Part shown: positions 1 through 64,000 of the stretch, one piece after another | Numbering within the stretch: the stretch's first letter is position 1 | Layout: each line of letters starts with the position of its first letter | DNA from: Deroplatys truncata | Lineage: Eukaryota > Arthropoda > Insecta > Mantodea > Mantidae | Direction of reading: 5' to 3' | Assembly (NCBI GenBank): GCA_030765065.1 | Contig: CM060975.1 | Span: 261,897,816-261,961,815 of the forward strand | DNA length: 64,000 bases | Made by a program: the position numbers and the translations under genes | The notes under the pieces: model-generated | The model's input: the letters and a program-made list of their open reading frames with translations, nothing else | Database searches by the model: none | What the model was told of the DNA's origin: nothing

Positions 1-1461
1 ACAATTTTTCTTGTAAACTCTGGAATTGAAAATAAGTTTTATCATGTACAAGGGGCTTTAGAATTATCGTCAAAGCTGACAGCAACAGGAACTGTACTTT
101 AGATGGCGTGGTACAACCAGGTTAAGATATCGGGGGCATGTTTTAGTTCCTGTGATAAATTTTAGTGGTTTCCAAATCATTGCAATATCTCCAAGTTTAG
201 AACACAACAGAAACCCTATTTTGTAGTGAAATAACATGGCCTGCAGCGATAGTATAAAATACCTACTTAACAGTGGTCATTAATTTTCATATCACCACGC
301 ATTTGCCGCTTAGAATACGCAAAACACCATGTCCTAATTTTAATTCCAGTTGCTGCACCTTAATTTGGCATATGAAATCCATTTAAGTATTTTAACTCAG
401 GATGAATTCATATTTATCATTTACAAATTGTTTAAGAAATTGGTCCCTATACATAACCCCCACCTTCATACATACCAGGTGATTCAGCTGCCCCTAGGTA
501 TTCGTATCTGTGCAACCCGAAGTTTATAGTCTAAAATGAAAACATTGACTCTTTTATCAAACAAACTGTTGTTCTAGCTCTGTCCTTCTATTCATATTAT
601 ACACATGACCGCCATCAAAGACTAAAGGCCTGCATGAGTCAAGGAGCCGCGAAATGTTTTAAAAAGACGGTTTTTCATGGATATAATGCTTGCAAGGAAA
701 TAGAGGTATGTTTTCCCGAAGAGCAGCAGACAATACGTGTGTTCTAGCCGAGTGGATCAGCTGCCGGGATGTGGTAAAGCAACGGTTAGCTTCAGAACTT
801 CAAATCTAATACAAACATCAAAATGTTTTGGTTACTTTTTTCCTTTCTCCTTGCGTTTATTTTCTGTATTTTAGTACACTAATCTATTTATTTTTGTTAT
901 TGGCTCTCCTGTGAGCCAAGGACACAAGAATTACAATCATATGATTGTGTATTATGTTTAGGGTAATAATCTGTACCTATCTGGTGTTGTAACCGTGTCA
1001 ATTGGTTAGCTTTTATTCTTTTGGACACATATCGACGATATTAAATCTAACAGCTTTTGTTTCATGTTTAAACCTTATGTTTCACTTCTTCTACTGACAA
1101 TGGATTTGTAAATGTGCTAAGTTCACGGTAAACAGAATAATAAATTGTTAAAGAGCGTGGATTTCATCAACGAAGTAAATGTTCAAATGACGACTGCCTT
1201 CATCAATGCACACTTATGTACGTTGCCAGAAAGACCTTCTTGCATGCTGTAACATGACCGGTGTAATCTGCCTACATTCTTCACGTATGAATGCCCGGAA
1301 ATGATTTGGGTTTTGCGGTTCTTCTTTACGGTAGAAAAAACATGGTGATTATTCTATTTTGTACACATTTATAATATTATCAAAAATGTTCTTTTTACCA
1401 TAATATCACATTATAGCTCCAAAGAGAGAAAACAAAAGGTAATAAATTTTATGAACTTAAC
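1..1461. other. AT-rich stretch, no gene seen
   Basis: I see no ORF with recognisable similarity and no clear transposon end. A motif of about 45 bases near 478-525 (AGGTGATTCAGCTGC, then TGCAACCCG) recurs at 3530-3575. Around 746-800 there is a weak tRNA A-box-like string (TAGCCGAGTGG) with only a poor B-box after it, so I do not call a tRNA. Confidence 0.5.
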
Positions 1462-1535
1462 ACGACGGATTTGAACCCGCACTAAAGCGGCACAGTTGTA
1501 AAGCAACTATGATAATACCATTCGGCCAATACTAC
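1462..1535 (-). repeat. Degenerate tRNA-like sequence (SINE head or tRNA pseudogene)
   Basis: Read on the minus strand, this has an A-box-like string (TGGCCGAATGGT) and a B-box (GGTTCAAATCC) at tRNA spacing. Between them is an anticodon-like stem with arms AGTT and AACT around a 7-nt loop. The acceptor ends do not pair and the T-stem has two mismatches, so this is not a functional tRNA. A decayed SINE head or tRNA pseudogene fits. No SINE body could be delimited. Confidence 0.5.
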
Positions 1536-1842
1536 ATTGTGAGTTGGAGTTCCTATACGAATTAATAATAGCAAAACTCAACCCCACCACGAATCTTTAT
1601 ACGCTTTTTGCAACTTCATACAGCGTTTAGATGTTATTTTGGTAACTTTAACTCAAATAAACAAACTGCATTAGCCATTTCAATTACTGTATGAACTGAA
1701 ATAAGCCATAGTTCGTGACAGAAGAGAAATTATCTACCTAATGCTTAGCATTTTTTGACAAGGCTGTACAACGAACCTTTGTTGGTTGACGGCTTAAATC
1801 CAATTGGTCGCACTGCTAGATCTTCCATTTTGTTTTAAAATA

Positions 1843-1900
1843 GTTTTGTCAACCGATGCATGTAATAAGTTGTTTTGTCAACCGATGCATGTAATAAGTT
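1843..1900. repeat. 29-bp perfect tandem duplication
   Basis: Two identical 29-bp copies lie head to tail at 1843-1871 and 1872-1900, each beginning GTTTTGTCAACCGATGCATG. The identity suggests a recent slippage or duplication event. No coding context is visible. The rest of 1536-2554 shows nothing beyond a short (TA)n at about 2200. Confidence 0.9.
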
Positions 1901-2554
1901 GTTCCTTCAGGGGCGTTTTCAAAGGTGTGTATCAATGTATGCTAAAGAAAAAAAGTTTGTAAAATCAGCTTAAAGTGCCACTGAAGCTCCCATTGTCAGG
2001 GTGGGATGCTTTTGGCGTCGACATACATGACTATAGCATTCTGTCCCGTAAAACACTTATGCACCGAGTTATCTATCCCTCCTTTATAAAGTGTTATGCA
2101 AATCAGCTTTTAGAAGGAATTCAAGAAAGGCGTAAGTCACATATGTTTCTTAGCACGTTGCATAAATTCAAAATAAATAGAGGCAGCTGACTCACCTGGT
2201 ATATATATATATAACTTTTTTTTTGAGCAGCGCTACTACAGGTGACTAAACTTCGACTCCGCTTAGACTGTGTCACTATTCTCTTGTGACTGCCCAAAAT
2301 ACAAATCATGGACACACAAACAAACCAATGCACGAAGTTATAATCGATGTGAAATGAAGGGGTGGTTCCAATACCGGCTCTATGAAATAGTTTCGCTACA
2401 GTTGGTGCACAAGGAAGGGCTAAACCAATAATTCGACCTTCTGGAGGAGGAATTAATAATTTTATTTGTGATAATACTGGACGGCAGATTCATTTATATG
2501 AGATCTGGAGTTGATATAACAGAAATATTATTTGAAATAAAGTATAGGTATTAA

Positions 2555-2690
2555 GAGATCTACATTTTTGTATAGCACGTTTTTGTCTTTCTATTAGCGT
2601 TATACCAGTTATACAAATTCCTTCCGAATGAAGAGTGTCTTGTGGGCTATTCCTAGAACATTCAAGATATATACTGTATTTGCCTTGTGA
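2555..2690 (-). repeat. Family R fragment
   Basis: Minus-strand match to the middle of family R. The recognisable landmarks are the GATCTACATTTTTGT string, the 'ACCAGTTAT(G/A)CAAA' segment and the 'ACATTCAAGATATATA' segment, in the order seen in the better copies at 52860-53010. Both ends are missing or decayed. Confidence 0.6.
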
Positions 2691-4369
2691 ATCTCTTACA
2701 TATAATATAGTTCAATCAAAATCATCAAACATTTTTGAGAAATCTAATAGTTCCAACATGTTTGCACGTAAATGATAATAAAGGATAGTTTTGAACTGGA
2801 AGATGTGATGATGAACGGAGGCCTTTGTGATTGTGTTGACATTAGGCTTACCTTTGAAAGTTTTGTTCTCAGCGTTTCGCATATTTATTGTAGTAAATTG
2901 GCGATTCCACTTGGATATCTTATTTTCATAACAGTCAGCGTTTGTCCATCAGTTTATCTAAAACCATTCATCAAATTAAGCAATTTGGAACATGTTTGTT
3001 TTACTTCGTTTTGCTTCTTTATTCTGATAGGTTGTATTTTGTAAACACACTGTTTTATTGTAATATTCCTGAACTATTTATTTTCATGGAATTTTGCAAC
3101 GTCGGGCTTTTTCAAATAAATTTTGAGGAATATCTCTAAGCTGACAAGCGGAATAATGTTTTATTAGATTGACAATCAGCTTCCTATTTTATCTGCATAA
3201 GAATAACTTTTAGAGCGAAGTGAAGGCATTCTAAATTGAGTAACTATCTGTCGCTAAATGTAATTGAACAATACGCAGATATTTAAATATTTACTGTTTA
3301 TCGTGAGTACATCACCAATTCTGCTGTGGGCACGTTGACCACTCTGCTATGCAGCCGATAAGATCCTGACCTGCAGGGTATCTTGGATTACACAGCAGAA
3401 CTATTGCTGCAGCGAGACACCTGGGTCTTTGAAGGTTGCGCCAATGTTTCGTTTTCCAATACATTCTGCTTTGACGCCGGAAAAGGCGTCACTTTGAACA
3501 CTTCCCATGCTCGTATCACAAAAGCTCTTAGGTGATTCAGCCGCAGCGGTCTCATATCTATGCAACCCGCATACAAGAAAACAATGGAACTAAGCTTCTT
3601 TAGCACTTATTCGTTCCCGTTCCCAAATTGCATTGGTTGTTAAATGTCATAGCAATGCAAAGAAGTAGCGGGACGCTTGAAAAATGACAGCTCGTCTTAA
3701 ATTTAAGAGCAGGATGATCTGTACAGAAATTCATCAAATACCCTATATGTTGGAATGAACATGCATACGCAAACAGCAATTCTAATTTTAATATCGGAAT
3801 AATGTAGAGGAATAAAACGTTTAGCTTTAGTGTAATAAAGTTCTCTCTACACATGGTTTAGTGATGCAGTGTTTAAACTTAATGCTCAGGAATACTTGGA
3901 TTTTTCTTGTTCGCACAGTTCTTTCTAAATGTTATTATGGCGATATTCATTGATATTTAGTTAACGGTAGAAATTAATTAATGATAAAAAGGTTTTACAA
4001 AAGAAGCGGCAATAAATAGTTACAAGGATATAAGCAATACTCAGGGAACGATAATGCGCGTGCGTTTTAAACAATGCAACGGCAATAACATGACGGTGGT
4101 CTAATGTATGTGTGGTGTAAATTTACGAAAACCAAGTCGAAATGTTAAGGATAATGAAGGAAGAAATGTAAATTTTAATTTCACAATAAGCCAGAGAAAA
4201 CACACAAAGATAATTCGGTAGTCATGCCTCACATTAGGCCTGTAATGCTAACAATAATAGATGTTAATAGCAAAACGCATTGGTTACTTGTTATGAGTCT
4301 TGTATACGCCATTAATAAAAGAAACACATTATGTAAATACGAAGGAAGGAATACCCAAATAATTATTAT
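2691..4369. other. Stretch without recognisable gene
   Basis: Short ORFs only, none with a family signature. A second copy of the motif seen at 478 lies at 3530-3575 (AGGTGATTCAGC, then TGCAACCCG). A perfect 6-bp hairpin (GACGCC/GGCGTC) is at 3471-3488. No splice or promoter signals convincing enough to call. Confidence 0.4.
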
Positions 4370-5045
4370 TCTATCTATTCCCCCTTAGGAATGGCGAAGT
4401 GCAGCTCATATTCCAAGGACATTTGTGAACAATAAGGTAGAGTAAGAAATATTAATGTAGGTAGTTGACAATGCCTCGGAGTGGAGGAAATTAGGAAATG
4501 TTAAGAGTAAATTAAGAAAATAAGCTTTCTATTCATACTTCAGATTGGAGAAAACTAGTGGTAAACAATAAAAGAACCAGGAAATTTAAAACGGTTTATG
4601 CTGGGAATTAAAGAAGATTGAGACTGGAGGAAACTGGAAAACGATACGGACAAATTAGGGATAAAACCTGTTTAGATATTCACAACTCGTAGCCGAGAAA
4701 CGTTGTAGAAACCATGGAATATAAAGGAAAATAAATACTCTTATTTATCCTCGAATTAGGGTAAACTGGAAAATGATGAAGAATTAGGAGGAAGGCTCGG
4801 AAGAAAGTTGCAGAAATTGAGGGAGATGGAAGGAAAATTAAACTTATTTACTCTTAGACTGGAGAAAAACGATATGAAGATAAAACAAAATTAAAGCTGC
4901 TATTTATCCTCAGGTGGAAGACATTTATAAAAACAACGAAGATCAAGAAAAATTATATTTCCTATTCATCCTGGGAGTGAAGGTTACTTGAAAATTATAA
5001 GAAAAAGCAAAGAAGATCAAAAACGTTATTCATGCTTTCGGGAAA
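4370..5045. repeat. Degenerate purine-rich minisatellite
   Basis: A series of loosely repeated units of roughly 50-100 bp, each starting with a form of TTATTTATCCTC followed by a purine-rich GACTGGAGGAAA-like segment and an AAGAAGAT-like segment. Unit starts are near 4530, 4597, 4740, 4846, 4911, 4962 and 5027. Unit length varies and identity is low, so this is an old array. No protein reading frame follows the periodicity. Confidence 0.55.
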
Positions 5046-5052
5046 AAACAGT

Positions 5053-6295
5053 TCAAAGGAACTGTTGAACGTGACATCTTTCAGCTTCCAAGCATATATT
5101 GCAACAAGGACGAAATGCATCTCGTACTGTCTCGAAGAGAGAAGTGTCGCGAATTATTACATAGGCAGACATTATTCTCGCAAGCAGTTCCTCTTATGAG
5201 TTTATTGGTGTATCGCATACAAAGGCTCTTAATGTGATCCCATAAGAAATAATCTGGAAGAGTGAGATCAGGATAAAGTGGCGGCCAAGTAACAAGCCAT
5301 CTCGACCAATCCATCATCTGGGAATGTGTTGTTTAGATGATTTCTAACGTCCCTGTCGAAGTGGGCGGGAGCTCCATCATGCTGGAATCATATATGGCGT
5401 CGGAAGATAAGAGGGACGTCCTCCAGAAACCCGGGTAGAACATCAATCAAGAACTGGCGAAACACGTGACCATTTAGCCGAGGTGGAAGAAGATATGTAC
5501 CAAGATAATTGTAAATTATGTCAACCCAAATGTTGACACCAAACTTGTACTGACTGCTCCTCTGCACAATGGCATGTGGATTATCATGGCTCCACACATG
5601 GCGATTTCTCTGGTTGAGTGCCATTCCATCCCTTGTAAAACAACACTCGCCAGTGAAGAGCACTCAGGAAAAGATATCAGGCTTTTCGACGTGTTGTTCA
5701 GAAGCCCAGTTACAGAAACGCATTCGTCGACCGAAGTCTATGGTATCAAGTACTGTACTTTCAAAAGATAGAACGGAGGGAGTCGGTCTTCCTGCACTAA
5801 CCGCCACACACTCGAATGGTGTGTGCCCATTGTACGTGCAGTAGAACGCGTACTACCTAAAGGGGTCTCCTGAAACCTTCTGAGCACATCTTCCTCAAAT
5901 ACCGCGGTGCGGCGTCTTCATTTTTTCCCCCGAGTGGAGGAGTAAATGATCACTATCACTAACCACTAATCAATCACTAACCCCAGCCCCGATAGGAGTC
6001 GGAACTGCGAGTTTGGGACTCGCCAATAAATTGGCATACCTACTAAAAACTCCTCCACCGGAGTAAGAAAGGAGAAGTTTTGCAGCGGTACCACCTAAAG
6101 CACCCGCGCATTCTTCGTCTTCACCAGCAGCGTTTGGTCGATGCACCTCCGGGGATTCAGTTTTCCTTAGACGCTAGTGAACAGACTGAAAAGCTGAGGA
6201 GTGTGGATGAAGTCTGTTAGGCTTCCTCTGTAAAGTCGCGCAGCTTCATACGTATTGCCTTTAGCTTCCACTCGAAGCTGTAATCATTAATCGTC
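5053..6295 (-). pseudogene. Tc1/mariner-superfamily DDE transposase, broken
   Basis: Minus-strand remnant of an IS630/Tc1/mariner-type transposase of the kind common in insects. From the N-terminal side, about 6295-6116 encodes a decayed helix-turn-helix region with the conserved RP...GEDEE-like edge. 5912-5770 encodes EEDVLRRFQETP and SSVWRLV. 5670-5388 encodes GECCFTRDG (first catalytic region, D lost), NQRNRHVWSHDNPHA and the FGVNIW...PPRLNGHVF block. 5340-5250 encodes the PDLTLPDYFLWDH region. 5190-5053 encodes the C-terminal LLARIMSAYVIIRDT tail, ending at a stop at 5053-5055. Several frameshifts and stops make it inactive. A LINE 3' fragment (5921-6110) interrupts the N-terminal part. 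I could not find its terminal inverted repeats. Confidence 0.85.
5921..6110 (-). mobile_element. 5'-truncated LINE, 3' UTR only
   Basis: Minus-strand copy of the last 170 or so bases of the LINE-like element at 45994-47439. The shared blocks are TGCGCGGGTGCTTTAGG, GGTGGAGGAG, CATCGGGGCTGGGGT-like and CTCCTCCACTCG, followed by a short A-tail (T6 at 5921-5926 on the plus strand). It sits inside the transposase pseudogene. A direct repeat flanks it: CGTCTTCA at 5913-5920 and at 6116-6123. Truncation at the 5' end with a 3' tail is typical of target-primed reverse transcription. Confidence 0.85.
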
Positions 6296-7039
6296 ATATA
6301 AATTCCCTTTAGAAATGGCTTTATCACATTAAAGCTAAATGTTTTTTCTTCTGTATTATTCAAAAATTAAAATAACCATTACTATTTGCGTATGCATGCA
6401 CTTCTCATCTTAAACACAAGAAGAAAAACAAAGTGTATTTTTCAGAGAGAATCGAATACAGCACTATTTCGCTATAGTCAGCGAAGTTGCCAAGTGAGCT
6501 ATCCGTACTAATGACAACTAGCGCTTTCATAGTTATATTTGACTGTCTGCAAATGTATAGGAGTACTATCTCGTTATTCACTGAAGCTTCCCAAAAGGAA
6601 AATATGTTTATTTCAGAAAATCAAAGTTCACAAATGGAATGGGATGGCATCTTTAAAGTCACCACCATACATGTCGTTATGTTTAAAACATTACAGTATT
6701 TTATGTTGTGTGTTCATGCTCAATATTCATTCTTTTGATTTGCTTGATTACATTTAACAGCAGCGATAACAACAAATGGAGCAGTGCCGTATTCCATATC
6801 CTTCACAATCAACAATGTAGAATGAAAATAAAAAAAAGTAGTATTCGGCAGGGCTTGAAATTGGAATCTGGTGTTCCCTGCTTGAGAACTCCCTACTTCA
6901 CCACTGAGTTACACATATACTTCTTGGCAGTGCAGCAAATGCTTGTTTATACCATTGAGGTGGTATCTGAGGTATATTGGCTCAACATTTATTTTGGCTT
7001 ATTGCACATACAATCATGCGCTCTGGGACCATAAGCGTC
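6296..7039. other. Stretch without recognisable gene
   Basis: Three overlapping plus-strand ORFs (6487-6738, 6539-6757, 6708-7034) have ordinary AT-rich composition and no domain I recognise. I treat them as chance ORFs. No repeat ends were identified. Confidence 0.4.
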
Positions 7040-7256
7040 TTACAACCAATTGTTGCTCACAACATCCCTCTATAAGCCCTTAAAGTTAATCGGTCCAATT
7101 CTGAAACATCCTATATATAGCGTAGTTAAATTATATTCAAACCCACGCGCGCCTTTCTCTACGCGCAAGACCGCCCGCAGTCGCCGGGGAAATTACGCAG
7201 CAGAGGCAGACTAAAATCCTTACCTTATAATAGGCATTGGAAATGTTGAACTTCTG

Positions 7257-7610
7257 CTCTCAAACAGGCAGTATATTCTCGCTCACTCTCCGAAGCTCAG
7301 CAGCAAGAATTGTTGTGATTTCTTGCACAATGTTTTCTCTAAGTTCCTGTAGTGTGCGAGGATTGGAACGATACACTTTGTGTTTTAAAGAACCCCATAA
7401 ATAAAAATCACAACTTGCTAGGTCAGGAGAACGAGGGGGCCACAAATCAACACAAATTATTCTGTCATCAAACACCTCATTATTGCATGTAATGATTCGG
7501 CAGCCGTATGTGCTGTTGCAGAAACTTGCTGGAACCAACCACACGATTTCTTTTCTTCTGCCAAGCAATTGCAAAATGGCCTCAGAAGTAACCTCTGATA
7601 TCTGCATTTA
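7257..7610 (-). pseudogene. Tc1/mariner-type transposase C-terminal fragment
   Basis: A minus-strand ORF of about 115 codons. Residues 55-72 read LWPPRSPDLASCDFYLWG, the conserved segment around the third catalytic acidic residue of IS630/Tc1/mariner transposases, followed by LKHKVYRSNP and a family-typical helical tail (LQELRENIVQEI). The catalytic core before it is lost or too decayed to read. It belongs to the same broad superfamily as the remnants at 5053-6295 and 9050-9780 but is a different lineage by wording. An (AT)n tract starts 33 bases beyond its 5' side. Confidence 0.8.
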
Positions 7611-7641
7611 TTGTTTCATCAAAGAATATGGATAATAGCGC

Positions 7642-7642
<1 letters not shown>

Positions 7643-7704
<62 letters not shown>
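7643..7704. repeat. (AT)n microsatellite
   Basis: About 62 bases of uninterrupted AT dinucleotide repeat. It creates a spurious YIYI-repeat ORF on the plus strand that should not be annotated as protein. Confidence 0.97.
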
Positions 7705-7706
<2 letters not shown>

Positions 7707-8120
7707 TACTTCGTTTTTCAGTTCGGATCTACCGTTCTCTGCAGACTGTCAATAATTCTTTTTTTGGTTCTTTTATATCGACTGTACAGTGAGAGAGATC
7801 TGTTTCTAACAAGTGTAGAAGTTGCCTGTTGAGTTTATAGCCAAACGTCAAAGGAAAGAAACATGTGTCCTACAAGTCAACAGTTTCATCGCATGAACAC
7901 GAATCTATTAAACATATTCAGGGTTCATGGTTAGTTCAATCTTGACGAATGTACAGCACCCATTTTGTGTATAGGTGTAGCATCTAGTCGGCCGTGGTCT
8001 ATTCCTCACTCTGGCATTTGCTTTATTACTTTGGCACAATCTGTTTAGTTCCACAGTATGTAACAACGTATGTGTTGCATATTGAGGAGTTTGTAAAGTT
8101 GAGTGAAGTTGTAATAATTC

Positions 8121-8323
8121 TTACTTTCTCTACTAGTTACCCATGTTAAGCAGAGGAAGGACTGCATTTCATAAAAAATTTGATATCGAGATTTCACGTA
8201 AGTACATGTTTTGAGAGTCCCTCAATCCAAAAGATAGCATTTTTATAAAAGGGTGAGAGACAGACACAGACAAGAATAACTGATAAACAAAAAGTCGATT
8301 AAACACAAAACTTTATATACCTA
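8121..8323 (+). repeat. Family R, 5' part (interrupted)
   Basis: Begins TTACTTTCTCTACTAG and follows the family through GATATCGAGATTTCAC, ACATGTTTTGAGAG and the AAAAGTCGATTAAACACAAA segment. It is cut at a TA dinucleotide at 8322-8323 by the Tc1/mariner-type element. The sequence after that element (10276 onward, TATAAGTTCGGCATTTTACA) could be its continuation, but that match is weak. Confidence 0.7.
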
Positions 8324-10275
8324 CAGGGTGGAAGGTGACCTATGATCATCCTTGAAAAGTATGAATTTTTTGTAATGCATACCATAAGAAATCTTAATGC
8401 AGTTTTGCTGTTTTAAAGTAGTTTTTGTGAAAAAAGCAAACATTGCTTATTATTATTTATTATAATTTAAATGAAGATTTTAAGAAGCTTAAATACGTTT
8501 TCAAATATTTCATAGAGAGTATTGAAACATAAATATCTTCTGCATGTTTAAATACATTTTGAATTACAACAATTTGCAGTCTTAGTATTATTATAAGCTT
8601 TCGAAGTTTGTCTCAGTTAGATCTATATAATTAGCTACGAGACTACACAACATAACACTGAAAGATCAAAAGAAACGCATTTAAGCTGTTTTTTATAAAG
8701 AAACGCACTTCAGCTGTTGGTCTTTGCGCTTATGGCTTATTTTACGAAACAGTAGTTACAAAATGGTCGCTTTACTAATACCCAGTATCCTGAAATTCTA
8801 CTCATTTACAGTGAAACACATCTTAATATGGTATCTGCGGCAATAATTTATCCAGAAATATTTCCAAATAGACGAGCATCACATCATAGGGCATCATCTG
8901 TCAAAGAGTTCTAGACACAGGAAGCGTATCTCTTCATGTTGAAGGAGTTGGTCAAAGAAATGTTGCACAAGAAGAAGAAATCTTCACTTGGTGGAAGAAG
9001 ATCCTACAGGTAGCTGTCGTGATATAATCCATACTATCGGCGTATCCCATTGGACTGTTTTGAGAACATCAAAGAAGAATTGCTACGGGCTTGTCATACT
9101 CAGCTCGTCCAGTATATTTCTGAAGCAGATTATGCGCCAAGGGTAGCATTTTCCGAATGGTTTCTTCAACAAGGCGAGTCCTTCCCCCTTAAAATTCTTG
9201 CAATGGATGAAGCAACGTTTACCAGAAATGGAGTGATTAATTAGCATAATGCACACACTTAGGCGTACGATAATCCACACACAATATGACAAAACAGGTT
9301 TCAGCACATACTTTCTGTAGATGTTTGGTCAGGAATCATTGGAGACACATTAATCGGCCGTGTATTCTTTCTCGGATTTTGACAGGAGACACCCAGCTTC
9401 AGTTTCTTCAAGAAACCAGTTAACAGTTCTGCGCTAGGATGTTCCCCCAGTAGTAAGAAGTGATGTGCCTATCACATGATGGCGCACCTCCTCACATAAG
9501 TAGACCTGTGTGTGGCCATTACGCAACACCTACATAGAACGCTGGATCGCTCGGAATGGACCAATAAGATCGCCAGATGTAAATCCAGGCGATTGTTTTC
9601 TTTGGCACCACATGGAAACTCTGTATACATTACAGAAGTGCCTGATGTGGAAACATTGCAAACAATAAATACTTAGAGCAGCGGAAGTAATGAAAACAAC
9701 TTGGACATACTTCGTAGAGTGCAGCAAAATTGGAGAAAATGATGTGAACATGTGCGTTTGTTGAGGGGTGCACATTTTGAACAATTTTCCTAAGCATTAA
9801 AATTATATTCTCATTGGTTTTCTGTTCTTGTCTCGCTTTGATTATTCACAGAGTTATGTAATTTACAAAAAAGGACGTATGATCCTGTAACTTGGGTTTC
9901 TCAAGCCGTTATTTATCTTTTTAAATAAGTATTCCTATTAATAATAATTTGCGTAATATTGTAAGTGGTTCCTCACTTCCATATACCGTATGATATTTAG
10001 GTTACATTACAAACATATGTAGTTTTCTGTTTATTTGTATACCGGAAGTGTTTTATTTGTTCATTGTGATAGCAGTAGAAGCCGAAGAATTAAAAGTTAA
10101 CCTGTTGAAACTTTAATGATGAATTTGCTGTTTTGCAATGTTATGCAAAATAAATAGTAATTAGCTGAAGAACTGAAAGTCTTGTGGAAAACATTTATAA
10201 TTTATTAAGAAAAATACTCCAAAAACGTGATCTTTCATGGTTTAATAGGGTGACCATAGGTCACCCTCACCCATG
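8324..10275 (+). mobile_element. Tc1/mariner-superfamily DNA transposon, defective
   Basis: The termini form an imperfect inverted repeat of about 30 bp. The left end begins CAGGGTGGAAGGTGACCTAT at 8324, and the right end, read on the minus strand from 10275, begins CATGGGTGAGGGTGACCTAT. Both are flanked by TA (8322-8323 and 10276-10277), the target of this superfamily. The length is about 1.95 kb. Remnants of a plus-strand transposase lie between about 8840 and 9790. The element appears inserted into a family R copy. Confidence 0.85.
8840..9790 (+). pseudogene. DDE transposase of the 8324-10275 element, broken
   Basis: The best open block is 9050-9244. It includes ADYAPRVAFSEWFLQQ and the MDEATFTRNGVIN signature around the first catalytic aspartate. 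In other frames downstream are YDNPHTI, a FSVDVWSGIIGDTLIGRVFF block (9298-9380), and further decayed core and tail near 9420-9780. Upstream, about 8845-8890 reads YPEIFPNRR, the N-terminal helix-turn-helix region of the same transposase type. Several stops and frameshifts make it non-functional. It is the same general family as the minus-strand remnant at 5053-6295 but clearly a different copy. Confidence 0.85.
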
Positions 10276-12349
10276 TATAAGTTCGGCATTTTACAAGGAT
10301 GTGAAGAATTCCTCCAAATCTGATTCTAGGTCATCTAATCGAACACAAACATTCTGGTGTATGTGCTTGTTTCATAGTTGTAATATGGTTATATGTTATT
10401 AATTTTTTATTCTAATCTGCATATTTTTAGTTCTATGCATGTATGAAATGTAATCTTTTAGTGAACATACTGATGTAGTCTAGAGACACTGCATTTCAGA
10501 TATTTTTAATCTTCTCTTCCGTGATTTACTGAGGTCCCAATTTTCACTGCGATATAGTATTATACCAACTATAAAAGTTAATTATTATATTTTTTCTTAT
10601 TTGATTCCTTAAATTCGTATGTGTAGTTCCGCACATACATGTAAATAATGAATGTAAATTTATACATGTTCAATTGAGTCGCATAAAATATCATTAAAAG
10701 CTTATCTGGATCTACTTGTGGCTCTTAATCTACAGTGGACTTAACTGGCGAGATTAATTTCTGTATTTGAAAATATCTTATGTTCTTCACAACATGTTTT
10801 TTGTTTCTGAAAGTATCATAATAGCAAATAAATTAATTTAATAACACAAAACAAATAATAAAAGAGCCCAAAATAAAGAGCCTCTTAAAAGAAATGTCAC
10901 TTAAACAGAATTATAGCAAGGTAAAATACCATGGCTTTAAACAATATAGTTTACCGAGTTAATAGAAAATATTTCAGAAAAAGTTATTTTGTGTTGTGTA
11001 CAAAATAAAATAGGTTAAAATAACGAACATAGCATAGAATTACTGCATGACTATTGAAAAGCTGTAAAATTTAAACATTCTTCCATTTTAATTTTAATAT
11101 AACTTGGTTGTTTTCTTCTCTGTTTATACGGTATATAACGAAATGCTACATATCATAAGCTTGAATGGTGCGCTCTTTCTGGTAAAGCAAACTAATTTTG
11201 CCAGTTGCCAATTAACGGGAGAATATACTGTATTAACTATGTAATTAATATTAATGCTGTTGTATGTGGAAAACTTAGGCAGCTCAGCTGTTACGTAATC
11301 CAGAATTAATTGCTGAATATTTTTACTCTCTGGAGCCATTACATTAAGGTTATTCAACACCAGTAAGTGACAGTAATTTGTAATTAATGCACGGCGCTTA
11401 GTAATTGCACATAATGTGAGAGCTAGACACAAAAAGATTAAACAGCCTGGGCCGCTCATTATACTCAGATAATGTGTGCTCGTATTCAGTTTACAGTTTC
11501 ATGTTGTACTCCTTTAATTTCACTTACTGAGGTACAGATATGCTTCCTGCAGATGGTGTTAAATCTGGACACTAACGAACATAATTTAGAACACGCTACG
11601 CGTGCGCAAAACTTGGTAATACAAAAATAGTTTTAAAAAGTAAAGAAATTATTCGAATACTTTGTTTCGCTGAAAAGGGTTTCCGCCTTTGTGGCACTGA
11701 AATGAAATATTTGCCTCAGGTGTGATGCGCTGCAGAGTAGAATGTTATACAGCAAGTTGTATGGTATTGCGTGAACATAATGTCAAGAACTGTGTGTTGC
11801 TTTTTATTATTATATAAATATATCTATCATATAAATACAAGTGAGATCTATCAAACCGTTTGACGAGTTGAATATTTGTAATTCATATATAAGAAATGAT
11901 TAAACATGAAGAAAATCGGAGTGTTACATTCGCACGTCTTTCTCTACCTACCGTGTATTTTTTTTTTTTTTTTGGTACAGCCGTATCTAAATCTATAGAT
12001 CTTAAATACCTGTATCTGCCTATCTTTAATTTACCCACCTCTACCACACCTCTCAAACTATTAGCAACTAAGTTTGTATCACACACTGATATACTGATAA
12101 AGAGTGCCTTAAAGGAAAAATATTGCAGCTCACAAAGCGTATTCCAGATGCCATGATATACGGTGCCGAAACTTTAAAACGTTCGGGATTGTTTAAAATG
12201 CGATGTAAAAGTCTCCTCCAACAGATAAATTCTTATCATAAATTAATTTATGTTAACATACATATTCAGGTTACTTGAATATTTGGACTGTTTGAAGAAA
12301 TTAAATCTAGAGGACTCCGAATATACCTCTCCTGAAGACAGCCACATAA
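10276..12349. other. AT-rich stretch, no gene seen
   Basis: Very AT-rich. The longest ORF is a 111-codon minus-strand frame at 11124-11459 with no domain I recognise. A poly-T of 15-16 bases lies at about 11959-11974, and opposing ORFs there are artefacts of it. No transposon ends were identified. Confidence 0.4.
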
Positions 12350-12720
12350 ATATGCTTAGGCCAGAAAGGCCCTCAGTGAGAAGGAATTCCTAAGTTGCTG
12401 TTCTCTGCTTTGCAAAGGCATCATCTTATACAAAGAGTATACACCCGCTAACTCTTGGGTCAGCAAACCTGAAGGCCTAACAAGCAGAGAATGGGAGGAG
12501 GCGATTAAAATGGCTTCCCATGTTTGTGCTGCAAGAACCATCCCCAGTAGATGTCAAAACGATAACCACTGCAGGCATTGTCTTAGTGTGTAGAAAGCCC
12601 TTAGACACGTTTTTGAAATCCCGTCCATAGGCGAACTGTTGCGTAATTTTCAGAATTCATAAAATAGGATCTTTGATAGCCGAAAAACTATGAAGCAGTT
12701 TTCTGTACCGAAACAATGCT
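12350..12720 (+). pseudogene. R2-like LINE reverse-transcriptase protein, C-terminal fragment
   Basis: In the plus-strand frame from about 12480 to 12660, the translation reads LTSREWEEAIKMASHVCAAR, then a C-x2-C...H motif (CRHCLSV, an in-frame stop, KALRHVFEI) and GELLRNF. This arrangement is the zinc-knuckle region after the reverse transcriptase in R2-type and related site-specific LINEs, just before the restriction-like endonuclease. The final knuckle cysteine is lost, a stop lies inside the motif and the frame ends at 12660. The preceding RT domain is absent, so this is a 5'-truncated dead copy. The family call is from motif wording, not alignment. Confidence 0.6.
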
Positions 12721-13036
12721 ATATTAATACATTATTAATAAATATGTCTAATATGTATTCTTGATGTAATCGTAGTGTTATACCTTTTATAATTGTTGGT
12801 TTCTACAATTTTAGCGATATTTCTGGTATACAACGCAAGAATACTTCCACTGGACACCATTTTACGAACAAGAACTTGCTTCACACAAAAGCTTGGGAAA
12901 ACTTCGGAAATTTACAAAGAACTTTTGATGACAATGCACGCTAGAGAGGCATAAGCTGCCACACCAGGGGAACTCCCGATAAATTCACAAGCTGACGATT
13001 ACTCCATTGTTCTTAAGTCATGTGACTTTTGAGAAG

Positions 13037-13153
13037 CCAATAGGGAGGAACTAACCCCCACTCCAGATTTTTAAAATTTGAGAAATCGCGCTGCTAGTCA
13101 GCCAATCAGAAAACTAGAAGTAATATACGGACTGATCGACTATCATATATAAG
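13037..13153 (+). promoter_or_regulatory. Candidate Pol II promoter (two CCAAT boxes and TATA)
   Basis: CCAAT at 13037-13041 and 13102-13106 precedes TATATAAG at 13146-13153. Spacing of about 40-110 bp upstream of the TATA box is normal for a metazoan promoter, so transcription would start near 13175. It may belong to a host gene or to an LTR/LINE leader. A weak TTGGCACC at 14013 could be read as a primer-binding-like string, which leaves a retroelement origin open. Confidence 0.4.
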
Positions 13154-13174
13154 CTATGGCCCGGAAGACACATT

Positions 13175-13368
13175 ACGCTCTCTGTTAAATTCACTTGCCG
13201 GATTAACCTGAGACACTCAACATAAACATTCCGCGCCAAAACTATTAAGTGTAAACACGTAGTGCAAAGGATATCGTGTGCGCAACGGTATCTACTCTAA
13301 AGTGAAAGTACTTGTGTTTATCACCTGACGTTAAAATTACGAACGTCAGGAACAATTCCGTGTTCAAC
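13175..13368 (+). other. Candidate non-coding first exon with splice donor
   Basis: Downstream of the TATA box, the sequence up to 13368 ends in AAC|GTAAGTG, a near-consensus U2 splice donor (GT at 13369-13370). It includes a perfect 9-bp hairpin, CCTGACGTT / AACGTCAGG, with a 9-nt loop at 13324-13350. No long ORF is present, so it would be a 5' UTR exon or part of a transposon leader. No matching acceptor can be assigned. Confidence 0.3.
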
Positions 13369-13370
13369 GT

Positions 13371-14394
13371 AAGTGTGCCATAGGAAACAAAGAAGAGTTG
13401 AGTGCGCGAAGTAAAACAGTTTCAAGGAAGTGTTATGTGGAAGTGAATAATCTTTCAGCGAACCAATGTGCGCGCGAAATAACTATCCAAAGTGCAACAA
13501 AGTGGAAAAGCGTCAATTATCGCTATCAGAACCATTGCAAAGTGCGATTGTTAAAGGATTTACATTTTCATGCAAACTTTCTAAAACTGAATACTATTAA
13601 TTAAAGTTAAATTGGTGTTTTTAATTCTAATAAGTGTTGTAAGATATCCAGTGTCGTGCTCAACAATATTTATCGACAGCTGACAGCAGCCATGAATAAG
13701 GAACTTAAATGCAGTAGCTAGAATCTGTAGACACTACCTCTTAACTAACCGACTGTGTAGTAATTACAATTATAACACTTCTATTTAACCAGAACAATAG
13801 CCACCCAGTGATTACTTTGAGTTAGGCAAATTTATTTCGTCTACAATTACCCTTTGCCATTTACGCTGCATAATTAATGATAATAAACAACAATCGACAA
13901 AGAGGATAACTACAAACGAAACATCTCTCGGTATACGACGAAGTTCATGGCGTCTGTATACTGGCAGTACCAGAAGAATTGATATAATCGCCATTGATCA
14001 CACCACCAGAATTGGCACCTTAATAAGTCGAACATTCACGATGGGACCTTATAGTGGCCAACCCTATAAAGTCAGTCAGGAGAAATATGTATAATATTTG
14101 TGCACCCATCATCCAGCACTACAAGAAAAAAAAAAAAAAACAACCAACGATCTCCAAGACATCAAAGTGATTGGTATAATGATCACCGAAAGAGGTTCAA
14201 TACTTTCCTTTTTCGTTATGTTTTGCGTGATTTTAATTTAGAAAAACATGTTATTAAACAAATAGCCATTACATACTGAAAAGCTTAATTTCATTTATGA
14301 GAATTCATGTGTATAATTATTAATAAAGATATATTGTTATTTGTGGTACATTGTTATATCTGATACTACAATTTATGATAGATTGGACTGGATT
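13371..14394. other. Stretch without recognisable gene
   Basis: Contains a 68-codon ORF (13398-13604), a poly-A tract at about 14125-14141 and otherwise AT-rich sequence. A retroelement leader is possible, given the promoter-like sequence upstream, but no terminal repeat was found. Confidence 0.35.
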
Positions 14395-14910
14395 GTAAAT
14401 CGGAGGAGATTCGGCACCAATCCAGGAATGAGAGTACTGTACCGACGCCCCATGAGGGATGGCTTTCGGGAGGAGGTGAAGGTAGACGACGGGCGGCAGG
14501 AACTAGGAGTGACGGCACAGAAATGCCAGGGTCCCTACAGTTTCCAGATTATTAGCCCGGTAATCGCATAGGTAGACCGGGGACCCCCCTGGCAACCAGC
14601 CAAAGTCCTCGGGATGGAGAAGATTCACAAAGAACATCCTTTTTCCCTGCCATGCTGCATCGTAACACCATTGCCGACACTTCCACCCTGAAATAGCCAA
14701 AAGGGATGAAGGATGAATGAAATGTTAAATGGAATGAAATGGGGGACAGAAAATGCGAGGGATGAAAGAAACGACTCCAGCATTCGCCTGACGACCCGGG
14801 AAATCTCGCAAGAAACGTGGGTCAATGTGGGCGGTCGCCGGGGATTGAACCCGGGACTAGAGCTGTCAAGAACATACGTTTTACCCGCTCATTTGATGTG
14901 TTACATGATG
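14395..14910 (-). mobile_element. tRNA-derived SINE
   Basis: On the minus strand a tRNA-like head lies at about 14910-14835. It has a B-box GGGTTCAATCC within a pairing T-arm (CCCGG...CCGGG) and an A-box-like TGAGCGGGTA upstream. It is followed by a GC-richer body of about 430 bp, unlike the AT-rich surroundings, which ends near 14395. ORFs on both strands here are by-products of the GC content. Boundaries are approximate and I did not find the target duplication. Confidence 0.65.
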
Positions 14911-15789
14911 GTGCTCGCTCGTTTCTCTCAGTCCAACTCTTTGGAAAAGCAGCAATAAATATACCGAACTATGGTCGAGCTTCTAGTTCATATGCCCGCT
15001 TCTAAGAAATGGGTGCTATTGGGTATTTACCCGTTCAGGTATTCGCTCGTTCGTGATTTCACATCATAGCGGTGTTGTCAGGTGTATTTCTTCATTGCAT
15101 TAAGCTAACGGAATGATAATTGCCTACTGTTACTGCGTTTTCGACGTTTCTACCAAATGTTCTTTCACTAAATTATGATACAAAAACTCCATTTTTATGT
15201 TTTGTTTTATCACACCTAAGCTAAACATACATGAAAAGATATTCCAAAATAAATATATACGCTTCATATGCAATTTCATTCTGAAGTTCTGTGAGAGAAA
15301 AAACAACTCGGTCATAGTATAAATAAGTATTACTAATGATATTATATTATGCAACAAATTAAATAGTGATTATGATTTAAATTTCAGAAATTGCGCAACT
15401 GGCATTAAAGTAAAGTATGTTACTACCAACATTTAACGCAAATTCAGGTGATTTACTCGAAAAGCTGTTGCTTTATTTATGATATACGCAGTTAGGCCCA
15501 CTACTAAAAAAGAAGTTTATTGCACTTAAAATTTTGTTTTCCTTTAATGAGATACAAGTTAACAAAACTGAGAAAACTCGGTAATGACAGTATTTGAAAG
15601 CAACTTAATGTTTTACAATGTGAAATGTGATAAAAATTAAACCAAAAACAGTTTTGTTAAACGAACATTTAAAACAACACTTCACAAAATACATATTCAG
15701 GCTGAATATGTACGAACTGATTCTGGGCTAATTTCATGTGTACATAATGGAGTTTATTTTGAAAATATAAATGAGAAACACGGGTGAAA

Positions 15790-15794
<5 letters not shown>
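14911..15794. other. AT-rich stretch, no gene seen
   Basis: Only short ORFs, and no repeat ends or RNA genes seen. Confidence 0.4.

Positions 15795-15822
<28 letters not shown>
15795..15822. repeat. (TA)n microsatellite
   Basis: About 28 bases of TA repeat. It follows GGTGAAAATAAATATA, which resembles the GGTGAAATAAATATA segment inside the adjacent 101-bp tandem repeat, so it may have expanded from a unit of that array. Confidence 0.9.
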
Positions 15823-15826
<4 letters not shown>

Positions 15827-15872
15827 CGTGCTGTATCTCGTATGCTTCGAGCCAAGCAATCGATAACTTAAA

Positions 15873-16137
15873 ATAATAACTTACTTTTCTTTTAACAGTT
15901 TACACCTCCGGTAAATGAATGTTGTTGTGAAGGAACAGTCATCAACATTTTCAGGTGAAATAAATATATCATAGCAATAACTTAGTTTTGTTTTGGCAAG
16001 TTATACTTCCAGCAAACTAATGTTGTTGTAAATGATCACAGTGATAACTTTTTCAGCCGTAATAATAACATAATAAAACAACTTATTTTTGTTTTAGCAT
16101 TTTACACTTCGTTTTTCTAAAACGCTGTTTTTGTCTC
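15873..16137. repeat. 101-bp imperfect tandem repeat, three units
   Basis: The string AACTTA, followed by a T-rich block and TTTACACTTC-like and AATGTTGTTGT-like segments, begins at 15878, 15979 and 16080. The spacing is exactly 101 bp each time. The third unit is incomplete. Identity between units is moderate, so the array is fairly old. No ORF runs through it. Confidence 0.75.
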
Positions 16138-17957
16138 ATTGCCGCATTTCCTGTGAAATATCGGTATTTAATTTCTGAGTGAAATAAAATACTTCTGTAA
16201 TTATATATATGTAGTAAAGAAATTAAAAACCCTCTCGATGATGTAGGATATCACGGACGCAGAGGTACAGTTGCTATGTGCATGCCTCTGTGGACACATG
16301 ACGAAATAAAATGGTATCGTACACGGATGAGACCTAGAAGACTAAGTTTCCAAAGCGACCCGCAAGATATCTGCTAACGGATCCATCGCGATATGACCGC
16401 GTATTTAAAGCGACGTAAAATAAATAGAAAAAATCTGAAGCCAAACACCAGGAACAAATAAGCATTTGTCGTTTGCTTTCAAAGTAATTACACTTGTATT
16501 CTACTTTTCATTAGATAAATCCCGATGAGTGATACTTATTAGTCTTTATGGAAAGTTTCTCTGCAAATATGTCCTTTTTTCCTATCTGTATTTAATGAAC
16601 TATGCTCTGGCAGTAGCAGTTTTCGCTGCAACCATCATTGTAATATTTGAAGAAAGCTTTCTCTTTCTTGTCTAAACTTTACATTTCTTTCGGCTGCATT
16701 TTGATTGTACTTGAAATCTAAATTTAGTATAATTAGGATTTAAAGATGTATATGTCTTATTTATCGGTTTGTTTTGTTCCTTACGTCTAGTCTTACTTCA
16801 ACACCAAATATAGCCGTTAATATTGCAGAATAATAAGTTGTTTGTTTAAAAATTGGCATCAGTCACCTACAAAGAAGAGCAAATTTCAGACTATACATTG
16901 TATAATATGTTGATTTATACTAAATTTATTAAAAACTTGGGCTTTCGTGGTATATTATCGATACGATAAACGTTAGCAGAAATATATACGGATAAAAGCT
17001 CTGCCTATAACTATGAAAATGTTTACAACGAGGGTTTATAATCTACTATCCCATACTCACAGATATGAAACATGGGGCCTAAAACAGGTGTAATATTTTC
17101 CATCAAGCTAAACTTATTAAAGTAGCATTTGGTGTGGCTAATGATAAATGCTAATGAGAATAATACTTTCAGTTGTGTGTAATTAATCTTTAGAGAGCAA
17201 ATAATCTTGAAAACCACAAATGGACCCTTATTCAAGAGATACCGGGAACTGAAAGGGAAGCCACCATTATCAGACAGGTTTTGCTACATACGGTCATTTT
17301 GTCGAAAAGCATGCTGTCCCATACTATACAGTGTTTACCTCTATGGTTGCCCACAGAGTTTCTATGCTACGTAAATTACACTTCGCCTTTGATGCGCGCA
17401 ATTACTCTCAGCACTCCACAACCACCATCGTTTCCTGCATTTTCTATCTATAAAATGCAATTAACATTGTGCGTTTTTGCAAAATAATGATAATAGCATC
17501 AATTCATAAAAATAAATAAATTTAAAAAATTTAAATGCCACAGTTATCCTGCTATACTAGTTACTCAGAACACCGTCACAAGCTATTTGAGCCACAACCA
17601 TATTACCGTGAAAAATAATGTATAGTAAGCTTTCTAAGGAAAGACAAAAGAAGAATAGTGAAGCAGAGGTGAAGTATGTGACTCCCGAGTGAACAGGATT
17701 ATATTAATGTAGTTAATATCATTTGTTAACATTGTACACCACCTCACTGCTACACCACCTCTTTAGCACATCACTATTTGCACGAGAATGATTTAATCTG
17801 CACCAGTTCCCCTTCGTCTTTCTAAAAGCTGCTTTCTTTAGTCTCTTCGTCTCTTTTTAGCACGGAGTTTTCTTCTTGGATAACCGTTGCTGCGGTAGAT
17901 GCTTACCTATCGGGCACAACCCTTCTGTAAGTTTTGTCCTAGAGTTACCAGTTTATA
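16138..17957. other. AT-rich stretch, no gene seen
   Basis: Short unrelated ORFs on both strands. No transposase, RT or RNA signature. Confidence 0.4.
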
Positions 17958-18254
17958 CAGAGTGAGCCAAAAGACTCCGAATCGCATGCACGATGTTTTT
18001 CCTGTCCGCGTCCTCGGCGCTCGTTGCCGTCTGCCGCTATCATAGAGGTGCCAAAAATGTATGGACAACGACGATGGCCAGTTTCAGCATTTGCTTTCAT
18101 AAAGTTGGTAAGTAAAGCCTTTAAAAGTAGTTTAAAAAATGTTGTATGGTTTCATCCGCGTCTTTCTATGATAGCGGCACACGGCAACGAGCGCCAAGGA
18201 CGCGGACAGGAAAAGCACCGCGCAGGCAGTTGGTAGTCCTTTTGGCTCACTCTG
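17958..18254. mobile_element. MITE with ~90-bp terminal inverted repeats
   Basis: The ends are CAGAGTGAGCCAAAAG at 17958 and CTTTTGGCTCACTCTG at 18254. Inverted similarity continues for about 90 bp through CCTGTCCGCGTCCT and CTCGTTGCCGT to CCGCTATCATAG. TA dinucleotides flank both ends (17956-17957 and 18255-18256), pointing to mobilisation by a Tc1/mariner-type transposase. The element is 297 bp with a loop of about 120 bp. The GC-rich arms contrast with the flanks. The 70-codon ORF inside is not a gene. Confidence 0.93.
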
Positions 18255-18256
18255 TA

Positions 18257-19188
18257 TTATACTAAGCACCTGCATTATGTGCACTTGAATTTAGTTTTAT
18301 CCGTAATATCAACCTCGTTAAGTTATAAGTTAAAGTGCCCTTCTAGTGAACACGAGAGGAACGACTGTCATTAAATTCTGCAAATTTAACGTAGAACGGT
18401 TAACAACGCAAGACCGCTAAAGAAAGATCTGTATCTTAATCTCATTAACTCAGAAGGAGGCGTGATAACTCGAACAGTTCTAGACAGATTAACCTTCTGT
18501 CAAAATAATACATCAACATTCATAATGGATGAAAATCAATCACCGGATTGGCGAATCTTGTTTGTTGCTTTGCCATATAATCCTTCATCAACCTGTTTAG
18601 CCTTAAGGACTGTATAACACAGCAAAAAGTTTGTCTTAAACCAGTTCGCTCAATCTTGGTATACACATCAATAGAAGGCTAGAAACTACTTGACGGGAAC
18701 GTGCGTTCATCTATGTGCCTGCTGATTGGTTAATTTTGAATACTATAATATGAGAATATTTAGAAGATAATTTCTTAGTATTTTTATAACAATTTTTCGT
18801 AGTACCTATAGATCCTGAAAAAATGATACGCAAACTTGTGGTTGTTTGTCCTTTTTTGGCAATTTTATAGGCAAAACTTCATGCCACTTTGGTTATTCCG
18901 CTGGCAAACACCAATCTATTTCTTTTAAGGGTATTCTTCTCAAAGGACTTCAAAATAATAGGACAAGTAAGAAGTAAAACTTTATTGCTTCAAATTTGGA
19001 GGATTTTATCACACATTACAATTTCACACATTTCTTAAACGTTACAGTACCACTGAAGAATTAGTTTTTCTTTCACCTTAGGTCATTTACCAAACATTTT
19101 TTGCTAGAAGTGTTCTGAATTTAAGTAATATGGAATTAGTTGGAATAATGATACGGAAAACGAACCACAACTGCATGTCGTAAATCAG
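18257..19188. other. Stretch without recognisable gene
   Basis: No ORF over 60 codons with family resemblance, no clear repeat terminus before the family R copy at 19189. Confidence 0.4.
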
Positions 19189-20030
19189 TTTTGTCTACTA
19201 TGTATAGTAAGTAGGGGAAGTATTGTATTTCACCCAAAATATCCATATTTACCCGGAAATACATGTTTTGAGGCCCCATGAATCCCTCTGGTCTGTCTGT
19301 GTGTCTGCGTGTGTGCCTTTGTCTCTGTGAACAGCATAACTTAAAACGAAAAGTCGGGTCAACCCCAAACTTGGTATTTAAGTTCAGTACCATCCAAAGA
19401 TGGGATACGAAGATTTTCAAGGAAATATCCCCACCCCAGACCACCCTTTTCATGGAGACGTTTTAGAAAATTTTTATTTTCTCAAAAATACTTCTAATGA
19501 TTTTTATTAAATTATCCCATGTTTAAGATATTTTCATGGCAAATCAAAATGTATATTTTGAATTTTCTTGGAATGTCCCCAAAAGTCCTCTTCATTATGA
19601 ATGACTTTTGCATAACTTGTAAACGCAAGAGATAGACAAACTTTTACTACACAAAAGAATGTAAATCTTGTTAAAACACACAATTTTTCATATGTTTTTG
19701 TCCAGTGAACCATTTTTATATATTCTTTATTATTTCTTACAATTTTCTAATACTTACTCAAGTGAGAATTCGTTATTCTTGACTTTTCCCCCTTTCCTTG
19801 GACATGCAAGAGAATGGAATGTTCCAAATAGCAACTCGCTCTTTAAAGCTTTATCTATTGCTTAAAGCCTACTTTTTTACCATATTCCCCTTGCAACTAC
19901 AAGAAAATTAGCAATAATATAATTTCTGCAAATGTTTATCTTGATTAACAAAGTGTATGGAGAATAAGAGTTTGTAAAAATGCTTTTTACAAGAGTAGAG
20001 AAAGTCATGTGGGTGTAATGCATCAGATTC
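19189..20030 (+). repeat. Family R, near full length
   Basis: Runs from a TTTGTCTACTATGTATAGTA variant of the left end to GTAGAGAAAGTCATGTG and CATCAGATT at the right. The fixed internal microsatellite position (about 19290-19335) holds an impure GT-rich tract. All landmarks are in order: CCAAACTTGGTATTTA, TTCAGTACC, TGGGATACGAAGATTTTCAA. ORFs on both strands inside it are incidental. Confidence 0.88.
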
Positions 20031-20259
20031 TTTACTCATGAGTCTCTGGAAGACACATCATATATAAATATCGCTTTGAAGTTCAATCCGGGAAAACTTA
20101 AACCTGCAACGTATTGTTTTAATCTGTATCCTTAAATTAAGAATATAATAACATGAAAAATAACAAATATTTTCCATATAAAGAGTAGATTCCAAAGGGG
20201 GATTTTCCTGGAAATACTTGCTTGTATGCTTAGAGTCTGATTCAAATATAGAATTTGGT

Positions 20260-20352
20260 ACATGTGGGCACGTGGACGTTTTTCTAAAATCATATTTTAC
20301 ATTTAGTGAAATCTCGATATAGAATTTTTGGGTGGAATGCAGTACTTGGTAT
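20260..20352 (-). repeat. Family R fragment (left end region)
   Basis: Minus-strand fragment carrying AGTGAAATCTCGATAT and AGAATTTTTGGGTGGAATGC, which are the sequences just inside the family R left end in copies such as 53355-53390. Too short to set boundaries. Confidence 0.65.
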
Positions 20353-22691
20353 AGACAATTAGTAGAGACGTATTAGAAGAGTGTAGTAACACACGGGACA
20401 AAATGTTCGCAAATATGTGGCAGATAAAAAATCTTGCTGATAAAAAGAAATTGCTTTCAGATAATCATATATCAAATGCGCTTCTCAAATCTCTGGGAAT
20501 ATCGCTACGTCAGCCTATAAGGAACTTAATGGAAACCGAAAACTGCAGATGAGGCGATTGAATCCTAGAAATTGCTAAATCCAGGATGCATAAGGAGGCA
20601 AAGGATATCAAAATCGTTTTAAAATGCGAAGTAGGCAGAAGGAAAGGAACTGAGCGTAACAACGCAGAAAATACTCTGCAAAAATGTGGAGCGAGACGAA
20701 GAGACAAAAGAAAAGAATGTCACAAATGTAACATTTCATAACACTAGCAGTATAGCATAGCTCTGCGTCGTATTATTTCGGTATACTTTGTAAAACATTC
20801 TTGTACAATTTTCCTTATATATGCAGTTATTATAAGGAAAAACATTCTGGCCGGATTGCACGAATAACAAGAGTTTATTCGATTGGTCTTATAAACGCGT
20901 CTATAACCATACAATACAACGTCCACTAGAGCAGAAACAATGTCACATTCCCTAAATCAGAATACCTAGTATTTTTTTGTTTCCTAATGTTTCTACACTT
21001 ATCTAACAGTGCTAGTTTTCAGAAAGGCCTTAACAGTCTCTGTGACTAGCTTGAAACATAAGAGCGATGTTATACTCGGTGTGAAACGAAGCGGGGCTCA
21101 GAAATAGCCTTTGATTCGTGAAAAAAAGAGGCGGCTACCCCAATGTATTACTCGGCCACGATATGCGTGCGCTTGGAGGAGGGCAACACTGTTTTTGTTG
21201 ACAATGTGTAATGTCATCAAGACTAGGGACAAACCGATAGGGGAATGTACATTTGCACAATGTAAACAGTAGCTTACTTGCAGGCCTCAGCCCCACTAGT
21301 AAATGCAACCCGGAATGAGGATGCTTTGTTTATCTAACTGTTCCTCAGATGCCCCGCCCACTTGTGCCGTAACGGTTTAGTTCTTCCCACAAACGCACTC
21401 ATATCGTGGCTGACTAAAAACATTTTAGCGACTCGAGCTTACGGAGGAAAGCTGTTTGAGGAATGCACAACTTCCATTGTATTTGTGAATTATTTTTTGT
21501 CAGGTAGACAAGGAATTCTAAGAATGTTAATTCGTGTATTTTCAGTTAAAATAATTCATTTCAACCAACCTCCTTTGTGTACGGGTAGTGTGAATTACCT
21601 GGATAAGGCTTTTTTATGGGTTTACCCTTACCCTGAAAAAATGAATGTCAGGTAACTGCAAGCTCTGCGGATCTCTCTCGAGCTGCGTTTCTCGTCCATA
21701 TGCATTTAGATGCAACAATAATACTAAAAATATTATATAATTGATAATAGTACGGTTTTATGATTATCATTATTATTATTGCATAATGACACTAATATCG
21801 ACTTAGCAGTCGAAAAGCACCGTTAACTAAATGGTCTTATTTTTGTCAGTCTTTTTATCATAATTATTATCTTAACGGTACTCAACTGGCGAAAGAGTAG
21901 ACAGCTCATTGGCAGTATTACGCTCGACTGCTATCTTTTGGAATTGCGTAAGCAACTTGCCATTCAAACAGCTGGAATTATGCAAAACGGGAGTTACAAA
22001 GGTATTGCTTGTAGAGGGGGGAAAATAAACATTCCAATACTAACTTAAATTTGTCCTTATATGGACTTTGTTCTGAACCAAGCACACATTCTCAATGGGT
22101 TATAAAGCATTCCTATAGCTCGTAGATCAAAAAACCAACCAGGAAATTGCTAGACGTTCCCTAATTCACATTGCTGTCTTTTCCAGACTTCACGAATATG
22201 CTTATACACTGCTGGAAATCTAACAAATATCTCTCTTAGGAGGTTTTATTGGAATTAACCTATGATACATCACACTAACGTGCAGGTAATTACGTTATTC
22301 ATTACGATGGGAGCTAAAGCTCTACCTCCGTGGTGTAGAGAGGCGTGTCAACCTTCCATCTAGTTTAGAGGGGGTATAGATAGGCTTTATTTCGAGTATT
22401 TACCTTTGTCTGCATTAGGCACCCAGCAGGCAGCGGAGCCCTGTCTCATTTGAGCATTATTTCACAGTCTCTGCAATCTGGATTATTGAGAGGGGGAAAA
22501 GGGATATAAAGACCTTTGGAAAAAAACAGCTTATTAAACAGCTGTTTTTTCCCCAAATTGCAGACTACCATTTGATTCTCTTTTATGGCAGAGTACCTCA
22601 ATTCCTTTAAAGACTTATCGCGGTATCTGTTCGTGTTATCTTTTTTGCTGAGCACCTGTTATTGTTTTACTATTTTGAACTTTGGGTTCTT
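20353..22691. other. Stretch without recognisable gene
   Basis: Includes a 97-codon plus-strand ORF (21362-21655) with no domain I recognise and a string resembling a tRNA A-box (CTCCGTGGTGTAG at 22326) without a B-box. A hairpin with 12-bp arms GGAAAAAACAGC/GCTGTTTTTTCC lies at 22518-22552 (one extra A in the left arm). None is strong enough to call a gene. Confidence 0.35.
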
Positions 22692-23470
22692 TGTCCTCCG
22701 GCTAGCTATTATTACTCAGTCGAGCAAATCTCTTGAACAGGGTGTGTAAACGGAAAGGAGTTGTTACTAAAAGATAACACTGAAAAAAGAATTTGTTTTT
22801 ACACTTTTATTGCCGTCACACTTTATTAATTTCACATAATTACTCTTGATACACGCCTGACTGAAACTGTTATATTTTCGAATGGAACTACAATCACTTA
22901 TTTGCTGCGCACTATTAATTCGCGTATTTCACATTTTGTAACTAACTTTACAACGCGAGAGATTCTGTAGAATTGCGTAATGTGTACTTCGTGAATGCGT
23001 CCATAGATCTACCTGACGTGTAACTCGCGAGAGAGATTTCTTAAAGCTGCGCGACGTTTGCCTTGTGAATGATTCTGTAGAACTGCGCGATACCTGTCTT
23101 TGGCTCTAGAATTTATACTCCCTCACCCCGATATGCCTAAACATAACAGAGCTGCTATTGGTTAATAAAGCGCGCCAACATTAGCGTCTATTTTTTTTAT
23201 CCAATCAAAATTACGAACACATATGCTCTAGGGAAGATATTCCCTCCATTTCTAAAGAAAGGCACGCTACTCTGACGTGATTTGCTTGTCTCTTCTAATA
23301 AACAACTCACCCCCTCGCTCATTGTTACCCACTCCTATTGTCAGTTTCAGTGAAGCCGTGTAAACTTATTTCCTAACAATGCTTATAGTTAACAAACACC
23401 TCAAATCATTGTCATACAATAATGCTAATTTACGCTACAATCACTCTGGCATTTACAGTGTTGTGATATA
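22692..23470 (-). mobile_element. LTR (family L1), solo or detached
   Basis: Homologous over about 780 bp to 51112-51926. In the minus-strand sense it carries a TATA box (GAGTATAAATTC, near 23110-23121), a downstream leader and an AATAAAA polyadenylation signal near 22810. It ends in CTAGCCGGAGGACA. This U3-R-U5 order is what an LTR shows. No pol ORF is adjacent, so it is a solo LTR or a remnant. I could not see a target duplication. Confidence 0.7.
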
Positions 23471-24623
23471 AAATACTGCCTCAGACTTTGCTTGATATGT
23501 TAAGAATTCAACATTTTGCTTCAAAAGCCTGAGTTCTCCCAGCCTTTCGAGGCAATATTACTCTTGGACTACAGGGCTAACTGACCACATTCTCAAGTAA
23601 TGATGACTTTGTCATTCATGGAATAGAGCCTATTCAGTATAATTAGGCCCACCGGAGAGCACTGTCAATTATAGCCACAATAGTTGCTTCTATTGCTTTA
23701 TAGATCGCGATGCTCAAACTCTAGGTTGGCAGTCCCGATATTGTTGTTCTTTCTACCAGGACAGCGAAGGCATAAGAGGCTTTGGAATGTAACATTGCTT
23801 TATATCTATGGTGTATTTTCATTAAACGTAAATGTTTTGACTACCAGAGACATGTTGAATCTATACGTAATAGAGGATGTATGTGGTTATTAAACTCTTA
23901 CCAACTGGAAGCGTTTAATAGTCATTTTAGACTAAGAAAGACACAACTGCGTGATGTTAATATTTATGCCGAGTACTTAAGTGAAAAAGTAAATTAAAAA
24001 ATATATATCTATGCATATCAGAATCTTCATGAATATTAAATTAAGACACTTTTGGTTATTAGTAACCGCACCAATATTTTATTACAACAATGAGTTATGC
24101 TCAGCAGTTAAATTTAACCTTCTATCATTTGTAGCATCGTTTACTCCTACTATTGTTGTCCTTTCACTCAATCGTTGTAAACCTATTGCTTTCTAGGTAT
24201 TATAAATACAACCGATCGTAAATAATAAATCCCTCAAGGGCTGCAGTGCCACAAATTTAATTTTTAAACGATTAATGCTTGTGGGATTGATGTTTCTTGA
24301 TTTACAGCGTTTCAGGAATGAATCGCTCTCCGTGTTTGATCACCTGTATACAGTTAATCCTAATTAAAGGACGAATAATCTCGGATTGCCATATGTGGGA
24401 CTGCAACTAGCTGTAATTTAAAAGGTAAATTATGTTATAGACCCGTTAATTAACAATAAAATTATGATGATTCTCTCGCAAGAAATAACGTCGATACCAT
24501 CGATTACCTCTACCGTTAGGAGCTCGTATTTGTTGTGATGGCATTGATGATGAGACGAGTTCAATTTTGTCCCTCTAGCGGCGGAAGTTCGTATTTAAAG
24601 AAAAAAAGCAATGAATAACATTT
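23471..24623. other. Stretch without recognisable gene
   Basis: ORFs at 23684-23893, 23782-23997 and 24011-24196 overlap or abut in different frames, are AT-rich and match no family known to me. The 10-bp AATAACATTT at 24614-24623 is the left target duplication of the next SINE. Confidence 0.4.
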
Positions 24624-24870
24624 AAGTTTAACGTCCTTTAACCTGGTTGGTCATACTGGGCGATGAATTAAATGGGTGAAATGTTGCTCAAATGAGGCCG
24701 GGGTCCATAGAGCTTGAATTTACCCTAAATTTACCTTCTCAGGACAAGGGAAAACAGCGGAATAAAACGGAGTAACTCGCTGTAACCGAGATTCGAACTT
24801 GGGACCTCCTGAATACAATGCAGACACGCTACCCCCACACCAAAGAAGCGGGAGAGGGGAGTCTGGTTGT
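24624..24870 (-). mobile_element. tRNA-derived SINE with target duplication
   Basis: The minus-strand head at about 24845-24785 has an A-box TGGTGTGGGGGTAGCG and a B-box AGTTCGAATC, with the anticodon-arm region between. The body runs leftward for about 160 bp. A 10-bp direct repeat AATAACATTT flanks it at 24614-24623 and 24871-24880, confirming insertion by retrotransposition. Confidence 0.85.
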
Positions 24871-25014
24871 AATAACATTTTGAATACATCCGGATCGCTG
24901 TGGTTTGCTTTCTTTTCAGCTGTATGGTAGAGTGCGCTACGATTTCAAGATACCAAACATAGACGTCATTCTTACTCTATCGACATGACAGAAATCGCGA
25001 ATTGCATTCAGATG

Positions 25015-25395
25015 GTTTTCTCTACTCATTCTTGTATAAATATTCTTACAAAAACTTATTCTTCTGTCCACTTCTAGTTAATCGAGATAAACATTCATTA
25101 CACATTTCATTGTAAGTGTAAAAGAAAGCCTACAGCAGGCTAAAGCGATAGTCAGATTTTTAAAAGGCTGATCGTATTATGATGGCTTTGAAATTCCATT
25201 TTGTTTGCACGAGAAAAAATGAATAGTGACTTACCACTCTTCTAAAAGACATTAAAATACTCAAACCAACAACAAAGAATATCTCGGAAATGGTAAATGA
25301 CACAAACATTTTTATTTGACATAGATTCTATACTTTAACAGCTCTACATTTTTGTAGCGTTTACCAGTTATATAAAAGTCATGCAAGACGTTGAA
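25015..25395 (-). repeat. Family R, decayed 3' two-fifths
   Basis: Minus-strand copy beginning TCTCTACTCATTCTTGT and including TTAATCGAGATAAACATT, AAAGCGATAGTCA, ATATCTCGGAAATGGT and GTTTACCAGTTAT, in family order. Rather divergent. It ends near the SINE at 25450. Confidence 0.7.
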
Positions 25396-25449
25396 ATGGG
25401 AAACAGACGCATTAAGTGTGATTGTATTATTATAACACCTTGAAATATC

Positions 25450-25738
25450 TTAGTCGTCCTCCGTGTTGTAGTGGTTAGTTCCCGAGGTCGCGGGTTCAAA
25501 CCCTGCGGAGGACGATGTATTTTTTCGGGCGTAAAAATCCTTAGCATGGGTTCCTTCGGAAGGGAAGTAAAGCCGGTGGTCCCGTGTCGTAGATTTACGG
25601 CACGTAAAAAAACCTCTAGCCTGATAAAGAGGCCTCTGAGAAAAATTGCCGATCTTTCACGCCCAATATAGAATGGGACGCTAAAGACCACAGCAGTTAA
25701 AGAGCGTCCCTAAATAAAACTCAATTTAATTTTAATTG
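25450..25738 (+). mobile_element. SINE with anticodon-less tRNA-like head
   Basis: The head at 25456-25513 folds as a tRNA lacking the anticodon arm. A perfect 7-bp acceptor stem (GTCCTCC at 25456 with GGAGGAC at 25507-25513), an A-box region GTTGTAGTGGTTAG and an intact T-arm (GCGGG, loop TTCAAAC, CCTGC) are present in 58 nt. A body of about 220 bp follows, ending in AATAAAACTCAATTTAATTT. A 10-bp target duplication TTGAAATATC is at 25440-25449 and 25739-25748, so this is a clean SINE insertion. Its Pol III promoter boxes are both present. Confidence 0.9.
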
Positions 25739-25748
25739 TTGAAATATC

Positions 25749-26302
25749 GTTTCGAGGCATCCTTCCAGTACGCCTGCAATTTTACGTCACAAATTATGGA
25801 AATATAAATATTAATAATTACCATGCAAGTACTGTAAATGCTCCTTATGGGTTTTAAGGCTACAGTGTAACTTTAATCCCGATATCGAGATAGTTTGAAT
25901 GATTATACGGAATATTCTAGTTAAAAGAAGCATAGAATGTGGGTTAAAGATTCCAGCTTGAACGAACGTTGCCTGAGTGAGTAATTAAAAACTTGTTAGG
26001 CGAAGCGAGATTAAATGTAAAGCTAATTAAAAGTAATCTATATTCCGCTAAACTGAAATGTGGTAAGCTACCAAATGATCTCCTGTTTCACAGTATTGAA
26101 TTTGCGCATCAGACATCGCCCTAATTAATGGCAATTTTTAATTTTGTACCCAGCGCGATATTTACAGCTGCTTGATTCCAACGGCGTGGTCGTTATAGCT
26201 GATACGCGTTTGGTGTTCAAGTGTACCACTATAATGAATTAGTAATCCATTCTTGCATTAATAATAACTCTAATAATTTAATAATGTGTCACATACTCGC
26301 AA
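25749..26302. other. AT-rich stretch, no gene seen
   Basis: No ORF or repeat end recognised. Confidence 0.4.
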
Positions 26303-26720
26303 ATTTTTACATTCTCTACTACGTAGTTACAGCAAGTAGATAAAGTATCGTATTCTATCTAAACATTCGATGAGGATATTTCGTGGGAAATGTGTTTTGA
26401 GACCACCGAAACAAACAAAAAAGCAATTTTAGAAAAAGGTTCGTTTGTACGTATGCATGTGGACAGCATCAAAAACGAGAGGTCTGTTAAATACGAAAAT
26501 TAGTATGGTTGCGACGAAGATTCTGAAGAAAATCGTCCCATCCTAAACTATCCCTTACATTGAAAAGTTTTCGTTAGATTTTATTTTCTTAACATGGCGC
26601 TAACGAATTTGATTAAAGTATCATATATATTTAAGCTATTTTCATAATAAAATAAAAAGTATATTTTAAATTTTCTAAAAACAGCATGTAAACTCCTCTT
26701 TATTCTGAATGATGTTTGTA
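26303..26720 (+). repeat. Family R, left part of a split copy
   Basis: Starts TTTTTACATTCTCTACTACG and proceeds through the family landmarks to TCTTTATTCTGAATGATGTTTG at 26719. There a mariner element splits it at TA. The copy resumes after the SINE at 28458. Confidence 0.88.
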
Positions 26721-27871
26721 CCAGGGCGGATAGAAAAGTAACGCACAATAACTTTTTTTTTACAATAACTTTTAGTAGTTAAAACAACAAAATATCACAA
26801 ATGAACTTACACCTTTTACCTACTTTTCGACATAGTCGCCAAGTTTCGCAACTCACTTTTCCCATCGTGATACCAGTTTCAATATGCCCTGTTCGTAGAA
26901 TGTTTCTTTGGAGTATAGCCATCTGTGGACTGCTGATTTAACTTCCACATCTGTCGCAAAGCGTTGGACGGCCAGGAATTTCTTCATGGGATCAAACAGA
27001 TGAGAGTCCGATGGTGCAAGTTCCGGACTGTATGGTGGATGCTGTAGCACCCCCCCAACCAAATTTGGTGATTTTCTGACGAACAGCAGCAGCATCATGT
27101 GGGCAAGATTGTCATGAAGAATTTTGACATATTATCATTCATGTTGTGGCGTTTGTCACGAAGGGCACGACGCAACTTCACCAAAGTTTTCATTTAGGCT
27201 GCAGCATTCACAATGGTCGCGTGTTCAGCAAAGTCCACCAATATAACACCATGCATATCCCAGAACACCGTCACAAGCACTTTTTCTCAGCAGATTGAGT
27301 CACCTTGAATTTTTTCTTCACTGGGGAACCAGCATGTTTCCACTCCATACTTGCCTGCTTGGTTTCGGGCGTGTAGTGGTATGCCCACGACTCATCACCA
27401 GTGACGATTCCTTTCAGGAACAATATCGTACATGTTGAGCTGTTGCGATAAGGTTCGCAGTTGCCGCCTCAAGCCTCTGACATTCTGCGGGGTTGCAGTT
27501 GTTGCCGGCCTCCCGGAGCGTGGCGAATCACTAAGGTTCACACGGCCCTCTAGGAAAAATTTACACCACCTGGAGACATTGCTACGGTCCATACAATCAT
27601 CTCCATACACACCATGCATTTCCCTGTGAATATCATTCGGTTTATGCCCTTTGGCCCACAAATATTGAACCACATCTCTCTGCTCTTAACACGTGGACGA
27701 CAGTAACATGCGCGCCAACGTTGTTACGTAGTTCACGCTTCTCTTGCTAGAGCTTCACAAGAAACAAAAATACCCTCTGTAGTGAAAACTTCAAACTATA
27801 TCTGTGTGAAATTGCCACATTCTAGCTCCAATACCAAGGTAGAAAAAAAATTACTTTTCGACCCACCCTAG
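26721..27871 (-). mobile_element. mariner-type DNA transposon, defective
   Basis: The terminal inverted repeats are CCAGGGCGGATAGAAAAGTA at 26721 and, on the minus strand from 27871, CTAGGGTGGGTCGAAAAGTA. Both lie next to TA (26719-26720 and 27872-27873). The length of 1151 bp is close to the size of a full mariner. A broken minus-strand transposase fills most of it. It is inserted at a TA inside a family R copy. Confidence 0.93.
26800..27690 (-). pseudogene. mariner transposase, broken
   Basis: Minus-strand remnants of a mariner/SETMAR-type transposase. 27673-27395 encodes the N-terminal region with VVQYLWAKGHKPNDIHREM, SRWCKFFLEGR and DSPRSGRP (helix-turn-helix and linker). The middle, with FWDMHGVILVDF and a TIVNAAA-like segment, is spread over frames between about 27370 and 27130. 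27098-26853 contains HPPYSPELAPSD, the region of the third catalytic aspartate, followed by a family-typical tail. Frameshifts and stops make it inactive. Confidence 0.9.
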
Positions 27872-27886
27872 TATAATTGGTAAACC

Positions 27887-28457
27887 AGTGAAGTGGCGCC
27901 GCGGTAATGTGTGCAACTCGCATTCAAGAGGTCCAGGGTTCAATTACTGGTGACCGCCCTCTCTGGCCATGTTTTTTTCACAGTTTTTTCTTCGTCGACA
28001 AGGCGAATACTGGATTGGTGTTATCTACCACGGATCTCCTTTCTCCCTCATTTCATCTTCCTCTTTCATGCTACATGTTGACCTCGGTGTTATGTGTTAG
28101 TCGTCGGCGGACTGATGGCGGGGATGCTTGCGCTTTGGAACTCCTCCTCGGCCTGTCAGATGGCACCCATTTGAGCCTCCACATCTGGGTAGAGCATTCC
28201 CAGGTCTTCGCTGGAGCGGAGCCCGTGAGCCTCCCTTCCATGGCTTGGAAGGTTCGCCGCAGAGCGCTCACCAGCCGGGTGGTTAAGCTTCTAAAGATTA
28301 GGTAACTCTGCGCGTCTGTCGCCTGCGTCGGTCGGTCCTGCGGCCCATAAGTCTCCTGGCGGTTCCTTCATCTCATCTGTTCCTCCCGGGAGTGCATGCA
28401 CAAAATATCCCTGTGTGGGTCGAGGTGCTGGGTGTCCCGTCTGTCCACTAATCCTAA
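27887..28457 (+). mobile_element. tRNA-derived SINE with target duplication
   Basis: The head begins with an A-box-like GTGGCGCCGCGGTAATG at about 27893 and a B-box GGGTTCAATTAC at 27937. A GC-rich body of about 500 bp follows. A 13-bp direct repeat with one mismatch, TAATTGGTAAACC (27874-27886) and TAATTGGTAAATC (28458-28470), flanks it. It was inserted into family R sequence directly beside the mariner. The 132-codon ORF inside (27907-28305) has no protein signature and reflects GC content. Confidence 0.85.
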
Positions 28458-28833
28458 TAATTGGTAAATCGCTAGAGTTAGCAAAATGTTACTACACACA
28501 AATTGCAGATAACGTTAAAACACACCATTTATGTCAAATGTTTTATCGCGTTAATCGTTTTCGAGATATTTGTTATTGGTTTGAATTTTTATTTCTTTTT
28601 CGTGTTTATGCAACGAGAACAGAATTTCGAAGCCATCACACTGCTACCGGCTTAGAAAATATTTGACTATCGCTTTAGCTTGCTGTATCTTTCTTATGCC
28701 AACAACGAAATGCGTAAATTAGTAATGAAGGCTTATCTGTATTAACAAGGAGTGGATAGAAGAATATGATTTTGAAAGAATAGTTCGTAGAAGCATGATT
28801 AGGAAAAGTCATGGGAGCAGAACACATCAGATG
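28458..28833 (+). repeat. Family R, right part of a split copy
   Basis: Resumes the copy broken at 26720 with TAATTGGTAAATCGCTAGAG, then AACGTTAAAACACACCATTT and CGTTTTCGAGATATTTGTTA, and ends with GTCATGGGAGCAGAACACAT and CAGAT. With the left part this makes a copy of about 0.8 kb. Confidence 0.88.
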
Positions 28834-29373
28834 TTTATTTAAAGAATGGCTTATCAGTCCACTGCAAACTGGAACAATGAATCGTCATTCATGGGCTCAT
28901 GAACGATTTATCACAGTACAGCCATTGGAGCATTAGGTGATTTTCACTCAAAGTATGTAGTTAATCACAAAGGAACACGAACACTGTACCAGAAATTTCC
29001 GGCACCTTTGAAAGCCCCATGGCAAAGTACCAATCTGGCATGCTATGATAATGTGTAATGTTGGAAAATCAAAATTGGCCATAACCGTTATCAGCAATTG
29101 GATAATTGCTGAAGCTATTCGGGATGCATTAGATTGCATAACACATGAATCACAATCTACTCATTCATTGTCCCGGGTTACATCACACTCATTGGCTAGT
29201 GTTTTAAATAGTTAATATTACTTGCAGAAAAACGGTGTAATGTAAAGACAGTTAGAAGAATTTTTGTAGTCTTTCAGGCGCCCCAAAGGTGTCATTCTGA
29301 AAACCTCTCTTACTTTATAATCAAAATATCCTCGCAGGATCTGTTCCAAATTAGTAAACAAGGATATATTGTA
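28834..29373. other. Stretch without recognisable gene
   Basis: No ORF with a recognisable family and no clear repeat ends. Confidence 0.4.
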
Positions 29374-29960
29374 CAGGGTGGACCATTTAAGTTGAGACTG
29401 TACAATATCTCCAAAACTAAGCGTTGTGGAAAGAAAAGTCTTCAATAAAAAGTTGATTGGTATTATGGGGAAAGTAAATGACATTAGTCGTGATTTGTTT
29501 GGAGACATTGAGTCAAATTTAATTTTTTAAATGGCAACTTACATTTTGATTTTGTTTTCTCATTAGAAAATGGTTTGAAACATCTGTTTATTTTGTGATG
29601 AGGAATAAGGAAATAAAATGAAAAAAAATTAGTTCCCAATTACGAAACGTAACTAGATCCCCAAATGGCCATCCAGGGGTTGTCCAACCATTCATTGTGC
29701 TCTTTGTACACGGCTATTCAGAATTTTCGTTATTTACGTTGGTGTAAGAACAATTGCAAAGTGCTTTATACAAATGTTTTTTAGGTTTTTATGAGGAGTG
29801 AGGAAACGATATATAAACGTAGGTTCCCATTTAAAAAAAATAAACTGACACTAAAATGAACATAACAACGTCCTCCAAATAAAACACAACTACTAGCATT
29901 TACTTTCCCCCATAAAATTAAGCAGTAAGTAAGACATTTTTAAAGAGTATATTTCCTTTT
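29374..29960. mobile_element. Probable MITE or defective transposon with inverted arms
   Basis: The left end CAGGGTGGACCATTTAAG follows TA at 29372-29373, a start typical of Tc1/mariner-like insect elements. The arms pair imperfectly: GGGGAAAGTAAATG at 29467-29480 is the exact reverse complement of CATTTACTTTCCCC at 29897-29910. Similarity extends on both sides, including TTTTTTAAATGG against CCCATTTAAAAAA. The right terminus could not be fixed, so the end coordinate is approximate. No transposase was found. Confidence 0.6.
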
Positions 29961-31024
29961 TTTAACGTTTATATTTTACGTTTTACAATGTTGAAGCTTT
30001 ATTTCGTGTTTTGTTAGAATATAAAGTATAGATTTTGTTGCCTAGTAATTACGAACTACAGCATCACTGATTATTATAGTACACAAAATATTTTAGTAAC
30101 CTTTGTGTAAGAAAGTTGTTTTATTTGCTTTGTAATTATGGTATAAGTAACTTTGTTTGTGGGGCATGGTAAATAATTGCACAAATGAGAGAAATGCAAC
30201 CACTTGAAATCAGTGAACCCATTTTTTTTAATTAACAACTGAGAAGATTGTTTTTCTCGATCGTCGCACACTCTGTTTTTTTAAAGAGGTTAACTTGGAG
30301 CCGGAATTCACGTCTTCAACAGTTTCACCTCTATTTCGTTGTATATATTAAGTGTTCTTGTATTATGTGGAAACGGTAGTAACCCTTATGTTATTAAATA
30401 ACTACTGGACCAAAGTGAAGGTAAAAAAGAATTTCCGGACCTGGAAGACTATCGAGGGAGGTTAAAGAAGTTAAACGTTCCGCCGTAGTTTCCATCCTTT
30501 TGCGTGAATATGAGAGGATTTAGCATCCGTAATTAGGAATAGCCGGAGCCGTACAAAGTTAAAATTGTAAGCGGTAAAAGGGAATATTTTACTAACAACG
30601 ATCTTTTATATCGTTGTACAATAACTTTTATAAAGAACGGGGATTGAGGAAAAAATTAATTCGTCATTAGAGTTTAAAAAAGTTACCCGTGTACTTTTTC
30701 ATAAAATACAACAAAAGCAACATACCGTTTTACACAACACCGATAATTTCGAAAATGGTTAATGCTACTAATGAGCATAAACTGCACATTTTACATCCTT
30801 CACCTGCTATTTGGAGCCAACATTCGTATTTTAAATAAAATCGTTAGAGCCATTTCGGAGAAAATAAAAAGAACTGCCCAGGATTTTTTGGGATTAGGGA
30901 TAGATGTACAAACTTCGCCCGTTATCCTTTAAATGTTCTACTTAAATAAGGTTTGGTGTTAAAGAGATAAGTTACGTTATTGGCGCGCAAAAACATGCTT
31001 ATTTTTAACCTTTCTACCGTTCAT
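29961..31024. other. AT-rich stretch, no gene seen
   Basis: Short ORFs only. No element boundary identified. Confidence 0.4.
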
Positions 31025-31490
31025 CTAAGGTAGAGAATGTTCTGCATATTATCCCAAACTTCGCAGAAAATAAATGTTTTGAAATATTATGGACAAAAAC
31101 ATCCAAAGTTACCAAAATAGTTTTTATGTGAGAGAGAGAGAGCGAGAGCGAGTTGATGCTCCTGTTGATGTCAAATTTCTTTTAAGGACTCAAATGGAAG
31201 ATTTTTACATCCAAAACAACTCTCTACATGGAAGAATTTTCATTATGTGTTTTTGTTGGTTTTCTAATAATTGCTAGTGCTTTTGATTAATATATTCAAT
31301 TTAATATCCCTGGTTGAAGATAAACAAAACTTATTAACAATGTGTACCTGTTCAATTTTAAATACAAGCTAGGCATAGGAAAAATCCAGAGCCTTCAAAA
31401 CGTAGATTTTATCATTCAAAAATACTGTGTGGTATTAACCATTTCCGAAATATTCGTAGTAGTTCATTTGAACTGTTTAATACACTTGAG
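31025..31490 (+). repeat. Family R, strongly decayed copy
   Basis: Plus-strand landmarks are still readable: ATGTTTTGAAATA, a short GA-rich tract at about 31132-31152 where other copies have GT/CA repeats, ACATGGAAGAATTTT, GCTAGTGCTTTTGATTAATA and ACCATTTCCGAAATATTC. Divergent enough that the boundaries are uncertain. Confidence 0.45.
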
Positions 31491-33327
31491 TGCCCCCTCC
31501 CATAAACATACAGCAACCTATTCTTTATTTATTCTTTTACAGCGCTTAAGATGGGGATTCAACGCTTGCATGAAACAAACTTTTCGACATTAGAGAAACG
31601 CAACAGTGCGTAATCTGATCGTAAAAAGAAGCACAATCCACAGTAAAGGTAATTTAATTGTGTATGTAATTAACAGTATGTCGACATATTACACTGCTTC
31701 ACTAGTCTTGAAGGTGGTGTGGATGGAAACGTTTTCGAGATGTAGTTCACCTCATCTTCAGCTAGAGAACAGTGCAACCATTGAGTTTCATTTTCCAAAA
31801 TAATTAAAAAGTTCTGTTTATTGCGGTTTTGACCATGTTTTAAAAGCTTTTTGTATTAAGACCAATATTGTACAATATACACCTAAAACATCCCTTTAGC
31901 GTTACTTTGATAATAAAATGTTAAGTAATTGTTAGAGATTCTGGTTTAATCTTTTTCTTAGTTTCATTAAGCACAGATTTTTATTTTAAAATGTGTTCAA
32001 AAGTTTAGTATTTCGCTTTTTTAACGTTCAGTGTATTTTCAAGGAGTTTTATTTTATCTTAGAATTAAGTGGTTATGTTTTGTTTCTTATGTACTCAAAT
32101 AAAGTATAATGTAATTTGGCTGAAACTTTAATCCCCTTTTTGTCTTATGTAAACATTTACAGGCTTTAAATATCATTTGGATGTCATTTTTATTTTTCAA
32201 GAACTCACTTTAATGACCTATACCAAATGTTCCACATGATGAAGTTTTAAAAATTATCTATCTGTTAATTATCCACAATATATGATCATAGTGTACAATT
32301 TTGTTGTATACGCTATGTGATAGCTTCGGTTTAAAATGAAATAACTTTTAAAGAATTCCGGCTTTAAAACTATATTTTTTCTAGCTCATTTTTTTCTTAA
32401 GAGTCATAACTCAAAAAACCTTCACAGCACACAAAGTTTATATGGTGAGGGTTTCCGTCACAAATGAAGCCAGTAGCAAAACCTCTGCGACGTCATGATC
32501 ACGTCAAAATCACGTACTTCTAGCCACTAAACAGCATTGTGTTTCAGAGTGTGTTTGTATGAACTTGCTGTTTAACAGCTAAGTTTGGTAATTTCGAGGT
32601 ATAAATCGAATCCATTGTGCAGAACCTTCGGGATCCGAACTCTGAAGGAGAATGCATGGACGAAGATTATAGTGCATTAAGCTTTAACAACAAATATAAT
32701 ATTTTGGGGTTACCGCCAAACCGCTGCTTGCTTGCTACTAATCTCCTTCCCCCTTATTGCAATTGTCTGCGTGGCAACTGTCATCCACCGCCTCTGTTTT
32801 TGACGTAAATTTTTGTTTTCATTGTTTGATCCTTTGACGTGGGTGAATTGTAAGTGAAAACTCCATCGTATGTATTTACAGCAATAGAAGAAAGCAAAAC
32901 CCATAACTTTAATTTTAACCTGAAAAGCATTTTAATTCCCGTTACCTTGTTGCTTATTAAGGTAAATATTCACAACATAAACGGCAAAACATAATTTTGA
33001 AGTTATAGCCTTTGATTTGTTTTTCCTTCCTTGTATTTTTGTGGACATGCAATCCTAAAGTTATTTTTCTTTAGATTATCACCAAATGTTAGTTCGGCGA
33101 ATGTGGATAAAATGGTTTTGTACGAAAATCAGTGCAAATAAATGATAAAGGTTAGAGAAAGTCGTGTGATCGTTACAAATTGCAAATTAACTATTGTTTT
33201 TCTCAATCAAAGATCCTCAAATTCCGTACTTCGGATGAAACTATGCTATCAAGAATCTAACTCGACTGCGATACTTTCTCAGTAACATATGAGGAATTAA
33301 GGACAATATGCCAGAACATTTCACACT
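31491..33327. other. Stretch without recognisable gene
   Basis: Several short ORFs without family resemblance. I see no transposon ends, RNA genes or convincing splice-site pairs. Confidence 0.4.
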
Positions 33328-34012
33328 TTTTACTTTCTCTACTACGTATAGTGAGTAAGGGAATTATTGCATTTCACCCAAAAATTAGATATCAAGATTT
33401 CACCATAATACAGTTTTGAGGTGCCCTGAATCCAAATAAAGCATTTCTAGAAACATATCAGTGTGTGTGTGTGTGTGTGTCTCACAACCGAAACTCAAAA
33501 CCGAAAAGTCGGATAAATACCAAACTTGGTATTTGAGTTTAGTATCTTCCAAGAATGCAACACGAAGATTTTAGAGAAAATTTCCTCACATCAGACTACC
33601 CTTTACATGAAACATTTGTCTAAAATTTTGATTTTCTCAGAAATGGTTCTAACGATTTTGATTAAAACATCCTAAGTTTAAGATATGTTTATGTAATATG
33701 AAATGCATATCTCGAGTTTTCTGGGAATTTCCTCAAAAGTTCTCTTCATTCTCAATGATTTTTGCATAACTGATAAACCGTAAGAAAGGGACAAAATGTT
33801 ACTATACAAAAATGTAAATTTCGTTAAAACACACAATTGATGTCATACTTTTTTGACGAGTGAACCGTTTCCAAAATATTCCTTGTTATTTTCTGTTAGT
33901 CTCTGCAAATGTTTATCTCGATTAACACGAAGTAGATGGAGAATAAGCGTTTGTAAAAATATTTTGTGCAAGAGTAGAGAAAGTCATGTGAGTGCAGCAC
34001 ATCAGATTTTTT
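33328..34012 (+). repeat. Family R with internal deletion
   Basis: The left end TTTACTTTCTCTACTACG and the right end AAGTCATGTGAGTGCAGCAC then ATCAGAT are both present. The (GT)n tract is at 33462-33480. About 150-200 bp before the 3' end are missing at about 33898, where TCTGTTAGT joins CTCTGCAAATGTTTATCTCG. Confidence 0.9.
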
Positions 34013-34015
34013 TAA

Positions 34016-34575
34016 AATTAAAACTCCTGGAAGAGCGTCTATATTGTATGTATCCTCAAGCAGGTATTTTGTTTTCACACTAGCCGCCTCTGTGTTAAGT
34101 TTGGTCATACATAGTACATTGCGTGCTATGAAAGCCCTTAAGTATCAGGTCTGTCTGCTGGGGCAGAAACCGCCGACATTATGTAGCGTTAGATGTTATG
34201 CGCAGCTTCAGGAAGTGTTGAATGTCGCCGGCAATAACCATAACTCCACGCTCTTCTTTTGTCTTCCGGAATCTGCTACAACGACCGTCGCCTGTTAGGT
34301 ATGGAACCCGCTCTCCCTCTGCGGACAGTAGTGTAGGACCTTCAGCTCGGTTGCATTTGTACTGCGGCAAGGAGGATTTATTTGTTACATAAAACAGGCC
34401 GTTAACTGTCTCCCTACACTCTCTTCCGTCTGTTCTTTATCTTATCAGGCTGCTAATTCATCTTTTTTTCCTTGTCTGCACTTAGTTTCTTATTTTCTCC
34501 TGCAGTTTTTAAAATTTATTAGAAGGGGAATTCTAAGTAAATAAAATTACCTCTGTTTAGGTGAGCATCGTAATT
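34016..34575. other. Stretch without recognisable gene
   Basis: Somewhat less AT-rich around 34140-34370. ORFs on both strands have no signature. Confidence 0.4.
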
Positions 34576-35636
34576 TTTACTTTCTCTAACACCTACTAAC
34601 AGATGTAGAGGGACTATTGTATTAGATTAAAAAATTCCATAACTAGATTTCACCGGAAATACTTGTTTTGAGATCCCGAATCCAAGAAAAGTAGTTTCAG
34701 AAAAACCTCTGTGCCTGTAAACTTGGATATAAGTTCAGAACCTAAGAATGCAATAGGAATTTTTACAAAAATATTCCCTCCCTAAACTACTCTTTGTATG
34801 GCAAAGTTTTCCAGCATAACGACTGACTCTTGTTATTTTTCGAATAGTGTTTAACACTCATTCTTACTTCCTACGCACCACAGGTGGCGACATTGACGAT
34901 GCTTAAAATGAAATAAAATGATAATTCGAAAAGGGAATTTGGGAAAGAAACGTTCCAGATCTAAGCTTGTGGTACTTTCCAGACATTTGTCACTTATGAT
35001 GACTGAAAAACCGGGAAAGCAACTGTTAGAGGAACGATCTGGCAGGAGTTGAAATGCAGACCTCCCGTTCACCATTCTGTGCTTTAACTACTTCGACTAC
35101 CAGTGTCAATAAAGAATCTTAACGATTTAGGTTAAAATACTATATTAAAGCACTATACTATATTTAATCTCTATGCATGATCAATAAAATGTATACCTTG
35201 AATTTTCTGTGAACAGCCCTTGAAGTACTCCATTCGAAATTATTTTTCTATAGCTATTTATAACTCCTAAACCACAGGAAATGGAACCTACTACGCGAAA
35301 CATTTAGATCTTATTGAAAAACCCAACTTAAGAGACTTCAGCGATATCTGTTGCTGTGCTGTGAACTTTCCAATTGTTTATCATAACTTTGTGAAGCCTT
35401 TAGTTTCTCGTGATGTCATGCGAAGAGTTAAGAATTTCCAAATCCTTAAGTACCGATACCCGCAAGCATCTGACTTGTCACTTCAAACTCTGTATCCCTC
35501 TTTTGCCCTCAAAAACGTGTAATGCGACTACTTCTGCAAATGTTCATCTCGAGTAAAACTATGTATATCACTAGAAGGGATATAAAAACAAGACATGGTT
35601 AGTAGGGATGGTCGTATGAATGTAACACACATGCGG
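34576..35636 (+). repeat. Family R, old copy with SINE inserted
   Basis: Starts TTTACTTTCTCTAACACC and follows the family, in decayed form, to GGTCGTATGAATGTAACACA near 35620. A SINE-like insert of about 260 bp (34845-35105) interrupts it. The segment between the two family landmarks 'GACTGACTCTTG' and 'AACGATTTAGGTTAAAATA' is where the family normally reads continuously. Confidence 0.75.
34845..35105 (-). mobile_element. Probable tRNA-derived SINE
   Basis: The minus-strand head at about 35105-35035 has an A-box-like TGGTAGTCGAAGTAGTTAAAG and a B-box-like TTTCAACTCC. A body of about 190 bp follows. It lies inside a family R copy. No clear target duplication was seen, so the call is moderate. 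Confidence 0.55.
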
Positions 35637-35663
35637 CGTTGAAGTAGGTTTTATCTTTACGTT

Positions 35664-35788
35664 TTTTATAAGCCCCACGTTGGGCGCCAATTTGAAGTAT
35701 TTCTTTTTACGTTGTTATTTTTATTTACCCCACACTTTGGGAGCCAATTTGAAGTAATATAAGTTTAGGAGGAGTATTGTAGTTCTTA
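35664..35788 (-). repeat. LTR-retroelement leader with repeated primer-binding-like units
   Basis: Two tandem units at about 35671 and 35728 read, on the minus strand, AAATTGGCGCCCAACGTGGG and AAATTGGCTCCCAAAGTGTG, 57 bp apart. TTGGCGCCC-type strings occur after LTRs in many insect Gypsy-like elements, where they include the tRNA primer site. They lie on the downstream side (minus-strand sense) of the LTR-like repeat at 35789-36701, as expected. Confidence 0.5.
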
Positions 35789-36701
35789 TGTTCGGGAGCC
35801 GAAAGTAGTTGCAACCGCACGTATGGTACCCGGTAGCCTTCGCCCCAAATGTACTTTCCGGTGGCCTTTGCCCCAAATGTTTAAAAATATTAACTTTGTA
35901 ATTTAACTGTTTCTTTAAATATTATATATTTATGTTTGCCTCGAGTGTGTCAGTATTATTGTTAGAGACATGTTTCTATTTGCAGGGTTGTGGTGCGACT
36001 GAAGAATGTAAGCTTACAAAGATTATAATTTTACTTCACTCCTTTTATTAATGCTTGACACGATTTAAATAACACTTCACTGATATAGAGAGCTGTGAGA
36101 TTCTTTTATTAATTACTTGCACTTTTTAACAGGTAAACTATTTTCGTTTGACGCTGAATACGCATTACATTTCTCGAGGACGCATCTCGCGTCCGATTAG
36201 GAACACTGTCTACAACCAAGGCGTCCAGTTCTGAGCGCTGCCTATAAACATCTGACTTGATTTCTACCGCCAAATTTGTAACTTTCTATATTTCAATTTA
36301 TAATCGGCTAATCCTACTCCAATAGAATACCTTCATTTAACTAAAGCTTTTTTTTTTTGTTGTTGTTCATTGGCTATTCTATGAACTGTCACATAAATTA
36401 CATTATTACTTCCAAGAATGACCAGTAGCATTATTACACTTTCTTACTCATTATTGCCTCAAGATTACCTCATTGTTAGCAAATTTAACCTATTATTCTC
36501 ACAGCTCCTACATTATTAAATTACGTAATACATTCACCTAACATTATTGAACATGTATACAATAGTATAAACATATATAATGACTGTAATATACGCTTTT
36601 TATATATTTTTACATACACACATTGCTTTCAGGCGGGCTGTTATTGAATTTATATTATATAATTAGACTGAAATCATTTAAGTGTTAAAAATTCTGCCTC
36701 A
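35789..36701 (-). mobile_element. LTR-like repeat, family L2, copy 1
   Basis: About 910 bp, sharing with 37699-38611 and 49583-50418 the segments TGTTCGGGAGCC (left), AGTAGTTGCAACCGCACGTA, CTTCACTCCTTTTATTAAT, GATTCTTTTATTAA and TTAAAAATTCTGCCTCA (right). In the minus-strand sense it starts TGAGGCAG and ends near CCGAACA. It carries an AATAAAAGGAGTGAAG segment usable as a polyadenylation signal and is followed by a primer-binding-like leader. No coding domain is attached. Confidence 0.65.
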
Positions 36702-37698
<997 letters not shown>

Positions 37699-38611
37699 TG
37701 AGGCAGTATTTTAACACTTAAAGATTTTAATAAAATTATATACATATACATTTGAATAACAGCCCGCCTTAAAACAATATGTGTATGTAACAATATCTAA
37801 AAAGTGCATATTACAGTGATTGCATATGTTTATATTATTGTATCCATGTGTAATAATGTTATGTGAATGTATTACGTATTTAATAATGTAGGAGTTGTGA
37901 GAATAATACGTTAAACGTTGCTAACAATGAGGTAACCTTGAGGCAATAATGAGTAAGGAAGTTTAAATGCTACTAGTCATTATTAGAGCAGCAATAATGT
38001 AAATTTTAAGACAGCTTAAAAATAGCCAATCAACAACCAGAAAAATCTTTAGTTAAATGAAGGTATTCTATTGGAGTAGGAATGGCCAATCACAGACTTG
38101 AAATACAGAAATTTACAAGTTTAGACGGTTGAAATCAATTCAGTTGCCTGCAAACAGTGCTCATATCCAGACGTGTTACCTGCAGACAGTGATTGTAACC
38201 GGATGCGTGATGCGCCCTCGGGAAATTTTATACTTATTTTGAGTGAGACAAAAATAGTATACGCGTTAAAAAAGTGCAAGTATTAAATAAAAGAATCTCG
38301 CAGCTCTCGATATCAGTGAAGTGCTATTTAATTTGTGTCAAGGATTAATAAAAAGGAGTTAATTAAAACTTAAAATCTGTGTAAGCCTACATTCTTAGTC
38401 GTACCAAAACCCTGCCAAGATACACGTGCCTCTAACAAATACTGACGCAGCCGAGGCAAACATAAATATAATATCTAAAGAAACAGTCAAATTACAAAGC
38501 TAATATTTTTACACTTGGGGTGAAGGCTACCGGAAACTGTTTACTATACGTGCGATTGCAACTACTACAAGTTCGACTCCCCAACAGTTGAAATATAATA
38601 CAACTCCTTCA
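37699..38611 (+). mobile_element. LTR-like repeat, family L2, copy 2 (inverted)
   Basis: Plus-strand orientation: begins TGAGGCAGTATTTTAACACT and ends with GTTCGACTCCCCAACA at 38586. Similarity to copy 3 extends to about 38611 (TTGAAATATAATACAACTCC). It is opposite in orientation to copy 1. No target duplication was found at its ends. Confidence 0.65.
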
Positions 38612-40270
38612 ATACTAACTACCTCATTATATCGTGATTATGTTTGAAAATGAATTAATCTCAATGCGAATAAAATAATGAAAAATATATTTATCAATTA
38701 ATTTATATTCTTTTAGCAAAATAATTGAAATATGAATTGTATAAATGCACATTCAGATTAAGCAAAATAACAGTATCAGTCTAATAAAAAGCAAAATTAA
38801 GATTAAAAGCTATTAAAGTGTTAATTTATACATTTTGGATTTTGAAGTATGTTTCTCATGTGTACAAGGAAGTTGAAGCAATTAATACGTACATGGGCAT
38901 TCTTAAGTTTAGTACTAATATTTCTGTGTTAGTAACTGATTATTTATAAACTTTTCACAGGTTGGTATATCCTCTATGTCCATGGTTCAAGCTCTATTTC
39001 TGGCTACATACTACAAGTGCTAAATGTAAAGCTAAAGGTAAGTGTGATAAAACAAAACCCTACTATTGTATTAAAACTGTAATGCTTCAAAAGCACAGCC
39101 TTTTTTATAGTTGTAAGTGTGGCATACTTTGAATTGGAAAATGATATACGCGGCTTCGCTGTGTTACCGAATAGAAAAAAATATATTGGCAGTGAAGTTC
39201 AGAAATTGTGTATGGATAGTGGAAGTGAATACTTATATTAGCACTATAAAACATTAATTCAGCTTTAGATACTGTTTCTAGCAATATTCAATTTCTTTAT
39301 AGCGTTTACTTTGTTACAAATTTTAATTGTGAAACACCCATTGAGTTCCAAAAGCACATTTTTAACCCTGGTACATTTTTGATTGAAATGCATATACCGT
39401 TCGGATGTGTGTGCGTGCGTGCAAGACATTGCGTTTTCATGGAAGTGCTTAATGGTTAATGAAAATAAACCAAAATCGAAACACACGATTTTCAATTTGA
39501 ATGGAATAATTAATGAAAATCAATATTCTATCTTAAACGTTTACATATCCTGCATTTAATGTAAAAACCAACACATATAGTACTTTATAATTATTTAATA
39601 TAAAACGTTCAGGTGCTTATCGATACCTTGTTAAATACGTCTTTATATTTAAAAATGTCAAGAAATATAGTTAAACAAAATTAAATAGTATTATTTAAGT
39701 ATTTGTGAAATAAGACGAATACTTAAATTATCCCATTTTTACTTATTCATTCAATAAAAGGAAGTAAGAATACGTAGAATGTTGTTAATGATGTGTATGC
39801 GGAAGGTAAAGTATCGGATGATAAACGCCAGAAATAATTGCAGTGGTGTGAGGCGTGTGTGTGGTCAGTAATTTAGCCGCTTTTGTGGCGTCAACTTCCG
39901 TCTAGGACTCTTGAGTGCTAATGTGTAACTTTTTACGCAAAATATACAAAAACAATCTCTGATATCACTATTTAGGGAGTTTATAGATAAATTAAAACGT
40001 CTACAATTTCCCAGTTTTAAGTATTTTAAGTCCTGCTTTACTGTCTTTGACTGAAAGCTAGTAAAGATACACCATATGCTTAATAAAGTACAGAAATATC
40101 GAGTGATCCGGGATATGGATATTAAATACACCCACAACATCTTACTTTAACATTTTTTGTAAGTTTTGCGTTCTGTATATACCGGCAGTGTTTTTAATTA
40201 TGAAAGCCTTATCGTTTACGGTTGTTACATGAATTTGCTGTATAATATTCATAGAATGTGACTTTCTCCA
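38612..40270. other. Stretch without recognised gene apart from the candidate exon
   Basis: AT-rich. Minus-strand ORFs at 39265-39495 and 39865-40140 show no family signature. The only notable signal is the candidate exon at 38961-39037. Confidence 0.35.
38961..39037 (+). other. Candidate 77-bp internal exon
   Basis: Flanked by a good acceptor (pyrimidine-rich AAACTTTTCACAG at 38948-38960) and a near-perfect donor (AAAG|GTAAGTG at 39037/39038). Two of the three frames are open throughout. Skipping two bases gives a 25-codon frame reading WYILYVHGSSSISG onward that ends exactly at the splice site. I do not recognise the peptide. It may be an exon of a host gene, a non-coding RNA exon or chance. 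Confidence 0.25.
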
Positions 40271-40283
40271 ACTTTCACTGTCT

Positions 40284-40308
40284 CTTCACTTCACTTCACT
40301 TCACTTCG
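40284..40308. repeat. (CACTT)n microsatellite
   Basis: Five tandem copies of a CACTT/CTTCA pentamer, followed by related degenerate sequence. It lies within the transcribed side of the minus-strand promoter at 40553-40596. Confidence 0.85.
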
Positions 40309-40552
40309 CTACGTTCTCGCTCTCATTTCACGAATGTAATCTAGTAATTGCGTAATGAAATATACGCGAAACATCTTCCTCCTTCCGCTTCACTCGCTTG
40401 GGAGTCGAACATAAAACCTCTCTAATCTCTCGCAGCAACACTCGCTGTGCGACACAACTAGCATTGCAACCTCACTCGGAAAACTTATGTCGCATCAAGA
40501 ACAATTCACTTTCTCACTTACAAACTGGTTGACTCACTCGCGAGCACGCTCG

Positions 40553-40596
40553 CTTATATAGTCGCTGGAGTTTTCGAGAGAGTTCTAGAATTTTCG
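40553..40596 (-). promoter_or_regulatory. Heat-shock-type promoter: five-unit HSE next to a TATA box
   Basis: 40572-40596 on the plus strand reads as five contiguous pentamers, TTTCG AGAGA GTTCT AGAAT TTTCG. These alternate as nTTCn, nGAGn, nTTCn, nGAAn, nTTCn, with one mismatch to the heat shock factor consensus. Twelve bases away, towards lower coordinates, is TATATAAG on the minus strand (40560-40553). The order HSE then TATA directs transcription leftward, with a start expected near 40530. Upstream at 40643-40663 is an inverted repeat TGGCCC...GGGCCA around a CCAAT. The leader region (40280-40530) is GC-richer than its surroundings. I found no heat-shock protein ORF within the next kilobase. 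It could be the promoter of a gene with an intron in its leader, or of a retroelement. Confidence 0.5.
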
Positions 40597-40663
40597 TGAG
40601 GCGGGAGAAAGAAGGTTGCTCTCGATCTCGCTTCTCTTCCGCTGGCCCAATAAGTTCGGGCCA

Positions 40664-41689
40664 TAAACGCGTCACAATAAGCTAAGTTTAGAATGGAAAT
40701 GCAGATACAATTCTAAAGCACTTTGTAGATAAACGTTCTATACATTTCAGCTGTATTTTTTAAATAAACAAGTTTATTATTAACTAGATATAAAGTATAC
40801 TTGCATATATAAAAGGAGACCAACAAGAAAAGAGATGTAAGCAAATCTGTAGATTTATATTCTTGAAATTACGTGCACCATATGGACTCCTCATTAAAGA
40901 AGTTTTATTTTTTAACAAATCTGTGATGAGTGGTTTGTTTTTGTTTAAGTAATTGTACTTCACTTCTTGTCACACCTTGGAGGATTAATATCTACCTTAA
41001 CACATAAGGTAAATGTGATTTTCATTGAATCCAATAGCCAATGGCCAAAATATTTTTTCATCTAGTAATTGTTCTTTTATACATTTTATTTGATAAAAGA
41101 ATTAGGAGAATTTAGTTTACAACTATATTTTAAAACATCTTTTACGTGCAATTTTTAATCTCTCTAATTGCATCTTTGGTTTTTCCTCCTTTTAAGCATT
41201 ATGTGACCCACTGTTTTACAAAGAATTCGATTATATTCAGTTCAGTGATAACAAAAGTGCTCCACTTTCGCAATATGCATCAGGTAAAAGCATCCAGCAA
41301 CAAGTCGTAAGTTGAGGAGGGCCAAGAGTTTTTTGGAAGATTAGTCTTAATTGTATTTTTCCTGTTCTGTTTTCATTTTCTTTCAGTTTCTGCCGAACGA
41401 TCTCCAAATTTCTCTTTTGGTTTACAGTCCCAACGCTTGTTTTCATTCCTTCTACACTCTTTGCCTGACTTTAAGTTTTGCAGATGAGAATCTTTGCATC
41501 CCTGAGTTATTAAAATATATTTTGGACACTAAAATGGCAATCAAAGTTGCAAAATTACTTCCACTTAAGAAGCCTACCTACTAAAAATGTGACAGACCTG
41601 TTTCTTATTGTAATGTCCCACATTGCAAAAACACGTACTATTTACAGGAGTAGGTGCATCAGGTAATGAAGTTACATGAAAACGAATCC
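40664..41689. other. Stretch without recognisable gene
   Basis: A good pyrimidine tract and AG (TTTTCATTTTCTTTCAG, ending 41386) resembles a splice acceptor, but no matching donor follows within a plausible exon, so I do not call it. ORFs at 41237-41446 and 41351-41584 have no signature. Confidence 0.35.
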
Positions 41690-42150
41690 CACATCCCCAA
41701 AAACTGTTTATTAAGAAGGTAAAGCGCTAATAGCAGAAAAATCGGATAAAGCCATTCAAATTTTCACACACATCTACCTAACAAAAGCCCAAATTTTGAG
41801 GTAGCGCAAACAACTTAGGAAGGTAATTGCTTAATTACAAGGACATGGACCCTTCAGGAAACATCTCCAAAACTATGAAGTGCTTTGACAGCAATCCTCT
41901 TTGCCGCCTCTGAAAATAATCAGTAGAAACTCCTGAACACCTGCTTCTAGAATATTAATACCTAGAAGGACGCAGATTTAAAATCTTCGAAGGAGCTAGA
42001 CCATCAGAACAAGAAGATAAAGACGTTATAAGAAAACATCTAAAATAGTTTTGAAAAGATAGATGTGTAGCTATGAAGATGCCCGGGAGCGCACAAAAAG
42101 CCTAAGGTTGAGGTGCCTTGTGTCTTCGACAGCTACCATATCAAATAAAT
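41690..42150 (+). pseudogene. LINE Pol C-terminal (RNase H/tail) fragment
   Basis: Translations in shifting plus-strand frames give IAEKSDKAIQIFTH, LQGHGPFRKHLQNYEV and then VETPEHLLLEY with LEGRRFKIFEGARPSEQ. The GHGPFRKHL and TPEHLLLEC-like strings are characteristic of the region after the reverse transcriptase and RNase H in Jockey/R1-type LINE proteins of insects. Multiple stops and frameshifts make it a dead 5'-truncated copy. A short 3' UTR-like stretch follows to about 42150. Confidence 0.75.
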
Positions 42151-42572
42151 ACGATATAAAATCAAGAAGATAAAAGCATTTTCAAATTGTCTGGATTATA
42201 TTTGGAGCGACCGGTAGATAGGTATCTAAAATAGGGAGATCTAACAACCTTGTTGTATAGCACATTAAAAATAGTCTATATAGAAGAATAAATTTCTTTG
42301 CTGCCTTATTAGAAAATTTTTCACACTACAAGAATTAATAAATGAATATACTGTTTTGTTGTAAAGAACTACATACCAAATGTATCCTCTTAGCTCTAAT
42401 ATGTATTAGCAGTCATCAACAACGTAGCAGTAGTAGTTCAAAGTTACTCACATAAGAAGGAACTCTTTCCACCAAATTTCACCAATTTCATCAAATACAG
42501 TACGAGAAATTAAGTCTTATATTAGCAGGTCTCATAATCGGTGGCCTATATATTTTAGTTTCAGTATGTTGA
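42151..42572. other. AT-rich stretch, no gene seen
   Basis: No ORF or repeat terminus recognised. It ends with the left target duplication of the next SINE. Confidence 0.4.
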
Positions 42573-42893
42573 TGGAAGGCGCCTCCCACCGAGGCGGCCC
42601 GTGTTCAATCCCAACTTATGCTAGACGAAGCGGCGACTAAGTGGCCTTTCTCCGGTTTTTCGGCCATTCATTTCACCAATTACTACACCATCACCTTTCC
42701 TTTCCTCCATTTTGCCTTAATTTCATAACATCATCTTCCTCACTTTCATACCTGGCTACGAACCGATCCCCCGTTCCGGGTTCTTCATTAGCTGATGCAA
42801 CGTCGTCTACTCCTCTACAGATCTCTGATCGTAGGCACGGTTCTAAGTCCTAGGGGTTGTAAGCTCTTCACACGAAGAGGGTAAATCGACTAA
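42573..42893 (+). mobile_element. SINE with truncated tRNA-like head and target duplication
   Basis: Starts near a partial tRNA-like head in which GGCGGCCCGTGTTCAATCCC contains the B-box, but the A-box is largely missing. It continues as a pyrimidine-rich body. An 8-bp direct repeat GTATGTTG lies at 42565-42572 and 42894-42901. The truncated head suggests 5' truncation at insertion, or a different head type. Confidence 0.75.
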
Positions 42894-42901
42894 GTATGTT
42901 G

Positions 42902-44842
42902 GTATATGTTCCGTTACTCATTCCAGTTATACCAGTATTGTAAAGATTTTGAAAAAAATTGAACATTGGTCCACATTTTCTTTAATGTATGTCAAGTGGA
43001 ACAGTATTGTAACAACTAATGATACATCCTATTTCCCTAGTTTCTACCACATTTCATCGGAGAATAGGGTACCTTATGCTTATCGAAATCTCCTCTATGG
43101 TTCACCAGTTTTCAATTGATCCACCTCTTTGGTTGACCCAGTTTTCTAGTAAAGGGCGCTGGTCGTCTTCTACTGCAATACAATGCTATTTCTGGAGGAA
43201 ACGTTGTTACATAACGTTGAAGAAATCTCGGATAATTTAAATGAATAAAGGATTGAACAATAGAATTCGCATGAATCTTTTTCTTCTGTGGTATGTTTTA
43301 TGAGCTTAGCATGCACTATTTTAAATTAATTCCTTAGAGATATTGAAAGATGTTCTGATAAAATTAATGAACGCAATTTTTTGAAGCACAATTACCGCTG
43401 AAATAAATCCCTAGTTGATATGTTCTACATTTTATGATAACGGAGTTTAGATCTTAATTTCGTCATTTTGTATATTTCTCTCGCATTTAGAATTCTAAAA
43501 CTAAGTTAAGCTTTTTATAATAACATCGTTAATACACACTTAAATATAATTGTATAGCCTAATATTCAATGAATATAAATTCGATTACAATTTCTTACTA
43601 AGCAGGGGAGAGTGAATCGAATAGGGATTTACGAAAATGACTACATTTGATTAAAAAATCAATGTAACGATATTTTCATGTTATGCAAATTGGGCTAACT
43701 ATTATACTTCAGCACTCGAAATATCATACTCCAATTGCTAATTCCAAAGTCTGACCTTTCCAGAGCTAGGAAATTACACTGGCTTTGTCCAAAAATGATT
43801 AGCCAAAAGTGCACGAATTCAAAATTGTTATGCCTGAATTTAATTTATCTTTTAGTAGGTCTGATTGCCGGGGGTTTGTAATCCTTGCTTTGTTTTAATT
43901 GTTTAAAGGTGAAAGGAAGGACTCTTGGGTAAAAACGATGGGAAATATATATTTACGTAAATTTAATAACAGGTTTAATATTTGAAGGGCTCGAGTCCAA
44001 GTAGGAATATTGTTACAGAAGTTAATAAAGAATAGCAAGGTAAATCTGCATGTGTGGAACTAAATAAGTTGAACAATGAGGGAAAATCAAAGCGTTTACC
44101 AACCGTGCTACTGAAATATATAATAGCATTTTAGCTCTTTTAATTTCAATTGTGTCTAAATAAAGCAACAAGTAGTATTCTGGACGTTTTACCCGCTTTA
44201 AACTTTAATTTTTATTCCTTTACTTTACAAATATTAATGTCCAGCCTCTCCTAAAGGTATCTGCTTCATAATGAAGAAAACTTTACAATAAAGTTTTCCT
44301 TTTTAGTTTTTATGGCGGGTAAGGAAAAGAGGCAATGACTGAACATAAGGAAGGTACTGTTCTTTTTGGGGGACAATGAGACCTCCAAGTGATTGCATTG
44401 CGGTGTTCGTTTGTTATATTAAACAATTTACTGAAATTACATAAAAAACTATTACGAAAATTAAACACCACCACTAAAACTAATGTAGTCCCCCGTATTG
44501 GAGCAACAAATTCGCAGCGGCGTCGGAATAACAGCATACCTTCTACTCTGCAACGGACTCGAGCTTACTCTTAAAGTGTCACTTTCCCGTGAATCTGCAA
44601 GACCAAGCGAGCTATTCCAAAAGTCTGCGAATTTTGAAATGATTCATAACGATTTTTCCCAGAATTCTGCGAGAGATAGAATAAAAATATTCATAAACTT
44701 TTCGATAAATTAATGGGTGGTACCCGATATTTAACCTCTGCTTCAATTTGCAGAATAAAAGGTTTATAACACTAATGCAGAATAACCTATTCCCCTCGAG
44801 GGCTCAAGTGCAAGCTCTTTTATGACTTAAAAAGTTTCGGAT
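42902..44842. other. Stretch without recognisable gene
   Basis: Short ORFs (43019-43240, 44310-44713 region, several frames) have no domain I recognise. I did not find repeat boundaries. Confidence 0.35.
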
Positions 44843-45655
44843 ATTACATTCTCTACCCACTATCATTTATTTTTGTATTATACACACCATTCCTACAGCC
44901 TTATTTTTCTATTCCCTTCATGTTAATCGAGATAATACTTTACAGATTTTGTTATGGGTACCAAAGATTGTAGGAAACCAAAGCGATACACAAATGTTTA
45001 AAGAGTGGGTCGCGCTTGGCTGGCCTCCAAATTCCAATTCAACTTCAAACGCAGCGCGAGAATCAACCAAATGTGACAGCATCTCAAAAATAGCGAATTG
45101 TTATTGAAAAACTCAAACCAATAATGGGTACATCGGAAATGGCTAATATTTTAAATAAATTGTGTGTGTTAAGAAGAGTGATCGGTAAGTTTTTGACTTT
45201 CTTACAGTTTGCTGGTTATACAAAATTATAAAAAATTCCTTCCAATTAAAGGACCTTACAGGATGTTTCCATAAGTTCAAAATATACATTTTATTTGCCA
45301 TGGCAAATTGAAAATTGTTGAGCCACTTCCGAGAAAATCGGAAATTTCGAGAAATGTTGCATGTAAAGTGTAGTTTGGTGTGAGAGATTTTCTTTAATAC
45401 TTTCATGCCATATCTTGAATATTTCGTAGATGTTGAACTTAAATCCAGTTTTGGTATTTATGTGACGTTTCGTGTTTGATTTATGATGTTCACTCATAAC
45501 AGACCGAGACAGGCGACCCGGACCGTTTTCTAAAAATGCTTTTTTGGGATTCAGGGGTCCGCAAAACCTTATTTCCATTAAACTCTCGGCATGGAATTTT
45601 TGGGTAAGATGCAATACTTCCTCTACTTACTAGGTAAGTGGCAGTGAAAGTAAAA
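44843..45655 (-). repeat. Family R, near full length
   Basis: Minus-strand copy from TACATTCTCTACCCACTATC on the left (3' end, decayed) through GTTAATCGAGATAATACTTT, TTTGCCATGGCAAATTG and AGTTTTGGTATTTATGTGAC to CTTCCTCTACTTACTAGGTA and GTGAAAGTAAAAAC on the right (5' end). ORFs on its minus strand are incidental. Confidence 0.8.
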
Positions 45656-45984
45656 ACACCAGTATTTCTACATTCTGAAAGAAAATAATAGGAAAAGAAG
45701 GATAATCCAGAAATAGTCATCGTCACAACTTACCTACTGAATTATTTTCCTACAGTTTGTCGAAGAAATCTTCATTGAATGTAATTAAATGAAGATACCG
45801 ATATGTTATACATTCTGAAAGCTGTACTAAGGCTTTTCAGCTTTTAACTGTTCCCATTATGATAATAGCAGGCTGCTAATCAACACTAGGGAATTGCTAA
45901 AATCGTAAGTGGTGTTTACACTGTGTGGTACATGCGTTTTAATAACATTCTATTAGCAACGTAAACCACTGTTTCTTAGAGGAC
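45656..45984. other. Stretch without recognisable gene
   Basis: Nothing recognised between the family R copy and the target duplication of the LINE-like element. Confidence 0.4.
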
Positions 45985-46003
45985 ATGTAACCTGGGGCTC
46001 GAG

Positions 46004-47123
46004 ATGGCGAAGAGGAAACATCGCAGAGTCGCCGAGCCTGCTAAAGCAGGAACCTCCTCTTCTGCCTCGGCTTCTACCGAGGGAACATCATCGCAGTCGC
46101 AGCTTCGTCGCCCGCCAGCGCAGCTTCGCCGCGACCGCGCCGGCAGTCGCCACCTCAATCACCGGCACCCACGCTGCCGATTCTGGGCGCTACCCAGTCG
46201 CCGCAGTGCCAGCCTGTGCCTCATGGGAGGTACAGTGCTGTCATCAGAGGGGTCCCGAGGGACCTGCCAGTCAGGTTCCTCACCACCGCAGCTCACCAGC
46301 AGTGGCCTTCTGCCTTGAAGGCCACCAGGATAATCGGAGCACAGGGACCAACTTCGCTCGTCAGGATGGAGTTTGCAGACCCTGGCGACTACGGAGCGGC
46401 CTTGAAGGCGGGCCTGCCCTTATTAGGGCGGTGCTTACGTATTGAGGCTAGCCGAGTAGAACACCAGGCTCCCTGCAGACGCTGCTGTGCCTACGGGCAC
46501 TGTGAAACGTCCTGCACGGCACAACCATGGTGCCACTACTGTGGCGCCTCCAGCACCACTGCTTCGTGCCAGCAGCACGACCTGCGCCACCGACGCCGCT
46601 ACTGCACAACTTGTGGAGGAACGACCCACTTCAACGGCCAGGCGCTCTGCCCCCTGTATCCTCGCAGGAAGGCAGCGCCGAAACCGCCTATCACCTCCAC
46701 ACCACCGCAGATGACACCACAACAACCACAGCTAACATCGGGAAATCACCAGTCACCGCAGAATCAACACCAGCACAGACGACACCACTTCAACCACAGC
46801 CACCATCCACTACATCAACAGACGCCAGAGAATCCTCACCGACACACTCAACCGAGGCGGTGACGCCGGAAGCCATTCAGGATCTTCATGCTGATTTCCT
46901 GAACGTCTTTGCCCGCTTAGCCGCTCTGGAAGAGACCATAGCAGATATTACAGAGCAACTCCAAGGACTTTCAGTTTACCAAACGCTGGCTGAAGTCAAC
47001 CATCAAGCCATCAACGAGTTTCCGGCCCGGCTGGAGAAAGTCTATGACCGACTCTACGCCGTGGAGCATAAACTCGACAACTTCCAGCAGCCGACCAGAA
47101 GGCATCAACGTCACCAACACTAA
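46004..47123 (+). pseudogene. Jockey/R1-type LINE ORF1 (gag-like, zinc knuckles), frameshifted
   Basis: The start ATG is 10 bases inside the element (MAKRKHRRVAEPAKAG). The reading moves from the frame of 46004 to that of 46216 somewhere in 46045-46200, and to that of 46527 in about 46625-46860, so two frameshifts break it. The domains in order are a basic and Ser/Pro-rich N-terminus, an RRM-like region (GRYSAVIRGVPRDLPV), and CCHC-type knuckles at about 46470-46660. The first knuckle is C-x2-C-x4-H-x4-C (CRRCCAYGHCETSC). Next comes a C-x2-C variant (CHYCGASSTTASC), then C-x2-C-x4-H-x6-C (CTTCGGTTHFNGQALC). After a Thr/Pro/Gln-rich linker, a coiled-coil-like segment (ARLAALEETIADITEQLQGL) lies near the C-terminus. 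ORF1 proteins of this type bind LINE RNA in ribonucleoproteins. ORF2 is absent. Confidence 0.88.
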
Positions 47124-47321
47124 CCTTACCATTGCCACCAGGAATCCTCTCTCATCCTCACCTTGAATTCGCCGCGGGGGCAGACTGGGCCTCGGTCAAG
47201 TCTGTCTCCCGGCAATAACTCCTTACTCCACTGGCGACCGCACTGCGGCCCAGCTTAACCATAACCTTGGACTGCGCGGGTGCTTTAGGCGGTACCGCAG
47301 CAAACCTTTCCTTTCAATCCG

Positions 47322-47427
47322 GTGGAGGAGATTTTAGCGGGTATGCCGACGCTTCGGTGAGTCTCACACTCTCAGTCCCGACTCCCATCGGGGCTGGGGT
47401 AAGTGATTAAATCATTTTCTCCTCCAC
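47322..47427 (+). repeat. Inverted repeat enclosing the LINE 3' UTR
   Basis: GTGGAGGAG at 47322-47330 is the reverse complement of CTCCTCCAC at 47419-47427, just before the A-tail. The same pair is kept in the minus-strand relative (5934-5942 and 6050-6058), although the sequence between differs. This fits a conserved stem at the RNA 3' end, possibly the recognition site for reverse transcription. Confidence 0.7.
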
Positions 47428-47448
47428 TCGAAAAAAAAAATGTAACCT

Positions 47449-47888
47449 TCCATGCAAACCAGCGTGTACACAGATAGAACACGCATTGAAACATCGGGGT
47501 TTGAAATGTTTGGACAGCTCTTGTCATTTATTTTAACTCTTGTCAACGTCAAAACAGTTGAATATCTTTCCTGCCAAACATTCACATTTTTACAGTAACA
47601 TAATTATTCGCGCTGTTTATGAGCTTCGTTCAGCAAGCTTGTCGTGCTTTTAGTTTCTCTAGCACCTGCCTGTGGAGCATAGAAGTATTCCATCCCACCT
47701 ATAGGTTCGATAACGTACTTCCACCGGAAGATGTATTGGGAAAAACTGAGTGAAAAAAAACAAAAAAGCAAAAACAAAAAAAAAAAAAACTAACTACATT
47801 CACACGACACACACACACACACTCTTTCTCTCACTCTCCCTCCCTACCCACTATATTTCACAAAATATTCTTACGAAAGCTTGCTTTA
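47449..47888. other. Stretch without recognisable gene
   Basis: Contains A-rich (47753-47790) and CA/CT-rich (47803-47850) low-complexity tracts. No gene seen. Confidence 0.5.
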
Positions 47889-48755
47889 AACTTTCTCTAC
47901 TACGTATGGTAAGTCGGGGAGGTATTGCATTCCATCCAAAAATTGGATACCGAGATTTCTCAAGAAATGCATGTTTTGGGCATCCTGAATCAAAAAAAAA
48001 GTCTTTTTAGAAAAAGGTCTGTGTGTGTTTCTCTGTGGATGTGTGTCTATGTGTGTGTGAACAACATAACTTAAAAACGAAAAGTCGGATAAATACTAAA
48101 CTTGGTATTTATGTTCAGTATCTCTCAAAAATACAACACGAAGATTTTAAAGAAAATCCCCTCACTCTAGACTACCCTTTACATGTAACATTATTCAAAC
48201 TTTTTTTGATTTTCTCCAAAATGGTGGTAACAATTTTGATTAAAATATCATATGTTTAAGATATTATCTTGACAAATAAAATATGTATCTTGAATTTTTT
48301 GGGAATGTCCCCAAAATTACTCTTCTTTCTGAATGGGTTTTCCATAACTGGTTTAATCGTAAGAAATAGATAACATTTTTCTACACTTAAAATGTATATC
48401 CCGTTAAAGCACACAATTTATGTCATATACATATATTTTTTGTCAACTGAACCATATCTGAGATATTCCTTGTTATTTGTTTCAATTTACCAAGACTTAT
48501 ACCTTTTTCTAAATGGGAATTCGTTATTTTCTTTTTTATATCCTGGACACGTAAAGAGAATGGAATACTCTGCTCCATATAGCAACTAGCTCTTAAAAGA
48601 TTTGACTCTCGAAGCATACCACATTCCCCTTGCATCTACAAGAAAATTAGCAATTAGATTAATATTTCGATTAACATGAAGTAGATGGAGAATAGGCGTT
48701 TGTAAAAATAGTTTGAAAAGAGTAGAGAAAGTCATGCGAGTGTAACACATCAGAT
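47889..48755 (+). repeat. Family R, near full length
   Basis: ACTTTCTCTACTACGTATGG at the left and AGTAGAGAAAGTCATGCGAG then TGTAACACATCAGATT at the right. A GT-rich tract lies at about 48018-48060, in the fixed position. Every internal landmark is present, making this one of the best copies for a consensus. Confidence 0.92.
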
Positions 48756-49582
48756 TTATTTTTCTATTTGCCTGAAGTTAATCGAAATAAACCTTTGCTG
48801 AAATAGTTCCATTATTAATTCCATAAGTGCAAAATCAACCGTACCAACAGGTACAGAGCTAGCGGCTAAATTCTGGACTTGAAATTCTATAATCATTCCA
48901 CAACATTACGAGAAAGATCTCAATAGCGACAGCGAAAGAAAGAAAATAATAAACATTATTAAAAGTTTAATAAAAGCTTCTACTGCTTACAGTAGGTACT
49001 AAAATATGCATTATAGGTTTACAAACGGCATTTCATAAAATCAGTAATTATTTTCTCAACTTTCTTCACGCAACGCTTGGGAGCAGTTGTATTTGATAAG
49101 CATTACAGTTATTGCTGATTTGCTGCTTTGATGTACAAAAGCAAGAATACCTGAAAACAAAAAGTTTTGCTTTATTGACTATGCCGTAATTGAACATTTT
49201 CCGCTAAAATTTGATTAGGAATAATTAGTAATCTTTTTGATCTCTCTAATACTTTGAATTTCTCGTCCGCTGTCACTCTGTAGCTAACAACTTCGAGTTT
49301 CTGTTCAATGTCCAGCAGTTGCCGCGCCTACAGTAGGCCTCCACATTAATTGGGCGTGCAAGCGCTTAGCACTTGTTTTTTGGAATGCGATGATCAACTG
49401 CATACAATACGAAGTCCCTGAATTGGAATTTAGGGTTGGCGTAAAAGAAAATGTCCAAATGTCGCAAACTTTTTTTCAGCGCGAATTTGAGCAACTCGTT
49501 TGGTCGTTCATTCTTTATTTACTTCTCTTTTTCTCCGTTGTTTTGAATAAGTTTTGTTGCTGCTATGTATGGAAAGCAAGTT
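48756..49582. other. Stretch without recognisable gene
   Basis: A 79-codon ORF at 49390-49629 runs into the L2 repeat and shows no domain. Nothing else recognised. Confidence 0.4.
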
Positions 49583-50418
49583 TGAAGGTGTATTATATTT
49601 CGACTGTTGGGGAGTCGAACTTGAAGTAGTTGCAACCGCACGTATGGTAAAATGTTTCCGGTAGCCTTCGCTCCAAATGTTTAAACAAAATTGTTAAATT
49701 TGTAATTTTGACTGTTTCTTTATTATATATTTATACTTGCCTCGACTGCGTCAGTATTTATTTTTAGAGACATGAATGTCTTATTAGGGAGTGGTGCGAC
49801 TGAAGAATGTACGCTTACACAGATTATAATTTTACTTCACTCCTTTTATTAATACTTGACACGATTTAAATAACACTTCACTGATATGAGAGCTGTGAGA
49901 TTTTTTTATTAAACTCTTGCACTTTTTAACACGTAAACTATTTTTGTCCCACACAAAATACATATTAAATTTCTCGAGGACACATCTCGCGTCCAGTTAG
50001 GAAAACTGTCTACAAGCAACTGACTTCTGAATTTGTAATTTTTGCTCCATTTTAGTTTCTGATTGGCTAATCCTAATCCAATAGAATAGCTTCATTTAAC
50101 TAAAGATATTTCTGGTTGTTGATTGGCTATTTTATAAACTGTCACAAAAATTACATTATTGCTTCCAAGAATCACAGGTAGTATTATTAAACTTTCAAAT
50201 TCATTATACCTACTATTCTCTCATTATTAAATTACGTAATACATTCACATAACATCATTACACATATATACAATACTATAAACATATACAATGACTGTAA
50301 TATACACTTTTTATGTATTGTTACACACACACACACACATTGCTTTAAGGCGGGGTATTATTGAATTTATATATTATATAATTAGACTGAAATCATTTGT
50401 GTTAAAAATACTGCTTCA
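49583..50418 (-). mobile_element. LTR-like repeat, family L2, copy 3
   Basis: Same family as 35789-36701 and 37699-38611. The plus-strand left edge is TGAAGGTGTATTATATTTCG then TGTTGGGGAGTCGAAC, and the right edge is TTAAAAATACTGCTTCA. A short (CA)n lies at about 50322-50338. It is downstream, in the minus-strand sense, of the L1 LTR and leader at 50852-51926. Confidence 0.65.
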
Positions 50419-50851
50419 GTTTCGATCAAGCCGGGTTTCGATTAAGTGCTGTTTGGTTAATTATGATTTTGCTGTATTTTCATCCAAATGTTACACCCAT
50501 TATTAGCAACGAAAAACAACGAAATATTTTCCATGCGAAAAGTTTTGGGGGAAGAGATTTACTTTAAAATATTTGCTCGGTAAGTTTAAATAGTGCGTAA
50601 GAGAAACAGTAAATTTGGTATTTATTAGACTTTCCGATACACACATATACGCGCTTGCGGGGATTTTATATGTGTAAACTGTAGAATAATTCTAAACGTT
50701 GTGTACATCTAGCCAGTGTAGTATTGTAATTTTATTGCATTATTTGTCCTCCACTTGTGGTTAAAATTCTCTTTTGTAAATTCTTTAGTTCTAGTTTAGT
50801 TAGTTTCAAAATTTTTATTATAAGTTGAGATAACATTTATGGTTTGTTTGT
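50419..50851. other. AT-rich stretch, no gene seen
   Basis: Lies between an L2 repeat and the leader units of the L1 LTR. No ORF with a recognisable domain. Confidence 0.4.
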
Positions 50852-51055
50852 TAGCCCCACGTTTGGGAAGCCAGTTTGAGAGTGGTATTATTTGTGACAT
50901 TATTTATTTATTGAGTCCCAGGTTTGGGAGCCAATTTGCGATGGTAAATTTATAATATTATTTGTGTATGTGTGTTTACTTCACGTGGTGAAGCCATTTT
51001 GTGACGTGATTCTTTGTTAGGTTTGTAGCTCCATCTGGTGTTAGCAATTTGCGGT
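50852..51055 (-). repeat. Four tandem primer-binding-like leader units
   Basis: Units start near 50852, 50912, 50975 and 51026 on the plus strand. Each is a variant of CCCACGTTTGGGAAGCCAGT followed by a GT-rich AT stretch, spaced 51-63 bp. The first two keep the TTGGCTCCCAAACCTGGG-like string on the minus strand, and the other two are degenerate. They follow the L1 LTR in its sense direction, the place of a retroelement leader. Confidence 0.55.
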
Positions 51056-51111
51056 AGTATTAGTGTTCGTTTGAAAGAATGCTACTGTTATTTTATTTAA
51101 TTTTTGTTCAC

Positions 51112-51926
51112 TGTCCTCCGGCTAGCTATGAACTTTTGGTCAAGCACTTCTCTTTATACAGGTTGTGTAAACGGAAGGGAGTCTCTTATCCAAAAATAAC
51201 ACTGATGAAGGAATTTGTTTTACACTTTTATTGTCGAACACAGTCACTATCACATTTACACATTGATCTAGACACTCGCCAAACTGAAACTGTTATAATA
51301 ACTTCATTGCTGATCATTTTTAATTCGCGTACTTCAACTTTTTGTATAATTAACTTTACAACACTTTAGATTTTTCATAACTCTGCTACGCGTAACTTGT
51401 GAATCGATAGCCGACGTGTAATATTTCTGCTGAACTGACGGACTGAAGGCGACGTGTATCATACAAATATTTTCGACGAACTGACGGACTGCAGACGACG
51501 TGTAGTGTACAAAGATTTTAGATGAACTGACAGACTGAAGGATTTACGTCTAACCTACCTTTTATACTCCTACACCCAGATATGCCTAAAGATTATAACT
51601 GAGCTGCAATTGGCTAATAAAACGCGCCAACATTAGCGTCTATTTTTATATCCAAAGAAAATTATGAATACATATGCTCTAGGGAAATGTTCCAGAATAT
51701 TCTAAAGGAAAACGCGCCAACATTACGTAACTTCCTCGTTTCCAATAATGATAAACAGCTCACCCCCTCGCTGCACTATTGCACGCTATTATTGTCAGTT
51801 TCAGTAAGGCAGTATAAACTTACTTCCCAACAATAATTACAATCAACAAACATCTTAAATCAATGTCACATAATAACGCATATTCATACTATAATCACTC
51901 TTTACATTTAAATAATTTGTGATACA
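51112..51926 (-). mobile_element. LTR (family L1) with promoter and polyA signal
   Basis: In the minus-strand sense it begins TGTATCACAAATTATTT near 51926. It has a TATA box (TATAAAA, 51566-51560), an arthropod-type initiator TCAGT about 28 bases downstream (51538-51534), AATAAAAGTGTAAAAC near 51230, and an end at CTAGCCGGAGGACA (51112). It is homologous to 22692-23470. A 46-bp triplication lies just downstream of the TATA box. No pol coding sequence is attached. Confidence 0.75.
51413..51548. repeat. 46-bp tandem repeat x3 within the L1 LTR
   Basis: GAACTGAC occurs at 51432, 51478 and 51524, with exactly 46 bp between copies. The surrounding GACGTGTA and GGACTG strings repeat with it. The relative at 22692-23470 lacks this triplication. 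Confidence 0.85.
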
Positions 51927-52291
51927 AATCAAAGTTGACTACTACACTACAGTCTCTTTTTCGCGGCAGCGAAGGCTTAGGACTAAACAAAGGTGGTAAC
52001 CAGTTCATTGATTTCGTCACAAATTGTTTAGTGAAACTCCCTCTAGGCTTATAATTTATACCCCAAAGTATTTACACCCGGAATTTATAATATTCTTAAG
52101 GGACTTTTGAAGAAATCAAAACGTGATATAAGTTAAATTAAGGTCTTAAATAGGTTTTTATACAGATGCTGAATATCCCAACAGGTTGCGTAAGTATATG
52201 CTTGTACATAGCTTGCGGAGAGCATTATTGTACAGGAAAACATAGGTTTTAATTCGCCAAAGAAGATATTTAGTATCAAGATTCATATAGT
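51927..52291. other. Stretch without recognisable gene
   Basis: No ORF or terminus seen between the L1 LTR and the family R cluster. Confidence 0.4.
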
Positions 52292-53236
52292 AAAAATCTG
52301 ATGTGTTACACTCACATGACTTTCTCTACTCTTGTACAATCTATTTTTTACAAACGCCTATTCTCCATATGCTTTATGTTAATCGAGATATCGAGATGTC
52401 AATCTTATTGCTAATTTTCTTGTAGATGCAAGGGGAATATGGTAGCTTTTAAGCGATGGTCAAATATTTTAACGCTGGGTGCTATGCGGCGTATTCCATT
52501 CTCTTTGCAAGTCCAGGACAAAAAAATCTGATGTGTTACACTCACATGACTTTCTCTACTCTTGTTCAATCTAATTTTACAAACGCCTATTCTCCATATG
52601 CTTCATGTTAATCGAGATATAGAGATGTCAATCTTATTGGTAATTTTCTTGTAGATGCAAAGGAAATATGGTAGCTTTTAAGCGATAGTCATATATTTTA
52701 ACGCTGGTTGCTATGTGGCGTATTCCATTCTCTTTGCATGTCCAGGGCATAAAAAATGAATAACGAATTTGAGAAAAAGTGTAAGTATTGGAGAATTTAA
52801 GGAAATAACAAGCAATATCTCGAAAACGGTTCACTCAACAAAAGAAATGTATATGACATAAGTTGTGTATTTTAATGCGATCTACATTTTTTGTGTAGTG
52901 AAATTTTGTCTATCTCTTATGGTTTACCAGTTATGCAAAAGTCGTTCACAATGAAGAATACTTTTGGAGACATTCCCAGAAAATTCGAGATATACATTTC
53001 ATTTCTCATGACATTATCTTAAACATATGATATTTTCATTAAAATCGTTAGAGCCATTTTTGAGAAAATTAAAATTTTCGAGAAATCTTCCATGTAAAGG
53101 GTAGTCTGGGGTGGGAATATTTTCTTGAAAACCTTCGTGTCGCATCTCTGGAAGATACTGAACCTAAATACCAAGTTTGGTGCTTATCCGACTGTTCGTT
53201 TTTGAGTTATGCTGTTCACAGACACACAGACACACA

Positions 53237-53287
<51 letters not shown>

Positions 53288-54071
53288 ACACACGGACATG
53301 TTTCCAAAAATGCATTTTTTGGATTCAGGAGGTCTCAAAACATGTATTTCCAGTGAAATCTCGGTATCGAATTTTTGGGTGGAATGCAATACTTCCCCTA
53401 CTTACTATACGTAGTAGAGAAAGTAAAAATGAATAACGAATTTGAGAAAAAGTATAAGTATTGGAAAATTTAAGGAAATAACAAGCAATATCTCGAAAAC
53501 GGTTCACTCAACAAAAGAAATGTATATGATATAAGTTGTGTATTTTAACGCGATCTACATTTTTTGTGTAGTAAAATTTTGTCTATCTCTTATGGTTTAT
53601 GGTTATGCAAAAGTCGTTCACAATGAAGAATACTTTTGGAGACATTCCCAGAAAATTCGAGATATACGTTTCATTTCTCATGACATTATCTTAAACATAT
53701 GATATTTTCATCAAAATCGTTGGAGCCATTTTCGAGAAAATAAAAATTTTCGAAAAATCTTCCATGTAAAGGGTAGTCTGGGGTGGGGGGATTTTCTTGA
53801 AAACCTTCGTGTCGCATCTCTGGAAGATACTGAACCTAAATACCAAGTTTGGTGCTTATCCGACTGTTCGTTTTTGAGTTATGCTGTTCACAGACACACA
53901 GACACACAGACACACACACACACACACAGACACACACACGGACATGTTTCCAAAAATGCATTTTTTGGATTCAGGAGGTCTCAAAATATGTATTTCCAGT
54001 GAAATCTCGGTATCGAATTTTTGGGTGGAATACAATACTTCCCCTACTTACTATACGTAGTAGAGAAAGTA
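52292..54071 (-). repeat. Family R cluster: 3' part duplicated and 5' part duplicated (A-A-B-B)
   Basis: In plus-strand order there are two 230-bp units of the family's 3' part (52292-52521 and 52522-52751). Two units of its remaining 5' part follow (52752-53424 and 53425-54071). The A units each start AAAAATCTGATGTGTTACAC, and each B unit ends CTTACTATACGTAGTAGAGA then AAGT. The B copies differ mainly in the length of a (CA)n tract (53216-53293 against 53889-53939). High similarity points to recent tandem duplication. Confidence 0.92.
53216..53293. repeat. (CA)n microsatellite inside family R
   Basis: Long CA tract at the family's fixed microsatellite site. It creates a His-Thr repeat ORF that is not a gene. 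Confidence 0.95.
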
Positions 54072-57000
54072 AAAATTCGGTAACACTCACGGATAAAATT
54101 ATGAAAATAAGTCGCTGTCTTCAAAGTATTAATGTTAATCACTAGAATTATTTGTCGTGTCTTTGCATTTGAACAAAATTTATAACACATTTGTACTACC
54201 TATAAAAGCAAATTTCTCATTCATTTTGCACTCAATTTATTTTCATCTACACAGTAAATGAAGTATGCAATAAGACACAAAGTAATTACAGTACAAATTA
54301 GTAGTACCTTTTTATTGGATAACTAAAATAATATAAAACATAATTTTCTAAAATTATGCTTTTTTTAAGCACTGAAACATAAAATTGTGTGAAGTTCGAC
54401 AAATTTTAAGATAAATGCCCATGTTTCACCCCTCTCCCAAATTGCGCCAGTGAATGAAATGACTATAATTATAGCTTTAAAATACCCATGAAATGTATGT
54501 GTAAATGATAAATTTCTTGTACAACATATTTTTATTGTTTAAATCTCATAAATTGTAAACACCAATGACTAAAATTTAAGTTCGTTATTTTGTGTTAGGC
54601 TTTTTAGTCCCTCAATGCAGCGTGTGTCAATATTTTTGAATCCGCACAAATGTGTTCTGGTATAATCATGTAGAAGAGAAGAGAGGAGAGGCAAATTCGA
54701 GAGCAATTGCACACATGTGAAGCAAGTGGGAGCTCTGAGGTGTGTGACCACTTCTGTGGTGGAGAAAACAGCCACTTTTCTCCCTGCCTATTTGCTACAT
54801 GAAATAAAGACAATGGCCATATAGAAAAGTACCATTTCTGAACGTGCCCTTTAACACAGCTACGGTGTAAACAAAAGGTATTCAGCAGTTGGCACCCATT
54901 TTGTTCCTGCAGCGTCTATGCGTTTTTAGCAAAAAGCATTGTCTCATGAGTCTCAATTAGGAGTGAAAGCAAGGCAGCGCATGAGCGGAAGGTAGCATGC
55001 AGAATGAGATCCTGGCAGGCATGTCCATTGTGATAAATACGTACATGTAGCTCTTTATTCTAAGAAAATAATGAACCTCAGCATTATGAAATGAGGTATA
55101 CATTACTTGACATTAATTGTGAACTACTAAATTGAGTAGAAGAGTTACAAAACACTTTCTCAACGTATTTCATCAGTGCTATCCAGATTTGGGACATGGC
55201 TATTAGCATACTTATCCAAAACTCCTTTGCGAATTACGAACCTTAACAAACATCCTCAACTGGACAACGAATCTTCCAGTCTGGTCGAATTACTCGCTAT
55301 AACGTCACAAGCAGAACGGATATAATTTAACACGGCAACCTACTAGTGAAGGTTAGAACCCGGCTGTGTGCAGTGTGCATTGAATTGCAAATAATATTAA
55401 TGAATTGAAAGAGAAAACAGAGGTAAACCAATGAATGATTTGGACTGCACATAGTACAAGGGGGCCATATGAGGTGGTGTTAATAAACAACGGTGAGGCC
55501 AAATAATTAACATTTGGTTCACATAGTTTCAGGGATAATTCAGTTAGTTCTATATGTCACCACCAGAGGAGAAAATGGAGCTATATGGGAAGTGAAAGAA
55601 AAAAAAGTGTTTCACGTGACTTGAATCTAATACAACTAAAAATTCCAATTTCAAATAGGACTTAATATTGTTACATGCTGGATAGAGGCCTAAACGTTCA
55701 CATGAAAATTAAATTAATTTCAAACACTCAGCATCACATTGAGGGGACGTATACTCACTTGGCTGCAGAGGACCGAAACGTCCTGGTTAAGAGCAGGCGT
55801 GGGTTTTTCACTGTGCAAAATCCATAACACATATTCCTAGATTTATTTCCCAACCGTTTGGTGTTCCTACAGTATTAAATATGAAAGTTGAGAGATGTCC
55901 ACCGATCCAAAAGCCGGCTTGCACACGCGATTCGCTTCTCGCAGAATCCTAAGACAGGCGCTATATCCCGCACCACTCATGGCTAGCAAAAACTCCCAGC
56001 CAAGAGTGACGTTATCCCAGTCAACATCAAAGTGCAACAACAATATGTCTGGTAATGACAATGAAACCCCCTAAATGATTAATGCGCCGCAATATGCCGC
56101 CCTTGAACATGTTCCACAATTACTACATTCTATGCATCGCATTGTCCACTATAAAACGTGGCAAAACTGCCTCACGTGAAGTGCCATGTGCTAAACTATT
56201 CACATGGTCTCGGCATCCTACCCCAGGAGAAAAATGTATATGTAGGCGCCATTTCCTGCTCTGGTGCCGACTTTATGAACTAATTATTTTTCTTCTAGAT
56301 TATAAAAGTCCCATCGTCTCAAAAGTATGTATTCAACATTTAAATTTAGTTGTTTAGTTATGGGCTCCAAACACTTCCTCTTTAATTATAGTCACCCGAT
56401 GCAATAGAAAAGCGGCTATGTAGTAGGATCTTATTCCATTTTATATTAGCTTGATTCTTCGTTAAATTACGGTTAAGATAAAATAAATGAAGATTTAATT
56501 TGTAATTATCTTGGGAATTGGATGGGCAATGACAAAACTAAGATACAAACAAGACAATTTCCCTATTGCAACACCTCTGTGGCACAATTAGAAGTAGTCT
56601 AGCGTGAAAACAAGGAAGGAAAGTCCTTAAAAGGATATAGAGAGCCTTTCTTTTACACTGTGACCGATGTCCGCCGCCGTTCTGACTCACACCCAAACAG
56701 TTATGATATCCCGCAACCGCCTCAGCTCTCATAGTTACTCAGTGATGATAAACACATATCACATACCTCATCATAAGGGATGTTGGAAATGTTGTACCTC
56801 TCTATCTATGCATTTTTGGCCTTTTCTCAGGAAATTGTCATTCACACTCGAGAGTTCAATAAATGAAATTGGGTGAATTTCTCGCCTGGTGTTTTCTTTT
56901 AGTTCTTTCAGTATATGGAGGTTAGTTGCATACTTCTCCTGTTGCTTAAGAATTACTATATCTAGTTATGATATATTATATCCAATTCTCTAGCTAAATC

Positions 57001-57114
57001 ATAAAGTGTACAAGAAACAATGATACGATTTTCCAGGTGAATTAAACATTCCTTAACCAGAGAGCTAATAGCATCACACGTGCTATTGTTCTTCCGAAAA
57101 CTGCACTTATTTAG

Positions 57115-57116
<2 letters not shown>
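54072..57116. other. Long stretch without recognised gene
   Basis: ORFs at 54569-54813, 55867-56061, 56082-56357, 56538-56732 and 56667-56876 are short and without family signature. I found no transposon end or RNA gene. It could be host intron or intergenic DNA. Confidence 0.35.

Positions 57117-57185
<69 letters not shown>
57117..57185. repeat. (ATT)n microsatellite
   Basis: About 69 bases of ATT repeat, giving a poly-asparagine ORF on the minus strand that should be ignored. Confidence 0.97.
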
Positions 57186-57186
<1 letters not shown>

Positions 57187-58153
57187 TATTATTGGAGTAA
57201 CCATTTGGTCATTAATTAAATCTTCAAATATCTTAACCACAACTAGCTAAATAAGCCTGTTAGATTGGGAATCTGTTTTGAAACTCTGTTAACTTTTGAA
57301 TATTTTAAAATGCAGAGAAAACACTTCATGCAGTAACTAAACAAAAGCATAATGGAAATTAAATGTAACAACTGATTAATAGTTCTGAATCAGTAATATA
57401 AGTATATAATGGCTCCCGTATTGGTAACTGAAAAGTTACCGGGATGCTTCCCTACTGCAATCTGCTCGACCGGCCTTGTGTTTAAGCGCGCTGTGTGTTG
57501 CCGGGAAATTAACTGTGAAACAGCCAGCCCTTTTAAACTGATGTCTGAATCGTTGTTCAACACTGAAAGTCATTCATATAATAAAACGCGTTGCGTTACG
57601 TGCAACTTAAACGTGGTTCTGGAATTTATAGAAGTAAATTATTTTCAGCTATAATAAAGAGAGGAGATGCTAAACCTTTCATAAAGATAAAATACGATCC
57701 CCTATTTTGGGGTTTTTCATTAAAGTATGCTGGAATAAAAGCATAGGCTTTTTGCTTGCACTTCCCATTAAACATGAGTATAAAGGGCTGCTACGCATTA
57801 AAGGGTAATGAAGGTAGGCTGAAAAATGAGGCAATCGATTCTATCCCACCCAAAGTTTAAAAAAGCTTTCCTATCTACTTAGGCATATAGCCGCTCCAAT
57901 GGATCATAAATATGGCAAGATTCCAAACGCAGCTGGCTTTTTCTGAAAATCCCAGGAATTAAATTTTATTTGTTTGGCTGTTCTTGCGCTTCGAGACCGA
58001 GCCAATATTGTAACCACTTGAGCACATACGTTATGACGACAATGCACCCGCTCCCTCCATTGTTTGTGTTAATTGCGAATATTTGTGTGCCAGAATAGTT
58101 CGGAACGGGCTACCTTCTCACGTCGTATGTAATATAATGGTCCATTCTACTGC
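57186..58153. other. Stretch without recognised gene
   Basis: An 81-codon plus-strand ORF (57409-57654) has no domain I recognise. Nothing else called. Confidence 0.35.
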
Positions 58154-58227
58154 GAGAGTAACAAAAGAGCAGTGGCATGGTATTCCTTAGAGGTCACTGA
58201 ATGACATGTGCTCTTTTGGTCACTCTT
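58154..58227. repeat. Hairpin with ~18-bp arms
   Basis: GAGAGTAACAAAAGAGCA at 58154-58171 pairs with TGCTCTTTTGGTCACTCTT at 58209-58227, with two or three mismatches, leaving a loop of about 37 nt. It may be a tiny foldback element. No target duplication is evident. Confidence 0.6.
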
Positions 58228-58674
58228 ACGTCAACAGACTCGCAAATGCATTCTACAGGCTATACAGTTACTCAAAGTATTCGTCTGCACTTTAAAAAAT
58301 TCTAGCAGCAAAGTTAATGCAGCGAAAATCTTAACTTTTTTTGGCCTAAAGATAGAATGTTAACAGAGTTTGTGTTTTGGCATTTTTTTCACTTGTATAA
58401 TTTTTTGAAAAATATGCCAAAATTGCAACTCCTTTGTACGTGATGTTTTCAAAATTATCTTATATCCATTTAGTAGAGCAACTGTTTTTATGTATTACTT
58501 GATTTTGCGCTCAAAATAGGATTTCACTTTACAGAGAAATAAAATATCAAAGTTGGGAATTTTCAAATCTCTTGCCTAACTCCTTGCTTACGGTTCACTT
58601 TTTAGGACTTCAAAAATTTATTTCTGCACACCAATTTAAGCACATGTCGATGCAAATCTGCTCTACCCAATGTA

Positions 58675-59540
58675 CGAGGGCTAATCAACAAAGACTGAGA
58701 CTGATTTTTTCCTGTAGCTTCCGTGATAGTTTCGTATCTGTAACATAAATATTTGAAAAGAGCGGGTTCTTATGTATAATGTTGGTAGGCGGCAGCACTC
58801 TCGTAGTGGTAGGTTGGTAGTATTGCTCTCTTTTGTAGACCCTGCGTGCATTTCACATACCAGACAATGGAGGTGATGCATTTTTTAAATCTATTATCAC
58901 CGGTGATGAGTCATGGCGCTGCACCATTATGATCCTGAAGGAAAACAAGCCAGCACAATGTGGAAATCGCCAGGTTCTCCAACACACAAAAAGGCAAAAG
59001 TTGTTCCATCTGCAGGGAAAGTGATGGTGATCACATTTTTTTACTGTAATGGAATGATTTACCAGCATGCAGTTCCCCCTCACACTACTGTTACAGCAGC
59101 ATACTACACGTCAGTATTGGCTACACTGAGGAAACACATTGCAAAGAAACGACCAGAGCTTTCTCGGACTGGGTGTCGACTTCATCATGACAATGCACGG
59201 CCTCACGTCGCAAATCAAGTCATGCAGTTTCTGGCTCGATTCAACATTACCTGTGTACCACATCCACCTTATAGCCCCGATCTTGCACTCTGTGACTTTT
59301 TTTTATTCCCATCACTAAAGGCAAAGCTTACGGGTATTCGATTTGAGAACTCTGAAGCGAGGCGATTCTCAAGGACCTGACAAAAAATGGTCTGCAGCAC
59401 GTGTTCAAGGACTGGCAGAGACGTTATAAAAAGTGCATTGAAGTAGGAGGGGACCACTTTGAAAAAGATCATGTAAACATTGAAGTGGAGTAATAAACAT
59501 TTGTGAAAAAAATCAGTCTGTCTTTGTTGATCAGCCCTCG
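58675..59540 (+). mobile_element. mariner transposon, internally deleted
   Basis: The terminal inverted repeats are CGAGGGCTAATCAACAAAGA at 58675 and, on the minus strand from 59540, CGAGGGCTGATCAACAAAGA. TA flanks both ends (58673-58674 and 59541-59542). At 866 bp it is shorter than a full mariner (about 1.3 kb), because the N-terminal half of the transposase is missing. It is inserted in the inverted-repeat element at 58271-59685. Confidence 0.95.
58860..59493 (+). pseudogene. mariner DD34D transposase, C-terminal catalytic part
   Basis: A 155-codon block at 58913-59380 holds YDPEGKQ, MWKSPGSP, KVMVITFF, HHDNARPH (second aspartate at residue 93) and PYSPDLALCDFF (third at residue 128). That is exactly 34 residues between them, the DD34D spacing of mariner. 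The first catalytic motif, ITGDESW, lies just upstream in another frame (about 58890-58915). The C-terminal KDWQRRYKKCIEVGGDHFEK is in a third frame, ending at the stop 59491-59493. Two frameshifts and loss of the N-terminal DNA-binding domain make it inactive, but the core is otherwise well kept, so it is relatively young. Confidence 0.93.
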
Positions 59541-59687
59541 TATAATTTATAAAACTCATAAAATGAACGATCTGAAAAAGCACGTAAACTGTATAATGAT
59601 TTACTCTTTATCTCCAAAAAAAACTTTGTTTCCCTCCATTAATTTGGCTGCTAGTATGTTTTAAAGTGCAGACCAATACTTTGAGTA

Positions 59688-60984
59688 GTATGTACAATAA
59701 TAAATTTCTAAACTTTGGGTACACTTATCTTAAAAATTATACGTAGTGTTATCTTGAAAATGTTTAATCATGTAAACAGTCAGCTTCATAGTCAGCCTGT
59801 TTTTATGAAATTGAATTATATGGAAAAGGCTTCAACAATGTTGTTCTAAATAGGGTATTCATGCATCCACATTTTTAATATTTAACTGTATTCCTTAAGG
59901 ACTCTACAGTGTATTAAAATTAGGTTTACTTAAAAGTTGCACGCTGATTTAAGATATTTGTAAACTTTTAAGTATTCTAGTTCAACAGGGTTTAAGAAAA
60001 CAGCACCTATGTGTAGACATACCTACAGGTGCCCATGGATTTGCTCACTAACGTATTCAGGATTCTTTTCCATTGACAAATTGCTAACAAAACATTTTAG
60101 TTCATTTAAACTCTACAACTTTACCCGATGATGTATTTAGCCACATCCTAACTCCACAACTTGCCCAAAACCGACCTTACCGCCTGTATCCGAACTGCGC
60201 AACTAGGGGCAGGTCTGCGATTTACACTTGTCCTAGCAAGGAATTTAAACAAGTCGCATAACGACTCGCATAACTTCCTCCCCTCAACTCATCAATAGGC
60301 CATATAGTAAGAGTGCAAAAATTTTAAGCTGAAAAGTAGTATTACGTTTTTAAAAATTTTATCAGCGGGTAATTTATTATTTTACATAAGAAGGGTCACG
60401 AAAAAAAAATGTTTAATGGATGGAGAGTAAATAAATAAGTGCTTGAATTGCACTTAGTTTGCTGCAGAAGATGTTTTTATCCCAAAGATAACATTTGATT
60501 TCCGAACACATATAGTAAATTAGTTTATAAAATACGCGAAAATCCCGACATATGAGACATCAAGTCTTCTATTTGAAGGATAAGTTGTGGAGTTCATATA
60601 GGAGGATTGATGAACCCTTGTTCAGCTTTTTCAGATCATAAGAATGTTGCGGAGTTGACGTCCGTCCAAATATTTTAGACACGTAATAGTTCAGAGGATA
60701 CAGATGCAATAAGTTGACCAATCACAAGGCGCAGTATCACATCACAGCTTAGTGCTAACATTTGACAGTCTGCATAGGGGCTGACTCGGCTACCTGGACG
60801 AAGGTCAACTTACAGCTGTTTCTCCCCTACAGCTCCCTGACAACCTGTAACTTGTGGTCAATATTACCTGTGTGCTATGCACAATTAAAGTGAATGCAAA
60901 AGAACCCCAGTAAAAACTTCAATTCTTAAGGAAAAGAGAAAACTTACAAATGAAAAAATAAAACTTGCTTCTATTTGGTTTTTC
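59688..60984. other. Stretch without recognised gene
   Basis: No ORF with a family signature. A 13-bp inverted pair (AACTCCACAACTT near 60150 and AAGTTGTGGAGTT near 60583) was seen but does not extend. Confidence 0.35.
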
Positions 60985-61120
60985 TACTTTCTCTACTACG
61001 TATAGTAAATAGGGGAAGTATTGTATTCCACCCAAAAATTCGATACCAAGATTTGATCGGAAATATATATTTAGAGACCCTCTGAATCCAAAAAGAGGAT
61101 TTTGGGAAGCATGTCCGTGT

Positions 61121-61153
<33 letters not shown>

Positions 61154-61948
61154 AACAGCATAACTCAGAAACGAACAGTCGGATAAACACCAAACTTGGT
61201 ATTTAGGTTCAGTATCTTCCAGAGATGCGACACAAAGGTTTTCAAGAAAATACCCCCACCACAGACTACCCTTTACATGGAATATTTTTGTAAAATTTTA
61301 ATTTTCTCAAAAATGGCTTTAAAGATTTTGATTGAAATATCATATGTTTAAGATACTTTTATGACAAAAGTATATCTTGAGTTTTCTGGGAAAGTCTCCA
61401 AAAGTATTCTTCATTGCGAAAGATTTTTGCATAACTGGTAAACCATAAGAGATAGACAAAATTTTACTACGCAAAAAATGTAGGTCGCGTTAAAATACAC
61501 AATTTATGTCATATACATTTTTTGTTGTTGAGTGAGCCATTTTCGAGATATTGCTTGTTATTACCTTAAATTTTTCAATACTTATTTTCTCAAATGGGAA
61601 TTCATTATTCATTTTTTTGTCTTGGATATACAACGAGTATTAATCTGTGGCAAAGGGAATGGTGCTGCACCTAGTAACCAGCTATTAAGATATATGTCTA
61701 TGCTTAAAGGCTACTGTATTTCTATATTGCCCTTGCAAATACAAAACGGGGAACATGGTATGCCTTAAGCGATAGTCAAATATTTTTAGAACTGGTCGCT
61801 ATGTGTAAAATGTAATTCTCTTCGCATGTCAAAAGATCGTTTCTACAAATGTCTATCTCGATTAATATGAAATAGATGGAGAATAAGAGTTTGTAAAAAT
61901 AGTTTGTACAAGAGTAGAGAAAGTCATGGGAGTGTAACACATCAGATT
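60985..61948 (+). repeat. Family R, full-length copy
   Basis: TACTTTCTCTACTACGTATA at the left; AAGAGTAGAGAAAGTCATGG, then TGTAACACATCAGATT at the right. (GT)n at about 61117-61152. At about 960 bp it is the longest uninterrupted copy and contains the segment deleted from the 33328 copy. Confidence 0.92.
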
Positions 61949-62089
61949 TTTTTTTTAGCATTTATATGCCGCCTATCGCATCTAAGCTCATATCGGCGGC
62001 TTTTTCCATTGAAACTATTGCTCATCGGTAATGATGTTCACTGTTTAGTATTGTGTATTTTTGAGTTTGTTTGTGTTGGGTTTTCTTTA

Positions 62090-62255
62090 TGAATATTAAA
62101 TTTACACACACATTTACACTCTCACTCATACTTGCAGACTCTAGGGAGAATGAGGAATAATCCTGGGTAAAGAAAGTCCGCCATTCTGGAATCGAACCCG
62201 GCACTTCTGGATTTGGAAGCTAACATATCAACCACTGGACCACAGAAAGCCCTTA
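62090..62255 (-). mobile_element. tRNA-derived SINE (short)
   Basis: The minus-strand head (about 62250-62170) has an A-box TGGTCCAGTGGTTGA and a B-box GGGTTCGATTCC at tRNA spacing, with unpaired acceptor ends, so it is not a functional tRNA. A short tail follows to about 62090. A weak T/G-rich similarity of the flanks is not a convincing target duplication. Confidence 0.65.
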
Positions 62256-63641
62256 TTTGTTTTGTTATGTTATATTACTTTTTATTTTACCTTAATCGCA
62301 TACAAGAAAAACATTTGAACACGTATGGATTTTATACTATATTTCTATTCCAAACTGCATAAGTGCTAACAAAATTGATTTAAATAAAACATGCAAGTAT
62401 TTATTGCTAAATACTGAAAACATTTACAAACACTATGAGGTATTAGAAAAACTCAAACTGTGAAACTGTGCATTACTCACTTTTCGCATTTTAAGTGAGT
62501 TATTATAAAAATGTTGATTTTTCGGCTCAAGGGAGAGGTCCATATTCTCAACTTCTTAACTTTTTAGAGTCTGTTCAGGGTTTCTTGTCCAAATTGCAAA
62601 AGTTCTTTCTGTAGGTTTATGAAAATCTTTGAAACTGAAGTTTTTTTACAACATTGTAACAAAAACTGTTAATAAAACAGGCGACTTTGTGGCTCTTGAA
62701 TCAATTTGACAGATGAATTTTTTTTTCCAGGACTACCAATAATTTGACATAACTGTAACTGTAGCCCTGTCATGAATCTAGGAACCTGAATCCATAATAA
62801 CACAAATTTAGTAGAAATTGGCCCTTCGGCCTCTTTGCATATTTTGCTGTTTATTTACCAAGTATAGCGTTAATAAGCAGGCGTGATACGGGGATATTCC
62901 ATATACCATGCCTTCGTTTTATGCCAAGGCCACAACCAACCGCCTTATGTATCGAGACGGCAGTGACCTGGCTATTACGCCTGTGCGCAGAGGCGTCGCA
63001 GGACGTGTCAAAGGTACATTTATCAGCTTTGAGCTGTCTCAGTCGTTGCTTTGTCTTCGTGCTGTGAAGGGTTTCAACCATATCTGTATTGTGTGTGAAT
63101 TCCTTAGGAATGTTCTTCTCTTATTAGTCTACCAACAAATTCACACTTGAAAGGTATTTTTACTTAAGTTACATACGTGAAAACCGAATCATGTAGATAG
63201 GTGTGTGGACAATTTCAATAGCAATTACCTTATTGTCCAGTTCCGAGTAGAGACATAGGGAGGTATAAGGTGAATAAATTTAGAACGGGGTCGTCAAACG
63301 CTAAAAATAAAATTTATAGAAACAATCCCCATATACAAACATACGGACAATGTAAAAGCAGAAATTATTAAGAAGTTACGCTGGAGAATGGTAAATTCAT
63401 CCGACGATGTCAAGAATATTTCGCGCGGATGGACACCACTTTCAACAACACTTACAATAAGGTTAGTATTTATTACATGTGTTATTAACACTCTGAGTAA
63501 GTAACGCGGGAGTTACCGAACGGAAAACCCCGCAATGTACTAGACTGTGTGTGGAGCACGCATTCGTGCGATCTGCGGCCTTACCATAAAACGAAGAGAC
63601 TGTATATGTAGAAACATATGAGGTGTTACTTTCACATTAAT
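62256..63641. other. Stretch without recognised gene
   Basis: Overlapping ORFs on both strands at 62851-63150 sit in a locally less AT-rich segment but show no domain. Nothing else called. Confidence 0.35.
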
Positions 63642-64000
63642 TTCTCTAATCACTCCTTTGCTTGCTATTACTACAAAAGCTTGCTCCTCTACCTACTTCT
63701 TATTAACCTAGATAAAGTTGAATTGCACATTTACCCTTCGTTGCAGGAATAAGTAGGATATAGTAGGCTAAAATGATAATCAAATTTTTAAAAAGCGGTT
63801 CGCTGTGTAATGGCTTTGAAATGGGACATGTCCACGAGAAAAAAACGAAGAGCGCAATCAATTGCAATTGTTAATCCCACAAAAACGTTTACTTGGCATG
63901 AATTGTACGCTTTAACAACATGCACTTGTTTGTGTAGCAAGAGCTTTTCTAGTTCCTGTTTACAAATTTTACAAAATTCATGGGGGATGATGAGAACTTT
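63642..64000 (-). repeat. Family R, truncated by window end
   Basis: Minus-strand copy starting TTTCTCTAATCACTCCTTTG and including TTATTAACCTAGATAAAGTT, GCTAAAATGATAATCAAATT and a degenerate TTTGTGTAGCAAGAGC segment. It continues beyond the window. Confidence 0.65.

Follow-up and report, generated by a model that had tools for sequence, protein, structure and literature searches.

A HINE family, its coding Helentron partner and a recurrent self-landing site in the genome of the mantis Deroplatys truncata

The window analyzed here is a stretch of 64,000 nucleotides from the mantis Deroplatys truncata (GenBank assembly GCA_030765065.1, contig CM060975.1, positions 261,897,816 to 261,961,815 of the forward strand). 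A sequence-only reading had described in it an abundant, ORF-less repeat family and named one copy, and the named element was confirmed with an extent of 47890 to 48755. From left to right, the element is composed of a T pentamer, ACTTTCTCTACT, 10 bases, AGTAGGGGAAGT, a microsatellite, an AT-rich body, AGTAGAGAAAGT, a stem-loop, CAGA, and a T-run. Its parts are as follows.

47890..48755, plus strand: the HINE copy named in the sequence-only reading, full length (profile match)
47890..47901, plus strand: 5' subterminal inverted repeat, ACTTTCTCTACT (pattern count)
47912..47923, plus strand: 5' internal inverted repeat (the "IR" of DINE-1), consensus AGTAGGGGAAGT, pairing with the 5' subterminal repeat (profile, fold)
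48018..48059, plus strand: GT/GTCT-type microsatellite at a fixed internal site, profile ~130-165 (profile, repeat scan)
48721..48732, plus strand: 3' subterminal inverted repeat, AGTAGAGAAAGT (pattern count)
48734..48750, plus strand: 3' stem-loop ATGCG/CACAT (consensus ATGTG/CACAT), followed by the CAGAT end (profile)

Most of the anatomy that had been read by eye was borne out: 12-bp subterminal inverted repeats (ACTTTCTCTACT and AGTAGAGAAAGT, the same at both ends), a microsatellite at one fixed internal place, a conserved CACATCAGAT end, and T-rich flanks. The 3' stem-loop held up in part. A stem of 5 bp (ATGTG/CACAT) with a 7-base loop is present in the consensus, but its fold is weak (z, -0.85) and it is imperfect in some copies, including the named one, which reads ATGCG. 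The consensus 5' hairpin, in which AGTAGGGGAAGT pairs with the left repeat, folds at -4.9 kcal/mol (z, -2.4). Across 36 distinct 5' ends, 77% of cells were paired in the 5' stem (positions 1-12 with 23-34), versus 48-66% in slid controls; for the 3' stem, the value was 87% across 35 distinct 3' ends, versus 6-59%. Compensatory changes were nearly absent from both stems, with 4 (5') and 0 (3') cells against 8-14 and 0-2 in slid controls; the stems are thus not proven by covariation.

Among six copies with recognizable ends, the last 38 bp were 94% identical and the body 81%, and none of 536 body windows reached the value of the 3' end. The first 38 bp were 90% identical, a level reached by 1 of 536 body windows, while the 12-bp 5' repeat taken alone was not exceptional (54 of 552 windows reach its identity). 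Ends that are kept while bodies drift would be expected of sequences recognized by a transposase. The 3' subterminal repeat lies ~23 nt from the 3' end, outside the range of 38-60 bp given for mite HINEs, which is a range reported for mite families and, in the passages concerned, not stated as a requirement (PMC4067079).

The description of the family as ORF-less also stood, in that no conserved frame runs through the body of the six copies. Their longest frames (56-113 aa) vary in place and reading frame, and shuffled sequences match these lengths in 10 to 169 of 200 trials. Several copies have antisense frames of 99-113 aa across the CA microsatellite (53073-53411, 53703-53999, 60974-61297, and 19139-19462), which annotation of such genomes might mistake for proteins. 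We considered coding potential for these frames and rejected it, as their lengths are within the reach of shuffles and neither place nor frame is constant.

Within the 64-kb window, ACTTTCTCTACT occurs 36 times at up to 2 mismatches, compared with 8.0 (SD, 2.8) in shuffles, and none of 100 shuffles reached that number. A family profile of 862 positions, built from the six copies, retrieved 24 matches at a threshold of E<1e-5, which merged into 17 copies or fragments making up 14.3% of the window. The best false matches scored 2.2e-5 in the reversed window and 0.28 in ten Markov windows. Thus, the repeated family that had been described as some fourteen copies of 0.8-0.95 kb is real, but its full-length number was overstated: six members are full length with recognizable ends, three are near full length (worn or interrupted), and eight are fragments. 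The six are those at 19186-20028, 33332-34007, 47890-48755, 52526-53424, and 60986-61947, together with the interrupted host copy A (54070..52296). Pairwise identity among the six end-bearing copies is 77-96%. Besides the copy listed above, the family is represented by the following features, assigned by profile match except where an alignment is indicated.

2509..2796, minus strand: internal fragment
8123..8327, plus strand: 5' fragment
16122..16224, minus strand: 5' fragment
19186..20028, plus strand: full-length copy, 5' end worn
20268..20367, minus strand: 5' fragment
24997..25410, minus strand: 3' fragment
26309..26721, plus strand: 5' half of a copy split by the insert at 26722-28456
28457..28832, plus strand: 3' half of the copy interrupted by the insert at 26722-28456
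30801..31001, minus strand: internal fragment
33332..34007, plus strand: internally deleted copy, both ends present
34579..34836, plus strand: 5' part of a worn, interrupted copy
35097..35632, plus strand: 3' part, probably of the copy starting at 34579
44838..45651, minus strand: worn copy, near full length
50457..50654, minus strand: internal fragment, the weakest counted (E, 1.4e-6)
52296..52525, minus strand: 3' part of host copy A (profile 634-862)
52526..53424, minus strand: full-length copy B, within copy A at the internal T-run of A
53425..54070, minus strand: 5' part of host copy A (profile 1-634)
60986..61947, plus strand: full-length copy, collinear with the Helentron ends, with an inverted internal duplication at 61731-61833 (alignment)
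63616..64000, minus strand: fragment ending at the window edge

A tandem duplication was considered as the origin of the arrangement at 52292-54071 and rejected, one copy lying inside the internal T-run of another. The 1.7-kb insert at 26722-28456, which splits a HINE copy, has frames that look mariner-like by eye (e.g., PPYSPELAPSD). A Mariner-type transposase fragment is present at 58910-59380 (Pfam Transposase_1, 4.2e-13), and a 46-bp tandem repeat of 2.7 copies is found at 51420-51541. The G+C-rich frame at 45957-47123, with zinc-knuckle-like cysteine motifs and an A-rich stretch at 47753-47788, looks by eye like the gag end of a non-LTR retrotransposon; two of its frames gave no convincing Pfam family.

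The source genome comprises 4.29 Gb in 818 contigs. Contigs C1 to C16 are very large (134 to 339 Mb, plus one of 707 Mb), which suggests a chromosome-scale assembly. To gauge abundance, we scanned 30 stretches (49,332 unmasked bases) sampled at round-number coordinates rather than at random. The HINE profile covered 19.1% of these bases (bootstrap range, 10.7-28.3%), with matches in 14 of the 30 stretches; the first 20 stretches alone gave 15.6% (7-25%), with 80 bases matched in the reversed control. These values suggest that the family fills roughly a tenth to a quarter of the 4.29-Gb genome. The 30 stretches hold 11 5' ends and 8 3' ends; in the reversed stretches, the profile gave 0. Scaled to 4.29 Gb, the 11 5' ends correspond to a rough figure of ~0.96 million (Poisson range, near 0.5-1.7 million).

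An element that codes for a RepHel and shares the ends of the family, which the sequence-only reading had named as the partner to look for, is present in the source genome. Within the window itself, a regular-expression scan for RepHel motifs returned only two loose PH.H matches with stops beside them. A search of the source genome with the Helitron_like_N family gave at least 152 matches (150 of 291 candidates were scored), and the same search matched none of 14 control genomes. Two kinds of RepHel were looked at: one with a GLPHAH motif (L031), often with stops, and another in long open frames. Among the matches listed, at least 18 fall within frames of at least 2,000 aa.

One Helentron copy was read whole (C5:31074907-31085293, minus strand; 10,387 bp), and it holds one frame of 2,372 aa. 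At this locus (C5:31079366; L061 and L062), a host HINE (1-635) precedes the element, which starts with ACTTTCTCTACTACG and matches the HINE profile to 747. The Rep-helicase frame comes next, and at the far end stand the final 37 positions of the HINE, after which the host HINE resumes (635-862). The RepHel copies begin on their 5' sides at ACTTTCTCTACTACG, with Ts before it. All six copies checked on the 3' side (C5, C4, C13, C10, C9, and C8) terminate in GTGTAGAGAAAGTTATGTGAATGTAACACATCAGAT, which is almost identical to the HINE 3' end; their last 398 bp are 99.0-100% identical without gaps in all 15 pairs. Downstream of this end lies the 3' part of a host HINE in C5, C13, C10, and C8 and unrelated sequence in C4 and C9. 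Copies in the window align collinearly with the Helentron: that at 60986-61947 is 86% identical over positions 1-893 and 91% over the last 34 bp (10354-10387), and that at 52526-53424 is 91% identical over 1-695 and 94% over the last 34 bp. The inverted internal duplication in the copy at 60986 resembles one at ~805-906 of the Helentron.

In the one Helentron read, no counterpart was found for HINE profile positions ~748-826, and the 3' similarity stops after ~36 bp. By the rules of Thomas et al., the HINE and this Helentron are, as judged from the alignments, one family, while the subfamily rule of 80% over 60 bp does not hold with that copy. Because profile positions ~748-826 are unaccounted for, a closer coding partner may exist.

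Pfam searches of the partner frame found PF04843 at the N terminus, followed by PF20209, PF14214 (1.4e-28), and PF05970 (9.5e-27). The HUH motif of its Rep is VEFQMRGSPHEH, of the Helentron type GSPHEH; the partner thus combines a Rep having S between the G and P of this motif with a PIF1 helicase. An S before PH is described as marking Helentrons and an L as marking Helitrons (PMC4067079). The other Rep positions named there as diagnostic of Helentrons, among them the second triplet, are not clearly matched (YQR before the motif). In the C9 copy, the helicase end continues in one frame into an AP-type endonuclease with GDFN and SDH motifs, and the same endonuclease is open in the C10 stretch; PF14529 scored 27.4, 28.3, and 31.3 bits in the C9 and C10 copies at a cutoff of 27.4. 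In the C5 copy, the frame breaks inside the endonuclease domain.

A comparison of the endonuclease with PDB chains (phmmer) gave one match at an E value of 0.37, and a single-sequence AlphaFold model was uninformative (mean pLDDT, 35). PF14529 is an endonuclease family whose description mentions reverse transcriptases; this family aside, no DDE transposase or reverse transcriptase was among the Pfam matches in the scanned parts of the partner frame. No RPA frame was recognized in the 10,387-bp copy, which besides RepHel holds three unassigned plus-strand frames of 100-140 aa. Before the Rep, residues ~300-740 of the C5 protein form an array of near-identical SERKRNKEYMEQAREDEEYKE-type repeats, preceded by the PF04843 region. 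Partner frames differ in length among copies (up to 2543 aa), perhaps through the repeat number of this charged array.

The 2372-aa Rep-helicase frame of the partner lies between two ends that nearly match those of the family, with 0.7-0.9 kb of 5' sequence in common; the family is therefore almost certainly a HINE family, i.e., noncoding internal-deletion derivatives of an endonuclease-bearing Helentron in the same genome. Its members are deletion derivatives of a Helentron with the same termini, and their anatomy fits the published DINE-1/HINE plan. The earlier suggestion of a non-autonomous Helentron group is thereby supported.

The target sites bear on this assignment. Using only ends that start with ACT or hold CAGA, we found T before ACTTTC at positions -1 to -5 in 43, 42, 37, 44, and 41 of 44 distinct 5' flanks and T after CAGA at +1 to +5 in 45, 42, 43, 43, and 45 of 45 3' flanks; insertion thus occurs at T-rich sites. 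Six of the seven exceptions at -3 are A, and position -6 is mixed. Of the empty relatives of filled sites, two belong to an unrelated repeat: one lies next to L007/L022, the other at window positions 29799-29913. Filled sites have ~10-12 Ts, with one T left with the element, against ~7-9 in the empty relatives, and the two differ at the junction mainly in T number. Both ends are intact in 21 copies; of the 6 non-T positions in their flank pentamers, 1 was common to both sides (shuffles, mean 0.05; 54 of 1,000 reach 1), which speaks against a regular 5-bp duplication, albeit in a small sample. The sequence-only reading had found no target duplication; in these small samples, no consistent non-T duplication was seen, but a T-only one would be indistinguishable from Ts owned by the element and may exist. 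Earlier authors on DINE-1 and HINEs describe the same T ambiguity (PMC4067079 and PMC2374699).

One rival is a MITE, here a non-autonomous cut-and-paste element that depends on a DDE transposase and duplicates a short T-only target. In its favor, five Ts start both flanks, filled sites have ~3-5 Ts more than their empty relatives, and the single shared non-T position exceeds the shuffle mean of 0.05; inverted repeats and a lack of coding capacity would also suit such an element. Yet the other 5 of 6 non-T positions are unshared, on the right side the inverted repeat is subterminal and followed by a stem-loop, and nearly the same ends bracket a Rep-helicase-endonuclease element whose scanned parts have no DDE domain among their Pfam matches. 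We consider a MITE very improbable. A derivative of a canonical Helitron (5'-TC, CTRR-3', insertion between A and T) is barely credible. RepHel genes with the GLPHAH motif (L031) do reside in the same genome, many of them with stops in the domain, and HINE 1-342 adjoins one canonical-type RepHel fragment in L038. The ends here, however, read TTTTT-ACTTTC...CAGA-TTTTT within T-runs and not TC...CTRR, the partner with matching ends has GSPH, and the endonuclease copies have the same 3' end. In L038 (1154-1950), the Rep fragment that HINE 1-342 abuts, perhaps through capture, deletion, or insertion, is antisense, truncated, and of the other RepHel kind, and L038 was accordingly rejected as a coding partner.

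Having assigned the family to the HINEs, we examined how its copies lie relative to each other. New 5' ends directly following a piece of the same family were collected in a list of 31 junctions, restricted to same-strand neighbors and hence carrying no information on orientation. In 19 of these, the junction falls at profile positions 633-635, corresponding to 14 distinct places once L014, L015, and the junction shared by four Helentrons are removed. The others fall at 862 (n = 7), 852-859 (n = 3, two of which are one place), 312 (n = 1), and 723 (n = 1). No T-run of the consensus is longer than that at 634; the second longest, at 538-545, has no junction in the list, and T-run length alone may not decide the landing site.

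The genome scan for copies scored 40 of 12,456 candidates, ranked by likeness to the copy at 47890. Nested copies are overrepresented among the loci examined, as L009 to L017 were chosen for neighboring side matches and L059 to L062 and L083 to L096 for RepHel. Among the 11 loci picked without a neighbor criterion (L018 to L028), one (L025) is nested at 634 and three (L018, L025, and L027) have any self-junction, and none of 20 sampled stretches (L063 to L082) appears in the junction list. At many of the 633-635 junctions, the host copy is split and its 3' part resumes after the insert (the window, L004, L012, and L025). In L016, an antisense copy carries another copy at its A-run, and this second copy is oriented such that the Ts fall on its own strand. 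The picture is one in which strand-specific insertion into T-runs fixes orientation and gives head-to-tail and nested arrays.

Nested elements also appear to have traveled. In C4, C13, C10, and C9, HINE 1-634 is joined to a second 5' end by an identical junction, once in each. The outer unit of this composite is 98.1-99.4% identical among the four (gap columns excluded), and copy B of the window is 96.1% identical to it. The outer flanks differ: one is the 3' end of a HINE, another is a HINE 634 site, and the remaining two are unrelated sequences. Because the junction is shared while the outer flanks differ, a Helentron nested in a HINE has probably traveled as one piece. In C4 and C9, the composite goes no further than the inner 3' end; in C10 and C13, a host 3' part follows. 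A further nested HINE composite occurs twice ~25 kb apart (L013 and L014; C2, 47.899 Mb and 47.925 Mb), probably through segmental duplication.

Circles and tandem arrays have been reported for Helitrons (PMC5876387), and the arrays could have arisen mainly by multimeric rolling-circle transposition or unequal exchange instead of repeated self-insertion. Head-to-tail units are what circle intermediates would be expected to yield, 7 of the 31 listed self-junctions join 862 directly to 1, and the composite found at four places shows that arrays can be copied as units. Against this as the main route stand the many 633-635 junctions that split a host copy which resumes after the insert, the mark of insertion. 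We regard multimers or exchange as a rather unlikely principal source, and self-insertion and multimer insertion may both act.

For the HINE reading, a mechanism can be drawn by analogy with established Helitron and Helentron biology. The partner Rep would nick the plus strand at the 5' end of the element; displacement of that strand by the helicase would continue to the stem-loop downstream of the right subterminal repeat, and the displaced strand would be joined to a T-run, perhaps one cut by the endonuclease. With T-runs both at the borders of the element and within it (profile ~634), a new copy would frequently insert into an existing one with matching orientation, producing nested and head-to-tail arrays. 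We tentatively extend this to the genome as a whole, in a proposal that we hold to be possible yet somewhat more apt to fail than to stand: one Helentron/HINE lineage may have become a main genome builder by carrying its own landing site (the ~634 T-run and the border Ts, as favored targets), with copies piling into copies one way, composites moving from their outer ends, and satellite-like arrays as a by-product.

Divergence among copies gives some indication of age. Compared with a consensus built from the six window copies, 26 distinct full copies show 76-92% identity; the most similar HINE pairs at different places reach 97%. Because HINE copies are diverged whereas Helentron 3' ends are 99-100% alike, we infer that the HINEs span a long history and that the Helentron partner moved recently.

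The family can be set beside several known systems. The DINE-1 plan comprises a partial inverted repeat of the 5' subterminal repeat, a GTCY-rich microsatellite, and a 3' hairpin (PMC2374699 and PMC4067079). Drosophila DINE-1/INE-1, as described by Yang and Barbash (2008; PMC2374699), has the same plan but different 12-bp repeats (ATACCCGTTACTC in D. melanogaster versus ACTTTCTCTACT here). The mantis family differs from that description also in the T pentamers at both flanks, and its estimated number is far larger than the 5,424 copies given there for D. yakuba. The HINE/Helentron pairs of Metaseiulus, Culex, and Drosophila (Thomas et al., 2014; PMC4067079) are likewise deletion derivatives of Rep/PIF1/endonuclease elements with the same ends and, as portrayed there, share with the present pair the GSPH Rep motif and T-rich targets; no target-site modification was found for them, and here no consistent non-T duplication was seen. 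Compared with that account, no RPA frame was recognized here (in the copy read), the 3' subterminal repeat is nearer the 3' end, and self-nesting occurs at one internal T-run. The noncanonical FoHeli Helitrons of fungi (PMC5148889) form self-insertion composites with two 5' termini, as in four Helentron copies here, but composite cases are fewer and T-run targeting does not figure in the passages describing them.

Comparable rolling-circle shares are on record for other very large insect genomes: Helitrons are given as 16.7-21.9% of morabine grasshopper assemblies (PMC7754599) and 7-20% of gomphocerine grasshopper repeatomes (PMC7486953). Those figures, as presented, sum Helitron families obtained with HelitronScanner, repeat libraries, or read clusters, whereas ours concerns one HINE family with defined ends and partner.

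Within the paper collection searched, no description of the family was found: the exact ends matched only papers that, by their titles, deal with subjects other than transposons, and among the papers listed for Helentron with Orthoptera, the word Helentron occurs once, in a cricket satellite paper. The Helitrons of this genome could nevertheless figure under other names in earlier counts. The end and core patterns gave no matches in either the viral contig or the other-genome contig collection. HINEs, Helentron partners, self-insertion, and the high Helitron content of large insect genomes are already published. We class the present case as a new HINE family together with its Helentron; its genome share and recurrent self-landing site make it notable. 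A dominant repeat is here tied to a coding partner, with both ends defined. Whether Helentrons drive or follow expansion in large insect genomes is a question left open in the gomphocerine study (PMC7486953), and the sampled genome share makes this mantis a strong case for testing it. The recurrent self-landing site, in turn, suggests a specific way, open to testing, in which a transposon could give rise to tandem arrays.
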